Position numbers and translations under genes: made by a program
In this document: piece by piece, positions 1 to 64,000 of the stretch
How the letters are laid out: every line of letters begins with the position of its first letter
Numbering within the stretch: position 1 is the first letter of the stretch
The notes under the pieces: generated by a model
What the model was told of the DNA's origin: nothing
Database searches by the model: none
Seen by the model: the letters and a program-made list of their open reading frames with translations, nothing else
From: an uncultured Verrucomicrobia subdivision 3 bacterium
GTDB taxonomy: Bacteria > Verrucomicrobiota > Verrucomicrobiia > Limisphaerales > UBA8199
Direction of reading: 5' to 3'
DNA: 64,000 nucleotides
NCBI GenBank assembly: GCA_903913865.1
Contig: CAIWMU010000181.1
Coordinates: 1 to 64,000, forward strand

Positions 1-20
1 CAACCTCCCCGCATGGTGCC

Positions 21-122
21 CCGGCACAACCCCTTCGGGGTTGTTGATATGTTGTGCATTTACCCAGGGTAGCGCCTCGGCGGCGCAACCCTGGGCTTCA
101 TGGCAGAATCCCGTTGGGATTC
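21..122 (+). repeat. Three-hairpin intergenic repeat, copy 1
   Basis: This segment folds into three successive hairpins: a perfect ACAACCCC/GGGGTTGT stem with a TTC loop, a long stem (CCCAGGGT/ACCCTGGG continued by GCGCC/GGCGC with an A-A mismatch between them), and GAATCCC/GGGATTC with a GTT loop. The same architecture occurs in reverse orientation at 26085-26188 and 26451-26554, with different but still pairing bases in the stems. It lies downstream of the minus-strand gene ending at 269. No open frame in it looks like a protein. I infer a dispersed structured repeat (REP/MITE-like), function unknown. Confidence 0.6.
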
Positions 123-268
123 CCGGAGGGGGGATGGGGCAAGGCACGACCTTCGGATTCCCGGAGGGGAAACTGCCAACGCCCGCCACCGGCGTTTCCG
201 GTTAAGAAAGATCCCGGGGCCGCGGGTTGATCCTCCCCGTTGTCCTTCAAGGTTCCCCGGCCCCTTCT

Positions 269-2860
269 TCAATGGGCCGTGGTGGGCAGGTTGCGCTGCT
301 CCAGTTCGGCCAACTGACGCCGCTTCGTCGCAAAGCCCTCGTATTTCCGGATCTCATCTTCGGTCCAGGCGTTGGACTCCCGGTAGTCGCCGCAATAAGG
401 CACCAGCAGATCGATCCAGCAGGCGATCTTTTCCCACTCCTCGCGTGCCAGGGCCACATCATGGTGCCCCTGTTCCAGAAGCGTCATCAGCTTGCTTCGG
501 GCCGCACCGCCGGAATAGGGAGGGAGCGGCTCCGGCACGGATTGCGAACTGATCCAATTGACCATCCTGCCCTGGCAATTGCCCCAGAACCCCTCCACCC
601 CGTAATCGGTCGGCCTTCCACGGGCCTGCGTCAATGTGAGATACGCATCGCTCCAGCGGCGCTTGGCTACCGGATCCTCCGTGGTCTCACCCAGCAGGCT
701 GAAGGCGACCGGGTCCGTTCCATCCGCACGACTGACCGGATCGGTGCGCACCTGCTCCAGCACGGGGACGGCATCCCGGGAGCGGGCCCATCTCTGAATG
801 GGTGCGCGATCTTTGTGGCAGCGGATGCAATGCCGGTCGAGGATTGGCTGGATCTCTTTTACGAAACTGAAGCCGCGCGGCGGACCGTAAAAACCGGTCA
901 ACGGCTGCACTCCGGCCTTGAGCGCCTCGGTGGTTCCATGGCCGGAGACCCGCGCGGTCGCGTTTTTCGACTCGTGACACCCCACACAGCCGAAGTATTC
1001 ACCGGGCTGAAGCGTGCTCCAGCTCCGCATCGTCTGCACCACGATCCCGCGCTCGTCCACGGCCTGGAAGTAAACAGGGGTGCGGGCGGGAACTGAGAAC
1101 ATGGCTGATCCATCGGCATGGACTCTGGTTTCCCCAAGAACGACTTTGACATCCCAGGTCCCGTTCCCAATCGAAACGGGGGTGCTGATCAACGCGCCAC
1201 CAGCCGGACCTCCGCTGCCGTTGTGGCCCACACCCGCCGCCCGGAAATCGAGCGCGACCACCCGCAGCTTCCGGATGGTCCCACGTGGGATGCCGGTCAG
1301 GCTGTTTCCGGCGTAAATGTCCTGGATGTAATACGTGCCCGTGCTTTTCGATTCATCCGTGCGCGCCACCCACGGGGCCGGCGGAGCGCGGCGAACCAGC
1401 GGGACCGGCTGGCTGCACGGGCTGTCCGGATCCCAGGCCAGCAGTTCGCGATGGCCATCATAGTCCATCCAGTAAATCCCAAAGTCCGCATCGCCGCGCC
1501 GTTTCGCCGGTTGTTCCCAGCCCAGCGGTGCGTAGGTGACCAGGCACTCGGTCTCGCTGAGCGGATAGGGATACTGCCAGAGTTCGCCGTGCTGGCCGTA
1601 GCCATCGATCCTCTCGGCGGGCGTCGCGCGGCGCGGGGCCACCAGTTGAACCCCGCTGTTCTCCTGCCGGCCCTTCGCCGGGTCAATGATGGCCAGCTTG
1701 CCCGCCTGGGAAGTATGGTGACCGCACAGGATCGCCAGCGCTTTGCCGGTCCCAGGTATCCCGCGCGCGTGGGCAATGGTGGTCGGAAACCAGGAATTGT
1801 TTCCGTAAAACTCCGTCTGTCCGGTGCCATCCGGATACATCTGGAACAGCGGCTGGGGGAAGATCTGCCCGCGGTCGTTGTAATCCCACCGCGTGTAGAT
1901 CACCCGCCCGTCATCCAGCACCTGCGGGTAGATCGAGTGCACCTGGTCGAAGCTCAGGCGGCGCAGGTGCCGCCCCTCCGCGTCGCATGTGTAGAGGTTG
2001 CTCACCTCCGTCCACCAGCAATCCACCGTCTGCACACAGCGGGTGGAGGCGAAGATCAGGTCGCCATTGGGCAGAAAGGCCGGCTCGTAATCGGCAACTC
2101 CCTTCCCCGAAGTGATCTGGCGGACCGTGTTCGACGCCACATTCAGCTCATAGAGATGGTAGTCGTCCTCGTCCAACGATTTCTTCCACGCAAAAACCAC
2201 CCGCTTCCCGTCCCACGACACCGCCGGGTCGCGAATGGCCCCGGATGGATCGGCCACCAGGGTGCGCACCTTCCCACGGAGCCCTTCCATCTCCAGCACG
2301 CGCAGCTCCGAGCCGGGCAGGAAATGGCGTTCATCCTGGGCATCGGACTGGCCCTCTGTGTAGGCGAAGAAAGAGGGGCGCAACGTGCGGCGCTGGGTGA
2401 AGACCAGACGCGGCACCCGGTGCAGAAAGGATTCGAGCCGCTCCTGACGCCGGAGTTCACAAGCCTGCATGTAAAGATCAAGCCAGCGCGGGTCGTGACC
2501 TGCGGCATCGAACCGCGCCAGTCTCTGCAAATCAGCGAGCAGTGTCGGAGCGCCATCTTTCAATTCTTTGGCCGCCTTCCGGATGGCTTGTTCTGCGGAT
2601 GAAGCGGCACTGTTTCCAGCCAGCCATTGGACAAAATCCGCCCCGTCCTGAAGTGCCCAATCCCATTCGACCGGATGGGCTTCCTTCACCTGCAGCCAGA
2701 CCTCCCGGGCGGCCCTGGTCCGTCCGGCTTCCGACAGGTCAACCTCCCCCAGCGCAGCGCGGGTGGCGACCATGGTCCCAACCCAGTTCGTCCCGCGAAC
2801 AAATGGGTCGGCGGCCAGCACCGGCCAGCAGAGAAACAAAATCAGGAATGTGTGCTTCAT
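269..2860 (-). CDS. Exported HzsA-like (hydrazine synthase alpha-related) dihaem propeller protein
   Basis: 863 residues from an ATG that opens directly on a hydrophobic signal peptide (about residues 1-17, ending LAA). An upstream in-frame extension would put a charged 35-residue tail before the signal and is rejected. Residues about 170-480 carry TolB-type propeller motifs (SWDGKRVVF, PNGDLIFASTR, DDGRVIYTRW). The C-terminal part has two c-type haem motifs, CVGCH (Cys625, Cys628, His629) and CIRCH (Cys678, Cys681, His682). This arrangement matches proteins carrying the hydrazine synthase alpha middle domain, which are widespread in Planctomycetes and Verrucomicrobia outside anammox bacteria. 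A redox role in the periplasm is likely; hydrazine synthesis is not implied because no beta/gamma subunit gene is nearby. It stands alone, divergent from the next gene. Confidence 0.75.
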   Translation of the reverse strand: MKHTFLILFLCWPVLAADPFVRGTNWVGTMVATRAALGEVDLSEAGRTRAAREVWLQVKEAHPVEWDWALQDGADFVQWLAGNSAASSAEQAIRKAAKELKDGAPTLLADLQRLARFDAAGHDPRWLDLYMQACELRRQERLESFLHRVPRLVFTQRRTLRPSFFAYTEGQSDAQDERHFLPGSELRVLEMEGLRGKVRTLVADPSGAIRDPAVSWDGKRVVFAWKKSLDEDDYHLYELNVASNTVRQITSGKGVADYEPAFLPNGDLIFASTRCVQTVDCWWTEVSNLYTCDAEGRHLRRLSFDQVHSIYPQVLDDGRVIYTRWDYNDRGQIFPQPLFQMYPDGTGQTEFYGNNSWFPTTIAHARGIPGTGKALAILCGHHTSQAGKLAIIDPAKGRQENSGVQLVAPRRATPAERIDGYGQHGELWQYPYPLSETECLVTYAPLGWEQPAKRRGDADFGIYWMDYDGHRELLAWDPDSPCSQPVPLVRRAPPAPWVARTDESKSTGTYYIQDIYAGNSLTGIPRGTIRKLRVVALDFRAAGVGHNGSGGPAGGALISTPVSIGNGTWDVKVVLGETRVHADGSAMFSVPARTPVYFQAVDERGIVVQTMRSWSTLQPGEYFGCVGCHESKNATARVSGHGTTEALKAGVQPLTGFYGPPRGFSFVKEIQPILDRHCIRCHKDRAPIQRWARSRDAVPVLEQVRTDPVSRADGTDPVAFSLLGETTEDPVAKRRWSDAYLTLTQARGRPTDYGVEGFWGNCQGRMVNWISSQSVPEPLPPYSGGAARSKLMTLLEQGHHDVALAREEWEKIACWIDLLVPYCGDYRESNAWTEDEIRKYEGFATKRRQLAELEQRNLPTTAH

Positions 2861-3058
2861 TGAACCGGGTCCAGTCTGTCGCTTAGCTGGTGGGAATTTG
2901 CCTTTGCGCGCCGCGCAGAGTCGGCGCTGCGCGGATGAGGGAGAATTGGTTTCGCGGCCCACCAAGCATCCGGCAAGCCTATTGGAGTGCGGGCATGGGT
3001 ATCAATAGGCAAATAATGGCAACAGTGACCACGTCCATCCCGGAAAGCTGAAGTGCAG

Positions 3059-3087
3059 TTGACCTGTTTGGCGGTTGGTCACATCAT
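3059..3087 (+). promoter_or_regulatory. Possible sigma-70-type promoter for the URO-D/GH20 pair
   Basis: In the 338-bp region between the divergent genes starting at 2860 and 3199, TTGACC is followed after 17 bp by CATCAT. That is a good -35 with a weak -10, about 110 bp upstream of the ATG at 3199. Seen by eye only. The rest of this intergenic region shows no gene. Confidence 0.3.
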
Positions 3088-3198
3088 CACCTCCATGGCT
3101 CGCAAGCTTCCCATTCAACCTGCTGGCGCCACCTGCCACGTCGGAGCACCCGGCGAAGAGTGTGGCTGGCAGGCGTTCATAAGCCGGGCCCCGGCGTC

Positions 3199-4374
3199 AT
3201 GAGTCCGAAACCCGAATCCATCCCCTCCGCAGAATGGACCGGCAGACGGAGGCTGATGACCGCCCTCTCCGGCGGCACTCCCGACCGGGTGCCCATCAAC
3301 ACCTACGAACTGGCCGGCCGCAACAGCCTGGACTGGTATAACAACCAGCCCTCCTACCGCACCCTGATGGACCTTGTCCGGGAGAAAACCGACTGCATCA
3401 CGAACTGGAATCCACGCCGCCCCTCGGGCCGCTACACCTGCCAGGAGCGCTTTCTCTGTTCCGATTTCCCGGTGGCGATGGAGACGCACACCGATACCAG
3501 CGGGGATTTCGAGCGGAAAACCACCCTCTGCCACACCCCCAAAGGGGATCTCCGTTCCGTGACGCAATCCTCTCCCGGAGTCCACACCGTCTGGCGATTC
3601 GAGCACTGGTGCAAGAGCACCGCCGATGTGGACGCCGCCCTCAGCGTGCCCTACGAGCCCGCATCCTATGACGCCTCGGACCTTCCCCGGGCCCGGGCCG
3701 AGATCGGCGACCACGGCCTGATCATGGCCTCCATCGGCGACCCCGCCTACCTGGCTGCCGACCTGATGTCCTTCCAGGACTACCTGATGTGGGCATCCCA
3801 GGAGACCGCCCACTTTGCCCGCACCGTCGAGGTTCTCGCCGAACGGGTGATGGAAAACCTCAGGCGCCAGCTGGATTGTTGTGTGGTGGATCTCTACCGG
3901 ATCGTTGGCCCTGAATACTTCACTCCCCCCTACCTCTCCCCCGCCATGTTCCGGCGGTTTGTCCTGCCGCACGTCACCGAGATGACCCGCCTCATCCACT
4001 CGCGCGGTGGCAGGGTGCGCCTGCATTGCCACGGCAGGATTTCCAGGGTTCTCGACATGATTCTTGAGACCGGCTGCGACGGCATCGACCCCTGCGAACC
4101 CCCGCCGGATGGGGACATGCCGCTGGACGAGGTGAAACGCCGCTCCATGGCAAAGGGGGTCTCTGTGTGGGGAAATATCGAACTGAAACTGCTGGAGAAC
4201 GGCACCCCCGGTGAAGTCCGCGCCGAGGTCCGCAACATCATGGACCAGGCGAAGGATGGGGGCGGGTTCATCCTGATGCCCACTGCCGCGCCCATCAATG
4301 TGCCCCTCTCCCCTGCAACTGAGGAAAACTACCGCGCCTTCATCGAGGCGGGCTTGGAATTCGGAGGCTACTGA
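3199..4374 (+). CDS. Uroporphyrinogen decarboxylase (URO-D) superfamily protein
   Basis: 391 residues, starting at the ATG of MSPKPES; an earlier ATG at 3160 adds only a low-complexity leader. The fold is recognisable from RRRLMTALSGGTPDRVPI at the N-terminus, the TRLIHSRGGRVRLHCHG strand-turn, and GVSVWGNIELKLL. True HemE starts differently and is shorter (about 340-350), so this belongs to the wider superfamily that includes the corrinoid methyltransferases MtaA/MtbA/CmuA. The HCH followed by DGIDPCE could supply zinc ligands as in those enzymes, but this is inference. Only 3 bp separate it from the GH20 gene, so the two are probably cotranscribed and act in one carbohydrate-related pathway. 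The substrate is unknown. Confidence 0.8.
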   Translation: MSPKPESIPSAEWTGRRRLMTALSGGTPDRVPINTYELAGRNSLDWYNNQPSYRTLMDLVREKTDCITNWNPRRPSGRYTCQERFLCSDFPVAMETHTDTSGDFERKTTLCHTPKGDLRSVTQSSPGVHTVWRFEHWCKSTADVDAALSVPYEPASYDASDLPRARAEIGDHGLIMASIGDPAYLAADLMSFQDYLMWASQETAHFARTVEVLAERVMENLRRQLDCCVVDLYRIVGPEYFTPPYLSPAMFRRFVLPHVTEMTRLIHSRGGRVRLHCHGRISRVLDMILETGCDGIDPCEPPPDGDMPLDEVKRRSMAKGVSVWGNIELKLLENGTPGEVRAEVRNIMDQAKDGGGFILMPTAAPINVPLSPATEENYRAFIEAGLEFGGY

Positions 4375-4377
4375 CCC

Positions 4378-6009
4378 ATGAACTCCCGCACCACAATCCA
4401 TCTGACCGCCCTGCTTCTCCTTCTTGCACTCCCCGGCCCCCTCAATGCCGTGGATTCACCCGGAACACTCCCGGGGCTGGTGCCGCGCCCCGTCCATATG
4501 CAGGCCGCCGGGGGAGGTTGGACATTGACCCGCAAGACCCGCATCTCAGCAGGGGATGGCACCACCATCGAGGCCGACCAGCTCGCCAGAGATCTCTCCG
4601 CACCGCTGGGATGGAGGCTGCCCGTGGTCAAAGCCCCTCCCCGGAAAGGGGATATTGCCATGGTCATCTCCCCGACAGATCCGCTGATCGGTGCTGAGGG
4701 TTACCGCCTCTCCGTCACCCGCGACCGCGTCACCATCACGGCCAGCACTCCCGCAGGCCTGTTTTATGGCGGGGTGACACTGCGCCAGCTTCTGCCCCCC
4801 GAAGCATTCAACAACCACCCGGCCACGAAGCGCCCTGGAGCCTTCTGGAACGTGGGTTGCGTGGAGATCCGGGACCAGCCACGATTCCCCTGGCGGGGCC
4901 TGCTCCTCGATCCTGCCCGTCACTTTCTGCCTCCTGAATACGTCAAACGCTTCGTGGACATCATGGCGGACCACAAGCTCAACAGCCTGCAACTCCACCT
5001 CACCGATGATCAGGGATGGCGTCTGGAGATCAAAAAATACCCGCGCCTCACGCAGATCGGATCCCGGCGGGCGGAGTCGCCAAAGCCAGGGGACCGGAAT
5101 CAGGGGGATGGCAAGCCCTACGGGCCTTTCTTTTACACACAGCAGGAAATCCGGGACCTTGTGGCCCACGCCCGGTCCAAGCATGTGACGCTGGTGCCGG
5201 AGATCGAGATCCCGGGCCATTTCCGCGCCGCCCTTGCGGCCCATCCGGAATACTCCTGCACCGGCGGACCGTTCGAGGTGCGCACCCGCTGGGGTGTGGA
5301 GCCCGACATCCTCTGCCCGGGCAACGACGCCGCAGTCGCCTTTGCGAAGGATGTTCTGGCCGAAGTCTGCGAACTCTTTCCCGGGCGATTCATCCATATC
5401 GGCGGGGACGAGGCCCCGCGCGGCCGCTGGAAACAATGTCCAAAATGCCAGGCACGAATCAAGGCCGAGGGTCTCAAGAACGAGGCGGAACTCCAGACAT
5501 GGCTCAACCATCGCCTTGAGGAGTTCCTTGCCTCCAAAGGCCGCCGGTTGATCGGCTGGGATGAGATCCTTGAGGGCGGTCTCACCCCCGGTGCGGCCGT
5601 CATGTCCTGGCGCGGCACGGATGGCGGCCTGACCGCAGCAAAAGCCGGGCACGATGTCGTCATGTCCCCAACCACCCACTGCTACCTCGACTACGCACAG
5701 GCGAAAGGCCCGGGGGAGCCGGAAGCCATCGGAGGCTTCGTTCCGCTGGAGAAGGTTTACTCGTTCGACCCCATCCCGTCCGAACTCCCGCCCGCGAGCC
5801 ATCCCCATATCCTCGGCGCCCAGGGGAATCTCTGGAGCGAATTCCTCCAAACTCCGCAGGATGTGGAATACTTCGCCTTTCCAAGGGCCGCCGCGCTGGC
5901 TGAGGTGCTATGGTCCCCGGCCACCACAAACGGGTTTGCCGATTTCCAACTCCGCCTGAGAACCCACGCCCGGCGTCTGGATCAGCTCGGTGTCAACCAC
6001 CGCAAATGA
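4378..6009 (+). CDS. Secreted beta-N-acetylhexosaminidase, glycoside hydrolase family 20
   Basis: 543 residues with a signal peptide (about 1-24, ending LNA). Residues about 35-145 form the GH20b-type N-terminal domain (LVPRPVHMQ, GGVTLRQLL). The catalytic barrel follows: RGLLLDPARHFLPPEYVKRFVD, LQLHLTDDQGWRLEIKKYP, VPEIEIPGHFRAALAAHPEY, and the catalytic pair Asp344-Glu345 in HIGGDEAPRGRW. Family members remove terminal beta-GlcNAc/GalNAc by substrate-assisted catalysis using this Asp-Glu pair. The length is normal for a two-domain enzyme, and the later tryptophan motifs (IGWDEIL, AVMSWRG, GAQGNLWSEF) are intact. It follows the URO-D gene in a tight pair, suggesting breakdown of aminosugar glycans outside the cytoplasm. 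Confidence 0.93.
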   Translation: MNSRTTIHLTALLLLLALPGPLNAVDSPGTLPGLVPRPVHMQAAGGGWTLTRKTRISAGDGTTIEADQLARDLSAPLGWRLPVVKAPPRKGDIAMVISPTDPLIGAEGYRLSVTRDRVTITASTPAGLFYGGVTLRQLLPPEAFNNHPATKRPGAFWNVGCVEIRDQPRFPWRGLLLDPARHFLPPEYVKRFVDIMADHKLNSLQLHLTDDQGWRLEIKKYPRLTQIGSRRAESPKPGDRNQGDGKPYGPFFYTQQEIRDLVAHARSKHVTLVPEIEIPGHFRAALAAHPEYSCTGGPFEVRTRWGVEPDILCPGNDAAVAFAKDVLAEVCELFPGRFIHIGGDEAPRGRWKQCPKCQARIKAEGLKNEAELQTWLNHRLEEFLASKGRRLIGWDEILEGGLTPGAAVMSWRGTDGGLTAAKAGHDVVMSPTTHCYLDYAQAKGPGEPEAIGGFVPLEKVYSFDPIPSELPPASHPHILGAQGNLWSEFLQTPQDVEYFAFPRAAALAEVLWSPATTNGFADFQLRLRTHARRLDQLGVNHRK

Positions 6010-6035
6010 ACGACCGGGGCGGAGGTGTGAACGGC

Positions 6036-6965
6036 CTATCGGCGCACACTTTTTCCGCCAGGGAACGGGGCGGGGAACTGCCGCTCGACATCCCGCGCCG
6101 CCCGTTTCTTAAGCTTTTCCAGGGATCCCTTCATGACATAGAGCCGGCCGCGCACCGTTGATTTCCCCCCGATCTCAATCCTGCCGAAGCTCGGGAACAG
6201 GTGGAAGCAGGCCCGATCATCCCCCACGTTGCTGGAGGCCCAGATCGCCCGGTCGAATGACAGTGCCACCAGTGATTTGCCGTCCCGGCTGCGGGCGGCG
6301 ACCAGCGGCAGGTCAAAGGTCTCGGGGGTGTTCACCCACCAGCCCCACTTCACCGGCGGTTCCCCGGCACGCATGAACGCCAGATGCAACTGGGCCTCCG
6401 CCAGGGGGGATGACGCGAAGGCAAATGGCTGGCCACCCTGCCAGAGAAACAGCCGGTCATACAACTCCATGTAATTGGTGGTGGCGGCCCCTCCCGGCTG
6501 GCTGGCGGGAATGACCTTCCGATCGGGAAAGAAAGAGGGGGCCTTGGTCGTCGTGATGCAGGTGTGGATCTGGACACGATCCAGGGCGTTGGTTGTCCGG
6601 TTTTCCACCTCATACTCCACAACCACCCCATCCGGTTCCACAATTCCCTGGAATCGCACGGTGATCCCCACCGGATAGGTCCAGGCATAACGGAGGTTTT
6701 TTCCATCGACCATCCAACCCGGACCGGTCCCGCTGCTCGAAGGGGCGAGTTTGACCTTGAACAGCCCAAAATCACGCTCTCCGGCGATGACCCCTTCGCA
6801 GGTCCGGAAGTCCAGTTCATCGCCGGGAATCAACGGGCTGCGGACGGTCAAACCTGCCGTGTCACTCCCCACCCGGGGGGATACATCCAGAATTTGACCG
6901 CAGAATGCCAGTGCGGCAAACAACTGTGAAATCACAACTGCGCGAAGAATTTTGGTTGTTCTCAT
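6036..6965 (-). CDS. Exported protein of unknown function
   Basis: 309 residues from the ATG that directly precedes a signal peptide (MRTTKILRAV, hydrophobic to about residue 22). The mature part is beta-rich: paired aromatic strands (RYAWTYPVGITVRFQGIV, GVVVEYEVENRTTNALDRVQ) and a WGWWVNTPETFDLPLVAARS segment. It ends in a short basic helix (SLEKLKKRAARDVERQF). I do not recognise a family. It is convergent with the hexosaminidase gene 26 bp away and may be a secreted carbohydrate-associated beta-sandwich protein, but this is only context. Composition resembles its neighbours. Confidence 0.7.
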   Translation of the reverse strand: MRTTKILRAVVISQLFAALAFCGQILDVSPRVGSDTAGLTVRSPLIPGDELDFRTCEGVIAGERDFGLFKVKLAPSSSGTGPGWMVDGKNLRYAWTYPVGITVRFQGIVEPDGVVVEYEVENRTTNALDRVQIHTCITTTKAPSFFPDRKVIPASQPGGAATTNYMELYDRLFLWQGGQPFAFASSPLAEAQLHLAFMRAGEPPVKWGWWVNTPETFDLPLVAARSRDGKSLVALSFDRAIWASSNVGDDRACFHLFPSFGRIEIGGKSTVRGRLYVMKGSLEKLKKRAARDVERQFPAPFPGGKSVRR

Positions 6966-7339
6966 GGGTCTTTTCGGGTGCACACGCCATCTCAACCCCT
7001 GCGAGGCGGATTGTCCAGTTTGAATTCCGGCAACCGCAGGTTCTGCCGCCCGGACGTCCTGCGCTTCAAGTCACTCACAACCCTCGGCACCTGAGCTTTC
7101 CGAACGTCCGGTCCACAAACGATCAACTTTCGACTCAAGCCTCCCCACAAGCCACCGATAAGATAGGAAGGACGTTAAACAAAGCCTGGTCTGTCCCGTG
7201 TGCTTTTGGACGATGCGCTTGGTGTTCAGACATTGAAAAAAACCATCCAAAATATCTTTGCACTGCGAAGAAGATTGTTACGTATCCCTTGAGGCGGGCC
7301 ATGAGCGAAAGATAGACTTTTTTAAACCTTCAGTCTTCC
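6966..7339. other. Intergenic region between divergent genes, no gene seen
   Basis: 374 bp between the divergent exported protein and the chemoreceptor gene. The last 140 bp are clearly AT-richer and probably hold the chemoreceptor promoter, but no -35/-10 pair is convincing. No stable hairpin repeat and no plausible small ORF were seen. Confidence 0.4.
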
Positions 7340-9229
7340 ATGATGAAATCCTTGTCCGTAACCCAACGCATCTCCCTCGCCATAGGCTGCATGATCATGG
7401 TCGTGCTGTTTGGCGGCAATCTGGGCTTCTGGGGCCTGCGCTATTCCGTAAGTCAGGGGAATGCCATCTCCGCACAGATCAAAAACGACGGCCACTTCAT
7501 GGCGAAGTCAATTGATCTGGCCCGCACGGCACAGGTCCGCTTTAAGACCCAGGTGCAGGAGTGGAAGAACCTCCTCCTGCGTGGATCCAACTCCGAGGCC
7601 TATGCCGCCCATCTGGCCGCTTTCAAGCGTGAGGGGGGGCTTACGGAAGATGCCCTGACAGAACTGCGGAAACTATTCAAAGAGGCTGGTCTGGATACAA
7701 CGGGGATTGATCAGACTCTGGCAGAGCACCGGACTCTGGACCTCAAATACCTGGAAGCTCTCAGATCCTTCGACCCGAAGCGTCCGGAAACAAGCGCCGT
7801 CATGGATAACCTTGTCAAAGGCATAGACAGGACAGCAACTGCGGGTATGGAGAAACTGGTCAAACAGGCTGAAGAATTCGAAACCAGCAACACGGATGGT
7901 GCAGAAAAGCTCTTCCAAACCCGGATGCGCTATCTGATGATCATCTTCTCGGTCGGTTCATTCTTCGGCATCGGTATTGGCATCCTGCTGGCCTGGTCCA
8001 TCAGCCGGGCGACGTCCCGCCAACTGATGGAACTGTCTGCAAGACTCGATGAAACAAGTTCCAAAGTAGCCTCCGCTGCCAGTCTTGTCGCCTCCTCAAG
8101 CACATCCCTCGCTTCAGGCTCCATGGAGCAGGCCGCCTCTCTGGAGGAAACCGGGGCCTCCCTGGAGGAGATGGACAGCCGGACACGGTCCAATACCGAC
8201 CTGACCGACAAATGCCGGCTCTGGATGAATGAGACCACGGCGATCGTCAGCGAGGTGGACAACCTCCTGAACCAGACGATGAGGTCCGTTCAGGAAATCA
8301 ACCGGTCAAGCGATGCCACCAGCAAGGTGATCAAAACAATCGAGGAAATCGCGTTCCAAACGAACCTGCTCGCCCTGAACGCCGCCGTCGAGGCTGCCCG
8401 GGCCGGGGATGCCGGCATGGGATTTGCCGTTGTGGCCGATGAGGTCCGCACTCTGGCCCAGCGGTGTGCCCGTGCGGCATCCGAAACGAGTGCCCTGATC
8501 GAGACCGCCTCAGCAACCGCCCACAAGGGGGGGCAGCTCGCCGCGGCAACGCAGGAGGCTTTCAAACGCAACTTCGAAATCGCAGCCAAGGTGGGTGATG
8601 CGGTGGACCAAATCGCCACTGCCGCCCGGGAACAGGGGCGGGGCATCGGCCAGGCAAACTCTGCCATCAACCAGTTGGACAAGGTCACGCAGACCAATGC
8701 CGCAAGTGCCGAGGAAGGGGCCAGCGCCGCCGAGGAGCTCAGTTCGGAAGCCCAAAAGCTCCATAGGGCCGTCTCCGAACTTCTCATCATCGCCGGTGCC
8801 AAAGCTCACTCAAACCTGCTCCCGCCCCCGGATACATCCCGATCCAATCCCCGTCTGGAGAATAGCACAGGGTCCCGGCCATCGAAGCCCGCCCATCGAA
8901 ACGGGAAATCAAGGTCAAGCCAGATCCCGTTCCCGGAAGCCCGCACCATCACAGCACAGCATGCCGGCTCAACCGCCAGAAAATCCCTGAATTGTTGGGA
9001 ATTCAAAAATTGCGGCCGCGAGGCTGGCGGTGCCAAAACTGCGGAGTTCGGCGTCTGTCCGGCCTATCCGGATCATGGAAGGGAATGCGCCTCACTCGCT
9101 GGAACCCTTTGTGGAGGCAAAGTCCAGGGCAGCTTCGCTCAAAAACTGAACAACTGCGTGAAATGTGAGTTCTACAAGAGCGACCACTACCTGAAAAACG
9201 GCCAACCCGCCGCAAAAGTCCACAACTGA
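7340..9229 (+). CDS. Methyl-accepting chemotaxis protein with C-terminal two-CW cysteine domain
   Basis: 629 residues. TM1 spans about 9-33, a helical periplasmic sensor domain about 35-195, and TM2 about 198-220. A long cytoplasmic coiled coil follows, with the highly conserved signalling tip ([22 protein letters not shown] and onward, from about residue 335). No canonical HAMP is obvious between TM2 and the signalling helices. After a Pro/Ser-rich linker (about 490-545) comes a cysteine-rich module starting at Cys552 ([10 protein letters not shown], then [21 protein letters not shown] and KCEFYKS). This is the arrangement called two-CW, found at the end of some chemoreceptors and signalling proteins and possibly metal- or redox-binding. 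No CheA/CheW or flagellar genes lie in the window, so its output pathway is elsewhere. Confidence 0.9.
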
Positions 9230-9310
9230 AGCCTCGAGACTCCTCAACGCAGGGGCGGCACCTGAGCAAAACGGCCATCGGGGGAGGCCCTCATCCGCCG
9301 CAAGTTTACC

Positions 9311-9355
9311 AAAACAAAAACCGCGCCTGTCACGGTTGACCCATGACAGGCGCGG
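9311..9355 (-). terminator. Rho-independent terminator of the gene ending at 9403
   Basis: A perfect 12-bp stem (CCGCGCCTGTCA pairing with TGACAGGCGCGG, 11-nt loop) is followed on the minus strand by TTTTTGTTTT. This is a textbook intrinsic terminator for the leftward transcript. It has no T-run on the plus strand, so it does not serve the chemoreceptor gene. Confidence 0.85.
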
Positions 9356-9402
9356 CGAAAGAACTTCGGCCACATCAGTGGCCCGGGTGAAAGTGCCGGT
9401 GA

Positions 9403-10140
9403 TTATTCGGCAACCACCTTGGCGTCCTCAATGAGGACGTCATACTTGTAACCGGCACCGAAATCCTTGTCCAAAGTGATGTTGCCGGTGACGAGGATGG
9501 TATCCCCAACCTTCACCTTGGCATCCGTGGTCACCACAAGGTCATCAGTCCCCTGGCTGCCCGTGCCGTCCCGCAGGTGGATCCAGTTCTTGCCCATGAT
9601 CATCGCGCTGTATTTTGCCACCTTGCCACGGATCACAACCTTCTGGCCGCCAAGCTTCTCCTTGGCTCCGAACACCTCGGCCACCGTTTTGCCTCCCGGG
9701 GCCTTCTTCAGTCCCGCGAAATCAAGCTTGGCGCTTGCAGCAGGTTTCGCGGATCCGGAGGCACCACCAATCGGCGGATGGTCCTTGGGCAGTTCGCCCA
9801 TCTTGGGATCAACGACCGGCACCACCCCGTTCACGACCACGTTGCCGGTGAAATAGACCACGTCAAAATCGCGGTTCATCGATTTGCTGTGGTAGTTCGG
9901 CATCGGCATGCCCCCGGCGATGGCCGCCTTGTCACCCACCTTGACCGTGAAGGTCGGTGCCGCAGCCCAGACCTTTTTCTTGCCGGTGTCGATCCGGATG
10001 TAGGTGTAGCCCGCAGTATTGGTGGTCTCCAGCACCTTGCCGGTGAAACCCTGCTCTTCACCGGCACCCGGGGTTTGGCACAAGCCTGTGTGCGCCGCAA
10101 AAAGGATGCAACCTGTCAAAAAAATATTCTTCAATTTCAT
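9403..10140 (-). CDS. Exported tandem OB-fold-like protein of unknown function
   Basis: 245 residues from MKLKNIFLTG, with a signal peptide of about 21 residues ending near GLCQ; an ATG three codons earlier is possible. Two similar small beta-barrel-like halves are visible. The first (about 28-105) contains GKVLETTNTAGYTYIRIDTGKKKVW and VKVGDKAAI. The second (about 155-245) contains KVVIRGKVAKYSAMIMGKNWIHLRDGTG and VKVGDTILVTGNITLDKDFGAGY. They are joined by a Pro/Gly/Ala linker. This resembles periplasmic OB-fold proteins found next to nitrite-reductase (NrfJ-like) genes, but no partner is nearby and no function can be assigned. A strong terminator follows it. Confidence 0.75.
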   Translation of the reverse strand: MKLKNIFLTGCILFAAHTGLCQTPGAGEEQGFTGKVLETTNTAGYTYIRIDTGKKKVWAAAPTFTVKVGDKAAIAGGMPMPNYHSKSMNRDFDVVYFTGNVVVNGVVPVVDPKMGELPKDHPPIGGASGSAKPAASAKLDFAGLKKAPGGKTVAEVFGAKEKLGGQKVVIRGKVAKYSAMIMGKNWIHLRDGTGSQGTDDLVVTTDAKVKVGDTILVTGNITLDKDFGAGYKYDVLIEDAKVVAE

Positions 10141-10311
10141 ATCAGTCATTCACAGGGGAATCGGATCGCGCAATCCAGGGACATCCTGGCACAACCCCGC
10201 CGCCCCAACCGTCCCTAATCTATCCCAGCCAACCGGAACGGACAAGGCAATAGGAAACCCCTGCAAAATGCCCCCGGCTCCCGGTCACCGCACCCGGCAA
10301 AGACCCCCGAC

Positions 10312-10745
10312 CGGCTCCAAAGCACGAAGGTTCATGGACCATACCTCCGTCTGCCCTCCTTTTTCCCTTCTTCGTGGCTTCGTGCCTTCGTGTGAGCCAA
10401 AAACCCGGCCGGGGGTTGAGCGGAGCGCCACCCCCGGAACCCGCGCACAGGGGACACGACCCCGGCAGGGGCCCCATGTCGGCTCCAAGGCATGAAGGCC
10501 AATGGACTGAACCTCCGTCTGCCCTCCTTTTTCCCTTCTTCGTGGCTTCGTGCCTTCGTGTGAGCCAAAAAACCGGCCGGGGGTTGAGCGGAGCGCCACC
10601 CCCGGAACCCGCGCACAGGGGACACGACCCCGGCAGGGGCCCCGTGCCGGCTCCAAAGCACGAAGGTTCATGGACCATACCTCCGTCTGCCCTCCTTTTT
10701 CCCTTCTTCGTGGCTTCGTGGCTTCGTGTGATCCAAAAACCCGGC
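10312..10745. repeat. 168-bp tandem repeat, about 2.6 units
   Basis: Units begin at 10312, 10480 and 10648 with a spacing of exactly 168 bp. Each full unit contains a CCTCCGTCTGCCCTCC block, a CTTCGTGGCTTCGTG block, and a hairpin in which CCGGGGGT pairs with ACCCCCGG around TGAGCGGAGCGCC-like bases. The third unit is cut before its hairpin. Open frames run through it on several strands only because 168 is a multiple of three. Parts of the hairpin block recur near 28760 and 29030, so it belongs to a dispersed family that has been amplified here. Confidence 0.85.
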
Positions 10746-10822
10746 CCTGCGGGAAATGAACACCTCCACTGGACATACCCCTTTTTGCATGGGATCATAT
10801 GCCCAAACCAATCACAAATTAC

Positions 10823-11608
10823 ATGCGTAAGAATCAAATCACCTTCAGCATCGCTGTCGCCGCCACAATCTTTGGCCTCGCCGCCCGTGCGGATGACCTT
10901 GAACAACTCGCCGGAAAATGGTCCGTCAAAAAGACCAGCGAGCAGGGCCAGAGCTACACCCAGACCATGGCGGTGAACAAGGACAAATTCACCTTCGAAA
11001 TGCTGGATGCGGATCGCCAGGTGGTGATCCATGCCGAGGGGCAGATCAAGGTGGAAAAGCTCGGCCCGTTCAGCGTGGTCCACTCCACAAATATCCGTGG
11101 CGGCAGTTCAGCCGACAACATGCAGGAGATTTCCGAGGAATATCATTCCATCTACAAGCTCGAGGGTGACACCTGGACCATGGCCGCGAACTTCGACTCC
11201 GCCCACATGGGGCAAAAACCCTCGATCAACGTTTACGAGCGCACCAAGGAAACCGCCAGTGCGGGAACACTCGTCATCGACGAAATCGAAATGGCCGACA
11301 CACCCCAGACTTCCACCTGGTTTATTTGCCTCGAGGCGACGGTGAACGGGGTGACCCAGAAATACAACATCTCCGGCAAGGAATACGACAAAAACCAGGT
11401 CACCATCCCCCTGGCTCTCGAACTGCCCAAGGCCAAGGCCGGGGAAAAGTGCTCCTTCAAGGTCCAGCTGGATGATGTGGAGCCGGACGTCTGCACCGAC
11501 GAGATCGACAACCGCAGCGTCGGCGAGTTCACGATCAGCGCGAAGGGCGAGCAGTCCTACAAGCCGGAGGACCATTGGCGCTACACCATCCGCTGGCACC
11601 TGAAGTAA
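10823..11608 (+). CDS. Exported lipocalin-like two-domain protein of unknown function
   Basis: 261 residues from MRKNQITF, whose first 23 residues form a signal peptide ending ARA; an ATG eight codons earlier would add a polar leader. The first half (DLEQLAGKWSVKKTSEQGQSY..., then KFTFEMLDADRQVVIHAEGQIKV) looks like the lipocalin-like fold of small secreted Planctomycete and Verrucomicrobial proteins that begin with a LxGxW motif. The second half (TWFICLEATVNGVTQKYNISGKEY) is a separate beta domain. It starts about 80 bp after the 168-bp repeat array and converges with the URO-D gene at 11664. Function unknown. Confidence 0.75.
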   Translation: MRKNQITFSIAVAATIFGLAARADDLEQLAGKWSVKKTSEQGQSYTQTMAVNKDKFTFEMLDADRQVVIHAEGQIKVEKLGPFSVVHSTNIRGGSSADNMQEISEEYHSIYKLEGDTWTMAANFDSAHMGQKPSINVYERTKETASAGTLVIDEIEMADTPQTSTWFICLEATVNGVTQKYNISGKEYDKNQVTIPLALELPKAKAGEKCSFKVQLDDVEPDVCTDEIDNRSVGEFTISAKGEQSYKPEDHWRYTIRWHLK

Positions 11609-11625
11609 CCAGCCGGAATCTCACC

Positions 11626-11657
11626 GCCGCCCCAGGGCGTTCATCGCCCGGGGCGGC
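11626..11657. terminator. Hairpin between convergent genes, possible bidirectional terminator
   Basis: GCCGCCCC-A-GGGCG pairs with CGCCC-G-GGGCGGC across a TTCAT loop, lying between the stop at 11608 and the convergent stop at 11664. The stem is strong but has no T-run on either side, so termination is plausible rather than shown. Confidence 0.4.
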
Positions 11658-11663
11658 TCCGCA

Positions 11664-12950
11664 TCAACGGGTCGCACTGTCGCGAATGGCCCGGAACATC
11701 GCCTCCACATTTTCGATTGGGGTGTTCCCCTGGATGTTGTGGATCGCATCAAAAACAAATCCCCCATCCTGGTTGAAGATCCGGATCCGCTCGCAGACCT
11801 CCGTGTAAACCTCCTCCGGCGTCCCGAATGCCATCGTTTTCTGGGTATCCACCCCACCGCCCCAGAACACCAGATCCTTCCCGAACTCACGCTTCAGCCG
11901 AACGGGATCCATATCTGCCGCCGAGCATTGGACCGGGTTCAAAACATCGAAACCGGCTTCGATGAATTCCGGCAACAGTTTGTAAACGGAACCGCAGGAA
12001 TGGATGAAGGTCTTCCAGCCTGACCGGCGGTGGATCAGGTCGTTGATCTGTTTGTGGAACGGCTTGTAGAGGTCCCGGTAGTCCGCCACCGAGATAAACG
12101 GCCCGCGCTGGGTGCCAAAATCGGTTCCCGTGATCAACGCCACCTGCACCGTGTCCCCGAACAGATCAATCAGCGTCTCCAGATTCTGCAGCGCATAGGC
12201 GCACTGCCTCTCAAACACCTCCAGCACATAACCCCGCCGCGTTTTGGTGGAGACATACCACTCCGCAATGTCCCGAATCCCCTTGGGCCGTTTCAAAAAG
12301 GGTGCCGGCACCAGTGCGATATCCCCGAAAGCCGATCCGGGAATGATCAGAATCGTCCCATGGTCTCCCCGCTCCTGAAACCAGCGTTTCTTTGTCTGAA
12401 AGTAAGCCACGTCCTCAGCCCCCAGCAGCCCGAATTCCTCAAGATTATCGGCCGGATCCAACCGGTCCTCATCGATCGGTTCCTGCCGCACAATGGCGTC
12501 GAAAAAGTAGCCATTCGCCGGCATGTGCCCGCTGGGGCTGGCGCTGGTGTCCCCCTCGGGATGCATATGCCAGCCACCGTCCGGTGCGGGGGTCAGGTTG
12601 AATGTGCCGGGAACCAGACAAGGTGTGCCATCCGGCATCGTGAACGGTTTCCAATCCTTCTGTTCGGTGCCGAAGATTGATCTGCGCGGCAGCACACCAA
12701 TCACATCAATCCCCAGCGCCGCCCTCAATTCGTCATCAATCTCCCCAAGCATCTGGTAGGGCTCAATCACCTTCACCGGCTCGCTCCGCTTTCCAAGGAG
12801 CCGCTCCCGCAACTGGTGCACGGTGCAGACGTTCATCCCGGTGACGAACGTCGCGCCGAAGTCCACACAGACCCGGTCCGGCTGCCGGTGTTCAAGGGTG
12901 GCCTGAAGCCTCTCCCGCGCGCTCATTCCTGGCTTTTGTGATCCATTCAT
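11664..12950 (-). CDS. URO-D superfamily protein, methyltransferase-like
   Basis: 428 residues from MNGSQKPG, chosen because AGAGG lies a suitable distance upstream. Features of the superfamily are SARERLQATLEHRQPDRVCVDFG at the N-terminus, LIDLFGDTVQVALITGTDFGTQ, and FIHSCGSVYKLLPEFIEAGFDVLNPVQCSA. The HSC and VQC residues sit where the zinc-binding His-x-Cys and Cys of corrinoid methyltransferases of this superfamily lie, though this is not proof. The final strand-turn (DLVFWGGGVDTQKTMAFGTPEEV) is typical. It is the last gene of a minus-strand operon after the sugar porter (19 bp gap) and the secreted carbohydrate-associated protein. Its role is therefore probably in catabolism of an imported, perhaps methylated, sugar; this is inference. 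Confidence 0.82.
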   Translation of the reverse strand: MNGSQKPGMSARERLQATLEHRQPDRVCVDFGATFVTGMNVCTVHQLRERLLGKRSEPVKVIEPYQMLGEIDDELRAALGIDVIGVLPRRSIFGTEQKDWKPFTMPDGTPCLVPGTFNLTPAPDGGWHMHPEGDTSASPSGHMPANGYFFDAIVRQEPIDEDRLDPADNLEEFGLLGAEDVAYFQTKKRWFQERGDHGTILIIPGSAFGDIALVPAPFLKRPKGIRDIAEWYVSTKTRRGYVLEVFERQCAYALQNLETLIDLFGDTVQVALITGTDFGTQRGPFISVADYRDLYKPFHKQINDLIHRRSGWKTFIHSCGSVYKLLPEFIEAGFDVLNPVQCSAADMDPVRLKREFGKDLVFWGGGVDTQKTMAFGTPEEVYTEVCERIRIFNQDGGFVFDAIHNIQGNTPIENVEAMFRAIRDSATR

Positions 12951-12969
12951 AAATTGACCTCTCTGTTCC

Positions 12970-14427
12970 TCATTTTGACCCGCCCGCCCAGCACTGCTCA
13001 ATTTCCTCAAGCGACCTCCCCTTGGTTTCAGGCACGGCCCGCCAGACGATCAGAATGAGGAGCAGGCAGAATCCGCCGTAAACATAGAACGGGAAGGCGT
13101 GGTTGAACTCCCGGACGAACCAGGACCCTTTGGCATCCATCATCGGAAAGGTCTGGGTCACCACGTAATCCGCCACCCACAAAAAGAAGGTCGCAAGCCC
13201 AAGGGCCCGCCCGCGCACCGCCGTTGGGAAAATTTCCGAGAGGATCACCCACACCACAGGCCCCACGGAAAGCCCGAAGCAGGCGATATACAGGACGATG
13301 AAAAACAGCATCCAGCCACTCGCCGCACCCGGATCCGTCATCCGCTGGGCCATCGCCCCCATCGCAAACAGGCTGATCCCCATCCCTGAAGTCCCCACCA
13401 GCATCAGGGGTTTCCGCCCCCACCGGTCCACCGTCGCAATCGCAATCAACGTAAAGAGCACCCCCGCGCCGTTGATGATGATCTGCTGCAACAACCCGGC
13501 ATCCACCCCTGTGGATGCGCTTAGATTCTTGAAGATCGTCGCACCGAAATAGAGGAACACATTGATGCCGGTCACCTGCTGCAGAATGGCAAGACCAATG
13601 CCCACCAGCAGCGGCTTGCGCAGCCGCCCGGAGAACAAATCGCCCCACGTCCCCTGCCCCACTTCAAGCCCCGCCTTGATGCTCGAGAATTCCGCCGCTG
13701 CAAATTCCCGCCCGCCCACGCGGTCCAGTATCTCCAGGCTCTCCTTCTCCCGGCCCCGCTCCAGCAGCCAGCGGGGGCTTTCCGGGATTCGGAACAGCAG
13801 CAGCGCAAAGACCACCGAGGGGGCGATTCCGGTCGCGAACATCCACCGCCAGCCGGTCGCCGTCAGCCAGGCCTGCACCTCCGGCGTCGCCGGATCCCCC
13901 TTCGCATGGGCGATCATGTAGTTCACAACAGAGGTGGCCGCGATGCCCCCGACAATGGCAATCTGGTTCACCGCCACCATCCGGCCCCGGATGTGCGCCG
14001 GGGTGATCTCCGCGATATACATCGGCGTGGTGATAGATGCGATGCCGATGCCGACTCCGCCCAGGAATCGGAACAGGATGAACATCTGGATGTCGTTCGG
14101 GATCGCCGTCCCGATGGCCGAGGCGAGGAACATTGCGGCGGCCAGAAACATCGCAGGCTTCCGCCCGAACCGGTCGGAAAGCGGCCCCACCATCAGCACC
14201 CCCGCAGCGCAGCCGATCAGCACGCAGCCCGAGGCCCATCCCTTCATCAGGTCGCTCAGTCCGAACAGCGCCGTCAACGGTTCAATCGCCCCCGAGATCA
14301 CCCCTGTGTCATACCCGAACAACAGCCCCCCGAGCGTCGCCACGAGGCAGATCGGGATCAGGTAGTTGAGGTTGGTCCGCATCCCTCCCCTGGAGGTTGT
14401 TTCGGCGTTGGAGAATCGCGATGTCAT
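12970..14427 (-). CDS. MFS sugar porter (XylE/AraE-type sugar:proton symporter)
   Basis: 485 residues with twelve predicted membrane spans and the sugar-porter signatures in order: GGLLFGYDTGVISGAI in TM1, GPLSDRFGRKPAM in loop 2-3, AEITPAHIRGRMVAVNQ, PESPRWLLERGR before the central loop, DRWGRKPLM in loop 8-9, and VPETKGRSLEEIE at the end. The start ATG overlaps the stop of the upstream gene (ATGA), supporting translational coupling and this start. It imports a monosaccharide with protons across the cytoplasmic membrane. Together with the flanking secreted protein and URO-D protein it makes a three-gene sugar-use operon; the sugar is not identifiable. Confidence 0.93.
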   Translation of the reverse strand: MTSRFSNAETTSRGGMRTNLNYLIPICLVATLGGLLFGYDTGVISGAIEPLTALFGLSDLMKGWASGCVLIGCAAGVLMVGPLSDRFGRKPAMFLAAAMFLASAIGTAIPNDIQMFILFRFLGGVGIGIASITTPMYIAEITPAHIRGRMVAVNQIAIVGGIAATSVVNYMIAHAKGDPATPEVQAWLTATGWRWMFATGIAPSVVFALLLFRIPESPRWLLERGREKESLEILDRVGGREFAAAEFSSIKAGLEVGQGTWGDLFSGRLRKPLLVGIGLAILQQVTGINVFLYFGATIFKNLSASTGVDAGLLQQIIINGAGVLFTLIAIATVDRWGRKPLMLVGTSGMGISLFAMGAMAQRMTDPGAASGWMLFFIVLYIACFGLSVGPVVWVILSEIFPTAVRGRALGLATFFLWVADYVVTQTFPMMDAKGSWFVREFNHAFPFYVYGGFCLLLILIVWRAVPETKGRSLEEIEQCWAGGSK

Positions 14428-16574
14428 GGTGATTTTCCCGAAGTCCCGGCTTTCTTACCCGGCAGCAACCGCACCTCCTGCAGGCACATGCCATACCGGC
14501 TGCCCGCAGGCCGCGATTGAAATTTGATCCCGCCCCAGCCGGAACTGAAGTTTGCCGCGTAGCACAGCCACACGGTCCGCCCATCCGCGCTGATGAACTT
14601 GGAGGGAATGTTCACAAAATAGGCCTGCTCCCCGAACCGGCGCATATAGGTCACCAGTTTCCACGGCCCCGTCATCCGGTCTGACTCCAGGATATAGGTG
14701 TTGAAATAGTGAACCGTGTTGCCCCCGTCGGTCACGCACATCAAATACTTCCGCAACGGCGCGTCATAGGTCATCGTCACGCACCCCATGTTGTCCCGCC
14801 AGGCTGCGGTGGGCTTGATCCTGCCAAACTCCCGCGCCCACTCCGCCCCCGCCTTCCGGCCTCCCCCGGTGAAATATTCATACTGCGTCGCATCGTTCAT
14901 GGTCCCGATGCCCGGAGTTACCCGCGCCAGATAAATCTCATCCCCGGTGATCCAGCTGTTGTAGGCAAACCGGCGGTTCCGCCCATCGGAGGCCCCATGC
15001 CCGACGAGGTACGCTTTTCCATCCGGCGAATGCTCCAATTCCCGGCCCAGATCAACAAAATGGGGCGACCCCATCTTCACCGGTTCACCGTTCAAGGCCG
15101 ATTCCCCGAACAACGGCTTTTCAGGTGTGCACGGGGGTTGCGACCAGGTCCTCCCGAAATCGAGGGATTGGCGGAACCCCACAAACGGCCCCAGCCATGG
15201 CCAGTTGTAGTTGATCCCGTCCCGGGGCACCCCGCCGGAGGGATGCAGGCAATAGGTCCCATAATACCAGACCCCCTTGTAAACGAGACTCCCGCACGGG
15301 TAACGCCCCGCATACGGCGAGGGATCCGATTTATAGACCGCCTCATCCACCACCTTGAGCTGCAACGGGTCATCCCCGATGATCGTCGCATTCCCGGTCG
15401 TCGCCTCCTTCCCGCTGGACCCGGCCTGGAGCCCGTTCACGTTCCCATCCGTCCATGGGGAATAGAGATTCCCATCCTCAGCCCAGGAGGGATACCAGGT
15501 GTCCGCCCCTGTGAATTCGGCATGGCGCCCGGTGAAGGCGATTCCCGCAATGGCATCCGATTGGGGGAAGGGACAATCGGCTGGCGGATCCGAGGGCCAC
15601 GCGGCACTGAACGCCATGCTGCGAACGGCGAGCGTCCCCTTCCCGCCCCGGCCATCACTCTCAGCCCGGAGCAACAGCGCCTCCACCCTGCCTGCATGCA
15701 ATGGGGGATCAAACGCCGTGAAAGGGATCGAAACCGCCTGCCAGATATCCCCCCGGGAAAGGCCGATGCCCCGGCTCCAGTGCCTCACCCCGGCCCCATC
15801 CTCCATCCCCAGGGAGAAGGCGAACCCTTTAGGCGCAGCCATCTGAACCGCGAGGTGCGCCATGCCGCCCCCGATCTGCACACCCCCGACCTTGAACCTG
15901 GCCTCCAGCCCGGGCCGGGGAGGCACGGGACCAAAGACCACACGATCCACATTGCAGCAAAAATCACCCCCGTTTGCAGCCAGATCCCCGGCATCCACCT
16001 GCAGCTTCACCGTTCCGGCCAATTCACCCCGCCAATGCTCCTCAACAAACGGCACATACCATCCGGCTGTGTCCCGGAATTTGACCGTTCCCACCCTCGC
16101 TGTTCCCACATACAGTCCACACTGCTTCCCCGACCCGGTGCCGTTGTTGTAGAAAAGGGTCAGCTCATGGCTGGCAGGCACGTTCTCAAAAACAATCGCA
16201 TGGCCCGCAACCCGCCCGAAATTTCCAACCGCCGCACCGCCGGAGGCGTTGGCCGCATCCGCGTAGGTGCCTGGCCCCAGGAGGCGTGCCGCCTCAGCCT
16301 CCCGGTTCGCGGCGGAAAGGTCCGGCCCGAAATCAAAATCGAACGAGACACCCCGGCCTCCCCCGAATTCCCTGCCGGAAATCACAACCGGCTTCGAAGC
16401 CTTGGCACCCCCCTCCACCACCACATTCCCGACCCCCTCACCGACCCGTCGCTTTTCCCAGGGTCGGGACTCCTCCTTGATGCCCCCGGCCCACGCCCAT
16501 ACCTGGGTGAATAGCAACAAGGCAACCGACGCAACGGTTGCACAGCCAAAGGTGTGAATTGGCAGGGTGGTCAT
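14424..16574 (-). CDS. Large secreted carbohydrate-associated protein (beta-sandwich plus propeller-like domain)
   Basis: 716 residues from MTTLPIHTFG, which begins a signal peptide ending AWA; the extra 18 codons upstream lack signal features. Residues about 60-215 look like a carbohydrate-binding beta-sandwich (ELTLFYNNGTGSGKQCGLYVGTARVGTVKF). From about 330 to the end the sequence looks like a five-bladed sialidase/GH43-type propeller: TWYPSWAEDGNLYSPWTDGNVNG, GSLVYKGVWYYGTYCLHPSG, MGSPHFVDLGRELEHSPDGKAYLVGHGA, YDAPLRKYLMCVTDGGN. It is similar in feel to DUF4185-type domains. A glycoside hydrolase or lyase activity is plausible but no catalytic residues can be named. It is the first gene of the operon with the sugar porter and URO-D protein. 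Confidence 0.75.
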   Translation of the reverse strand: MTTLPIHTFGCATVASVALLLFTQVWAWAGGIKEESRPWEKRRVGEGVGNVVVEGGAKASKPVVISGREFGGGRGVSFDFDFGPDLSAANREAEAARLLGPGTYADAANASGGAAVGNFGRVAGHAIVFENVPASHELTLFYNNGTGSGKQCGLYVGTARVGTVKFRDTAGWYVPFVEEHWRGELAGTVKLQVDAGDLAANGGDFCCNVDRVVFGPVPPRPGLEARFKVGGVQIGGGMAHLAVQMAAPKGFAFSLGMEDGAGVRHWSRGIGLSRGDIWQAVSIPFTAFDPPLHAGRVEALLLRAESDGRGGKGTLAVRSMAFSAAWPSDPPADCPFPQSDAIAGIAFTGRHAEFTGADTWYPSWAEDGNLYSPWTDGNVNGLQAGSSGKEATTGNATIIGDDPLQLKVVDEAVYKSDPSPYAGRYPCGSLVYKGVWYYGTYCLHPSGGVPRDGINYNWPWLGPFVGFRQSLDFGRTWSQPPCTPEKPLFGESALNGEPVKMGSPHFVDLGRELEHSPDGKAYLVGHGASDGRNRRFAYNSWITGDEIYLARVTPGIGTMNDATQYEYFTGGGRKAGAEWAREFGRIKPTAAWRDNMGCVTMTYDAPLRKYLMCVTDGGNTVHYFNTYILESDRMTGPWKLVTYMRRFGEQAYFVNIPSKFISADGRTVWLCYAANFSSGWGGIKFQSRPAGSRYGMCLQEVRLLPGKKAGTSGKSP

Positions 16575-17554
16575 ATGGCAACCGCATCCTACCCATCCCA
16601 CACGGGACAGGGAAACAACTAAATCCACAAACAGCAGGGTAGATGCATGAAGGCTTCAACCGGACCTCCGGCAGCAGAGCGTGGGGAAGGCGGCGATTAC
16701 GGATTACCAATCGGGGGGGACGGCACGACCCTGTTGCAGAGGGTGGATTGCGGCCTTTGCACACCCGCACATTCGTGAGGGCTGCAAGCCCGGCATGTGG
16801 TACTTCGCCCGGGCGGGATCGGCTTGCCGGAGGGGAACGCGCATTTGGGAGGGCTGTAAGCCCGGCATGCGATACTTCACCCGGGCGGGATCGGCCTGCT
16901 GGAGGGGAACGCGCGTTTGGTAGGGCTGTAAGCCCGGCATGCGATACTTCACCCGGGCGGGATCGGCCTGCTGGAGGGGAACGCGCGTTTGGTAGGGCTG
17001 TAAGCCCGGCATGTAATAGACCGGGCTGGAGGCCCGGGTGGAATGTCCCCTACGAAATAATCCCGAGCCCTGCAGGGGCGACACGATGTTGCACAGGGGA
17101 GCAAACGGAGTGTGGGGGGAGCGAACCGGAAGGAACCCGTTGAATGAACAGATGCGCGGGAATAAATTTAACGGTGTGGGGTGGGGAGTGGTGTAGGTTC
17201 CGCCCCTCCAGGGCGGGGATGTTTTATGGTTTGCATACCCGGGCCTCCAGCCCGGGCTTTAACATTTTGCCCTTACAGGGCAGTTGGATGCTGCTCGGAC
17301 ACCCAGCCATTATTACACGCTCCTCACCGGGCGGGCTGCAAGCCCGGCATGTTGTAGCCTGGGCTGGAGGCCTGGGTGGCCCACGCCTAAGTACCCATTA
17401 TAACTACATATACTGTCGTACCCACTTGAGTCTGCGCTATCTCATCCAAAATGCATGGGAACTGCCGGGGCGGTTGCCTTCCTTGTGATTGTCGGAATCG
17501 ATCCCGCTTGTCCGATGTCACGACGTGCAATCCCTCGTCGGCTGCGTGCAGTTG
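16575..17554. other. Gene-free intergenic stretch rich in repeats
   Basis: 980 bp without a credible gene. It contains the 72-bp tandem array at 16779-17010 and, further right, scattered copies of its hairpin core (GGGCTGCAAGCCCGGCATG near 17333, and AGCCCGGG-type palindromes near 17030, 17250 and 17360). An open frame of 166 codons spans the tandem array only because the unit length is divisible by three. Confidence 0.7.
16779..17010. repeat. 72-bp tandem repeat, three full units and a partial fourth
   Basis: Units start at 16779, 16851, 16923 and 16995, spaced by exactly 72 bp. Each begins with a short palindromic GGGCTGTAAGCCC hairpin, followed by CGGCATGCGATACTTCACCC and a CGGGATCGGCCTGCTGGAGG block. 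The second and third units are nearly identical and the first has diverged, suggesting recent expansion by slippage or unequal recombination. Confidence 0.85.
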
Positions 17555-17824
17555 TCAGCCGCCAGATTGTGGTGGTGCAAATTCATCCTTCGAAACCCGG
17601 CCCCGTAACAGGAGCAACGTCGGCGTGAAGGTGAGAATGTATGCGCCCGCTGCCCACAGCAAGGATGTGAGGTCCTCGTCCTGACCATGATGATCCATGA
17701 CGTAGAACAGAGATCCGTCGGGCAAAGTGCGTGGGTTCGTCTCATGAAGCACGGCAAAGGCGACACTCCACGCAATTATGGCGCTTCCAGATCCGACAAT
17801 AAGTGCTGTGTGAAGTGGTTTCAT
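17555..17824 (-). CDS. Small membrane protein, unknown
   Basis: 89 residues from MKPLHTALIVG. Two hydrophobic segments (about 5-26 and 56-76) flank a soluble loop (ETNPRTLPDGSLFYVMDHHGQDEDL), and the C-terminus is hydrophilic. The open frame extends upstream, but the extension is arginine-rich and carries no signal. It has no recognisable relatives and no operon partner. It lies among repeats, so it could be spurious; the clean two-span topology is the main support. Confidence 0.45.
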   Translation of the reverse strand: MKPLHTALIVGSGSAIIAWSVAFAVLHETNPRTLPDGSLFYVMDHHGQDEDLTSLLWAAGAYILTFTPTLLLLRGRVSKDEFAPPQSGG

Positions 17825-18149
17825 AGGCTCACCAACAACCAAAGTTAAGCGGCGTCTTCGCTGGAAAGCAAATCTCCTATCACCGTGTCCGGAGGCAAAA
17901 CCTACCTCCATCGCGCCGACATCCTCGTGCCAATCGAATGCATCAATCAACGGGCACTCACAGTTTCAAAATTCTGTAACCATCAGGATCCAGAGGCAAG
18001 TCGTGTATGGCCCGTAGCGAAAGCCTGCGCACAACCTTGCCATCCCGCAAAATATGAACCGCCCGAACGCGCTCGGGCCTCCAATCTGCGACCTTGATGT
18101 TTCCGAATACATACACAGGGCAACCATTCACCACCATATCTCGCCAAGG
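17825..18149. other. Intergenic region, no gene seen
   Basis: 325 bp between two minus-strand genes. Nothing coding, no repeat of the local families and no convincing terminator were found. Confidence 0.4.
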
Positions 18150-18812
18150 TTATGGCACAGCCAGCCAATTTGTCGTTCCAACGTCAATCTTTATGACCGC
18201 GCCTGCGCTGCCGTTCCCGAAAGAAGCGACACGGCCATCAGCAAACGCAAGGTGACCCTTCTCGCAGTGGATTTCCTTGGTCCAGGCAATGGAATCAGCC
18301 TTGGTAAAGGAAACCAGCCGAACGCCGACCTGGGATTTATTCGTAATGTTACGGTCGCCGGACAGCAACCCGGCGCCATCCCCATTCATCGCGTCCATAT
18401 TTAAAAAATAGCTCAATTTGTTGTCCGTCAAATCGACAGTGAAGTTTGTCGAGTAGCTGCGTTGCCCATCGTTGGGGCAGAGCAGGATTTTTGGCGTGCT
18501 CAGTTCATTGGATAGAACCTGAAAATGCGGATAAACCGCCCCGCTCGCCACTAACTCCATGGTTCCGCCGTTGGCGACCGGAACCTGCATTGGAAAATGG
18601 TCGTTATTGTCTAAAGACCAGGAGCGAAAGGCCAAACCGATTTGCGCCATGTAAGTGACGCAACCGATGCGCGACGAACGCGCCTTTGACCTGGCCAAGG
18701 CAGGCAGAAACATCACGGCCAACAGAGCCACGCAGGTAATGGTTATGAAAAGGTCGACAACCGTAAAAGCGCACGAATCTTTGGGTTGGGCCGATTGTGC
18801 CGGAATGTTCAT
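18150..18812 (-). CDS. Divergent type II secretion/pilin-like pseudopilin
   Basis: 220 residues. The N-terminus has the pilin layout, a polar leader and then a hydrophobic helix (FTVVDLFITITCVALLAVMFLPALARSKARS). The canonical Gly before the cleavage site is replaced by Cys-Ala, and the position-5 glutamate is replaced by aspartate (FTVVDL rather than FTLIEL). The rest follows the large Verrucomicrobial/Planctomycete pseudopilin plan: C-x-YMAQIGLAFRSWSLDNNDHFP, ILLCPNDGQRSYSTNFTV, and HLAFADGRVASF near the end. It is probably exported and assembled or membrane-retained; cleavage by a prepilin peptidase is doubtful. It stands alone, 24 bp upstream of the GNAT gene on the same strand. Confidence 0.75.
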   Translation of the reverse strand: MNIPAQSAQPKDSCAFTVVDLFITITCVALLAVMFLPALARSKARSSRIGCVTYMAQIGLAFRSWSLDNNDHFPMQVPVANGGTMELVASGAVYPHFQVLSNELSTPKILLCPNDGQRSYSTNFTVDLTDNKLSYFLNMDAMNGDGAGLLSGDRNITNKSQVGVRLVSFTKADSIAWTKEIHCEKGHLAFADGRVASFGNGSAGAVIKIDVGTTNWLAVP

Positions 18813-18836
18813 GGGAATAGGCTTCTATTTAACGAC

Positions 18837-19430
18837 TCAGCCCACCGGTGGTGCCCCCTCTGAGGTGCCTGGATTGCGCGGCAGCGGTGCGGAACCGCCA
18901 CTCTGTTTGGCGTCTGGTCCGGCATGTGGTTCAAAGTCCTTTACCATGTTGAGATATCCACCATGGCCGGTGCCGAACTGATAAAAGCCAAATTTTTCAT
19001 AGAGGCGTATGGCAGCATGGTTCTCAGGATGAACGCCCAGTGACACCCTGGGGAACCGGGTGGAAGCAGCGGCCAGATACTTTGTGAGCAGGCTTGTTCC
19101 AATGCCTTGCTTTTGAAAAGCCGGGAACACGGCGATGCCCAACTGGGGGGTGCTGGCGTCATGGAAGGCACCTCCCTGCAGCGGGGGAAGAAGGAGCCGG
19201 CTCAAAATGCCTCCAGCAACCGGACCCTCATGGGAAATGGCGAGAAAACCAAGGTCTGTCCCGTTCGAACCCCAGTTCTGGACATAGGCTGCGATATGCG
19301 GGTGCGACAAAACCGACATCGGTCTTCTTGGGCTGGCAGGAGGATCCCAAAGTGCCTCGTAAAGCAGATCCCAGAGAACCGGCTGATCTGCAGCGTTAAC
19401 CTCGCGAATCGTGTGGGGTATGAAGTTCAT
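18837..19430 (-). CDS. GNAT-family N-acetyltransferase
   Basis: 197 residues starting at MNFIPHTIREV. The acetyl-CoA binding motif A is clear (LGIAVFPAFQKQGIGTSLLTKYLAAA), followed by motif B-like VSLGVHPENHAAIRLYEKFGFYQFG. The fold uses acetyl-CoA to acetylate an amine. The substrate cannot be predicted. It is the downstream partner of the divergent pseudopilin and may be cotranscribed with it. Confidence 0.88.
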   Translation of the reverse strand: MNFIPHTIREVNAADQPVLWDLLYEALWDPPASPRRPMSVLSHPHIAAYVQNWGSNGTDLGFLAISHEGPVAGGILSRLLLPPLQGGAFHDASTPQLGIAVFPAFQKQGIGTSLLTKYLAAASTRFPRVSLGVHPENHAAIRLYEKFGFYQFGTGHGGYLNMVKDFEPHAGPDAKQSGGSAPLPRNPGTSEGAPPVG

Positions 19431-19547
19431 TTGAGCACCGGACCACCCGGACTGGCCGACAGTGGGGCAAAACGCTCCGAATGCCAGCCAACACGCCACC
19501 CGGCTGTTCGCTGCAACCTATGGGGAGGATGTGGTCGGCTTACTTGG

Positions 19548-21098
19548 TTAGAACTCCGTTTCATCAATCTTTTCTGTGTGCATGTTGCCGTGGTCGACCT
19601 TGTAGAGCGTCAAGGCCAGGTTGCTAAACTCTGTCCCCTGATCGGTTCTTGTCTCGGTGAGCGTGAACTCCTCTGTTTTGGAGTAACCACCAATCGAAAG
19701 GTCTTGGTATCGGACATCGTAGCGCCCAGTAGCGACCGTCTGAAATCTGAATTGGGAGTAGGCGGGGATATAGCACAAGCGAACGGGATATGCACGACCG
19801 ACGTTGAGTGAGACAAGCTTCAGGAAAACATCCGAACTGTTCCGGGTGTTGTCTACCGTGACGGACGATAGGCCACCCCCTGCTAAGATTTGGTAGCCGG
19901 GAACGTAGGCTGGATGTGCTGGCCACGGTTGACCATTGGGTGCTGTGGAGGGCCGGACAAACGCCGGACGCGGTGGAGGATCCGTTGCTGGAGCGTAGCT
20001 GGCGGCTGGGGAGGGAGGATTGGGTGTGTAAGTGTAGGTCGGACGGGGGGCTTGCTCGCCGTTAACGGCTGCTGCTATGGCGAACAAGATGCCGTAAATC
20101 GCGAAGGTGAGAGCGAAAATGCCGACTGTCCGTGCAGGGCGGCGGCGGGGGCGTGGGGGAGCGATTTGGGGATCAAACTCACGAAAGTCGTCTTGATCGA
20201 AAAAATACATCCAATCCTGTTGAGACTTCGCGATGCGTTGCTTCTGATCGAATGCGTAGATCGCACTCAGCATCGAGTCGTAAGCGGACTGTGGCGAGAT
20301 GGTAAAGTCCTCACTGGCAGAGCCAAATGCTATGCGTACGGAAGTCTCTCGATAGGAGCCGTTTTTGTAGTTGTGAGTCGCTTTGATGTCGGAAACCTCC
20401 CAAAGCGGCCAATACCAGACTCCATCGAGGTGGGTCTTAATTATGTAGAGTGGAGTGACCAAAAGCCAGCACCGCAAGGGGGACAGATGCCATCGCACTA
20501 TCCAATCCACGTTAAGTGCCTGTAGTAGAGCGACAACCCCGGTAATGGCGATGAGCCAGCCGCCTGTATCGCCTTCCCAGCGGCTCTCAGACGCCCTAAA
20601 GAACACCAGAACAAACCAGCCCACCAAAAGTGCTCCCCAAAAATAATTCCACCCGACTCCATCGAGCTCCATGGCATACTGTATTTTGTTCATGCCAGAA
20701 GCTCGTTCGGTAAGCCGTTCTCTGGCGGAACGGGGAAGGGAGTCAAAATAACCAAAACCTGCCTTCAGCCGGCCGAGCTTTATAGTTGGTTGGGATCTTG
20801 GCGGCGCGGATTCGCTTCGACGTTGTGATGGCGGGGGCTGAGCTGGTGCCTGGCTGGAAGTGGTATGCGGAATCGTTCGGTCATACTGGGCGCGGGCTGT
20901 CGAATCAAGGAGGATGCCGTAAGCGTGGTTTAAATCCTTGAGCATCTCGTTTGCAAGTTCCCACTCCGCACGCTGGCGAGTCTGGTCAAAACGATCAGGA
21001 TGAAGCATTTTGCATCGGAGCAGATATGCCTGTCGGATTTGCTCCGGGGTGGCATTCGGTTGAATGCCCAGAAGGTCATAGAGATTCTTGGCCGTCAT
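19548..21098 (-). CDS. Membrane-anchored J-domain protein
   Basis: 516 residues. Residues 3-75 are a J-domain with an intact HPD (His33-Pro34-Asp35) in LLRCKMLHPDRFDQ, preceded by YDLLGIQPNATPEQIRQAY. After a Pro/Ser/Arg-rich linker come three hydrophobic segments (YFWGALLVGWFVLVFF, GWLIAITGVVALLQAL, CWLLVTPLYIIK) and later a fourth (FALTFAIYGILFAIAAAV). A Pro/Thr/Tyr-rich stretch and a C-terminal beta domain (about 410-516) follow. It lacks the zinc-finger and substrate-binding domains of DnaJ, so it probably recruits DnaK to a membrane site. No partner gene adjoins. Confidence 0.82.
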   Translation of the reverse strand: MTAKNLYDLLGIQPNATPEQIRQAYLLRCKMLHPDRFDQTRQRAEWELANEMLKDLNHAYGILLDSTARAQYDRTIPHTTSSQAPAQPPPSQRRSESAPPRSQPTIKLGRLKAGFGYFDSLPRSARERLTERASGMNKIQYAMELDGVGWNYFWGALLVGWFVLVFFRASESRWEGDTGGWLIAITGVVALLQALNVDWIVRWHLSPLRCWLLVTPLYIIKTHLDGVWYWPLWEVSDIKATHNYKNGSYRETSVRIAFGSASEDFTISPQSAYDSMLSAIYAFDQKQRIAKSQQDWMYFFDQDDFREFDPQIAPPRPRRRPARTVGIFALTFAIYGILFAIAAAVNGEQAPRPTYTYTPNPPSPAASYAPATDPPPRPAFVRPSTAPNGQPWPAHPAYVPGYQILAGGGLSSVTVDNTRNSSDVFLKLVSLNVGRAYPVRLCYIPAYSQFRFQTVATGRYDVRYQDLSIGGYSKTEEFTLTETRTDQGTEFSNLALTLYKVDHGNMHTEKIDETEF

Positions 21099-21452
21099 GG
21101 TTGGTAGCGGCTAACGCATATATGCAGTTAACCGTCCGACACGATTGCCTGTTGGTTTGTCATCATGTGGCTACCGGGATGATGATTGGGAGGATTTCAG
21201 AATAACGGCAAGTTTTATTTTGTGGCTGTTTCATAACGCCCGGATCCAAAGCCCCCTCACCGCCCGGCTTACGACACCAGATCCACCTCCGCCATCTCTC
21301 CCCCCATTCGCGGTTCACCCTCCTCTCCCCAATTCTTAATTCCTAATTTTAAATCTTAATTCCCAACTCTCCCACTCCACAATCGACAAGCCTCCCGCTT
21401 TGGTTTATCACGACCCGCATGCGCACATTGTTCCACCGTTCGCTGCTGCTGT
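21099..21452. other. Intergenic region between divergent genes, no gene seen
   Basis: 354 bp between the J-domain gene and the sugar ABC importer. It contains an AT-rich run of TTAATTCC-like direct repeats around 21334-21364 that could be part of the importer promoter. No ORF or hairpin family member was seen. Confidence 0.4.
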
Positions 21453-22937
21453 ATGGGCTGGTTGCTTGAGATTTGCGACATTACCAAGTCGTTCTCCGGC
21501 GTCCCGGTCTTGAACGGTGTCTCCCTGTCCCTCCAGGCGGGGGAGATCCACGCGCTCGTCGGCGAAAATGGTGCCGGCAAATCCACCCTCATGAAAGTGG
21601 TGGCCGGACTGCACCAGCCGGATGCGGGCGAACTGCGGCTCGATGGAAATCCGACCCGGTTCCGATCCCCGCACGAGGCGTTGCTGGCAGGGGTCGCGAT
21701 GATCCACCAGGAACTTCTGCCGTTTCTGGATCTCACAGTGGCCGAGAACATCTTCATGGGGATCGAGCCGGTCTCCGGCCCTGGATGGATTGACAGGCCC
21801 GCCCTGCATCGCAAAACGGTTGAACTGCTCGACCGACTCGGCCTCAAGATTCCGCCGGATCGCCGCATGCGGGAGTTGCGGGTCGCAGAGATGCAAACGG
21901 TGGAAATTCTCAAGGCTCTCGCCCACAACGCCCGCCTCATCATCATGGATGAGCCAACCTCCGCCCTGACGGATCGCGAGGCGGGAGCGCTCTTTGCGAT
22001 CCTGAACGATCTCCGCCAGCGGGGCGCCTCCATCATCTACATCTCCCACAAGCTGGAGGAGGTCTTTCGTCTGGCAGACCGGGTCACCATCCTGCGGGAC
22101 GGGTGCCACGTGGCCACCCACCCCATCGGCGGGATCACAACGGAAGCCCTGATCTCCCTCATGGTGGGCAGGCCGCTTGCCAACCGCCCCCGGTCCGCCC
22201 CGGGTCGTGCCGCCCCGCCCATTCTCTCGGTCCGGAATCTCGCACTGGGGCGCCGGTTCAACAATGTCTCCTTCGACCTCGCCCCGGGGGAGGTGCTTGG
22301 CATCGCGGGGCTGATGGGCGCGGGCAGGAGCAGCCTGCTCTCCGCGCTCTATGGTCTCGACCCTGCGGATTCCGGCCAAATTTCAATCGGCGGTCGTGCC
22401 TTGAAAATCTCCTCCCCGCGCAACGCCCTCGATGCGGGAATCGGCCTGGTGACGGAGGATCGCAAGGTGTCCGGGTTCATCCCGCTGTTTGGCCCGAGGC
22501 AGAACATGACCCTCGCCGCGCTCAGGCGCTGGTGCCGGTTCGGGTGGATCGATCAGGCGGCTGAGAGCGCGGTTGCGGATGAGCAGATCCGCCTGTTCGG
22601 CATCCGCGCCTCCGGGCGCGACCAGCCGGTGCTGCGATTGAGCGGCGGCAACCAGCAGAAGGTGGTCCTTGCCCGGAGCATGCTGGCCGGGCCGGGGGTG
22701 CTTCTGCTGGATGAGCCCACCCGGGGCATCGACATCGCCGCGAAGGAGGAGGTCCACCGGATCGTTTCCGACCTCGCCCGGAACGGCACCGCCATCCTGC
22801 TGGTCTCCTCGGAACTTCCCGAACTGCTCTCCCTCAGCCACCGGCTGCTGGTGATGTGCGAGGGGAGGATCACCGGCACGCTGGATCCCCGGACCACCAC
22901 GCAGGAGGAGATTTTGACACTCGCCATGCCAGGCTAA
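21453..22937 (+). CDS. Ribose-type sugar ABC transporter, tandem ATP-binding protein
   Basis: 494 residues with two ABC modules, as in RbsA/MglA/XylG. The first has Walker A at 37-45 (GENGAGKST), Walker B LIIMDEPTSAL, and a degenerate signature (RVAEMQTVEIL). The second has a non-standard Walker A region (GLMGAGRSS), an LSGGNQQKVVLAR signature at about 397, and Walker B LLLDEPTRGID. One intact and one degenerate ATP site is normal for this family. It is the first gene of a three-gene plus-strand operon with the permease 5 bp downstream and the lipoprotein binding protein next. It energises import of a monosaccharide or related compound. Confidence 0.93.
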   Translation: MGWLLEICDITKSFSGVPVLNGVSLSLQAGEIHALVGENGAGKSTLMKVVAGLHQPDAGELRLDGNPTRFRSPHEALLAGVAMIHQELLPFLDLTVAENIFMGIEPVSGPGWIDRPALHRKTVELLDRLGLKIPPDRRMRELRVAEMQTVEILKALAHNARLIIMDEPTSALTDREAGALFAILNDLRQRGASIIYISHKLEEVFRLADRVTILRDGCHVATHPIGGITTEALISLMVGRPLANRPRSAPGRAAPPILSVRNLALGRRFNNVSFDLAPGEVLGIAGLMGAGRSSLLSALYGLDPADSGQISIGGRALKISSPRNALDAGIGLVTEDRKVSGFIPLFGPRQNMTLAALRRWCRFGWIDQAAESAVADEQIRLFGIRASGRDQPVLRLSGGNQQKVVLARSMLAGPGVLLLDEPTRGIDIAAKEEVHRIVSDLARNGTAILLVSSELPELLSLSHRLLVMCEGRITGTLDPRTTTQEEILTLAMPG

Positions 22938-22942
22938 AAATC

Positions 22943-23899
22943 ATGTCCCCGAAACCCGCCACACCAAAATCCCGCACCGTGCTCCGCCTGTTGGAGCGCT
23001 TCGGCCTTGTCATTGTCCTGCTGATCATCGGCACCGCGCTCACCCTGCTGCAGCCGCAATTCCTGACGTCCGCCAACCTGCTCAACGTGGCCCGCCAGAT
23101 TTCCATCAATGGCATTCTCGCCGTGGGGGTCACCTATGTGCTGCTCACGGGCGGGGTCGATCTCTCCCTGGGATCCATCGTCGCCCTCACGGGTGTCGTC
23201 GCCGCCACCTTCGCCCACCCCGGTGAATGGCCGGTGCTGGTTCCCATCGCCCTCGGTATCCTCTCGGGGGCCTGCTGCGGTGCCCTCAACGGCCTGGTCA
23301 TCACCCGGGGCCGCATCGCCCCGTTCATCGTCACGCTCGGGATGATGACCCTCGCGCGCGGGCTCGCCCTGCTCCTGAGCAACGGGCGGCCCGTTTCCAA
23401 TCTCGGCACCGGGTTCCTCGCTGTGGGCGGGGATTTCCTTGGGTTCCCGGTCCAGATCCTGATCCTCCTCGCGATCGCCGGTGCCTCCCGCCTGTTTCTT
23501 TCCAATATGCGCCTTGGCAGGCACATTTTCGCGGTGGGCGGAAATGAGGAGGCCTCGCGGGCTGCGGGGCTCAATGTGGCCGGAATCAAGACCTTCGCCT
23601 ACACGATGTCCGGCGGGCTGGCCGGGTTGGCGGGGGTGATGCTGGCGGCCCGCATCACGACGGGCCAGCCGAATGCCGGGGTTGCCTACGAACTGGATGC
23701 CATCGCCGCCGCGGTCATCGGCGGCACCAGCCTCTCGGGCGGGGTGGGCGGCATCGGGGGCACCCTCCTCGGCGCCCTGCTCATGGGGGTGATCAACAAC
23801 GGTCTGGATCTCCTGAACGTTTCCTCCTACTACCAGCAGATCATCAAGGGCATCATCATCATCGGTGCGGTGTGGCTGGACAGACGGCAGCGAAACTGA
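22943..23899 (+). CDS. Ribose-type sugar ABC transporter permease
   Basis: 318 residues from MSPKPATPKS, 5 bp after the ATPase stop. The BPD_transp_2 family is evident from FLTSANLLNVARQISINGILAVGVTYVLLTGGVDLSLGS, GRIAPFIVTLGMMTLARGLAL, GRHIFAVGGNEEASRAAGLNV (the ATPase-contact loop), and GGTSLSGGVGGIGGTLLGALLMGVINNGL. About eight to ten membrane spans are expected. It would form a homodimeric channel with the flanking ATPase and binding protein. Confidence 0.94.
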   Translation: MSPKPATPKSRTVLRLLERFGLVIVLLIIGTALTLLQPQFLTSANLLNVARQISINGILAVGVTYVLLTGGVDLSLGSIVALTGVVAATFAHPGEWPVLVPIALGILSGACCGALNGLVITRGRIAPFIVTLGMMTLARGLALLLSNGRPVSNLGTGFLAVGGDFLGFPVQILILLAIAGASRLFLSNMRLGRHIFAVGGNEEASRAAGLNVAGIKTFAYTMSGGLAGLAGVMLAARITTGQPNAGVAYELDAIAAAVIGGTSLSGGVGGIGGTLLGALLMGVINNGLDLLNVSSYYQQIIKGIIIIGAVWLDRRQRN

Positions 23900-23913
23900 T
23901 CATTCTTTGTTCC

Positions 23914-24885
23914 ATGCTCAAGTCCATGATCCGTTTCCGCTCTGCTTTCGCGGAACTCCTGTTCCCGGCGCTCTGCCTTGCCCTGGTCTGTGGTTGCGAC
24001 CGCCCGGGCACCCCCGAACAGCCAGCCAAACCGGGGACGAAACCAATCGTCATCGGCGTGTCCCTCATGAACCTGGCCTCCGAATTCATCGGGATGATCA
24101 ACCAGTCCATTGAGGCCCGCGCGAAGGAACTCGGCGTCCAGCTCATCGTCACCGATGCCCAGCGCAGCCCCGAGAAGCAGGTGCAGCAGGTCGAAGGCTT
24201 CATCGCCCGCAAGGTGGATGCCATCATCCTCAACCCCTGCGAGGTCGAAGCCAGTTCCCCCGCCGTCACAAAGGCGCTCGCCGCAGGCATTCCCATCATC
24301 AACGTGAATTCCGAGACCCGCACCGCCCCAACCGCCTTCGTCGGCTCCCGGGATGAGGAATCGGCCCGGATCGCCATGGATTACATCGCCACCCGCCTCA
24401 ACGGACACGGGAATGTGCTCATGATGCAGGGCTTTCTCGGCCAGGCCGCGCAAATCAAGCGGGATCAGGGCGCACGGGAGGTTTTGAAATCCCGGCCCGG
24501 TCTGAAGCTCCTCGCCGACCAGACTGCGGAATGGGACCGGGCGAAAGCCATCAGCCTGATGGAAAACTGGATCCAGGCCCACGGCACAAACATCCAGGCG
24601 GTGTTCGCCCAGAACGACGAGATGGGCATGGGCGCCCTGCTGGCGCTGGAGCAGGCCAAATTGAAGGAGAAGGTCATCGTCGTGAGTGTCGATGCCATCT
24701 CAGACGCCCTCCAGGCCGTGAAGGCTGGCAGACTTGATGCGACGGTGTTTCAGGACGCCCGGGGGCAGGGCAGCACCGCCGTGGATACCGCCCTCTCCAT
24801 CCTCCGCAAGCAACCCTTCTCACCGCAGGTCTTCATCCCCTTCCAGCTGGTGACCCGCACGAACATCTCCAACTACACCAAATAA
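23914..24885 (+). CDS. Sugar ABC transporter substrate-binding lipoprotein
   Basis: 323 residues starting at MLKSMIRFRS, with a lipoprotein signal ending in LVCGC; cleavage before the second Cys would leave CDRPGTPEQ as a lipidated linker. The mature part is a type I periplasmic-binding (peripla_BP_4) fold: IVIGVSLMNLASEFIGMINQSIEARAKELG, DAQRSPEKQVQQVEGFIARKVDAIILNPCE, and AVFAQNDEMGMGALLALEQA. It begins 14 bp after the permease stop. The ligand is probably a pentose, hexose or similar polyol; no specific residues settle it. Confidence 0.92.
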   Translation: MLKSMIRFRSAFAELLFPALCLALVCGCDRPGTPEQPAKPGTKPIVIGVSLMNLASEFIGMINQSIEARAKELGVQLIVTDAQRSPEKQVQQVEGFIARKVDAIILNPCEVEASSPAVTKALAAGIPIINVNSETRTAPTAFVGSRDEESARIAMDYIATRLNGHGNVLMMQGFLGQAAQIKRDQGAREVLKSRPGLKLLADQTAEWDRAKAISLMENWIQAHGTNIQAVFAQNDEMGMGALLALEQAKLKEKVIVVSVDAISDALQAVKAGRLDATVFQDARGQGSTAVDTALSILRKQPFSPQVFIPFQLVTRTNISNYTK

Positions 24886-24897
24886 GCCCGGGGAGGC

Positions 24898-25827
24898 TCA
24901 GCGCAGGGCCGAGGTGTGCTCGTTCATCCAGGCAATATCGCGGCTTTTGGGGGCGGCGAACCCGTTGTATTGGGAATGCTTCACAGTAACCACCGTGGAA
25001 GCCTCCCGCCACTTCTTGACCTCGCTGTGCCCATCGGCATAGCAAAACCCGCACGCGCCCGCATGGTAGCTGGCAGGCAGGTCGGTCCAATTGTTGTTGT
25101 CCAGCACATTGCTGATCAGCCACCCGTCGTTGATGCTGTCTGGATGCTCATCCACGAACATCCACAGGTTCGAAGGTGACGGCTTCACGATGTCCGTGGT
25201 CTTGTCATAGCGGCAGTAGTCCCTAAACCAGGAAGATCCGCCGGACGGATCGCGCACCGCGTTGCCTTCAATGAAACCGTTCATCGAAACGCTCCGCACC
25301 CGGAGGGCGGAGTAGCCAACGGTCATGCGAACAGGAAAGTTGTCGGCGGGACATTGGTAAACCTTCGGGTTCCCGGAATAGGAGCCGAGCTTCCCGTTCA
25401 GGATTTTCAGGACATTGGTGTTGTCCAGATTCATGATATCCCAGTTCATGTGCCCCTCCACCCAGCTTGGTGTGGGATCCCCGCTGCTGTTCGGGGGGAA
25501 CGAATCCTTGTTATCCGAGGCATACATGAAGGTTGCCAGCCCGAGCTGCCGCTGGTTGTTCATGCAGTAAACCGCCTGTCCCCGGACCTTGGCCTTGCCC
25601 AGCGCAGGCAGGAGCATCGAGGCCAGAATGGCGATGATCGCTATCACCACCAGTAATTCGATAAGGGTGAACCCGCCCTGCCCCCTCCGATCACTGGCAC
25701 CGTTGGAGCTCTCCCCCCGGGGAACATTATCAACGTTTGTTGATAAAGATTTAAACCCTTCTGGAAGCGGGTGCTGAAGACGTGCAGCCACGATGGGCCT
25801 GCGCAGGTTGGTTCGAGGGGTATGCAT
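24898..25827 (-). CDS. Large pseudopilin (prepilin-type, DUF1559-like)
   Basis: 309 residues. A long leader (about 52 residues from MHTPRTNLRR) precedes a canonical prepilin cleavage site, [16 protein letters not shown], with Glu5 present. The rest is typical of the abundant Planctomycete/Verrucomicrobial class: AVYCMNNQRQLGLATFMYASDNKDSFPPN, KVYQCPADNFPV, WMFVDEHPDSINDGWL, and CYADGHSEVKKWREA near the end. Later starts inside the leader are possible. It is exported and probably part of a type II secretion or pilus-like structure, or a surface protein. It converges with the sugar-binding protein gene 12 bp away. Confidence 0.88.
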   Translation of the reverse strand: MHTPRTNLRRPIVAARLQHPLPEGFKSLSTNVDNVPRGESSNGASDRRGQGGFTLIELLVVIAIIAILASMLLPALGKAKVRGQAVYCMNNQRQLGLATFMYASDNKDSFPPNSSGDPTPSWVEGHMNWDIMNLDNTNVLKILNGKLGSYSGNPKVYQCPADNFPVRMTVGYSALRVRSVSMNGFIEGNAVRDPSGGSSWFRDYCRYDKTTDIVKPSPSNLWMFVDEHPDSINDGWLISNVLDNNNWTDLPASYHAGACGFCYADGHSEVKKWREASTVVTVKHSQYNGFAAPKSRDIAWMNEHTSALR

Positions 25828-26084
25828 GTAAAGGCAACATCGCGAACACATGCCCCCCTGTCAACCGATATTGTGGCGCGAGGCACCGAAAAAGTGTGAT
25901 GAAAAACGGGTGGTGTGCCGGGTGCTGGATCTGTTCGAAGGCTGAATCACGGAGATAATCCGCAGATCCCGCAGATAAACGCAGATTTCAGGAAGCAGTT
26001 CCCACCCCCAACCGGTTAGCGCCTTCCCGCACGCTCACCTCACCCAACCGGTCAACGCCCCCACTCCGAGGCAATCCCCCTCCC

Positions 26085-26188
26085 CTACGCCAACGGCGTT
26101 ATGCCATAAAGCCCGGGGTTACGCCGTCCCCGGCGTTACCCCGGGTTCTGGCCCAATCACGTTCCCTACCCCGAACGGGGTTGTGCCG
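26085..26188 (-). repeat. Three-hairpin intergenic repeat, copy 2
   Basis: Read on the minus strand it has the same order as the copy at 21-122: ACCCC/GGGGT with a GTTC loop, then CCCGGGGT/ACCCCGGG with inner ACGCC/GGCGT, then ACGCC/GGCGT with the conserved GTT loop. The A-A mismatch in the long stem is kept, while flanking stem pairs change together. Confidence 0.65.
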
Positions 26189-26450
26189 TCGTGCCTGCTG
26201 GCGGGTGCGACAAACATCCATCCGTGCCCCCAAGACCCCCCATGGAAAATTTATCGCGCAGAGACGCCGAGGCGCGGAGAGCCCAAATTCTCCTTCTCAG
26301 CGCCTCTGCCACTCTGCGCGAGATTCTATCCCCATTCCCGCTTTTCGCCGGGCTTACAAAATCGACCCCACCCCCAACCGGTCAATGCCTTCCCGCACGC
26401 TCACCGCCCCCAACCGGTCAACGCCCCCACTCCGAGGCAATCCCCCTCCC

Positions 26451-26554
26451 CTACGCCAACGGCGTTATGCCATAAAGCCCGGGGTTACGCCGTCCCCGGC
26501 GTTACCCCGGGTTCAGGCCCAAAACCGTTCCCTACCCCGAACGGGGTTGTGCCG
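26451..26554 (-). repeat. Three-hairpin intergenic repeat, copy 3
   Basis: This copy is almost identical to copy 2 (differences only in the single-stranded linker near 26515-26527). It is part of the 144-bp direct duplication, so it is probably a recent local duplicate rather than an independent insertion. Confidence 0.65.
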
Positions 26555-26666
26555 AAGGACCGAACGGGAGGCATGCCCTGTTCAGGCTTGGCCCGGCCCC
26601 CATCTGCGGTAATCTGCGCCATCTGCGGATAACCCCTCCCCCACCCCCATTCGCGGTTCTCCCCCC

Positions 26667-28262
26667 TCAAAGCGCCGGGCTGTGCCGCAACACCTGACCC
26701 GACCGCACTCCGGTGGGTTTGCCGCCCTCCAGCACCGCTACACCATTCACAATGACACACGGGATCCCCTCCGGGTAGGCGTGCGGTTGCTTGAAGGTGG
26801 ATGTGTCCTGCACCTTCGCTGCATCAAAAAGGACGATGTCCGCCCAAAACCCGCTGCGCAATTGGCCCCGGTCCTTGAACCGGTAGGTCTCCGCCGGAAG
26901 ACTCGTCATGCGCCGGATCGCGTCCTCCAGCCGGAGCACCTTCAACTCACGCACATAGCGGGCGAGGATCCGGGCATTGTTGCCATAACCGCGCGGATGG
27001 GGCACCCCCTCGCCAAACTTTCGCAGACCGCTGTCGCAGGCGATCATCGTGTTGGGATGGGCCAGGAAAATCTTCAGATCCTCCTCGTTCATCCCATGGA
27101 ACACCGCGCTTGCGCCCCCCTCCTTCTGCAAATCAAGCACCACGGCGGCCTGGTCGTTTACGGTATCCGCCCCGCGCAGCTTGAGCGCCACCTCCCGGAC
27201 ATTGAGCCCGTTCAACTCGGGATGGCTGCTGCAGGAGGCGATCACCGCATATTCAAACGTCTCCCGCCCCTTCCTCGCCAGACTCTCCCGCATCTGCACA
27301 ATCGTGTTGGAACGGGTCACCGGATCGGCAATCCGGCTGATGTATTTCTTGCGTCCGCCCTCCAGCACGCTGTCCGGAATGAGCTGGCCCAGGCTGGTGC
27401 TCGAGGCGGTGTAGGCATACTGGTCCTGCGTCACATCCAACCCCCCGGCCCGGGCCTTCTCGATGAACGCCAGCACTTCGGGCGCCCGCCCCCAGGCGGA
27501 TGGCCCCGCAAGTTTGATGTGCGAAATCTCCGCCCGGATCCCCGCCTCCCGTGCGATCTGCACCACCTCACCAATCGCCTCCAGGATCCGCGTATCCTCA
27601 TGGCGCATGTGGCTGGTGTAAATCCCGTCATACCCGGCGGCAACCCGGGCCAGTTCGACGATCTCCGCCGTGGTGGCAAACACCCCCGGCTGATAGATCA
27701 ACCCCGTCGAAAGCCCCACCGCGCCATCCTTCATCGCCTGATCCACCAGCCCCTTCATCCGCGTCAGTTCAGCCCCGGTTGGGGGACGGTCAAAATTCCC
27801 GCCCATGACGTGTGATCGCACATCGTTATGCCCGACCAGGGTTGCGAAATTCACCGCTGGCCTCGCCTTCTCAACCGCACGCAAAACCTTCCCGATGTTC
27901 ACGCTGGATGATCCGCAATTGCCCGCCACAAGAGTGGTCACCCCCATGCGCACAAAATTGTCCGCGCCCGGCATGTCCGCAACCTCATCCGCGTGGGTAT
28001 GCACATCAATGAACCCCGGAACCACCGTCAGCCCGGATGCGTCCATCTCCCTCCTGCCCGAACCGGCGATCCGGCCCACAGCCACAATTCGCCCCTGTTG
28101 AACCGCGACATCCCCATGGAAAGCCGGGTTCCCCGTGCCATCCACAATAATGCCATGGCGGATGACCAGATCATACTCCGCACCCGTAGCCGTGGCCGCC
28201 AGAAGCACCACCAGAATCAACTGGAGATTGCGAAACAACTGTCGCCGCCCAAATGTGTTCAT
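26667..28262 (-). CDS. Exported N-acyl-D-amino-acid deacylase / D-aminoacylase-type amidohydrolase
   Basis: 531 residues from MNTFGRRQLF, with a signal peptide (hydrophobic 13-24, ending ATG-AE). The amidohydrolase fold starts at YDLVIRHGIIVDGTGNPAFHGDVAV. The metal-binding His88-x-His90 lies in PGFIDVHTHADEV, and the family mark GNCGSSSVN follows. Further signatures are GLIYQPGVFATTAEIVELARV, YTSHMRHE, EISHIKLAG, MIACDSGL near the catalytic Asp, and PAETYRFKDRGQLRSGFWADIVLFD at the end. The family hydrolyses N-acyl-D-amino acids with zinc. Export suggests action on peptidoglycan-derived or environmental D-amino compounds. It is monocistronic, flanked by repeat-rich gaps. Confidence 0.88.
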   Translation of the reverse strand: MNTFGRRQLFRNLQLILVVLLAATATGAEYDLVIRHGIIVDGTGNPAFHGDVAVQQGRIVAVGRIAGSGRREMDASGLTVVPGFIDVHTHADEVADMPGADNFVRMGVTTLVAGNCGSSSVNIGKVLRAVEKARPAVNFATLVGHNDVRSHVMGGNFDRPPTGAELTRMKGLVDQAMKDGAVGLSTGLIYQPGVFATTAEIVELARVAAGYDGIYTSHMRHEDTRILEAIGEVVQIAREAGIRAEISHIKLAGPSAWGRAPEVLAFIEKARAGGLDVTQDQYAYTASSTSLGQLIPDSVLEGGRKKYISRIADPVTRSNTIVQMRESLARKGRETFEYAVIASCSSHPELNGLNVREVALKLRGADTVNDQAAVVLDLQKEGGASAVFHGMNEEDLKIFLAHPNTMIACDSGLRKFGEGVPHPRGYGNNARILARYVRELKVLRLEDAIRRMTSLPAETYRFKDRGQLRSGFWADIVLFDAAKVQDTSTFKQPHAYPEGIPCVIVNGVAVLEGGKPTGVRSGQVLRHSPAL

Positions 28263-29396
28263 GTTCTGCAAAAATTCACTCCTGCGCCACAGGCCTGATG
28301 CCACTCCCGTTTCAAAAAAGGAAACCGGATTGTGATAGGCGGAATGGTAGCCACCCCGAAACAGTTTGCGAGGGTTTGTTGCCCCGAACCTGCAAACCTC
28401 AAAACCGTTGACCCGCTCGAACACGGCAGCAATTGAATAACCCCCTGCGCGGACCCCCTGCTACAGGACCACCCCTCCTGTCCTCCCAACCCCCTCCCCA
28501 AATCTTGACCACGAAAAACACGAACCACACGAAATCCGAACAGGACCTCCAACCCTTTGGGAAGGACGCCTCCTGGTTCGGCCCACTGAATCCAATCAAT
28601 CCCACACAAGACCACATCGACCTACTTTCCATCACCCCGACCATCCCCCCAAGCCGGAGGCTTGACAGCACGTAGCCGGTGGTTGAGGACCCCCGCGACG
28701 ACACCACCTGAACACCACCCCATTGAAATCCGCACCCCGGATGGGGTGCAAGAAAATAGCCCGGGGTTGAGCGTGAGCGACACCCCGGGTTGAATGCGGA
28801 AAGGGATAAGGACCCCGGCAGCGGGTCCCATCGTTGGGTTGCAGACGATTGGGGGGCAGGCATGCGCTGCGGACTGGCATCCCTCCGGGGTGCGTGTATC
28901 TGGCGGGCCTATACCGGTGGTGGCGTCGCGTTGCTCCTCAACCACCGGCTACATTCTGTGAACCCTCCGGGTTCCGAGGAGGGGGGGCGCATCTTCATCC
29001 CGGATGGGATGGCAGCGATTAGCCGGGGGTTGAGCGGAGCGACACCCCCGGAATGCGGGAACGGGCAACACGACCCCGGCAGGGGTCGGAGCATTGTGGC
29101 ATAATGGATGGGTCCCGAAGGTGTGCTGGTCTGGCATCCCTCCGGGATGCGTGTATATTGCGGGACTACCCCGGTGGTGTCGTCGCGTTGCTCCTCAACC
29201 ACCGGCTACATTCTGTGAACCCTCCGGGTTCGGGGCGGGGTCTTCCCGGCACCCCGGCAGGGTGTGCCAGCATCCCAACAGAGCCCCGCCGGAAAACCCG
29301 CTTCCCCCCTCTCCGCGCCTCCGCGTGAGATCCCTCCCCCCGAAGCAGAAGCCCCCGCGCTGGAATGCCTCCCATGCCGGGCACAATTCCCATCCA
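28263..29396. repeat. Gene-free repeat cluster
   Basis: 1134 bp without a credible gene. A repeat of roughly 110 bp appears twice in the same orientation (about 28871-28980 and 29128-29237, 257 bp apart), sharing GGCATCCCTCCGG, GCGTTGCTCCTCAACCACCG and GTGAACCCTCCGGGTTC. The CCGGGGGTTGAGCGGAGCGA hairpin of the 168-bp array recurs at about 29030 and, in a variant form, at 28760. The right end (29291-29362) carries the block that is repeated at 35785-35868. Confidence 0.7.
29291..29362 (+). repeat. Flanking direct repeat, left copy
   Basis: This 72-bp block (GGAAAACCCGCTT, CTCTCCGCGCCTCCGCG, CGAAGCAGAAGCCCCCGCG) recurs in the same orientation at 35785-35868. The pair brackets the accessory module 29397-35594. 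It belongs to the intergenic repeat type of this genome, so its position may be chance. Confidence 0.6.
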
Positions 29397-30728
29397 TCAA
29401 CCGGGCGCAGCTCCGGTGCTGTTGAACCATGCCCTGACTGCCGCCAGTGTCTCAGGCTGCACCCTGCGATTTGATGGTCCCTTGAGTTGTGCCAGCTTCC
29501 ACGACCGGCCGCTTGAACTGACTTCGAGGGTGGCCGACTCCGGGGAAGCCACATGGTAAATGTAGCAACGCCCCTTCCGGACATCCTCCAGCAACGATAG
29601 CACACAGTGCTTCATGCGGGTCGCCTCATCGAGAATATCCTGGGCGGTGGTCAGAGGAATGATCGCCGGAGTCCCTGGGATGGGCGGTGGCGGCAGCGGC
29701 GTCACCAGATCCTCGGCAGGGTCAACCGGATCCGCCAACGCTTCATCCCCAAACCGCTCCGTGTATGCCCCGGAGATCTTGTCATGAAGGCGTTTCAGAC
29801 CGCGCACCGAGAATACCGGTTTGAGTTCCTCAAGGGTTCCGAGACGCCTCAACATCCGGCGACTGTCCATCAACAATTCATGCCATTCCCCGAGACATCC
29901 CGGATCCTCCGCCCTTTTGACAACATCCCGGAGCAATCGCGGGGTGGCAATAGCCCTCGCCGCCCCGCTGCTGGCCAGGCTCAGCGCATCGACATTGAGC
30001 CTCGGCAGAAAGCCAAGGGCTCTCCCCATTTCCCCGGGAATCCCGCGCCGCAGATTGAGGATCAGGTAAATGTAGCATGCGGCCGGATCCACCTTCCCGA
30101 GCAGTTTCACCGTTCGCTCCGAATCCGGAAAGCCCAGCCAGGCAGCCGCTTTGCGCCTCGGAATCCGCAACAGCCGGCGGGCCGTGCGGGTGGGTTGGCT
30201 GTTCATCCGGAACACCCACGAGTTTGCAATTGCAAACGCCAGCCCGGGATTCGAGTTGATCATTTCCAGCCCGCCCTCCAGCTTGCACAGCCTTGCCAAC
30301 TGCCACTGCCGCGAACCGAAGCGGGCAAGAACCCTCCTGTATTCCACAGGAAAGGTTTCGGCGAAGGACTGCAGCGCGGCCTCGTCCTTGGCTCTCCGCT
30401 CGGCCATCCATTTCCGGCGGGCCTCTTCTTCCACATCGACAATATTGGCCTCCGGAATGATTTCGCGATGCCCGCCAAACACCTCTTCATGGAGCCGGAC
30501 TGACTCAACGGTGCGGGGCAGTTGTTTGCGTTGACAACGCCCCACATCAGGTTTCGGCCCCAGGCAGATATCGGCACGGCAGGAAAAAAACGCGCGACCC
30601 TTCGGCGTTTTGCGGTAGGCAACCAGATCCGGCCACCCTTTGACGACCAAAATACCCTCACGCCTCGAAAATCGGTAGAGTTTCGAGTTTTTCCATACGA
30701 CGCCGTCTTTGATCTCGCGTGCGCTCAT
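29397..30728 (-). CDS. PcfJ-like domain protein
   Basis: 443 residues. The C-terminal third contains the PcfJ-like signature: TAQDILDEATRMKHCVLSLLEDVRKGRCYIYHV, then ATLEVSSSGRSWKLAQLKGPSNRRV. This recalls the MxHCV...G...Y pattern of proteins first noted on conjugative plasmids and also seen widely in chromosomes. The N-terminal half is helical and Arg/Ala-rich (RTARRLLRIPRRKAAAWLGF) with no other recognised domain. It is divergent from the metalloprotease gene, and the shared palindromic element at 30808-30829 lies in the promoter gap 80 bp upstream of its start. Its biochemical role is unknown. Confidence 0.75.
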   Translation of the reverse strand: MSAREIKDGVVWKNSKLYRFSRREGILVVKGWPDLVAYRKTPKGRAFFSCRADICLGPKPDVGRCQRKQLPRTVESVRLHEEVFGGHREIIPEANIVDVEEEARRKWMAERRAKDEAALQSFAETFPVEYRRVLARFGSRQWQLARLCKLEGGLEMINSNPGLAFAIANSWVFRMNSQPTRTARRLLRIPRRKAAAWLGFPDSERTVKLLGKVDPAACYIYLILNLRRGIPGEMGRALGFLPRLNVDALSLASSGAARAIATPRLLRDVVKRAEDPGCLGEWHELLMDSRRMLRRLGTLEELKPVFSVRGLKRLHDKISGAYTERFGDEALADPVDPAEDLVTPLPPPPIPGTPAIIPLTTAQDILDEATRMKHCVLSLLEDVRKGRCYIYHVASPESATLEVSSSGRSWKLAQLKGPSNRRVQPETLAAVRAWFNSTGAAPG

Positions 30729-30807
30729 GTCTGCAAAGTCGCGTTACCCACATTTTACCCGGGATACAGGATACCTCGCAACCGGGCCCGGCGGCAACCC
30801 CCTGCAT

Positions 30808-30829
30808 GTCGTCATTTTGACGAATGGCG
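30808..30829. promoter_or_regulatory. Candidate operator A (CGTCA-N3-TGACG palindrome)
   Basis: The palindrome CGTCATTTTGACG (30810-30822) sits in the divergent gap between the PcfJ-like gene and the metalloprotease gene. The surrounding 22 nt match the element at 32451-32472 at all but one position of the palindrome centre. A PAS-LuxR regulator is encoded between the two sites. The binding assignment is inference. Confidence 0.5.
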
Positions 30830-30931
30830 CCACGAGGCTGCCCCGGCGATCCTTCACCGGACCGGGCCGCGCCGAATGCAGGATCATTTGGTGCAGTCCA
30901 CCCGGCAAACAGCAGCATCGGAGCGAATCGC

Positions 30932-31726
30932 ATGTTCGGATGGTTCAAAAAGAATCGGGGCACAAGCGCCAGTGCCCAACCGCAGCCGGCCGGCGGGCCG
31001 GTAAATCGGCCCGGTCCGCCCGCACCGTTCGGAAGGCTGCGCGGCAGGCAGAGCATCGTTGCCGTCTATGTCAGGCGACCGGACCACAGGGATTTCATCG
31101 GCAACGAAAAAGAGAAAGCCCACCGGAATCTCCTGCAGGCACAACAGTGGCTGGAAGTTCAGGCCGAGGCATGGGGAATTCCCCTGGCCTTCTCCCCTCC
31201 CACTCTCCTGGGGTTGACCCGGACGGTTGTCGCAGACCTCCCCAAATCCAATGACGATTTTTACAGGATCCCGAATATCTGGCCGGGGGTTCTGAACAAT
31301 CTGCATTACGGCTCACCCGGGCTGCTCTACGATGAAGTCCGATGCAAACATGGCTCGGACCATGTCGTCGCCATCATGTTCTCCAGCGGCACAGGCCGGA
31401 GCTTTGCCATGCCACGGGAGCACATGCCTCTGCAGCCGGTCATGGTGTATAGAACATTGCCCGGCTGCCCACCCTCAAACGCAAGCACTGTGGCACATGA
31501 ACTGTTGCACCTTTACGGTGCCTTGGACCTTTATCAGGACGACACTTATCAACAGGCCGCCCGGCTCGCCGGGCGCCTCTACTCCGATTCGGAGATCATG
31601 ATTTCCGTGGAGCGGGAACTGGCGCACGCCACCCTCGGGCCGTTCACTTCATTCCTCCTTGGATGGCACTCCACCCGGGGGCCGGAAGACCCCTGGCCGG
31701 ACCTGTTCCTCAGGCTTCGACGGTAG
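30932..31726 (+). CDS. Metzincin-like zinc metalloprotease
   Basis: 264 residues starting at MFGWFKKNRG; the longer frame from 30824 would begin inside the operator element. Residues 1-30 are a Pro/Gly/Ala-rich tail. The zinc motif is HELLHLYGALD with His189, Glu190, His193 and Asp199, fitting HExxHxxGxxD as in snapalysin-type metzincins. A downstream YSDSEIMISVERELAHATLGPFTSFLLGWHS segment may give the Met-turn (IMI). No signal peptide is seen, so the protein is probably cytoplasmic. It is divergent from the PcfJ-like gene and its end overlaps the convergent PAS-LuxR gene by 17 bp. Confidence 0.75.
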   Translation: MFGWFKKNRGTSASAQPQPAGGPVNRPGPPAPFGRLRGRQSIVAVYVRRPDHRDFIGNEKEKAHRNLLQAQQWLEVQAEAWGIPLAFSPPTLLGLTRTVVADLPKSNDDFYRIPNIWPGVLNNLHYGSPGLLYDEVRCKHGSDHVVAIMFSSGTGRSFAMPREHMPLQPVMVYRTLPGCPPSNASTVAHELLHLYGALDLYQDDTYQQAARLAGRLYSDSEIMISVERELAHATLGPFTSFLLGWHSTRGPEDPWPDLFLRLRR

Positions 31727-32381
31727 CCCCACCCCCCATTGACCGCGCGGCTTTCACCAGACCGGCATTCAACTTCATCGTGCTGTCCCAGCCTGCCTCG
31801 TGACACCGTATGGCCAGAGCCGATATTTCCGAGGTTGAGTAGGATCGTGAAATTCCCAACTTCGCCCAGACGCGCTGCAGGTGGGTTGACACCGAAGTTC
31901 TCTTGCTTACGAGTCGGGCGCCAATCTCCTTGATCGTCATTCCCTGACCCAGCAGGGTGAAACATTTGGCCTGCTCAACGGACAGCCCGAACGGCGACCC
32001 TGAAGGAAAAGGCCGCGCCCATGAGATGACATACCGCCTATTTCCGTGGCTGACCCTCCGCACCCGCAGCAGGATGGCAAACTCCCGACCTGTGCGGGGT
32101 TCCTTGTTCACAACCACCCCATCCCACCCTCCCTCTGTCTCGATGGCCTCCCAGATCTTTCTGGATAGCTCCTTCCACTCCGGGGTGTCGGGGCAGAAAT
32201 ACAACGGATGTTTCCCGATAAGATCCCCCACCGGCACCCGATACACCTGCTCCACAGCAGGGTTCGCCCCCAGAATGTAACCATCCTTGTTTGCGACGGT
32301 CACCGCCTCGTTCGAAGGGGCGAGTGTTTCTATGAGAAAGGCGGAGAACGCATCGGGCTTGATGGATGGCTTGACTGGCAT
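31710..32381 (-). CDS. PAS-LuxR transcriptional regulator
   Basis: 223 residues. A PAS domain occupies about 20-130 (NEAVTVANKDGYILGANPAVEQVYRVPVGDLIGKHP). A LuxR-type helix-turn-helix follows at about 133-195 (GLSVEQAKCFTLLGQGMTIKEIGARLVSKRTSVSTHLQRVWAKLGI). No receiver domain is present, so it probably senses a ligand or redox state directly. It lies between the two palindromic elements, 69 bp from the one at 32451, and is the obvious candidate for binding them. Convergent overlap with the metalloprotease and divergent pairing with the gene at 32502 tie the locus together. Confidence 0.85.
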   Translation of the reverse strand: MPVKPSIKPDAFSAFLIETLAPSNEAVTVANKDGYILGANPAVEQVYRVPVGDLIGKHPLYFCPDTPEWKELSRKIWEAIETEGGWDGVVVNKEPRTGREFAILLRVRRVSHGNRRYVISWARPFPSGSPFGLSVEQAKCFTLLGQGMTIKEIGARLVSKRTSVSTHLQRVWAKLGISRSYSTSEISALAIRCHEAGWDSTMKLNAGLVKAARSMGGGATVEA

Positions 32382-32450
32382 GAGCCCTAAATAGGCAGCC
32401 CGCCTTCAAATGTCAACTTTCCCAAACAGCAAACCAACATCCGGGCGGAT

Positions 32451-32472
32451 GTCGTCAAAATGACGAATGGCG
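32451..32472. promoter_or_regulatory. Candidate operator B (CGTCA-N3-TGACG palindrome)
   Basis: The palindrome CGTCAAAATGACG (32453-32465) lies between the regulator gene and the divergent gene at 32502, 37 bp before its ATG. It is followed by AATGGCG exactly as in operator A. Confidence 0.5.
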
Positions 32473-32501
32473 GATCCGCCCCGGGCGCGGATACTGGTGG
32501 C

Positions 32502-33032
32502 ATGAAGACACTGATCGTGCACATGCAGGATGAAAGCACCGGGTTCCTCTCGGCCATCTACCAGGATGTCCGGGAAAAGATGGTCCTGCGGGAGCCGGTG
32601 TCCATCGCCAGCATGAACACACTGATCTCAAGCCATGACCGGATCCTCCTGCTTGGCCACGGCTCTCCCGATGGCCTCTTCTCACTCGACTGGAGAAACC
32701 CGTTTGTCATTTCATCCGCAAACGCCAGCGCCCTCGTCACCAAAAAGGGCTCGGTCTTTATCTGGTGCCATGCCTCCACCTTCACCCGGACCCACCACCT
32801 CGACGGCTTTGCCACCGGCATGTTCATCAGCGAACCGGCAGAAGCGCTCCTCTACGACATACCAGCAACCGCCTTCACGCAGCAAACAATCGACGCCTCC
32901 AACACCCTGTTCGCCACGACCGTCGGAAAATACCTGTCGCTGCCACCCGCCGCGATGGCAACACAAGTTCGCAAGGCATACAAAGGCAACTGCCCGATCA
33001 TCCGTTACAACCGGGAACAGATTGGTAAGTAA
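32502..33032 (+). CDS. Small protein with clan-CD-like His/Cys pattern, possible cysteine protease
   Basis: 176 residues from MKTLIVHMQDE. Two hydrophobic strands each end in a candidate catalytic residue: RILLLGHGSPDGLF with His53-Gly54, and GSVFIWCHAST with Cys89. Caspase/gingipain-type (clan CD) peptidases show this order, a hydrophobic strand followed by His-Gly and then a hydrophobic strand followed by Cys. The later GMFISEPAEALLYDIPAT segment is well conserved in similar hypothetical proteins that I recall from Bacteroidota. The protein is small for a full caspase fold, so the assignment is tentative. Operator B is in its promoter, linking it to the metalloprotease. Confidence 0.65.
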   Translation: MKTLIVHMQDESTGFLSAIYQDVREKMVLREPVSIASMNTLISSHDRILLLGHGSPDGLFSLDWRNPFVISSANASALVTKKGSVFIWCHASTFTRTHHLDGFATGMFISEPAEALLYDIPATAFTQQTIDASNTLFATTVGKYLSLPPAAMATQVRKAYKGNCPIIRYNREQIGK

Positions 33033-33109
33033 CCTGCCATGATCCACTCCATGTCAATCGCGATGAATTTTGGCTTGCAACCACTTTCTCTCCAACCAAG
33101 ACTTGCCCC

Positions 33110-33271
33110 ATGTGTGAGCCAGACCGATTTGCATATTATGCCGACACCACCACAGGAGCGCACACACCGCACGGCGACAACACATGCCCTAGCGATTCCT
33201 TCCTGACGCCTGAAAAAGCAACCCTACAATACTTGGCTCACCAACTAGGCAACACCCAGACCACCCATTAA
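33110..33271 (+). CDS. Small 53-residue ORF before the OGG-like gene
   Basis: ATG to TAA, 53 residues (begins MCEPDRFAYYADTTTG, contains CPSDSFLTPEKATLQYLAHQ, ends QTTH). It starts 77 bp after the clan-CD-like gene and stops 23 bp before the OGG-like gene on the same strand. The amino-acid composition is protein-like rather than the Arg/Pro-rich look of shadow frames. No family is recognised; the case rests on position and composition. Confidence 0.4.
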   Translation: MCEPDRFAYYADTTTGAHTPHGDNTCPSDSFLTPEKATLQYLAHQLGNTQTTH

Positions 33272-33294
33272 CAAACAAGCTGACGATCCCGATT

Positions 33295-34065
33295 ATGCCA
33301 CCACCATACCAACCGAACCACTTGACCGCGTTACAACACGCACCCTATGTGCCTCTAGGTGCCGTCGGCGTAGCTCCAGCCACATGGGTCCCACGAAATG
33401 GTCTTACGCTGCCAACCGGTCTAAGCCTTGCCGCCCTCCCCACCCTTACGCTCAACCGGGCACAGGTCCGTACAATCTGCACAAATCCCGCTCTGGATGT
33501 TCGTCTTGGCTACATTTGTGTGATGGCCTGGGGTGGGCAAGGATCTGGCCCAGGTGGTGCTTCCCACGCCATAAGTGCATGGCATTCTATCAGCGCGAAT
33601 CCAGCCCGACTTCACACCCTTCGTGCGGGTGGGTTATCACGGTGCCAGGCATACAGTCTGTTTTCTGGATCCGGTGCGGTTCCAGGTCTTGGGCCATCAT
33701 TCCTGACCAAGCTACTCTATTTCTTCAGTCCAACGCCGGATTTCTACATTATGGACCAATGGACGTCAAAATCGGTAAACCTGCTGAACTGCTTTCAGGT
33801 AGTCCGCATGGCAGGAAATGCCCCATCGACCCTAAACAAATGTGGAAACTACCAGGCGTTTTGCGAGGAGATTGATCACATAGCAGCCATTTTGGGCTGC
33901 TCCGGGCAGATCGCAGAGGAGCGCCTCTTTTCGCGCGGTGGTAAGTCGCCTGCCCCATGGCGGGCTCATGTCCTTGCGAACTGGCCGCCCGCTCCCCCCT
34001 TTCCAAGATACAGCCAAACTGCCTTGCATCGCAGGTATTCGCACATTCCTGCGGTGTGCTTCTGA
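33295..34065 (+). CDS. OGG-fold (8-oxoguanine DNA glycosylase-like) protein
   Basis: 256 residues. The core LGYICVMAWGGQGSGPGGASHAISAW is followed by SRCQAYSLFSGSGAVPGLGPSFLTKLLYFFSPTPDFYIMDQWTSKSVNLL. This fits the helix-hairpin-helix glycosylase-like family annotated as OGG-fold proteins, with candidate catalytic Lys139 (in LTKLLYF) and Asp154 (in IMDQW). Classical OGG1 N-terminal domain features are missing. Such proteins often occur in accessory or defence-type regions. GC content here is visibly below that of the chromosome around it, suggesting acquisition. The N-terminal 50 residues are Pro/Leu-rich and the exact start is not certain. Confidence 0.6.
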   Translation: MPPPYQPNHLTALQHAPYVPLGAVGVAPATWVPRNGLTLPTGLSLAALPTLTLNRAQVRTICTNPALDVRLGYICVMAWGGQGSGPGGASHAISAWHSISANPARLHTLRAGGLSRCQAYSLFSGSGAVPGLGPSFLTKLLYFFSPTPDFYIMDQWTSKSVNLLNCFQVVRMAGNAPSTLNKCGNYQAFCEEIDHIAAILGCSGQIAEERLFSRGGKSPAPWRAHVLANWPPAPPFPRYSQTALHRRYSHIPAVCF

Positions 34066-34364
34066 TTCCACTCTGGTAGAGCCGACGACACGACGCCCCT
34101 AATTGCCTACCATAAGGCACATTTGGGGCTTAACTAATTCCATTCAGCGAACCTCCCAGACGTAGTCCAGCAGGAGCCCCTTCTAGGGTGAGCCCTCAAC
34201 TGCTTTTTTGCGGTGCTCAATTCTTCTGCAGGTTTGATTTAACGCAACCTCTTCATTGCGTATCCCCGGGGTTTGCTGATTACACAGATCGGACGAGCCT
34301 TTCCAAAACAGTTACTGTTCGCCTTTGCGCCGCGTGATTACCACCTTGCATAAACTCGTGCGGC
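34066..34364. other. Gap between convergent genes, nothing recognised
   Basis: 299 bp of AT-richer DNA between the OGG-like gene and the orphan at 34365. No ORF of note, no hairpin with a T-run and no member of the repeat families were seen. Confidence 0.4.
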
Positions 34365-35594
34365 TTAAAGGTCTAATATGTCTTTCATTGTTTCCTTGTT
34401 CTCTGCACTACTAACTTTTTCAAGCGCGTTCGACTCACGCTTCTGGTCAGCCGCTTTATTTTCAAGCCAATCCAGAGTCTCCTGAAAGACCTCTTCAGGA
34501 AGGTTTAGGACAGTTTCAAGCCATCCGCCCTCGACTCTTCTAACAAACACCTCTCTGCGAAACCGTCGGACAAAAGACCTAACGCATCTTTTAATGAGGC
34601 TTTTACATTCACACCCATTAGTCCAGGTGCTCAGGGCCAACCTGCGCAGGAGGAGTTGGAGCGAATAATAGGTTTCCAGACAGTCGATTTGCTCTACGCA
34701 GTAAGCTATCCCCCTAGTGGCTTGCTGAATGCGCCCATCCTTGTAAATCAAGCGACGCTGGCATAGGGCTTTACCCAACGGGGTAGCGTTCAGTCCCTCG
34801 AGTAAACCCTTATGAAGGGGCGCATGCAATCCGCACAAATGGGCCGAAAGTCTTTCCCCTAATTCTTTGCATCCTGCCGGCTTCAAGAAGACTGCCGGGG
34901 AGGCATTCTGCTGCCAGCATCCAACCTGATGCCACGCGTGTTCCCACTTCACAAAATTGTTAACCAGTCCTTGTGCATGTCCGATAGTAGCCAACTCGGG
35001 CGGCAAATCGTTCGGTGCTGTATGAGCCCATAACCAAGGCAAGCGTGCATGCTCCAACCCTTGCTCACGAAGAAGCAATATCTGGTCGAGCAGCCACTCG
35101 TCGTAGACAATCGTCGCACATTCTTCCCCGCCCCCGAAGCAGGCTTCTCTCAGCGTTGTAAAAACCAGCTCTCGCTGCTCCTTGTCATAGGTTGGGAATT
35201 CACTAGTTACGACCTTCCCCGAGTTCGCGGCTTGTGCACTGGCAATATCTTGGGCCAATGGCAGGTTGGCGTTCTCACATGCACCATAGTTCCAATACTT
35301 AACTCCGTTTTCGAACACCGACTTCCAAATGAAATTTACCGTGTCGTTCGGTGCAACCCCACCAAGGAACCCATGAAAATGGTACCACTCGTAATTCAAG
35401 GTTGTGAGCTTCATTTCAGCGTGAAGTGCGCTTAGCATGTATCTTGGCCGCCATAGCCGCCAATTAACCTGACCTCCTCCCACATATTTGGCGAAGCACT
35501 CCAAGTCATGTGAAAGGCTGTCATTGTATAGCCCCTGTGGAGCCGGGTTTAGATGACAGCATTTGGTCCTTGGGGTGAATAGGAAGTTTGGCAT
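34365..35594 (-). CDS. Orphan protein of unknown function, AT-rich
   Basis: 409 residues. It is unusually rich in Cys, Trp and Leu (LPWLWAHTAPNDLPPELATIGHAQGLVNN, NFVKWEHAWHQVGCWQQNASPAVF) and ends in a charged helical tail (ENKAADQKRESNALEKVSSAENKETMK). An YDEWLLDQILLL and two CxxC-less cysteine clusters were checked for zinc-finger patterns without success. I recognise no family. Its base composition is lower in GC than the flanks, like the OGG-like gene it faces. Adjacent genes suggest an accessory or defence-type role, which is inference only. Confidence 0.65.
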   Translation of the reverse strand: MPNFLFTPRTKCCHLNPAPQGLYNDSLSHDLECFAKYVGGGQVNWRLWRPRYMLSALHAEMKLTTLNYEWYHFHGFLGGVAPNDTVNFIWKSVFENGVKYWNYGACENANLPLAQDIASAQAANSGKVVTSEFPTYDKEQRELVFTTLREACFGGGEECATIVYDEWLLDQILLLREQGLEHARLPWLWAHTAPNDLPPELATIGHAQGLVNNFVKWEHAWHQVGCWQQNASPAVFLKPAGCKELGERLSAHLCGLHAPLHKGLLEGLNATPLGKALCQRRLIYKDGRIQQATRGIAYCVEQIDCLETYYSLQLLLRRLALSTWTNGCECKSLIKRCVRSFVRRFRREVFVRRVEGGWLETVLNLPEEVFQETLDWLENKAADQKRESNALEKVSSAENKETMKDILDL

Positions 35595-35989
35595 GGCTCT
35601 AAGTGTCTAACCGAGGTTATGTGTTGCTTTTACTACTTTACTATGCACTCCAGGTTTACAAGTCAAGACACAAAATGATTATTGGAGTTTCCATCACTTC
35701 GTTCCTTCCAAAGCGCCGGGTGTCCCTGCCCGATTCATTCACAAGCAACAATCAACGACAACTCTTACCGCCCCACTAGGACCCGGAAAACCCGCTTTCC
35801 CTCCCCTCTCCGCGCCTCCGCGCCTCCGCGTGAGATTCCTCCCCCCCGAAGCAGAAGCCCCCGCGCTGCCGTGGCTGGCATGCCGACGTCCCACAACACC
35901 AACGGTTCGGGTCCGGACGGCCTCTTCCACGCAAACGCCCCATTCACCGCCCCGACAAACTCACCCCCCCATCCAACCGGGAACGTTCC
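35595..35989. other. Intergenic region with flanking direct repeat
   Basis: 395 bp. The left half is AT-rich and should hold the promoter of the orphan gene. The right half includes the 84-bp block described separately and Pro-codon-like C-runs downstream of the uvrA stop. No gene seen. Confidence 0.5.
35785..35868 (+). repeat. Flanking direct repeat, right copy
   Basis: Matches 29291-29362 in the same orientation, with an extra CGCCTCCG unit inserted in the middle and one or two single-base changes. Confidence 0.6.
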
Positions 35990-38900
35990 TCACCCCTTCT
36001 TCCCCGGGTTCAACACTGCCGGAAGGAACCTTCCCGTGTGGGATGCCCGGCATTTGGCGACTTCCTCAGGGGTGCCTTCGGCCACCAGTTTTCCGCCACC
36101 CTCCCCGCCCTCGGGACCCAGGTCGATCACCCAATCCGCCTCGGCGATCAGTTCCAGGTTGTGCTCGATCACAATGACCGAGTGTCCGGCATCCACAAGC
36201 CGCTGGAGCACCTCCACCAGCTTCCGGACATCGGACAGGTGCAGGCCAATGCTGGGTTCCTCCAGGATGAAGAGGTTCCGGCGCGTGCCGGACTCCAGCG
36301 GATCGACCTCCTTGAGGCCGGTGAGGAGGTGGGAGACCAGCTTGACCCGCTGGGCCTCGCCACCGCTGAGCGTGGGACTCGTCTGGCCGAGCTTGATGTA
36401 GCCGAGACCCGTGTCGCACAGCGCCTGCAGCGGGCGCCGGATGCGCGGCACGCTCGCAAAGAACTCCAGCGCCGCCTCCACGGAAAGTTCCAGCACTTCG
36501 GCGATGTTCCTGCCGGAGTAGGTGATGTCGAGTGTCTCGGTATTGAACCGAGAACCGCCGCAGGCCTCGCACCTGACGAATGCGGGCGGCAGGAAGTTCA
36601 TCTCCAGTTTCACCACCCCGGCCCCCTCGCAGGTGGGGCAGCGGCCCTCCTTGCTGTTGAAGGAAAACCGGGAGGGGGAATAGCCCCGCAGCCGCGCCTC
36701 CGGAATGCCGGAGAAAAGCTTCCGGATCTCATCAAAAAAGCCCACATAGGTGGCCGGTATTGATCGCGGCGTTCGGCCGATGGGGGTCTGGTTCACCTCA
36801 TACACCGCCTGGATGGTTTCCCAGCCGGTGAGTGGATCCCCGGCGGCCGATTCCGGAGTCTTGCGCCGGTTCTTCAGGGCCGATTCAAGGGAGGGCAGCA
36901 GGCATTCGCGGATGAGGGTGCTTTTGCCCGAGCCGCTCACACCGGTGACGAGCACCAGCCGGTTGAGCGGAAAGCGGATGACATCCCCCTTCAAATTGTT
37001 CTTCCGCGCCTGGCGCAGCACCAGCTTCCCCTTGTTGCCCGTCTTGACCGGCCGCCGCTCGCCGCGCAGCGGATGATGATGCGTGGCGGCCATGGATTGC
37101 CCGGTGATGGATTCCGGATGGCGCATCAACTCCTCCAGGGTGCCCGCCGCCACAACCTGCCCGCCGTGGACGCCCGCTCCCGGTCCGAGGTCGATCACAT
37201 GATCGGCCCGCCGCATGGTTTCCTCGTCATGTTCCACCACGATGATCGAGTTGCCCCGGGCCTTCAGCTTCTGCAGCGCATCCAGCAACTGCTCGTTGTC
37301 CCGGGAGTGCAGGCCGATGGTGGGTTCATCCAGGATGTAGAGGACGCCGCTGAGATTCGAGCCCAGCTGCGCCGCCAGCCGGATCCGCTGACTTTCCCCG
37401 CCCGAGAGGGTCGGTACCCCGCGCCCCAGTTGCAGGTAGCCCAGGCCGACCTCCCCGAGGAACTTCAACCGCTCCCGGATCTCCGGCAGGATGTCCCGCG
37501 CAATGACCGCCTCGCGACCGGCGGGCTTGAATCCCCCGAACCACTCCAGCGCCCCGCCCACCGGCATGGCGGCAAGATCATCCATCGTGAGGCCCCCCTT
37601 GCGCTTCCCCGGTCCCGCGCCCTCAAGCCGCACTGCACGCGCCACCGGGTTGAGCCGGGCCCCGGCACATTTCGGGCACGGCTCACGCTTGCCCTCCTGC
37701 CATTCAAACCACGATTCCTCAATCGCCTCGGCCCGCGCCCCCCGGTCCACATCCGGCAGGTAGAACAACTCCCCGAACCCCCGGCACTCCGGACACCAGC
37801 CCCGGGGGGAGTTGTAACTGAAGTTCTTTGGATCCAGCACTTCAAAGGACTTCCCGCACTCCCGGCACGCCCGCTCCGTGGAGTGGATGCTCACGACCCC
37901 CTTGCGGTCCAGTGCGTAAAGCAATCCCCCGCCCAGTTTCAATGTGGCATCCACCAGCGCCTGCAGGGCCGCCGGTGATGCACCCCTGGCACAGGTGCCG
38001 GTGACGATCTCCACATCGTGCTCCCGGAACCGGTCCAGGCGCAGTCGTTCGCTGGTTTCATGCATCTTCCCGTCGGCACGCACCCGCCCGTAGCCGTGCG
38101 CCGCCGCCCACTCGGCGACATCGGTGTGGAAGCCCTTGCGGTTCCGCACCACCGGGGCCAGCAGGGTCAATTCCCCGCGCGAAGCCGTTTCCGTCCGCAA
38201 CCGCCGCGCCAGCTCGTCCCGCGTCTGCGCCTCCACCGGCAGATTGCAATCCGGACAATACTGCGTACCCAACCTCGCAAACAGCAGCCGGATGAAGTGG
38301 TGGATCTCCGTCACCGTCGCCACCGTGCTTTTTCCCCCGCCCCGGCTGGTCCGCTGTTCGATGCTCACCGTCGGCGGAATGCCTGTGATGAGATCCACAT
38401 CCGGCCGGGAGAGCTGCTCCACAAATTGGCGGGCATAGACATTCATTGAATCCAGGAACCGGCGCTGCCCCTCGGCAAAAAGGAGGTCAAATGCCAGGGT
38501 GCTCTTGCCCGAACCGCTCACCCCGGTGATCACCACAAATTGATTCCGGGGGACATCCAGCGTGATGTTCTTCAGGTTGTGCTCCCGCGCCCCGTGGATG
38601 TGGATCATCTCGGGTGCGGACTCCTCGCGCACCACCACCGGCAGCGCTGCCCCCGGGCGGCGTCCCCCCCTGGATGCAGCAGCCCCCTCCCGGGAGACGG
38701 CCATCCCCTTCAAAGCACGACCGGTATGGCTCTCCGGCATTTCGGCCAGTTCCTCAGGCGTGCCCTGCGCCACCAGCCGGCCGCCCAGATCGCCCGCTTC
38801 CGGGCCGAGATCAATCACCCAGTCGGCCGATTGGATCACATCCAGGTTGTGCTCAATGATCAGCGCGGAGTTCCCGGCATCCACAAGCCGCTGGAACACC

Positions 38901-41860
38901 TGGAGCAGCACCCGCACATCATCAAAATGCAGACCCGTTGTGGGCTCATCAAACAGGAACAGCGTCCCGCCTGCGGGCCGCGCCACGCCGCCGCCCCGCC
39001 CGCCGGATGGCGCATTCTCTCCAACTCCCGCCAGTTCACGGACGAGTTTCAGACGCTGGCTTTCACCACCGGAAAGGGTGTTGATCGGCTGGCCCAGCTT
39101 CAGATAGCCCAGCCCCACCTCCCGCAGCAATTCCAGGCTCTCCCGGGCCTGCCGCGCCGCCTTTTCTGTGCCAAACCCGGCCAGGAACTCAACCGCCTCA
39201 TCCACCGTGGCATCCAGCATGTCGGCGATCGATTTTCCCGTTCCGTCATCCGGCAGTCCTGTCCCGATCGTCCCGGGGCTGATCCTGATTTCCAGGATGT
39301 GGGAACGGTAGCGGCGGCCTTCGCAATCGGGGCAGCGGATGAAGACATCGCTCAAAAACTGCATCTCGATCTTCTCGAATCCCGCCCCCCGGCACCGCTC
39401 GCACTGGCCCTGGCCTGAATTGAAGCTGAACGCGCTCGCGTTGAGCCCCCGCTGCCCCGCAAGTTCACTCCGGGCAAACAGTTCCCGGATGTGGTCGAAT
39501 GCCCCGGTATAGACTGCTGGATTGGATCGCGGGGTCTTGCCCAGGATCGATTGATCCACAAACACCACGCGGTCCAGATGCTCCGCCCCTTTCAACGTGC
39601 CACAGGCCGGACGGCTCTCCCCCTGGGGAACCGGCGTCTCCGTTGAGGATTCATCCCCCTCGCCCGATGCCTCCGCCGCAGCTTCCCCAGCCCCCAGCCG
39701 CGCCGCCAGCAGCGGGTAAAGCCCCTCCCGGATGAGCGTGCTCTTGCCCGAGCCGCTCACTCCGGTGACGCACACCAAACGGCCCAGTGGAATCGTCACC
39801 TCGAATTCGTGCAGGTTGTGCAGGCTGATCCCGCCCAGTTGCAGCACCGGCTGGAAGGTGGCTTTTTTGCCGTAGGGCGGTATCGCCTCCCGAAGCTGCA
39901 TCTCCCCGCCTCTCACGGTGGAACCTCCCGCCACCCCTTCCGGCAGCAGCACCCCCCGCCGTCCTTCCGTGGAACCCCGGCTCCCCGCCGAGGTCATGGT
40001 CTTGAGCCCTGCAAGGTATTGCCCGGTGAGGGATGTCCTGCAGCGCAACAGTTCCGGGTAGCTCCCCTGGAAAATCAATTCCCCGCCGGTCGCCCCGTGG
40101 CCCGGACCCAGGTCCACAATATGATCGGCGGCCCGCATGATGCTCGCCTCATGCTCCACCACCACCACCGTGTTGCCCGCATCGCGTAACCGCTGCAGGA
40201 TCTGCACAAGCCGGTCCGTGTCGCGCGGATGCAGCCCCACGCTCGGCTCATCCAGCACAAACAAAGTGTTCACAAGCCGGGTGCCCAGGCAGGTGGTCAG
40301 GTTCACCCGTTCGGTCTCACCACCGGAAAGGGACCGCGTGGACCTGTTCAACGTCAGATAACCCAGCCCCACATCCTCCAGATACCCGAGGCGCGACCGC
40401 ACCTCATCCAAAGTCAGGCGCACCGGATCCCCGCCCGGTGCCGCAATCCCCGGTATCGACGCGATAAATCGCGACGCGTCCCGGACCGGCAGTTCGTAAA
40501 AATCGGCCAGGGTCAGCGAGTGGACAAACGCATCCGGCAGATCCCGGCGGGCTTTCAGGAACGGAATCTCAAGCCCCTCCGGAACACGCGCCCTGTAAAG
40601 CAGGGATTGCGGCTGGAACCGCGTGGCACCGCAGCGGGAACAGGGGGTGTAGGCCCGGTAGCGGGAGAGCATCACCCGCACATGCATCTTGTAGGCCTTG
40701 GACTCCAGCCAGCGGAAGTAGCCCTTCACCCCATACCACGCCCGGGGCCACTCATGCTCGTCATCCTTCCCATAGCCGGGTTCCCCCTCAATCACCAGCT
40801 TCTGATACCGCTCCGACAGGCGGTCAAACGGGACATCTGTGGGAATCTCCATCTGGCGGCACACCCGCATCAGATCGGTCTGGCATTCGGCCCCCTTGCC
40901 GGTGAGCCACGGTTTGACGACCCCCTGGGCGAGCGTCCGCGTCCGGTCCGGCACCGCCAGGTCGTAATCGATGCTGATGATCCGCCCGAACCCCTTGCAC
41001 TCGGGACAGGCCCCGACCGGGTGGTTGAAGCTGAACAGGGCCGGGCTGGGCTCCGCATATTCAATATCGCATCCGGCACAGTGCAGCCGCTGCGAAAACC
41101 GGCGGGCCTCCCCAGGTTGATCCCCCGCACCCGCAGCCCGCAGCGCCAGCCTCCCCTTGCCAAGATGATACGCCTGCTCGCAGGCCTCCACAAACCGCGA
41201 CCGGTTTGCCGGTGCGATCCGCAGCCGGTCCTGGATCACGGTCAAAACCGCCGGCAAAGCCCCGGCATCCTGGCCGATATCCTCAATCCGCTTCACCCGC
41301 CCGCCCCACACGAGCCGTTGATACCCCTGCTTCCGGATCAACTGGAACGATTCCTCCAGCGAAAGCCGGTCGGAACGGGGCACATCAAAAGTGATCAGCA
41401 CCTCGCCGCCCCCGTGGGCCTCCTGCGCCGCCTGCCACACCTTTTGCGCCGGATCCTTCCCCACCACCCTGCCGCAACCCTGGCAGTGCAGCACAGAGAT
41501 ATGCGGCCAGAGCACCTTCATGAAATCGCAGATCTCCGTCATTGTCCCCACGGTGGAACGTGTGGACTTCACCGCGTTCTGCTGCTCGATCGCCACCGCC
41601 GGGGGGATCCCCTCGATACTGTCCACCTGCGGCTTGTCCATCCGGTCCAGAAACTGCCGGGCATAGGGCGAGAAGGTCTCGATGTAGCGCCTCTGCCCCT
41701 CCGCAAACAGGGTGTCAAAGGCCAGGGAACTCTTGCCGGACCCGCTCAGTCCCGTCAGGACAATGAGCCGGTTCAACGGCAGTTCCAGGTCAAAATTCTT
41801 TAGGTTGTTATGGCGGACTCCCCGAAGACGTATCGCGGACCGCGCCGGCGAAATCAACAT
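35990..41860 (-). CDS. uvrA: Fused tandem UvrA, excinuclease ABC subunit A
   Basis: 1956 residues from MLISPARSAIRLRGVRHNNLKNF, about twice the usual UvrA length (about 940). Two complete UvrA units are joined head to tail, giving four ABC modules. Walker A motifs lie at about 41 (GLSGSGKSS), 703, 1114 and 1640 (GVSGSGKST), and LSGGE signatures at about 512, 930, 1485 and 1832. Zinc-finger cysteines are present in both units (CSRCGATRF, CERCRGAGF...CPDCEGRRY; CRECGKSFEV, CPKCAGARL, CPTCEGAGV...CEACGGSRF). UvrA loads UvrB at DNA lesions as a dimer; this chain could act as a covalent pseudo-dimer. A 48-codon upstream extension in frame is low-complexity and is rejected. Confidence 0.93.
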   Translation of the reverse strand: MLISPARSAIRLRGVRHNNLKNFDLELPLNRLIVLTGLSGSGKSSLAFDTLFAEGQRRYIETFSPYARQFLDRMDKPQVDSIEGIPPAVAIEQQNAVKSTRSTVGTMTEICDFMKVLWPHISVLHCQGCGRVVGKDPAQKVWQAAQEAHGGGEVLITFDVPRSDRLSLEESFQLIRKQGYQRLVWGGRVKRIEDIGQDAGALPAVLTVIQDRLRIAPANRSRFVEACEQAYHLGKGRLALRAAGAGDQPGEARRFSQRLHCAGCDIEYAEPSPALFSFNHPVGACPECKGFGRIISIDYDLAVPDRTRTLAQGVVKPWLTGKGAECQTDLMRVCRQMEIPTDVPFDRLSERYQKLVIEGEPGYGKDDEHEWPRAWYGVKGYFRWLESKAYKMHVRVMLSRYRAYTPCSRCGATRFQPQSLLYRARVPEGLEIPFLKARRDLPDAFVHSLTLADFYELPVRDASRFIASIPGIAAPGGDPVRLTLDEVRSRLGYLEDVGLGYLTLNRSTRSLSGGETERVNLTTCLGTRLVNTLFVLDEPSVGLHPRDTDRLVQILQRLRDAGNTVVVVEHEASIMRAADHIVDLGPGHGATGGELIFQGSYPELLRCRTSLTGQYLAGLKTMTSAGSRGSTEGRRGVLLPEGVAGGSTVRGGEMQLREAIPPYGKKATFQPVLQLGGISLHNLHEFEVTIPLGRLVCVTGVSGSGKSTLIREGLYPLLAARLGAGEAAAEASGEGDESSTETPVPQGESRPACGTLKGAEHLDRVVFVDQSILGKTPRSNPAVYTGAFDHIRELFARSELAGQRGLNASAFSFNSGQGQCERCRGAGFEKIEMQFLSDVFIRCPDCEGRRYRSHILEIRISPGTIGTGLPDDGTGKSIADMLDATVDEAVEFLAGFGTEKAARQARESLELLREVGLGYLKLGQPINTLSGGESQRLKLVRELAGVGENAPSGGRGGGVARPAGGTLFLFDEPTTGLHFDDVRVLLQVFQRLVDAGNSALIIEHNLDVIQSADWVIDLGPEAGDLGGRLVAQGTPEELAEMPESHTGRALKGMAVSREGAAASRGGRRPGAALPVVVREESAPEMIHIHGAREHNLKNITLDVPRNQFVVITGVSGSGKSTLAFDLLFAEGQRRFLDSMNVYARQFVEQLSRPDVDLITGIPPTVSIEQRTSRGGGKSTVATVTEIHHFIRLLFARLGTQYCPDCNLPVEAQTRDELARRLRTETASRGELTLLAPVVRNRKGFHTDVAEWAAAHGYGRVRADGKMHETSERLRLDRFREHDVEIVTGTCARGASPAALQALVDATLKLGGGLLYALDRKGVVSIHSTERACRECGKSFEVLDPKNFSYNSPRGWCPECRGFGELFYLPDVDRGARAEAIEESWFEWQEGKREPCPKCAGARLNPVARAVRLEGAGPGKRKGGLTMDDLAAMPVGGALEWFGGFKPAGREAVIARDILPEIRERLKFLGEVGLGYLQLGRGVPTLSGGESQRIRLAAQLGSNLSGVLYILDEPTIGLHSRDNEQLLDALQKLKARGNSIIVVEHDEETMRRADHVIDLGPGAGVHGGQVVAAGTLEELMRHPESITGQSMAATHHHPLRGERRPVKTGNKGKLVLRQARKNNLKGDVIRFPLNRLVLVTGVSGSGKSTLIRECLLPSLESALKNRRKTPESAAGDPLTGWETIQAVYEVNQTPIGRTPRSIPATYVGFFDEIRKLFSGIPEARLRGYSPSRFSFNSKEGRCPTCEGAGVVKLEMNFLPPAFVRCEACGGSRFNTETLDITYSGRNIAEVLELSVEAALEFFASVPRIRRPLQALCDTGLGYIKLGQTSPTLSGGEAQRVKLVSHLLTGLKEVDPLESGTRRNLFILEEPSIGLHLSDVRKLVEVLQRLVDAGHSVIVIEHNLELIAEADWVIDLGPEGGEGGGKLVAEGTPEEVAKCRASHTGRFLPAVLNPGKKG

Positions 41861-41981
41861 GCGCGGACAAGGTAGTGCCAGCCCGCCACCCGTGCAAGGG
41901 ATGGCACCAGCCGGAAAATCCCACCCAACCCCATTCCCCACGCCCCCAACACCTGCCTGAACCGCCCCACGCCCCTCCCCC

Positions 41982-42761
41982 TCAGCTGGAATCCCCCACC
42001 CCACACGCCAAGGCCTCCGAACCCGTCTCCGCAGCCATCCGCTCCAACCTGTCTTTCCGCTCCTCCCAATCGGGCATCACCCTCTGCAACAGTGCATGGA
42101 AAGCCGGACCATGCGAAGCGTGGACAAGATGACACAGCTCATGCACCACCACATAGTCGATGCAGGAGGGCGGTGCCATGACCAGCTCGGGATTCAGGTA
42201 GATGAGTCCCCGCCCGGTCCAACTCCCCCACCGCTTCGGCATCCGCCTCAGGCGGAGTTGCGGGGCGACCAGACGCCCGTGGAACCGGGCCACGCATTCC
42301 ACCAGACTTCGGGCGAACCGCTCCCTTGCGCGCTTCAAAAACCAGGCTGCAACCAAATCCCGCACCCGCTCACACTCCCCCGGTCGCACTGTTTCAACCC
42401 GGATGAACCTCCCCTTCAGCTTCGCCCCCTCCACCGGCCCCTCCACCACCTTCAACCGGTATTGGCGACCCAGATAACGGTGGGTCTCACCGCTGACATA
42501 CCGCCGGGGGGGCAGCTTCGGGAGGAAGTCCGAAAAATAGTCCTGCTGCCGCCGGATCCACCTGGCCCGCCGCCTCACCCGTGCCATCACTGCGGCAATC
42601 CCGGCCTGCCTCGGCGCCGTCACCACCACCGACAGGTCCGGCTTCACCTGGATCGCCAGCGTCCTGCGGGACGTCCTTTTGAGCAAAAAGCCTATCCGGC
42701 GCCCGCCGGACTCGACCTCATGCCGCTCCTCCACGCACTTGGATTGGTCACTCTTCTCCAT
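41982..42761 (-). CDS. YgjP/DUF45-type zinc metallopeptidase
   Basis: 259 residues. The start MEKSDQSK is chosen because GGGAGG lies six bases upstream; longer starts overlap hsdR. The family is shown by RRIGFLLKRTSRRTLAIQV, WIRRQQDYFSDF, YVSGETHRYLGRQYRLKV, WGSWTGRGLIYLNPELV, and the zinc motif VVHELCHLVHASHGPAFHALL (HELCH plus a downstream His). These WLM/SprT-related proteins often sit next to hsdR in type I loci, as here (47 bp after hsdR). Its last codons are duplicated in the chimeric ORF at 54535-54678. The cellular substrate is unknown. Confidence 0.88.
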   Translation of the reverse strand: MEKSDQSKCVEERHEVESGGRRIGFLLKRTSRRTLAIQVKPDLSVVVTAPRQAGIAAVMARVRRRARWIRRQQDYFSDFLPKLPPRRYVSGETHRYLGRQYRLKVVEGPVEGAKLKGRFIRVETVRPGECERVRDLVAAWFLKRARERFARSLVECVARFHGRLVAPQLRLRRMPKRWGSWTGRGLIYLNPELVMAPPSCIDYVVVHELCHLVHASHGPAFHALLQRVMPDWEERKDRLERMAAETGSEALACGVGDSS

Positions 42762-42807
42762 TGCCCTCCCACTCGCGGCCATCTGCCGCTGTCCACTGTC
42801 CCCGGCA

Positions 42808-45800
42808 TCACCGGGCATAACGGTTCTTCGCAATTTCCAGCGACCGCTCAATGATCGCGTCCATGTCCTCCACCGTCAGCGCCAGCCCATGCTCCGACTT
42901 CACCGCATACAACAGGTCGTCAATCGCATTCCGCATCTCGTTCTGCCGGTCCATGTTCGTGCGCCAGTCCACCCCCACCCTTGCTTGGATCGCATCGTCA
43001 ATCCGCACCGCCACATCCGCAGCCAGCCCCGGCAGCGTCTCCGCCCCCACCGGCAGCCTTCCCAGCACCTCGTTTACCACGCCGTAAAAGGCTTTCGCCA
43101 CATCCCGGTGCCGCAGCACCGGCGGCAGGTTGTCGCCCGTGCGCGTCACCACCGCCTCCATCGCCTCGGTGGCACGCTTCAGATACTCCCCCTCGCTGAT
43201 CCGCCGCTCACGGTAGGCCTCAATCGCCTCCTCAAGGATCTTCGAGAACCGCCGGTAAAACACCGGATCATCATCCATCTTGTCGGTGATGGTCCGCGCC
43301 GTCCGGTGCGCGATCGTGTCCGCCTTTGATCCCGCCCCCTCCAGCCTCTCCACCTCCGCCTTGAACTTGTCCCGCTCAAAGATGCTGATCAGTTCCGTGA
43401 TCTTGCACACCTCGCTGGCCACCACGTGCGTGTCCACCAGCTTCTGCACCTTGGCCTCATACTCCTTGTAATCAATCTCCTCGGCATAACGCTTCTTCAC
43501 CGCCGCCCGCAGCTTCATGAAAAATGCAAGGTCATCCTTGTAACGCCGGATCTTCGTTTCCGGGGTTTCCCGGAGAAACCGTGCGCTCGACAGGGCCACC
43601 CCCAGTGTCCGGTGGAAGCCGCACAATTTCTCGTAGAATTTCTGCCGCAGATCCTCGTCCGCCAGCACCCGCTCATACTCCTCCTCGTCCAGCTTGTTCC
43701 TGACCCCCCGGAATACATCCAGCAGTTCAGAATGCCTCTGGGACACCTGACCCGCCACCGCCCCGATGTCCCCCAGCGCCGAACTCACATCCTCCCCGTC
43801 AAAATCCGGCAGCGCGGCATACAGATCCAGCGCCAGGTCCAATTCCTGGATCACCCCATAGTAATCCACAATATAACCATAATCCTTGCCCTCCCACAGC
43901 CGGTTCACCCGCGCGATCGCCTGCAGCAGCGTGTGCTCCTTCAGCGACCGGCACACATACAGCACCGTGTTCCGCGGAGCGTCAAATCCCGTGAGCAGCT
44001 TGTCCACCACGATGATGATCTCCGGCTCCGGTCCGTGCTTGAACGCATTGATCACCTGCCGGTTGTACGCTTTCTCATTCCCGTGCTTCGCCATCACCAC
44101 CTTCCAGAACGCCTGCACATCCTCCCTGCCCACCGTGTAAACATCGTCATTCCCCTCCCGCGTGTCCGGACCCGAAATCAGCACCTCGGATGTCACCCCG
44201 CCAAACTCATCCAGATACCGCTTGAACCGGATCGCTGTCGCCTTGTCGGGTGCCGTCAGTTGCGCCTTGAATCCCGTCCCCTGCCAGTTTTCGACAAAAT
44301 GCTCCCGGATGTCATGGGCCACGAGGTAAATCCGGCTCTGCGCCTTGTTCAACTGGTCCGCTGTCGCAAACTTCCGCTTCAGATCCGCCTTCTGGGCATC
44401 ATTCAACACCCCCGCAGCCACCTCAAACCACTTGTCCACAGCCTTCCCCTGCACCTCCTGCAGCGCGTGCCGCCCCTCATACAACAGCGGCACCACCGCC
44501 TTGTCCTTCACCGCCTGGTCTATCGTGTATGCGGGCAGGATGATCCCCCCGAACCGCCGCGCCGTGTTCTTCTCCCGCTTCATCAACGGTGTCCCGGTAA
44601 ACCCGATGAAACATGCCTTCGGCAGCACCTTCTCCATCTGCGCCCCGGCCTCCCCATACACGCTCCGGTGGCTTTCATCCACCAGCACAAACAGGTTCGG
44701 CGATTCATCCCGAAACTCCCCCGCCCTCAGCGCCGCATCAAATTTGTCCAGCACCGTCGTCATCACCTCCGCCTTCCCCTCCTTGATCAGCCTCGCCAGG
44801 TGCTTCCCGGTCAGCGCCTGCACCGGCTCCAGCCCGCATTGGTGGAACGTCTTCTTGATCTGGTCATCCAGATCCACCCGGTCCGTCACCAGCAGCAGCC
44901 GCGCCCCGGCCAGTCCCGGCTCCAGCGCCAGGGATTTCGCCAGCATCACCATCGTCAGCGATTTTCCCGATCCCTGCGTGTGCCACACCACCCCGCCCAG
45001 CCGCCGCTCCTGCCCCTCCGGAAGCACCCGCACCCGTTCCACGATGCTCTTCACCGTGAAATATTGCTGGTAGCGGGCTATCTTCTTCTCCCCCGCGTCA
45101 TACACAATGAACCGCCACGCCAGATCCAGCAGCCGCTCCGGCCGGCACAGGCAGTAAAGTCCCTTGTCCTGCCCTGTCACCTGCCGGGGCTGGGCTTCAA
45201 GCTCATCAAAAAACTCCCGCACATAGCCGAACCGGTCCGCAAACAACCTCTCCTTTTGCGCCCGCGTCAACGGCCGGTTCACGATCGCACCCACCTCCGC
45301 CTCCAGATCCTTCTCCCGGCTCCCCTCCAGCTCCCGCCAGTGCGACCAGAATTTCGCCGCCGTCCCTGTCGTCCCATACGAGGCCTCGTTCTTCGAAAGC
45401 CCCACCAGCAACTGCGCGAACGTGAAAAGCCTCGGAATGTAATCATCCCCCTGGTTGCGGATATGCTGCGAAACGGCCTGCGGCAGCAGATCCTTCCCAC
45501 CCAGCACCGGCTGCTTGCACTCAATCACCGCCAGCGGTATCCCGTTCACGAACAACACCACATCGGGACGGCACAGATCCCTGCTCCCCGAACGCTCCAC
45601 CTCAAACTCCCCCACCACATGAAACACGTTGTTCCCCGGATTCCGCCAATCAATATACTGCAGAGTGAAACTCTTCGTGTCCCCACCCGCATCCCCCCCG
45701 GCCGCAGCCGGGATCGTCTGCTCCAGCGCCTTGCCCAGGCTCAGCAGGTCATACACCCGCTCACTGGTCCGCACCAGCCCGTCAAACGGAATGTCCTTCA

Positions 45801-46038
45801 GACTCTGGATCGCCATCTGGATGTTAGCCTCCGTGAAATCCTGCTCACTGCCCCGGTGGCGCACCTTGTTCATCCGCCGCAACTGGTCCGCCAATATCCC
45901 CTCCAGCAGAACATTCGACAACCGCCCCTTCCGCTCCAGATGCACCTCCTGCGGCCGCAGATAGGTGTAGCCAAGCTGTTGCAGCAACTGCAAGGCAGGC
46001 ACTTGCGATATATGGTCTTCCTGAAATATTGGTGTCAT
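42808..46038 (-). CDS. hsdR: Type I restriction enzyme R subunit
   Basis: 1076 residues, normal length. The PD-(D/E)xK nuclease site is CRPDVVLFVNGIPLAVIECKQP near residue 180-200. Superfamily 2 translocase motifs follow: HTQGSGKSLTMVM (Walker A, about 354), VDESHRSVYGE (DEAH-like, about 448), FIGFTGTPLM, and FDAPRNTVLYVCRSLKEHTLLQAIARVNR (motif VI region). The subunit translocates and cuts DNA as part of HsdR2M2S1. The start overlaps the DUF1016 stop (ATGA). The first 20 codons (MTPIFQEDHISQVPALQLL) recur, diverged, at the head of the two micro-ORFs at 49031 and 54678. Confidence 0.95.
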   Translation of the reverse strand: MTPIFQEDHISQVPALQLLQQLGYTYLRPQEVHLERKGRLSNVLLEGILADQLRRMNKVRHRGSEQDFTEANIQMAIQSLKDIPFDGLVRTSERVYDLLSLGKALEQTIPAAAGGDAGGDTKSFTLQYIDWRNPGNNVFHVVGEFEVERSGSRDLCRPDVVLFVNGIPLAVIECKQPVLGGKDLLPQAVSQHIRNQGDDYIPRLFTFAQLLVGLSKNEASYGTTGTAAKFWSHWRELEGSREKDLEAEVGAIVNRPLTRAQKERLFADRFGYVREFFDELEAQPRQVTGQDKGLYCLCRPERLLDLAWRFIVYDAGEKKIARYQQYFTVKSIVERVRVLPEGQERRLGGVVWHTQGSGKSLTMVMLAKSLALEPGLAGARLLLVTDRVDLDDQIKKTFHQCGLEPVQALTGKHLARLIKEGKAEVMTTVLDKFDAALRAGEFRDESPNLFVLVDESHRSVYGEAGAQMEKVLPKACFIGFTGTPLMKREKNTARRFGGIILPAYTIDQAVKDKAVVPLLYEGRHALQEVQGKAVDKWFEVAAGVLNDAQKADLKRKFATADQLNKAQSRIYLVAHDIREHFVENWQGTGFKAQLTAPDKATAIRFKRYLDEFGGVTSEVLISGPDTREGNDDVYTVGREDVQAFWKVVMAKHGNEKAYNRQVINAFKHGPEPEIIIVVDKLLTGFDAPRNTVLYVCRSLKEHTLLQAIARVNRLWEGKDYGYIVDYYGVIQELDLALDLYAALPDFDGEDVSSALGDIGAVAGQVSQRHSELLDVFRGVRNKLDEEEYERVLADEDLRQKFYEKLCGFHRTLGVALSSARFLRETPETKIRRYKDDLAFFMKLRAAVKKRYAEEIDYKEYEAKVQKLVDTHVVASEVCKITELISIFERDKFKAEVERLEGAGSKADTIAHRTARTITDKMDDDPVFYRRFSKILEEAIEAYRERRISEGEYLKRATEAMEAVVTRTGDNLPPVLRHRDVAKAFYGVVNEVLGRLPVGAETLPGLAADVAVRIDDAIQARVGVDWRTNMDRQNEMRNAIDDLLYAVKSEHGLALTVEDMDAIIERSLEIAKNRYAR

Positions 46039-47246
46039 CGCTGCCCCTTCCCTTTTGCGGCTTCTGCGGCTTTTCGGGGCGATTCTCCCTCCCTCAACAG
46101 CCTCCCATACATCTTAAGCCGCTCCTCCAGCACCCGCTTATCCGGCAGCCCGATCAGATACTCCGACACCTGCATCTTGTGCGGCCCCGCAGCCAGCAGC
46201 AGCTCCACATGCTGCCGCTTCTTCGACGTGCATAGAATCAGCCCCACCGGCTCATTCTCCCCCTCCCGCCATTCATGTCGCTTCAGCCAGGCCAGGTACA
46301 AATCCATCTGCCCCTTGTCCGCCGCGACAAATGCCCCAATCTTCAAATCCACCGCCACGAGGCATCGCAGCCGCCGGTGATAAAACAGCAGGTCCAGATA
46401 ATAATCCTCGTCATCCACCCGCATCGGATACTGCCGCCGGATAAAACAAAACTCGCTCCCCAACTCCGTCAGGAATTGTTGCAGGTTGGCGATGATGGCC
46501 GATTCCAGATCCTTCTCCGAATACGTCCCCGTCAACCCAAGAAAATCGAGCAGATACGGATCTTTGAATGCCTCCTGGTAATCCGCCACTTCCACCGGCC
46601 CCTTTTGCTTCTCCAGCTTCACCAGCCCCCGCGTGTCGCTCGACAGCGCCACCCGCTCAAACAACGCCCTGGCTATCTGCCGCTGCAATTCACGCTTTGA
46701 CCACCGCTCGACACTGGTCCGCTCAAAATAGAATCGCCGCTGGCGCGCGCCCTCGATACCGAGGAGAATCCGGTAATGGGTCCAACCAAGGTGATAATGC
46801 TTCGAAAAGTCAATCAGCAGCAGATTCCTTCCCTCCAGGACCAGGCTCGATGGAGGGTTCTGGCATCCCGATTCTCTAGCCACTGGTGAGAGAATTGCCG
46901 ATTCTCCTGCCACTGGCTGGAGAATTTGGAAGGTGGCTTGGAACCGCTTCATGTCCCACAGGTTGGGGGCCGAAAAGCCCCGCCCGTATTCTCGATTCAG
47001 CCGAAGGGCCAACTGTTCAATGAGCTGGCTCCCATACTCCGCCCGCCCCGGTGCCCGCTGCAGCTCTGTGTTGATGACCCGCCCCACATTCCAATACAGC
47101 GCCACCATCGACAGATTCGCCGCCCTCACCGCCCTGTGCCGGGCTTCCTCAATCAGGCCCCGTATTTCCGGCAGCAGGCCCTCAACCACCCCGGTCAGGC
47201 CCGCGTCACCGCCTCTTCCCAAGGTTGTCTTTTTCCCTTTGCTCAT
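46035..47246 (-). CDS. DUF1016 (YhcG-type) PD-(D/E)xK nuclease-like protein
   Basis: 403 residues from MSKGKKTTLG; this start overlaps the upstream stop by ATGA. The N-terminal domain (VRAANLSMVALYWNVGRVINTELQ, YGSQLIEQLALRLNREYGRGFSAPNLWDMKRF) and the C-terminal nuclease domain (DYYLDLLFYHRRLRCLVAVDLKIGAFVAADKGQMDLYLAWL, with Asp and Asp-x-Lys) are both present. Family members lie in many type I R-M loci. The stop overlaps the hsdR start, implying coupled expression. A short Ser/Pro insert (about 120-145) separates the two domains. Confidence 0.88.
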   Translation of the reverse strand: MSKGKKTTLGRGGDAGLTGVVEGLLPEIRGLIEEARHRAVRAANLSMVALYWNVGRVINTELQRAPGRAEYGSQLIEQLALRLNREYGRGFSAPNLWDMKRFQATFQILQPVAGESAILSPVARESGCQNPPSSLVLEGRNLLLIDFSKHYHLGWTHYRILLGIEGARQRRFYFERTSVERWSKRELQRQIARALFERVALSSDTRGLVKLEKQKGPVEVADYQEAFKDPYLLDFLGLTGTYSEKDLESAIIANLQQFLTELGSEFCFIRRQYPMRVDDEDYYLDLLFYHRRLRCLVAVDLKIGAFVAADKGQMDLYLAWLKRHEWREGENEPVGLILCTSKKRQHVELLLAAGPHKMQVSEYLIGLPDKRVLEERLKMYGRLLREGESPRKAAEAAKGKGQR

Positions 47247-47632
47247 GTATGCAAGTCCTTTCTCTGCCTCTCCCATCCCAAATGTCGCGACAGTGTCGTG
47301 ACAATCCTCTCACCCGGAAACGCCTCGGCAAGTGCCACCATCCGGGAGAGATTCGGCCAGGAAAATCCGCGTCCAAACCCGCCCGCCAATTCTTTCGACA
47401 CCGTCGCAAGAATCTCCTTCCCATACTCCGCCCGTTTCTCCCGCAGCACCACCTTCCGGATTCGATGGCCGATCTGCCAATGCAGCACCACCATCGCCGC
47501 GTTCACCCCACGCGCCACCGTCTGCCGCGTGGCAAGGATCAATTCCCTCAAATCCGTTAGTAGCGGTTCCGGTTCCCTCGCACCGGCCACCGTCACCGGT
47601 GCCATGGTTGTTATCATCCTCTTTTTCATCAC
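47243..47632 (-). CDS. DUF1016 N-terminal-domain-only protein (truncated paralogue)
   Basis: 129 residues. It matches only the DUF1016 N-terminal domain (ARGVNAAMVVLHWQIGHRIRKVVL, YGKEILATVSKELAGGFGRGFSWPNLSRM). It breaks off at LSRHLGWERQRKDLHT, exactly where full-length proteins continue with a LGWSH-type segment into the nuclease domain. Its stop overlaps the start of the full DUF1016 gene. It is either a remnant whose 3' part was replaced by the next gene or a stand-alone helical domain kept as a partner. Confidence 0.75.
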   Translation of the reverse strand: MMKKRMITTMAPVTVAGAREPEPLLTDLRELILATRQTVARGVNAAMVVLHWQIGHRIRKVVLREKRAEYGKEILATVSKELAGGFGRGFSWPNLSRMVALAEAFPGERIVTTLSRHLGWERQRKDLHT

Positions 47633-47732
47633 CCAGTTTAGCTTATAGTGCAGTTACACTCTTTCAAATCTCAGCTGTCAGGCTCCCCACTGCGATCCCC
47701 GTTGTTTTTTGTTGCCTTCCGTGCTCATCGCA

Positions 47733-48920
47733 TCACCTCCGCTCCCCCCACTCCCCCTCCTTGTTATAATTCATTGATCTGGACCACCCGAACCCATTCC
47801 AAATCTGATCAAACAACGGGCGCAGCAGACTCCCCGGCGGCTTGGTGACGTCTTCGATCAGGATCTCATCAGTGATCAGGTGATCCCGGTCCAACACTTC
47901 CCCACCCCCGCCCCGAAGGCCGACCTCCACGGCCATGGTGTGCCCGCGCACCCCCAGCAGCCCTATGCCAGCCACATACGGCGTTCGCAGGTTCAATGCC
48001 TGCAACGCACGCACATAGCCCGGAAACGCTTGCACGATGCAACGCTCCCACTCAAGTCCCGGAATAGCCCTCCCGAAAAGCCCATTGGGATCGAGTGTTC
48101 GGCAATCTACAGCCTCAATAAACCCGCTTCGAAATACCTGCACATATCCGCCATAGGCTCCCATTTTCCAGCTCGGGGTAACCAAAAGCCCTTCCATATT
48201 GAACGATGATACGCAGCCTCCGATCCCCGGGGGCTTGGGCAGGTCCGATTCCGTCAACCTCTCCAGATCCGCTGTCCCCAACCGCATATCCGGCCTCGCC
48301 GACACTACCGGTAACAGGTGCACCACCATCAAGTGATCCGAGGTCAATTTCACCGGGCCCCTGCCCGAAACCAGGCGGTTGATCCGCTCAAGCCGGAAAT
48401 TCTTAAGCCTATCCGCCATCCCCTCGCTACCAAGAAACGCCGAACGCAACTCCTGAACGTCCAAATCGTACTTCCCGGTCGCGTTCCGCCCACAAAACCG
48501 CGTCACCCCCTTGTGTCGCACCATGTGCGGCGCCGCATAGCTCCTCCCCACCCGGACCAACAAAGCATGGTTCCCATTCTCCAGCTTCCTTGCCTCAATC
48601 TGCAATCCACTCGCCCGGGGTTGAACAGAATCCCGCAGCAAATTCTCCAACGTCCCAATTCGATCGTCCGGCACGAAGTTCCTCAGCCCCACCACCTCCG
48701 CCGCCACCCCTTTTTCCGCACGCACCCCGAAAACGAGATCCCCACCATCGCTATTCGCCAACGCAGTCACATCGCTCAGAAACTCTATCTTCTGCTCGTC
48801 GGTGGTGACTTGGAGCGCCTCCTTGAACTCAAGTGTTCGGGACTCGCAAGCGCCGTTCGCCGCCAGTCCGGCCAGAACCTTCTCGTCCACTTCCGAGAGT
48901 CTTAAATGTTGGAGCGACAT
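47733..48920 (-). CDS. AlbA_2 (Schlafen-type) domain protein
   Basis: 395 residues. Residues about 25-150 form an AlbA_2 domain: ESRTLEFKEALQ, EFLSDVTALANSDGGDLVFGVRAE, and KGVTRFCGRNATGKYDLDVQELRSAF. The C-terminal 230 residues have no named domain. AlbA_2 proteins include regulators and Schlafen-like nucleases and are common accessory genes of R-M islands. It begins 21 bp after the micro-ORF at 48942 and is followed by the DUF1016 pair. Confidence 0.82.
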   Translation of the reverse strand: MSLQHLRLSEVDEKVLAGLAANGACESRTLEFKEALQVTTDEQKIEFLSDVTALANSDGGDLVFGVRAEKGVAAEVVGLRNFVPDDRIGTLENLLRDSVQPRASGLQIEARKLENGNHALLVRVGRSYAAPHMVRHKGVTRFCGRNATGKYDLDVQELRSAFLGSEGMADRLKNFRLERINRLVSGRGPVKLTSDHLMVVHLLPVVSARPDMRLGTADLERLTESDLPKPPGIGGCVSSFNMEGLLVTPSWKMGAYGGYVQVFRSGFIEAVDCRTLDPNGLFGRAIPGLEWERCIVQAFPGYVRALQALNLRTPYVAGIGLLGVRGHTMAVEVGLRGGGGEVLDRDHLITDEILIEDVTKPPGSLLRPLFDQIWNGFGWSRSMNYNKEGEWGERR

Positions 48921-48941
48921 AACCTTTACCCCATTCAGCCC

Positions 48942-49031
48942 TTAGGCCTTAACCCTCACCTCTCCCGTCAGCAGCAACTGCAGCGCAGGCACCTGCGATA
49001 TATGGTCCTCCTGAAATAACGGTGTGCTCAT
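48942..49031 (-). CDS. Chimeric micro-ORF: hsdR start fused to hsdS end
   Basis: 29 residues. Residues 1-20 (MSTPLFQEDHISQVPALQLL) match the HsdR N-terminus (MTPIFQEDHISQVPALQLL) encoded at 46038. Residues 20-29 (LLTGEVRVKA) match the HsdS C-terminus (LLTGEIRVKV) encoded at 50682. The junction lies at a shared GCTG. The ATG overlaps the SEFIR gene stop (ATGA), as the intact hsdR ATG overlaps the DUF1016 stop. I interpret it as a deletion scar; it may still be translated by coupling. Confidence 0.7.
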   Translation of the reverse strand: MSTPLFQEDHISQVPALQLLLTGEVRVKA

Positions 49032-50617
49032 AATTGAACGTCCTCCGGCCTCAAATCCTCAAACAGCGTCGCGTGAACCGGGTTGAAATAGCTCGGCAAA
49101 AGTGTGGATTCCCCGTTCCAACGCTTCGTCTGCTCAACCCATTCCGGCCACGCAGCCGCCATGCGTGAATCAGCCACGCCAAGGCTCCGCCAGATTTTTC
49201 TCGTTTGAGTTTCCGCCTCAATCAATCGGCCATAGGCCTTCCGCTGAAGCTCGCGCGGCATCGTCAGCCAGCCCGTGGGGATGTCCAGGAGCGGCCGTCC
49301 CATCTGGTTAAAGTCAGTCTGTCCCTGCATGATGCGGCACGCCAGCTCCTGCACGCTTAACGCCATGTAGTAGGCACACAGCGCGGTTAGATACCGCTCA
49401 TCAGTGCCAAAAACCCGCTTCAGCCACGGCCACTTTTCGGGCAGTTCCGTCAGATACCTCCACGCTCCCGTGGTCGTGCTTTGGAACGATTCTGGCGCGC
49501 CCACAAGCCCATGTTGCGTGTGCAACACCAAGGCCTCAACCTGGTGTGCATCAGCAATCCGTGCTCGGGAAAGCCTCATGCCAAGCTCCAGAACATCCGC
49601 ATCCACACAAGTGGCACCATGCAGCGCCTGGAAGGTGAAAACCAAAGCTGCCGGGATGCGCCCCACAACCACCAGCCCGCTTGTATTCCAATCCCTCGGC
49701 TTCAAGAACTCATCCAGCAACGCCCCCTGCTTCGTAAATCTCTCCTGGCCCGACTCCACCCCCGCCAGTGCCAGTGCCATCAGCGGGCTGTAAATGGTCG
49801 CAGCCTCCGATACCATGTTCGGCAGCTCCGCGATTGTCATTGAGGCCCTCCCGTCCTGCTTTTTGCGCCACGCGTTCAACCTGCCGCTTAAAGGCTCCTT
49901 CACCCTCTGCGCAAGCTCCCGCCATGCCTTCACGTCACCACCGCGCGCAATCTCCAGGCCAGTCAGGTAGGCCGTCTCGGCATCCACCACCTCATCCGTC
50001 AACACCCCGGCAGCCGTTGCACCCCCGGTCGCCACCCCCTCCAGCGCGGCGGTAACACCTTCAATGTTTGCCCGTGCCGCATAGGGGTTTTTCCCCAACG
50101 GTGGCTTCCGCAATTTCGGTGTGTCCTGAATGTTCCTTGCCAGCTCCTCGAACCCTGCCTCAAACGAACGATCATCACTCAGTTGTGCATAAACCCGCGT
50201 GCTCACAGATTTGGGGACAAATTCTTCCCCGGGTCGCTGCCGGAGCACGGGTATGAATTTATTTTCGCCTTGATCCCGCACAAGCTCTCCATCCACCACC
50301 ATTGCTTCATACCCCACGCCGCCTTCTCCTCCGTCAGCCTTCCGCACATACTCTGCCGTGCAGATCATCAGCACCCGGTCCGCCCGCGATACCGATTGGC
50401 GCATATACTTCACCAAATCATCCCCGTGGCTGACGTCCCATTGGTCCAAAAACACCTTCACCCCGGCGCCAAGCAGTCGCTCGGCCAGCATCAGCACCCA
50501 CGCCTTGTGCTCCTCCGAATCATGCGAATACGAAATAAGCACCACCGGCACTTTCGGTTCCACCCCGCCCTGGCCATCGCTCGCCTCAGTCTTCTCGTTT
50601 CCTGTTTCCGTGCTCAT
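49028..50617 (-). CDS. SEFIR/TIR-like domain protein
   Basis: 529 residues. Residues about 23-170 are a SEFIR-type domain: KVPVVLISYSHDSEEHKAWVLMLAERLLGAGVKVFLDQWDVSHGDDLVKYMRQSVSRADRVLMICTAEYVRKAD (shown by ISYSHDS, FLDQWD and MICTAEY). The remaining 350 residues are helical without a named domain. Bacterial SEFIR/TIR proteins are typical effectors or adaptors in defence loci. It lies directly after hsdS (64 bp gap) and is followed by the chimeric micro-ORF. Confidence 0.85.
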   Translation of the reverse strand: MSTETGNEKTEASDGQGGVEPKVPVVLISYSHDSEEHKAWVLMLAERLLGAGVKVFLDQWDVSHGDDLVKYMRQSVSRADRVLMICTAEYVRKADGGEGGVGYEAMVVDGELVRDQGENKFIPVLRQRPGEEFVPKSVSTRVYAQLSDDRSFEAGFEELARNIQDTPKLRKPPLGKNPYAARANIEGVTAALEGVATGGATAAGVLTDEVVDAETAYLTGLEIARGGDVKAWRELAQRVKEPLSGRLNAWRKKQDGRASMTIAELPNMVSEAATIYSPLMALALAGVESGQERFTKQGALLDEFLKPRDWNTSGLVVVGRIPAALVFTFQALHGATCVDADVLELGMRLSRARIADAHQVEALVLHTQHGLVGAPESFQSTTTGAWRYLTELPEKWPWLKRVFGTDERYLTALCAYYMALSVQELACRIMQGQTDFNQMGRPLLDIPTGWLTMPRELQRKAYGRLIEAETQTRKIWRSLGVADSRMAAAWPEWVEQTKRWNGESTLLPSYFNPVHATLFEDLRPEDVQL

Positions 50618-50681
50618 GATTTCCCTTTTCTGTGCTTCGCACTCGGTTGTGCCAGGTGCTCGATTTCAGTTTTCACCGTTT

Positions 50682-51872
50682 TCAGACTTTCACCCGGATT
50701 TCCCCCGTCAGCAGCTTCTGCATCAGCCCCCGCTTCTGCTCCTTCAGCGCCCCCAGTTGCTTTTGCAGCAACTCGATTTCCCGGTCGCAGGCTTCCATCG
50801 TGTCCGCGATCTTCTTCTGTTCCGCCAATGTCGCTGGAATGTTCACCGGCAGGCGCAAAAATTCTTCCGGGTCAAAATTCAGCCGTAAACGTTCCGCAAA
50901 AAAACCATTGCTCGCCTGAATCGCCATGTACCACATCCGCTTTGTCTGGCCGAGGTAGCCCAAAATCCGAATGTCAAATGCCTTGGGGTCTTTGGGTCGC
51001 AGGATGGTGTAAAGTTCGGACACTCTCGCGCCGTCAAACTCTTTCGGCACGAGCGCCATTGCACCGTAGGCCGCTTGAATGTGCGAAATCAGAAAGTCGC
51101 CGGTCCGAATCGTCTGCAGTTTCTTCACCTTGATCTGATCGCCTCGCAGCTCCTCACGCGAGAAAACACCGCCGCACCAGCGCCGCACACTCGCCAGCCG
51201 ATAAAGTTCATGCTCATCCCACGCCACCGGGCGCGACATTGCTTGGACCACATCTCCAAGATGGCAATGCCGCCACTTCTCCCCCTTGAACTCCTTAAAC
51301 CGCGTCCGCCCCGTCAGCAGTTGCTGCATCAGCCCCCGCTTGCGGCTCGATCTGTCACCGATCAAACCTTCAAGGACCCTGACCGCGCGGTCCCATGTGT
51401 TTAACACTTCTCCAATTTTGCGTTGCTCCAGCTCATCTGGTAGCGGAAAAGCGATGCTGCGCACTAAATCGGCGTTTAAATTATCCTGACCGCCAGAGTT
51501 GCTCATTCTTCGGATGCTGGCGTATCGGTAGGCCAATTGTTGATAAACGAAATCACGGTCGCAGCCCTTCTGCAAAAGCAGCGCTGCACAAGCTTGATTT
51601 ATCGCAGCATCAATTCCAAGAATCGCAACCTGTCCTCTTGTCTTGCCCTGCCCATACATCGCCATCAGGATAGTCCCAGTCGGTATCATTCGCGCGGCCG
51701 AACTTCGCAGGCCCTCTTCTGTTATCCACTCGTTGGATTCGGTTATAGTGCAGAAGTCTATTGCTCCGGTCTTGACCCAAGGGATAGTCCCGCCCCAAAG
51801 CTCTGGCTTGTTCCGAGGCGGCGTACCTCCAGATACGACTTGCGCTATGTCCCCAACCGTGACGCGCCTCAT
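50682..51872 (-). CDS. hsdS: Type I restriction enzyme S subunit
   Basis: 396 residues with two target-recognition regions (about 1-165 and 205-370), each followed by a conserved coiled-coil repeat (LEQRKIGEVLNTWDRAVRVLEGLIGDRSSRKRGLMQQLLTG and LAEQKKIADTMEACDREIELLQKQLGALKEQKRGLMQKLLTG). It sets the bipartite DNA target and holds two HsdM. Its ATG overlaps the hsdM stop (ATGA). The C-terminal LLTGEIRVKV is echoed in the micro-ORF at 48942. Confidence 0.94.
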   Translation of the reverse strand: MRRVTVGDIAQVVSGGTPPRNKPELWGGTIPWVKTGAIDFCTITESNEWITEEGLRSSAARMIPTGTILMAMYGQGKTRGQVAILGIDAAINQACAALLLQKGCDRDFVYQQLAYRYASIRRMSNSGGQDNLNADLVRSIAFPLPDELEQRKIGEVLNTWDRAVRVLEGLIGDRSSRKRGLMQQLLTGRTRFKEFKGEKWRHCHLGDVVQAMSRPVAWDEHELYRLASVRRWCGGVFSREELRGDQIKVKKLQTIRTGDFLISHIQAAYGAMALVPKEFDGARVSELYTILRPKDPKAFDIRILGYLGQTKRMWYMAIQASNGFFAERLRLNFDPEEFLRLPVNIPATLAEQKKIADTMEACDREIELLQKQLGALKEQKRGLMQKLLTGEIRVKV

Positions 51873-53365
51873 ACGCCCAACTCCTTCAGGTAAGCCCCCA
51901 TCTCCAGCCGCACCCCCGCCAGCTGCGATTCCAGAACCTCAATTTCCTTCTGCACCGCCTTCAAGTCCACTTCCGCCTCCGGCTCGAAGGTGTCCACATA
52001 GCGCGGAATATTCAGGTTGTAGTCATTCTCGGCGATCTCCCCCAGCGTCGCCCGGTAGGCGTATTTGTCCACCGTCTGGAACGTCTTGTAGGTCGCCACG
52101 ATCCTGGCAATCTGCTCCGCCCCCAGCCTGTTCTGGTTCGTCCCCTCCACATATTCCCGGCTCGCATCAATGAACAGCACATCCTGAGTCTTCTTGCCCT
52201 TGTTGAGGATCATGATCGTCGCCGGAATGCCCGTCCCAAAGAACAGCTTCTCCGGCAGCCCGATCACCGCCTCCAGCACATTCTCCTCGATCAGCGCCTT
52301 GCGGATCCGGCCCTCCCCACCGCCCCGGAACAGCACCCCGTGCGGCACCACCACACCCACCCGGCCACCCTCCTCCTTCGCGCTCTCAACCATGTGGCTG
52401 ATGAAGGCGTAATCCCCCTTGCTCTTCGGCGGCACACCCCGGTGGAACCGGTGGAACCTGTCGGCCTCCGCAGTCTCCGCACCCCACTTGTCCAGCGAGA
52501 ACGGCGGATTCGCCACCACGATGTCAAATTTCATGAGCGAGTCCTTCTCGATCAGCTTCGGGTTCCCGATCGTGTCCCCCCACTCAATCCGCGCCGCATC
52601 CTTGTTGTGCACCAGCATGTTCATCCGGCACAGCGCCCACGTGCTCCCGTTCATCTCCTGCCCGTAAAGCGAGAAGTCATTGTCCCCGACCTGGTCCCCC
52701 ACCTGGATCAGCAGCGACCCCGAGCCGCACGTCGGATCACAAATCCGGCTCCCCTTCTTCGGCGCCAGCAGCCGCGCCAGCAACTCCGAGACCTCCCCCG
52801 GCGTGTAAAACTCCCCGCCCTTCTTCCCCGCGTCACTCGCAAACCGCCCGATCAAATATTGATACGTGTTCCCGATGATGTCCTCCTTGCCCACCCTCGA
52901 AGGCCGCAGGTCCATCGCCTCCGTCGCAAATTCCTCCAGCAGCGCCTTCAGCCGCTTGTTCCGATCCTTGGTCTGCCCCAGGTTCGCTTCGGAATTGAAG
53001 TCAATATTCCGGAACACCCCTTCCAGTTTTGCCTTGTTCGCATCCTCAAGCTGCTCGAGCGCCACGTTGATCAGTTCACCGATGTTGCTCTCGCTCCGCC
53101 GGGCATGGAGGGCTTGAAAGTCGCACCCATCCGGCATCACGAACCGTTCCCGCGCCAGCCGCCGCTTCACCCGGTCAGGGTCCCCGTGGTATTCCTTCTC
53201 AAACTCCTCCTTCCGGTCCTTCCACACATCCGAAAGGTATTTCAGGAACAGCATCACGAGGATGTAATCCTTGTACTGCGCCGGGTCGATCGTCCCCCGA
53301 AAGGTGTCGCACGCACGCCACGCCACCGCATTGATTTCCTCCTGGCTGATCTTCTTCATGTCCAT
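51869..53365 (-). CDS. hsdM: Type I restriction-modification methyltransferase subunit
   Basis: 498 residues from MDMKKISQEE, preceded by GGGGAGC. The HsdM N-terminal helical domain (about 1-150) precedes the N6-adenine methyltransferase. The SAM site is ICDPTCGSGSLLIQ at about 206 and the catalytic motif IVVANPPFSLDKWG at about 282. It methylates adenine in the sequence set by HsdS. It starts 2 bp after the half-length hsdS and overlaps the full hsdS, forming one coupled unit. Confidence 0.95.
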   Translation of the reverse strand: MDMKKISQEEINAVAWRACDTFRGTIDPAQYKDYILVMLFLKYLSDVWKDRKEEFEKEYHGDPDRVKRRLARERFVMPDGCDFQALHARRSESNIGELINVALEQLEDANKAKLEGVFRNIDFNSEANLGQTKDRNKRLKALLEEFATEAMDLRPSRVGKEDIIGNTYQYLIGRFASDAGKKGGEFYTPGEVSELLARLLAPKKGSRICDPTCGSGSLLIQVGDQVGDNDFSLYGQEMNGSTWALCRMNMLVHNKDAARIEWGDTIGNPKLIEKDSLMKFDIVVANPPFSLDKWGAETAEADRFHRFHRGVPPKSKGDYAFISHMVESAKEEGGRVGVVVPHGVLFRGGGEGRIRKALIEENVLEAVIGLPEKLFFGTGIPATIMILNKGKKTQDVLFIDASREYVEGTNQNRLGAEQIARIVATYKTFQTVDKYAYRATLGEIAENDYNLNIPRYVDTFEPEAEVDLKAVQKEIEVLESQLAGVRLEMGAYLKELGV

Positions 53366-53366
53366 A

Positions 53367-53969
53367 TTACAAGCTCCCCGGATTTTGATTTTTGGTTTCG
53401 CGCCGCACCGCCTCACACATGAGGCCGTCAATCAGGAGGCGGCGCCGTTCCCTGATCTGCTCCAGCAGATTTTGCTCCTGCCGGCAGAGCCGGTTGATTC
53501 CCGCCACATGGTTCTGCATCTCGATGCTCGGCACCGGGACCGGTAATTGCGCAAACGCCTCCATCGGAATGAACGGCACCCCCGAGCCCGACCGGAACGC
53601 CCGGATCCGCTCCTGCGTCTCCGGCAGATTCAGGAACCACGTCAGGTAATCCGGAAACGCCAGGTATTGGCTGCGTGCCCCCAGCACAAACAAGTGCGGT
53701 GCCGCGATCACATCGCCCGTCCTGCCCACGAACGTCGCCGCCTCATTCCGCGTCCCCCGCCCCACAAAGAGCACATCAGCGTAATTGAGAACGTGCTTCT
53801 CCCAGTTCGCCGGGGCCTCCACGTGCCCCAGCCGGTTCCCCACCTCCCCCGTTTCCGCCCGCACATCCCCCATCTGCACCAGTCGGCACCCCCCCCGCTC
53901 AGCCCGCTCGATTCTCCCCCGAAACGGGTAGCCAGTCCTGATCTCCGCAATCTCTCCAAGCTTTCTCAT
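53367..53969 (-). CDS. Half-length type I specificity subunit (single TRD)
   Basis: 200 residues. A single target-recognition domain (MRKLGEIAEIRTGYPFRGRIERAERGGCRLVQMGDV; VLFVGRGTRNEAATFVGR; AFRSGSGVPFIPMEAFAQLPVPVPS) and one coiled-coil arm (EMQNHVAGINRLCRQEQNLLEQIRERRRLLIDGLM) are present. Full HsdS has two of each. Single-TRD S proteins can dimerise to give a palindromic target. Its start overlaps the upstream gene (ATGA) and its stop is 1 bp from hsdM, so it is well placed for expression with hsdM. Confidence 0.85.
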   Translation of the reverse strand: MRKLGEIAEIRTGYPFRGRIERAERGGCRLVQMGDVRAETGEVGNRLGHVEAPANWEKHVLNYADVLFVGRGTRNEAATFVGRTGDVIAAPHLFVLGARSQYLAFPDYLTWFLNLPETQERIRAFRSGSGVPFIPMEAFAQLPVPVPSIEMQNHVAGINRLCRQEQNLLEQIRERRRLLIDGLMCEAVRRETKNQNPGSL

Positions 53970-54403
53970 GGGTGAGAACGCTGCTGCCCGGGGTCCACCA
54001 TTGTGTCGTTTAGGTCCCAGTGGAGGACGGTTCCTTTGCGGACATCACCTGGGACAGAAGCCACGAAGGGGGGCCACTGCCGGTCCTCCCTACCCCATAG
54101 AATCAGAGTCACGCCTCCCGCCAGATTCAGGTCAAGGCCCTGCAAGATTTTCACATCGCAGCCGTCCGTCAGGGACAGCTCAGTCCCAGCCCCGCCGTTG
54201 CTAAGCCGCAGCGTAGCCCCCCTGGCCAGAACGTCCGTCTCGCCCCCCTGCCACCATCGTTTCCCGAATGCATCACTGTCCATAGTCCAAAACTTCCAGT
54301 GAACCAACCCAACCTCAGATTCGCCCGTGTTCTCAATGTCCACAAAGGCCCCCGGCGTCCCATCCCCGTTCACCATCGCTCTGCGTATGATCAGCATAAT
54401 CAT
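53966..54403 (-). CDS. Unknown protein coupled to the half-length S gene
   Basis: 145 residues, beta-rich and acidic/Trp-rich (TGESEVGLVHWKFWTMDSDAFGKRWWQGGE; LSLTDGCDVKILQGLDLNLAGGVTLILWGRE). It resembles a small beta-sandwich. No family recognised. Support comes from the ATGA overlap with the half-length S gene and from its position as first gene of the hsdM operon, behind an AT-rich gap (54404-54534) that probably holds the operon promoter. Confidence 0.6.
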   Translation of the reverse strand: MIMLIIRRAMVNGDGTPGAFVDIENTGESEVGLVHWKFWTMDSDAFGKRWWQGGETDVLARGATLRLSNGGAGTELSLTDGCDVKILQGLDLNLAGGVTLILWGREDRQWPPFVASVPGDVRKGTVLHWDLNDTMVDPGQQRSHP

Positions 54404-54534
54404 TCACTTTCCACGACTGTTTAGCCGTTCGAATTTCCATCGTCGTGAATGAGCCTACAACATCTTTTTTACATTTGTAAGCAGAAAATTGTGCAGCAAA
54501 GCGATTCACGAAACACAAACACACTTAAAACCGT

Positions 54535-54678
54535 TCAAACCTTACCTTTAGAGGGTGTTTGCGCCCAATTCCCCCCCCATCGAAGGCCTCCCCCCACCCC
54601 ACACGCCAAGGCCTCCGAACCCGTCTCCGCAGGCACCTGCGAAATGGGGTCTTCCTGAAAGGATGGTTCTGCGCTCAT
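54535..54678 (-). CDS. Chimeric micro-ORF: hsdR start fused to YgjP-gene end
   Basis: 47 residues. Residues 1-17 (MSAEPSFQEDPISQVPA) are a diverged HsdR N-terminus, and residues 17-28 (AETGSEALACGVG) equal the end of the YgjP-like protein encoded at 41982. The tail is read-through of the 3' flank. About 42 bp of DNA here (54593-54634) is identical to 41993-42034. The join lies at a shared CTGCG. The ATG lies 1 bp after the stop of the AlbA_2/GHKL gene. I interpret it as a deletion scar of a former hsdR-ygjP pair. Confidence 0.65.
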   Translation of the reverse strand: MSAEPSFQEDPISQVPAETGSEALACGVGGGLRWGGNWAQTPSKGKV

Positions 54679-54679
54679 A

Positions 54680-56239
54680 TCACTTCTTTGGCGCGTTGCG
54701 GACAACTTCCCGGCCCGGTTCCGTCAAATGATAACGCTGGTCCGCAGCGTTCGGCTTGTCGGGCTTTGACATCCCCACCCATCCCGCCGCCAGTGCCGGG
54801 CGCAAGATCTGGGTGCGAAGGTGTTCCCGGTCCGCCAGCTTCAGTTTGACCTGCAGTTCACCCCGGCTCCTCGGCCTCGACAGCACCCGCAGGAGTTGCA
54901 AGACTTGCGGGGTGACTTGCGGGGTGACTTGCGGGGTGACTTGCGGGGTGACTTGCGGGGTGACGCGGCTGAACGCGGGATGAATCAGCAGTTCCGTCAC
55001 GAAATAGGTGCGTTCCTCATCCGTATGGAATACCGGGGGCGGTGATCCGTTCCGCTCAAGGGCCCGTGTCATTTTCGGGATGCCGGTTCCCCGTCCTTCA
55101 GTCAGTTCAAGCTCCTTGAGGAACTCTCCTATGCGCCGGTTGCGGTAGCGCCTTGGCAGAAACCGGCGGTTCCGCAAATCTACGTCACGGATCGAACGGT
55201 CCGGCCCGGGAACACTGTGGATCAGAATGCGATCCGGCAGAATCCTGATTTCCACCGGCTCGCGCACATCGTAGGCCCGATGATAAACCGCGTTGCCCAA
55301 CGCCTCCTCCAGCGCAACGAAGGGATAATTGGAACAACGCTCCGCTTCGGCACGATCGGGATGCTTGATGACTTTCTCCTCGACCACCTGGCTGCGCAGG
55401 TGGTTGATCGCCTCGGAGAGCATCCGATCCAGCGGGCCGGCGAAAGTCTTCTCGGTGAACGAATCCGCGCCCAGCCCCTCGGGGAAGTGCGCGACTTCAA
55501 TCCGGCAGTAAGGAAAAAACTCCTCAGGGCGCTCGCTAAAGAACATCAGCCCCACGTTCTTGGGATGCGCCCGTTCCTCCGGGCCCTCCGCCACATTCAT
55601 CCGGCGGCACAGGTCGTTGAAGTCCATTTTCGCGGAGCTCCTATACAAATCACTCCCTACCCGCTTCAAGTATGCCCTGACCAACCCCAGATCCAGGTCA
55701 TCGAGGCTGGCCTGCAGGTTTATCCGGTCGTCAAACGGGACAGTTGCCGCCATCGAGATCAGCTCCACTTCATCACCATGTTTCGCCCGAACCGTCGCCG
55801 ACCCTTTGCGCACGTAATACCCGTATTCCCGGTTCTCCCTGGACAGGGATACGGGTGCCTTGTAGGGCCTCGTCTGGCCCCCGGGAGCCGAAAGCACCAG
55901 AACCACCCTGCCTCCCACATCGCAAGGCGCCATCAATGGATGATACGGCGGAATGATCAGATGCCCCAACCGCAGGACCTCCTTTTGGATCGCATCCAAT
56001 TCCTTCGGATTCAGTCCGGCTGCAGGCAGCACGGGTTGGCCCTTCTGCTCGGCCACCCCGATCAAAATGTAACCGCCGCCGAGATTGTGCAGATCATTGG
56101 CGAAGGCACACATCGTATGCAACACCGCTTCCGGATTCCACCCGGCTTTGAACTCCAACCGTTCCCACTCCACGGTCCGCGCCGTCAGCAAATCCTGGAT
56201 GTTGATCGGAAGCCCAAATTCTTTCGGCGTGGTTTTCAT
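54680..56239 (-). CDS. AlbA_2-GHKL-winged-helix protein (RecG-like regulator family)
   Basis: 519 residues. The AlbA_2 domain spans about 20-150 (EWERLEFKAGWN, NLGGGYILIGVAE, YYVRKGSATVRA). A HATPase_c_4-like domain spans about 290-400 (VALEEALGNAVYHRAYDVREPVEIRILPDRILIHSVPG; EGRGTGIPKM). A winged-helix C-terminus completes it. The linker holds VTPQ repeated five times, encoded by a 12-bp tandem repeat (54910-54966). This family is annotated as putative transcriptional regulators or RecG-like helicases, without helicase motifs. It is followed after 1 bp by the chimeric micro-ORF. Confidence 0.85.
   Translation of the reverse strand: MKTTPKEFGLPINIQDLLTARTVEWERLEFKAGWNPEAVLHTMCAFANDLHNLGGGYILIGVAEQKGQPVLPAAGLNPKELDAIQKEVLRLGHLIIPPYHPLMAPCDVGGRVVLVLSAPGGQTRPYKAPVSLSRENREYGYYVRKGSATVRAKHGDEVELISMAATVPFDDRINLQASLDDLDLGLVRAYLKRVGSDLYRSSAKMDFNDLCRRMNVAEGPEERAHPKNVGLMFFSERPEEFFPYCRIEVAHFPEGLGADSFTEKTFAGPLDRMLSEAINHLRSQVVEEKVIKHPDRAEAERCSNYPFVALEEALGNAVYHRAYDVREPVEIRILPDRILIHSVPGPDRSIRDVDLRNRRFLPRRYRNRRIGEFLKELELTEGRGTGIPKMTRALERNGSPPPVFHTDEERTYFVTELLIHPAFSRVTPQVTPQVTPQVTPQVTPQVLQLLRVLSRPRSRGELQVKLKLADREHLRTQILRPALAAGWVGMSKPDKPNAADQRYHLTEPGREVVRNAPKK
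54908..54967. repeat. 12-bp tandem repeat coding VTPQ
   Basis: Five near-perfect copies of GGGGTGACTTGC (plus strand) lie within the AlbA_2/GHKL gene. Copy-number changes would keep the frame and only alter the length of the linker between ATPase-like and winged-helix domains. Confidence 0.85.
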
Positions 56240-56464
56240 ATGTTCACAATGATTCGCAACCTCATAGTCTATTTTCCATCGGTGTCCGGGATAGGCGTGC
56301 TGTCCGCCACCCCACCCCGAGCCACAAATCCCGCATGCAACAAATCAGGCAGGCAGGGCCTGATCAGACCTTGGGGGGCTTCAGCCTGGATTGAAGTCCC
56401 GTCCACACGATTGACGAACCCGTTACCAAAAATCAATTGGCGGGGCACCATCGCGATTCCTTGA

Positions 56465-56884
56465 TTCAGGTTCAAGGGATTCAGCTGCATTGGCACGGTT
56501 ATAACACCCGGTCGCAGCGGCATAAAGCGATATCAGTTCCAGATCCCCTCCCAAACTGCCGCAGGTCCCGCCACGGATGCGCGCCTGAAGTTGAGCGAAC
56601 TGGAGATTCAAAAACTCCGGGATGATCTGGCGCGGCAGGTGGTGGATGAATACACCCGCTGGCAGTCCCACCGGGACCAGATTCAAACGGCACAACGCGC
56701 CCTGGAGGCGGCGAAGGAGGGCCTCAACCTCGCCCTTCAACGCAGGGAATTTGCCGTCGGAATTGTCCTGGAAACCATCCAGGCGGAGTCGGATCTTGCC
56801 CGGTCCCGGCTGGATTATCTCAAGGCCATCGCCGGATTCAATCAGGCCCAATATGGCCTGCAACAGCTGCTGGGAGAATTGTAG
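56465..56884 (+). pseudogene. TolC-like outer-membrane efflux protein, C-terminal remnant
   Basis: The last 97 codons encode a typical TolC/OMF helical hairpin end: LEIQKLRDDLARQVVDEYTRWQ, AQRALEAAKEGLNLALQRREFAVGIVLETIQAESDLARSRLDYLKAIAGFNQAQYGLQQLLGEL. Outer-membrane factors are about 450-500 residues long, and here the frame opens only at 56465 with no plausible start and no N-terminal half, so it is a 5'-truncated remnant. It runs opposite to its neighbours and stops 10 bp from the convergent gene at 56894. The upstream 225 bp (56240-56464) show nothing else. Confidence 0.75.
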
Positions 56885-56893
56885 GACCGGCCA

Positions 56894-58132
56894 TCAACCC
56901 AACTCCGGCAGCCAGCGCGGATGTTCCGCCCCGGAGTCGTCAATGCCCCGGGTCAGCAACCGTTGTCCTGTTCCATCCGCGTTCATGGTCCAGAGCGCCG
57001 GGAGTTCCCCGGTGGCGCAACGGCAGAAGGCGATCCTCCGGCCATCCGGCGATTCTGCCGCACGAAAATCCCACACCGGCGGATGGCTGCGGGTGAGTTG
57101 CGTCACCCGGCCGTCCAGAGGGTTCACCCGGCAAATCTCTGTTCCACCGGAGGCGGTTTCAGGTTTCCAGTCGCGATTGAAATGGTCCACATCCGGCCGC
57201 TGCGCCTGATATTCCCACGCAGGGTTTGTGCCGGGCAGCTTGCGCAGGAAGAGCACTTCACCCCCGCGTGTCCAGGTGACCACGTTCGAGCCCCCGCCCT
57301 TCTTTTGCCGGTTGCCATAAGTGGCGGCAAACCACATGGCCTGGCCCGGGACCACCGTTTTCAACCCGGAACCATCGGCTTTGGCAACACACACATCCGC
57401 CCAGTCGTGCCCGGGATCCTTTCTGAAATCACAATCCTCAAATGCCAGCCATTGACCGTCCGGCGACCAATTGGGGCCAAAGTAGAGATGGTCCGGGTGT
57501 GCTGCGATCAGCGTCCTGTTCCGCCCTTCGGTGTCACTGGTCCAGATCTGGTAGCCCTGGGGACTGGCAAGATGAAACGCTATCCGCCGGGCATCCGGGC
57601 TGGCACTGAACCCATAGGGCAAACCCTCCCCGGCCTGCGTGAATTCCCGCGCATCCGAGCCATCCACCCGCATGTTGAACATCTGCCCCTCCCGGGTCCG
57701 CAGCACCTGCACCAGCATGCGATCCCCACCCAGCAGCAGCGCCGGTGAATAAAAGGCCGCCAGCCTGTCCTGCCCCGCCGTTTCGACGAGCGACCCGGTC
57801 GTGAGATCGTAGATCCAGATGTGGGCGGGTGTCCTCCAGTAAAACTCATCAAAGGGACGGCCCGGGCCATCCCGGCGGGCCTCCATGCTCATGAACAGCA
57901 CCCGCCTGCCATCCGGAAAGAAGGCGATCGGCTGCCAGGTCACCTGGTTGGGGGCATTGAGCTCAAGGATTCTCATGCCGGACCCATCCGCATGGATGAA
58001 GCAGGTCTTCCCCGCTGACGTGAAGAAGAGCCGCCCGCGCACAGGGGAGCCCGGCGTGAGTGTCTGCCTGCAGCCGCACAGGGCGGCAATCCCCACAGCC
58101 CCGGCCCCCTTCAGAAAATCGCGCCGATCCAT
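56894..58132 (-). CDS. Tat-exported TolB-like/oligogalacturonate-lyase-like propeller protein
   Basis: 412 residues from MDRRDFLKGAGAVG, a Tat-type leader (RRDFLK) ending in ALCGC, which could also be a lipobox. The body is a seven-bladed propeller with WD40-like TolB strands: FIHADGSGMRILELN, FFPDGRRVLFMSME, AHIWIYDLTTGSLVET, FGPNWSPDGQWLAFEDCDF, WDFRAAESPDGRRIAFCRC, LWTMNADGTGQRLLT. The arrangement and length fit the oligogalacturonate lyase-like propellers frequent in this phylum. No catalytic assignment is made. It is first in a possible leftward run of its own, converging with the TolC remnant. Confidence 0.78.
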   Translation of the reverse strand: MDRRDFLKGAGAVGIAALCGCRQTLTPGSPVRGRLFFTSAGKTCFIHADGSGMRILELNAPNQVTWQPIAFFPDGRRVLFMSMEARRDGPGRPFDEFYWRTPAHIWIYDLTTGSLVETAGQDRLAAFYSPALLLGGDRMLVQVLRTREGQMFNMRVDGSDAREFTQAGEGLPYGFSASPDARRIAFHLASPQGYQIWTSDTEGRNRTLIAAHPDHLYFGPNWSPDGQWLAFEDCDFRKDPGHDWADVCVAKADGSGLKTVVPGQAMWFAATYGNRQKKGGGSNVVTWTRGGEVLFLRKLPGTNPAWEYQAQRPDVDHFNRDWKPETASGGTEICRVNPLDGRVTQLTRSHPPVWDFRAAESPDGRRIAFCRCATGELPALWTMNADGTGQRLLTRGIDDSGAEHPRWLPELG

Positions 58133-58204
58133 CGTTCCAGCCATTGTGCCCACCCTGCCTTTCATTTTTGCCAAACCCCGAGTGCTAACTTGTTCCAGCG
58201 TTTT

Positions 58205-58849
58205 TCAGTAGGGGAGGGTCTTTGTGGTCTCGGGTGTGATGACCAGATAATCCCGCTCGAACCATTCGCGCAGGGTCTTCGGTGTTTTGGCCGTGGCGGG
58301 CGGGGTCTCAAATTGGGGAATCACAGCCAGATGAATCACCTGAGCCTCCAGAAACTTTTTGATGCTCGAGGAGTATCCCGACACCAGCACAAACTTCAAA
58401 CCCCTCTGCCTCATCATTTCATAATCCCCGGCCGCCAGGGGTGGAAACCCGCAGAACAGCACCACCGCGTCCGCCTTGGGGTGACTCTGCAGCAATTCGA
58501 GGAACTGGTCCCGTGTCACGGCCCCACCCGTGGCCATCCGGTCCATCGGCTTGAGCTTGTAGTTGAGGATCGAGGCGATGCTCACCCCGCTCTTCGTGAT
58601 CATCTTCTGGAAGGCGCTCAACTGCCCTTCAATGGCATCATTCCGGAATTCGCTCGTATCCTGGCTCACCACCAGAACCGAGCCCTTCTTCCCGAGCAGC
58701 TTTGCCGTCTCCTCAGCCACCCCGGCCCCGAGGGCCTGATAGGGGTTCAAGTCGAACTTCTGGGCGGTGCTGAATTGGGTTCGATAAATCATCACCGCCG
58801 AACCGACAATCGCCAGGATCGCCAGCAGGGGAACCATCTTCTTTTTCAT
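58205..58849 (-). CDS. Membrane-anchored periplasmic protein, unknown
   Basis: 214 residues. An uncleaved or cleaved N-terminal hydrophobic segment (MVPLLAILAIVGSAVMIY) is followed by an alternating alpha/beta domain (KKGSVLVVSQDTSEFRNDAIEGQLSAFQKMI; HPKADAVVLFCGFPPL; RGLKFVLVSGYSSSIKKFLEAQVIHLAVIP) resembling a periplasmic-binding half-domain. No family recognised. It lies 60 bp downstream of the pseudopilin gene at 58910 on the same strand and is probably transcribed with it. Confidence 0.75.
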   Translation of the reverse strand: MKKKMVPLLAILAIVGSAVMIYRTQFSTAQKFDLNPYQALGAGVAEETAKLLGKKGSVLVVSQDTSEFRNDAIEGQLSAFQKMITKSGVSIASILNYKLKPMDRMATGGAVTRDQFLELLQSHPKADAVVLFCGFPPLAAGDYEMMRQRGLKFVLVSGYSSSIKKFLEAQVIHLAVIPQFETPPATAKTPKTLREWFERDYLVITPETTKTLPY

Positions 58850-58909
58850 GTCTCAGGGAGAGCTTCAGACTTCCTGTGGTGCAGGAGCAAAGGGTTTATG
58901 CCAGTGGCA

Positions 58910-59677
58910 TTATTCCAGATCCCACATCCAGCGCGGGTCGCTCTTCCCGTTCCCGCCGAAGAGGCTGGAACCGGTCGCCGTGGCACCCGCCCCATCCTTG
59001 CCAGGCCAATATTGCAGCCCGATCAGGCTCACCTTGATCGCCTGTGCATGGCCATCCACGTAGGCGCTGTTGCACCGGGCGTTGTGCCGGTTCACCGGCC
59101 TCTCGGCGTCATCCGTGTAATAGGGATCGTTGATGGGCGAGCGCCAATAAAGGAACTCCTGCCCGGGGGATTCCACCCACTTGTCCGGATCCTTCTCGGT
59201 CTTGTTGACCACGAGCCCGGCATCGCAGAAGGGGATCGATTCCACCGGCCGCTTCACTTTCGAGAGCTTCGTCCGGTTGTCCGCCCAGGAGGTCAGTTCA
59301 GGATGGGCCGCCGCGATGCCAAACTGGCTCTTCTGCACACTCGGGCATTTGATCACGTTGGTCGTCTGCAGGTAGGGACGCAGCAGGTCCACCCACCAGG
59401 TCACCCCCCCGGGGAAAAATGCGTTCGGTGGTGCCTGCTGAAACAAATAGAGGGTGACCATCCCGTCCCGGTTGTCATCCCCATACATTGTGTAGCCCAG
59501 TGCAAGCTGCTTCATATTACTCAGGCAGTTGATGCCCTTGGCCTTCTCCTTCGCCCGACCCAGCGCCGGGAGCAGCATGGACGCGAGAATCGCGATGATC
59601 GCTATCACCACCAGCAATTCAATCAGGGTAAAGCCCCTCCGGGTCCTGAACACAGACACTTGGTTTAGTCGTTTCAT
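58910..59677 (-). CDS. Large pseudopilin (prepilin-type, DUF1559-like)
   Basis: 255 residues from [10 protein letters not shown], a short basic leader ending RRG before [14 protein letters not shown] with Glu5. It is canonical in contrast to the divergent homologue at 18150. Later motifs are [37 protein letters not shown], and [16 protein letters not shown]. It is processed by a prepilin peptidase and exported. It is first of a two-gene leftward unit with the membrane-anchored protein. Confidence 0.9.
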
Positions 59678-59799
59678 AAATCCACCAAAATGGAACAGCC
59701 GCACTGGGACCCAGCGTGGTGATGTTCGTGAAATACCCTTATCCCCCCTCCACCCCTTTGGCAAGCCTCTTTACATTCGAACGGGACCACGGTTCAGAA

Positions 59800-60381
59800 T
59801 CATGGCTCCCCACGACCCGCACGCCCGTTCAACCCTCTCACGGCCTTCAGAACATTACAAAACAACACCCCCTGCCCGATCGCATCCTCAACAGCCACAT
59901 GGGTGTGCGCCTCCGGCCCAAACCAGTGGCTCGGCATCCTTCCCTTGGTTGTTTCCCGGAAGCCCGTGCCCATCGCCGCCATCGCCAGCGTCTTGATATC
60001 CAGCGCGGAGTGTAAAAACGGACTCTCCCCCACAAATTTCATCAAATACCAGTAAACCCACATGAAGTCGTATGCCGCCGGATACCCCACAAACACCACC
60101 CTCCCCGGCAATGTTTTCAACCACTCCGCATATTCCAACATCACGATCCGGGGTTCCCGGGCCCCTTCCCGGGTCTTCTTCCACGCCTCTGGTTCCTTGG
60201 ACCACCATTCCATGGTCTTGGCCTCCCCGGTTGCCCCTTCCAACTCCAGCAGGTTCGCGCTGAAGGTTCCAAATAATTCGCCATTTTCCAGGAATGCAGC
60301 CGCGCCGATGCTCAGCATTGAATGCGGCCCTGGAATCGGCCCATCCGCCTCAGCATCCGTGCTCACATAAATCTCATTCAT
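59800..60381 (-). CDS. DEDDh-type 3'-5' exonuclease-like protein
   Basis: 193 residues from [14 protein letters not shown]. The Exo I motif is Asp9-x-Glu11. Exo II is probably the Asp in [16 protein letters not shown]. Exo III is [13 protein letters not shown] (His and Asp). It is the exonuclease fold of DNA polymerase III epsilon without other domains. An in-frame 38-codon upstream stretch lacks similarity and is excluded. Substrate (DNA or RNA) not determined. Confidence 0.82.
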
Positions 60382-60508
60382 ACGCTCCCTTTCATGGAAG
60401 ACCGCCAGCAGATTAATCCCGGGCGAGTCTGGGCGACCGCCCCCGGGGATGCTTGACGCGACCGCAAATTCTGCGGTCAGACAACAGGCGAACATCTAGG
60501 ATCCGGTT

Positions 60509-63304
60509 TCATTCCTTGCTCCTGCTGTCGAGTGCTGACTTCAGCAATTCTTTGATTTCCCTCAACTCCTTCCGGAGTGCCGAATTCTCAGCACGGGTCG
60601 CCTCGAGCTTGCTGTTCAAACCCTGTATGGCCGCAAACGTAACGCCATCGGCCTCGAGCGTCGTAATGTTCTTGTCGTCCGCACCCGGGTAGAAAGCCGC
60701 CTTGAAATCCTGAGCCATCGGACCGATGTGGGGGGTTGAACCGGCTTCCTCCCATTGGTAATGCCATTGGGTTACAGGTATCGCTGCGAGCTTCTCCAGC
60801 ACAGCCACACCATCCACAGCGGCAAAGTCCTTCTTTACATTGCGGTCGGAGATGACCGCCCATGAAGTCCCACCCGGTGGCAGGGAAACTCCCGCCGTCT
60901 GGCCGGCATTCGAGACCAGGCGGTAGCCACCACTGGCCCGGACGGCAAACTGGTTGTTGCCGGTGGACGCAAAGTCGGCTGCCGTGGAATCCGCATAAAC
61001 AAAGGCCCCGTCATGCACCGCCTGGGCACGTCGCCCGGCAGCAAGGCTGTATTGGCCACCCGCCAGGTTCAACGCGCCTCCCACCACGGTCGAAAAACTG
61101 TTGGTGGCATAATTGGCATAACCACCACCCACTGTCGCATGCCCTCCCCCAAAAGTCGTCCCTCCCTCGGCATGATTGCTCTCCCCGCCTGCCACCGTTG
61201 ATCCATATCCGCTCGCCGTGCTGTAATTGCCACCGCCCACTGTCGCCGCAAAGGCTGTCGCGTTGTTATAAGATCCCGCAATCACCGTGCGATCCCCGCT
61301 TGCGTAGTTGAAGATACCTCCCGCAATCGTCGCGTAGGCCCCGCCTGCTGTGTTGTAGCTACCCCCGCCTATCGCCACGCTCGCGCCCTGTGCCGAATTA
61401 TTGGCACCACCTGCAATCGCTGCCGAAACGCCCATCGCACTATTATTCATCCCGCCACCCACCGTGGTCTGCGCTCCAATGGCCTGATTGTTCGTTCCTC
61501 CCCCAATACTGCTCGAAACACCACCCGCCAGATTGACCGCCCCCCCGGCGATCGTCGCAAATCCGTTCGTGGCATAATTGGCATAGCCACCACCCACTGT
61601 CGCATGCCCCCCTGCAAAATTCGTCCCTCCCTCGGCATGATTGCTCTCCCCGCCTGCCACCGTGGAGCCATATCCGCTCGCTGTGCTCAGGTTGCCTCCA
61701 CCCACCGTCGCCGCAAATGCTGTCGCATCGTTGTAGGACCCGGCCGCCACCGAGCGATCCCCGCTTGCATAATTGAAGACACCTCCGGGAACCGTCGCAT
61801 AGGTTCCCGCCGCTGTGTTGTAGAATCCACCACCTATCGCCACGTTCCCACCCTGTGCCGAATTGTTCGCTCCCCCTGCAACCGCTGCGGAAGCGCCCAT
61901 CGCTTTATTGTTCATACCACCACCAACGACCGCCAGCGCTCCAATGGCCTGATTGTTCGTTCCTCCCCCGACGCTGCTTGCAATCCCGCCCGCCAGATTG
62001 ACCGCCCCCCCGGAGATCGTCGCAAATCCATTGGTGGAATAATTGGCATAGCCACCACCCACTGTCGCATGCCCCCCTGCAAAATTCGTCCCTCCCTCGG
62101 CATGATTACTCTCCCCACCCGCCACCGTTGATCCATATCCGCTCGCCGTGCTCAGGTTGCCTCCACCCACCGTCGCCGCAAACGCTGTCACCGTGTTATA
62201 CGATCCCGCAACCACCGTGCGGTCCCCGCTCGCATAATTGAAGATACCTCCCGCAACCGTCGCATAGGTTCCCGCCGCTGTGTTGTAGCTACCCCCGCCA
62301 ATCGTCACGCTGTTCGTTCTGGCCGAATTGTTGGCTCCCCCGCCAATCACCACTCCGGACACTCCGGCTGCCGCAGTGTTTCCGGCAGCACCCCCGATCA
62401 CATTCGGGAGATTGGCCGCATTCGGTTCGAGACGAAACGCGCGAATGCCATTTACCTTCATCTCCACCGGGAGGTTGTCCACCGTTCCAATGAAAGCACC
62501 ACCGGCCGGGTTGGCTCCCGTGTTGCCGTTGGTTCTCCAGAACGCAGCGCTGTTCAGCCCGTTCAGCGTGGAGGCGTTGACGTTCGTGATGCCGGCTCCG
62601 TTGCCCGCGATTTCCCCTGTGAGGCTCACTGAGCTCACGTTGCTCAATCCAGCACCATTGCCACTGAACACTCCCATAATCTGGTTGGCCGGATTGGTCG
62701 CGATGAGCACCCCTGCGAAACTATTTGTCCCGGTGAACAGGCTGTTGCCCGCGAGCCGTGGCAGCGTCCCCGGGATCTGCCCTTCGGTCACGCTCCCGAG
62801 CAGGTTGGTTGCCGTGCCTGCCGATGTCGCGTAGAAGGCGTTGTTGGCGTTGCCTGCATAGACGGCAAAACTGGCCTGCAGCGAACTTGATGCCGATGCT
62901 GCTTCCGTGGCCTTGCCTGCGTACAGTGCATAGGGAGTCGCAGCCAGTGCCTGCCGTGGTGCCAGAATCGACCAGTTGGTCCCCCCTGCACGCTGAACAC
63001 CGATCTCCAACCACCTCGGTCGGCCATCGAAGGCTCCAGCTCCAAAATCCAACATCACCGTGAACAACCCATTCGCCACAGGCGTTCCCGTATTGGTGAT
63101 AATGCCACTGACCGCCGTCCCAACCGTCGAATCCACGTAAAGGGCGAACGTGAGGTCGTAACGTCCGTTGGCCGGAACGCTGCCTTCATTTAGCCTCCCC
63201 TGGTAGGTAAAAGCCGTGCCTTGCGAATGGAGTTGAACAACGCCTGAGAAAAAGGCGGCAAGCGCCGCAACAAGAGTGCATTTGCGAGTGGTTCTAGGTT
63301 GCAT
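60509..63304 (-). CDS. Exported YadA-like head-repeat protein with S74 chaperone domain
   Basis: 931 residues from MQPRTTRKCT; the frame further upstream starts only at a TTG. A signal peptide runs to about residue 28. A domain common in Verrucomicrobial repeat proteins follows (FTYQGRLNEGSVPANGRYDLTFALY). Then comes a glycine-rich region (about 290-750) with about three 155-residue repeats built of YadA-head-like units (GSTVAGGESNHAEGG, GGHATVGGGYANYATN, ATIAGGAVNLAGG). The C-terminal 110 residues are a peptidase S74 intramolecular chaperone (SDRNVKKDFAAVDGVAVLEKLAAIPVTQWHYQ; HIGPMAQDFKAAF) with a final coiled coil. Trimeric surface fibre assembly is expected; no YadA membrane anchor is present. 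Confidence 0.88.
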   Translation of the reverse strand: MQPRTTRKCTLVAALAAFFSGVVQLHSQGTAFTYQGRLNEGSVPANGRYDLTFALYVDSTVGTAVSGIITNTGTPVANGLFTVMLDFGAGAFDGRPRWLEIGVQRAGGTNWSILAPRQALAATPYALYAGKATEAASASSSLQASFAVYAGNANNAFYATSAGTATNLLGSVTEGQIPGTLPRLAGNSLFTGTNSFAGVLIATNPANQIMGVFSGNGAGLSNVSSVSLTGEIAGNGAGITNVNASTLNGLNSAAFWRTNGNTGANPAGGAFIGTVDNLPVEMKVNGIRAFRLEPNAANLPNVIGGAAGNTAAAGVSGVVIGGGANNSARTNSVTIGGGSYNTAAGTYATVAGGIFNYASGDRTVVAGSYNTVTAFAATVGGGNLSTASGYGSTVAGGESNHAEGGTNFAGGHATVGGGYANYSTNGFATISGGAVNLAGGIASSVGGGTNNQAIGALAVVGGGMNNKAMGASAAVAGGANNSAQGGNVAIGGGFYNTAAGTYATVPGGVFNYASGDRSVAAGSYNDATAFAATVGGGNLSTASGYGSTVAGGESNHAEGGTNFAGGHATVGGGYANYATNGFATIAGGAVNLAGGVSSSIGGGTNNQAIGAQTTVGGGMNNSAMGVSAAIAGGANNSAQGASVAIGGGSYNTAGGAYATIAGGIFNYASGDRTVIAGSYNNATAFAATVGGGNYSTASGYGSTVAGGESNHAEGGTTFGGGHATVGGGYANYATNSFSTVVGGALNLAGGQYSLAAGRRAQAVHDGAFVYADSTAADFASTGNNQFAVRASGGYRLVSNAGQTAGVSLPPGGTSWAVISDRNVKKDFAAVDGVAVLEKLAAIPVTQWHYQWEEAGSTPHIGPMAQDFKAAFYPGADDKNITTLEADGVTFAAIQGLNSKLEATRAENSALRKELREIKELLKSALDSRSKE
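61057..62345 (-). repeat. 465-bp coding tandem repeat, about three units
   Basis: The marker ACTGTCGCAT occurs at 61131, 61596 and 62061, spaced by exactly 465 bp (155 codons), and long stretches around it are near-identical on the DNA level. The unit itself is made of shorter 14-16-residue head repeats. Confidence 0.88.
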
Positions 63305-63585
63305 ATTGAGTTTTGAGATGATATTTGGCAATCAAAAGGCTTTGGGATTGGAAAGGTTTTTTGAGGGCACAGAAATCACCGCAACAGCTTCTGTGGTGCT
63401 GAAGCATCACGGCTGAAGCATGACAAACTGCTGACCAACCTCCTTGACTGACTCTCATCTCCCCAACTGTTAACAGACTCTTAAAGGGAATGTAAACAGT
63501 TCATTTCTACCCCCAACACAGCCTCACCCGCAGCCAGACTTCCAAGGGGGCGGCACGTTTCCCTTCTGCGGAAAATCGCGCTCTT
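63305..63585. other. Intergenic region, no gene seen
   Basis: 281 bp between the S74 gene start and the end of the MFS gene, both on the minus strand. The part next to the S74 gene is AT-rich and is the likely promoter region of that gene. Nothing else recognised. Confidence 0.4.
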
Positions 63586-64000
63586 CTACTTCACGACTTC
63601 GGGGCGCTTCGACTTCAGCAGCAGCGTCAACCCGGCCCCGATCAGCAGCAGGACACCCGCTGTGATAAAGGAGGACTGGTAACTCCCGCCGCTCCTGGCC
63701 GTGAGGGTCTGCTGCAACCGGGGCAGGACCAACCCGCCCACTCCCCACGCAGTGAACAAAACACCGTAATTGATGCCAAAGTTCTTCAAACCCCAAAGAT
63801 CCTTGGCGAACGAGGGAAACAGTGACAGATTCGCCCCGTAGTTGAAGCCGATCATCGAGGCCACCAGCACGATCACCACCGGCGGCAGGCCCTTGGTTCC
63901 AGTCACAGGAATCGCCACAAACATCAGCCCCGCCTGCAGCAGCAGCACCATCATAAGGGTCCAGCGTCGCCCGATCCGGTCGGAGAGGATTCCCGCCACG
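63586..64000 (-). CDS. OFA-family MFS transporter, C-terminal part (cut by window end)
   Basis: At least 137 codons are visible and the reading frame continues beyond 64000. The first visible motif is the MFS loop signature GILSDRIGRRWTLMM (loop 8-9). Four to five membrane spans follow, with FNYGANLSLFPSFAKDLWGLKNFGINYGVLFTAWGVGG, which is diagnostic of the oxalate/formate antiporter (OFA) family. A short basic C-terminus (LKSKRPEVVK) ends the protein. It would exchange or import a small organic anion; the substrate is undetermined. Confidence 0.88.
   Translation of the reverse strand, partial: VAGILSDRIGRRWTLMMVLLLQAGLMFVAIPVTGTKGLPPVVIVLVASMIGFNYGANLSLFPSFAKDLWGLKNFGINYGVLFTAWGVGGLVLPRLQQTLTARSGGSYQSSFITAGVLLLIGAGLTLLLKSKRPEVVK

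Follow-up and report, generated by a model that had tools for sequence, protein, structure and literature searches.

Where does a micro-ORF come from that begins like hsdR, continues as the end of the metallopeptidase gene ygjP and stands among the accessory genes of a type I restriction-modification (R-M) operon? Such an ORF lies in the window, the whole 64,000-nucleotide stretch of DNA analysed here, in an island whose features are listed below in the order of the coding strand. Each copy of a 42-bp direct repeat is placed after the feature that carries it, and uvrA follows ygjP. We call micro-ORFs and remnants of this kind scars.

54680-56239, minus strand: accessory gene, SLFN AlbA_2 + HATPase_c_4 (GHKL) + Fic-like_C (Pfam)
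54535-54678, minus strand: scar 1, in-frame micro-ORF of an hsdR start (17 codons), a ygjP end and unrelated codons up to the stop
54591-54632: 42-bp direct repeat, copy 2, the ygjP end within scar 1
53966-54403, minus strand: accessory ORF (145 aa), weak lamin-tail-domain match under the cut-off
53367-53969, minus strand: hsdS', half-size specificity-like protein (PADLOC Specificity_I)
51869-53431, minus strand: hsdM
50682-51872, minus strand: hsdS
49028-50617, minus strand: accessory gene, bSEFIR; in L109 an intact hsdR comes after the homolog, in L100 a scar
48942-49031, minus strand: scar 2, in-frame micro-ORF of an hsdR start (~20 codons) and an hsdS end, in ATGA overlap with the SEFIR stop
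47733-48920, minus strand: accessory gene, SLFN AlbA_2
47243-47632, minus strand: DUF1016_N fragment
46035-47276, minus strand: accessory gene, DUF1016_N + YhcG PDDEXK nuclease (PDC-S02)
42808-46038, minus strand: intact hsdR, in ATGA overlap with the preceding accessory gene
41982-42851, minus strand: intact gene of a YgjP-like metallopeptidase
41993-42034: 42-bp direct repeat, copy 1, the end of intact ygjP

The SEFIR, AlbA_2 and DUF1016 genes sit on the same strand between hsdS and hsdR, i.e., in the arrangement of embedded genes, and family matches (bSEFIR, PDC-S02) hint at a possible link of the accessory genes to defence. The same type of hsdR is directly followed by ygjP in four other loci (L051-L054). 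Some local features deserve mention in their own right. The DUF1016_N fragment stands right before the full DUF1016/YhcG gene and is probably a partial duplication. The AlbA_2/GHKL gene carries 12-bp tandem repeats (VTPQ; 54902-54964) between its GHKL and C-terminal parts, and two of its homologs (L046 and L047) have TGQV repeats at that place. The UvrA homologue adjoining the island (35990-42004, minus strand) apparently consists of two UvrA units in one frame of 2004 aa.

Two micro-ORFs made of gene ends

Read on the minus strand from 54678 to 54535, scar 1 translates as MSAEPSFQEDPISQVPA up to the joint and as ETGSEALACGVGGGLRWGGNWAQTPSKGKV from there to the stop, and the joint keeps the frame of both hsdR and ygjP. 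In the hsdR part, FQED-ISQVPA matches the N-terminus of the intact HsdR (MTPIFQEDHISQVPA, start at 46038 on the minus strand). This part scores 53 against the HsdR of the same operon and 63 against a panel of hsdR starts, the maximum among decoys being 52 (four decoy queries per locus, 85 loci); across the scars, the homology of the hsdR-derived 5' part to hsdR starts is above chance. At the DNA level, 36 of 45 positions (~80%) are identical to the resident hsdR, and the hsdR of other genomes is equally near (42/51 in L093). The ygjP half matches the resident gene at 42 of 42 positions. The repeat opens with CTGCG, a motif that is also found on the hsdR side of scar 2 (GTGCCTGCG). The ATG lies 1 bp past the stop of the AlbA_2/GHKL gene (54680), and some 130 bp separate the stop of the scar from the next gene, so that coupling on that side is not evident. 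The sequence-only reading had thus described the object correctly: an ORF that fuses an hsdR-like start of 17 codons to the end of ygjP, shares 42 bp exactly with the intact gene and begins 1 bp after the stop of a different accessory gene. By itself, this micro-ORF is a gene remnant.

It is not alone. When the whole genome was searched with the DNA of the micro-ORF, matches were found in ygjP, in hsdR and at 48984-49032. The last belongs to scar 2, which the earlier reading had missed. Its translation (49031-48942) runs from an hsdR start, MSTPLFQEDHISQVPALQLL, into the hsdS end LTGEVRVKA and the stop; the counterpart of this end in the resident HsdS is the C-terminus ...QKLLTGEIRVKV. The AlbA_2 gene comes next after scar 2. 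On another contig of the same genome (C118), a second type I operon with a different type of hsdR (MPHAYTEDQLVEQPAIGLF...) has three hsdR-start remnants upstream of the intact gene, lying among DUF3800, Nmad3, Nmad2, Fic and CIA30 genes, and in two of the three the stop overlaps the next start codon.

Scars recur in type I R-M loci of the order

We surveyed 85 loci from this genome and its relatives in the order, each consisting of hsdR with up to 12 kb upstream; most of the genomes are drafts. The first 45 residues of each HsdR were compared with its own upstream DNA, and low-complexity matches of proline-rich repeat peptides in some HsdR queries (L120, L128) were left out. Same-strand remnants above all decoys (maximum 52) were found in 17 of the 85 loci. 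In the search with panels of gene ends, hsdR starts gave 54 matches on the hsdR strand versus 4 on the opposite one, hsdS ends 31 versus 2 and hsdM ends 21 versus 3. There was little strand bias among hsdM starts (42 versus 33) and hsdS starts (9 versus 5), whose matches are mostly noise, except for a few strong ones in L134, L111 and L092. The pieces that are kept are thus the end of hsdM, the end of hsdS and the start of hsdR, which are the ends that face the insertion sites. The suggestion that gene ends are hot spots for exchange is broadly supported for these three ends; the end of ygjP was found only in scar 1.

After filtering out the true hsdR starts, about 40 scars remained in 25 of the 85 same-order loci. 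The pattern was also present in 3 of 21 loci of Bacteroidota (L158, L159, L163), and in none of 21 gammaproteobacterial loci. Searching genome contigs with HsdR turned up only four distant relatives, none of which had scars. One scar (L077) lies in a genome assembled as a single contig of 4.9 Mb, so misassembly is no general explanation. Chance similarity to hsdR is ruled out by the decoys and the strand bias, and a one-off event by the scars of the second island together with the survey.

A number of related remnants were seen in these loci. HsdM C-terminal remnants occur just before or near hsdS in L060, L082, L085, L110, L041 and L123; several of them follow an inserted gene, and the hsdM-hsdS junction thus bears the same kind of scar. 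In L065, three scars at ~6.4, 5.1 and 2.9 kb upstream of hsdR share one unrelated continuation (RRVKSEIGRVQFRGPFPISLLTLH), which suggests that a scar itself may have been copied inside the operon. Short AlbA_2-type N-terminal remnants (31-53 residues matched) were found at G127:C16:68092-68250, G116:C240:919-1032 and G118:C190:8925-9017 and are perhaps similar scars of other genes. The HsdR N-terminal regions of L113-L128 and the nearby DNA contain proline-rich repeat peptides of the TPHPGPLPxRGEGE type, as if a small repeat element were spreading through those genomes.

Scars occupy the place of hsdR

If scars are what is left of hsdR, they should stand where hsdR stands. We scored a scar as abutting when its start was between -12 and +30 bp from the upstream ORF's stop. 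This was the case for 26 of 38 scars and for 52 of 85 intact hsdR genes, compared with 116 of 1700 random positions (7%). The strongest comparative test is provided by the SEFIR gene of the window, which has only two full-length homologs in 196 relatives. One (L109) is in ATGA overlap with an intact hsdR of the same type. The other (L100) is followed by an hsdR-start scar that continues in frame into an accessory protein of 506 aa; this protein (L100:2777-4297, minus strand) has no Pfam match and carries the hsdR start (MNTTPSFQEDHISQVPALR) as its N-terminus.

More generally, about ten scar-preceding genes have homologs directly before an intact hsdR elsewhere, a count that carries the selection of the loci for having hsdR. 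In L115, a scar follows an AlbA_2/GHKL gene whose 75% homolog abuts an intact hsdR in L119, and similar pairs link L124 to L058 (87%) and L082 to L075 (71%). Relatives in which the AlbA_2/GHKL gene of the window would be followed by a full-length hsdR and ygjP, as the sequence-only reading had predicted, were not found: in G021 and G116, which carry its nearest homologs (58%), the gene does not adjoin hsdR. Scar 1 is therefore interpreted from the general pattern and scar 2 from direct comparison. By that pattern, the view that hsdR once followed the AlbA_2/GHKL gene at scar 1 is well supported; the part of the claim that fits poorly is a single deletion inside one divergent hsdR-ygjP pair, given the unequal divergence of the two halves.

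The pieces diverged as coding sequence

Pooled over the scars, the differences from the resident hsdR are mostly synonymous (pS 0.41, pN 0.18, dN/dS 0.34). Neutral decay of a local copy would raise dN/dS. Most scars thus probably derive from other functional alleles of hsdR, and the divergence together with the dN/dS makes a local copy of the resident hsdR an unlikely source for most of them.

A recognisable hsdS end is present in only about one third of the scars. Where this end comes at most 700 nt after the hsdR start, which is how a joint was counted, 12 of 13 joints are in frame (the chance expectation is one third, and the cases are not all independent); the proportion is 10 of 11 when scars are chosen by their hsdR part alone. 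In L115, the stop of the preceding gene adjoins the start of the scar, and the scar ends at the native hsdS stop, which overlaps the start codon that follows. These contacts suggest that an in-frame joint may keep translational coupling.

Proposed stacking and trimming of modules

We propose that scar 1 very probably arose when modules were stacked in a type I R-M operon. Accessory genes, mostly of defence type, would travel in units of the form hsdM-hsdS-X-hsdR, where each accessory gene X abuts the hsdR start. Stacking of units from different donors, or insertion of a new unit beside the resident one, would leave a redundant hsdR. This gene would then be removed, along with the bulk of whichever gene stands before the next cargo (hsdS or hsdM; in scar 1, ygjP), leaving the first 9-120 codons of hsdR, often in frame with the last codons of that preceding gene. 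Such a joint would keep stop/start coupling on both sides, so that translation could run from the first accessory gene through the scar into the second, and this may be the reason that the frame is kept. We infer this order of events, and two routes fit it: deletions could have trimmed a stack of full operons, or DNA could have been inserted at the hsdR start with homology on one side. Deletion would cut from one hsdR start to the hsdS, hsdM or ygjP end of the next unit; insertion would join the hsdR start to the end of a neighbouring gene.

The deletion route in its simplest form is the one read from scar 1 at the outset: a single deletion at the common CTGCG removed the middle of a second, adjacent hsdR-ygjP pair behind the AlbA_2/GHKL gene. 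The adjacency of the two genes is old, judging from L051-L054, the microhomology agrees with the hsdR sequence of scar 2 and the joint of scar 1 is in frame. However, the perfect identity of the ygjP half and the ~80% identity of the hsdR half are a poor fit to one divergent pair, and an extra step (a recent copy, gene conversion or templated insertion) is needed. Other scars, moreover, join hsdR to the ends of hsdS or hsdM, and this deletion is thus not the general route. The CTGCG is indeed present, and we give the single deletion somewhat less than an even chance. A comparable, limited likelihood attaches to insertion with one homologous arm, by homology-facilitated illegitimate recombination or microhomology template switching, in which no second full operon ever existed. 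The incoming DNA would be joined illegitimately near the hsdR start or the end of a resident gene, duplicating that end. This would account for hsdS ends that are nearly identical to the resident ones beside a diverged hsdR start (L071, L115, L118), and likewise for the ygjP end of scar 1. Yet L071 and L115, though from different genomes, have hsdS ends that nearly match each other as well, which makes such identity weak evidence, and the state before insertion was seen in none of the cases.

An island bounded by an integrase, with the 42-bp repeat as attL/attR, is extremely unlikely. The direct repeat does bound 12.6 kb, and relatives in the family lack the island genes beside uvrA; in those genomes the conserved flank on the other side was not found, and the right flank has no DNA match in the genus relative G001. 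But no integrase match was found among the island proteins examined, and the repeat lies within a chimeric coding joint, of which like cases elsewhere have other partners. The repeat looks like a by-product, as the sequence-only reading had supposed. It is also very unlikely that the micro-ORF encodes a functional small protein under selection, e.g., an HsdR N-terminal decoy or a leader peptide. Such a function would agree with the kept frame, the start codons retained beside upstream stops and a dN/dS below 1. Against it, the lengths (9-120 codons) and partners of scars vary freely, their divergence can predate trimming and the 47-aa product of scar 1 has no family match. Returning to module stacking, a bolder extension, which we regard as rather doubtful, is that joints of hsdR starts and hsdS ends constitute an integrase-free cassette system with short conserved gene ends as recombination sites. 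If so, single defence genes could be added, lost and shuffled behind type I hsdS, and the in-frame joint would be a built-in translational linker.

Relation to known systems

Payne et al. (2024 preprint, doi 10.1101/2024.01.29.577857) reportedly describe defence genes that sit within type I R-M operons. Published cases are DarTG2, between hsdS and hsdR in EPEC (PMC12255303), and TgvAB in V. cholerae (PMC11411939). The site and the operon are of the same kind as in the island of the window; the hsdS-hsdR site has been termed a potential recombination hotspot, and the EPEC operon has an M48 metallopeptidase beside it, a further point in common with the island (PMC12255303). That defence genes lie inside other defence operons is thus already known, but the events that place them there are not. 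In the literature searched, we found no description of remnants of hsdR starts, hsdS ends and hsdM ends between stacked accessory genes and no report of in-frame joints of hsdR and hsdS, a provisional novelty since Payne et al. 2024 is outside that search. Scars are a widespread class, undescribed as far as checked, that records how embedded defence genes build up in type I R-M operons. They are readable fossils of the gene-placing events, which mark the borders of cassettes and name the former neighbour. A systematic search for them can help to reconstruct the growth of defence arrays and to find new defence genes between scars.

Homology-facilitated illegitimate recombination would yield one homologous and one illegitimate joint. 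This fits the anatomy of the scars and makes the process a candidate mechanism here. The term occurs in PMC6382021, among other papers. A further parallel is found in the arrays of orphan cdiA-CT/cdiI modules of CDI and Rhs loci, in which variable leftovers of a conserved parent gene are present (PMC3150448). Both these arrays and the scar-bearing operons are arrays of modules with leftover pieces of a parent gene. The island itself is not such an orphan array: it has no toxin/immunity domains, and its leftover is a 5' start. In CDI and Rhs loci, the leftover stands before a toxin 3' module and is generally without signals to initiate translation, whereas in the scars it is the 5' start of hsdR, complete with its start codon and often fused in frame to the end of another gene.
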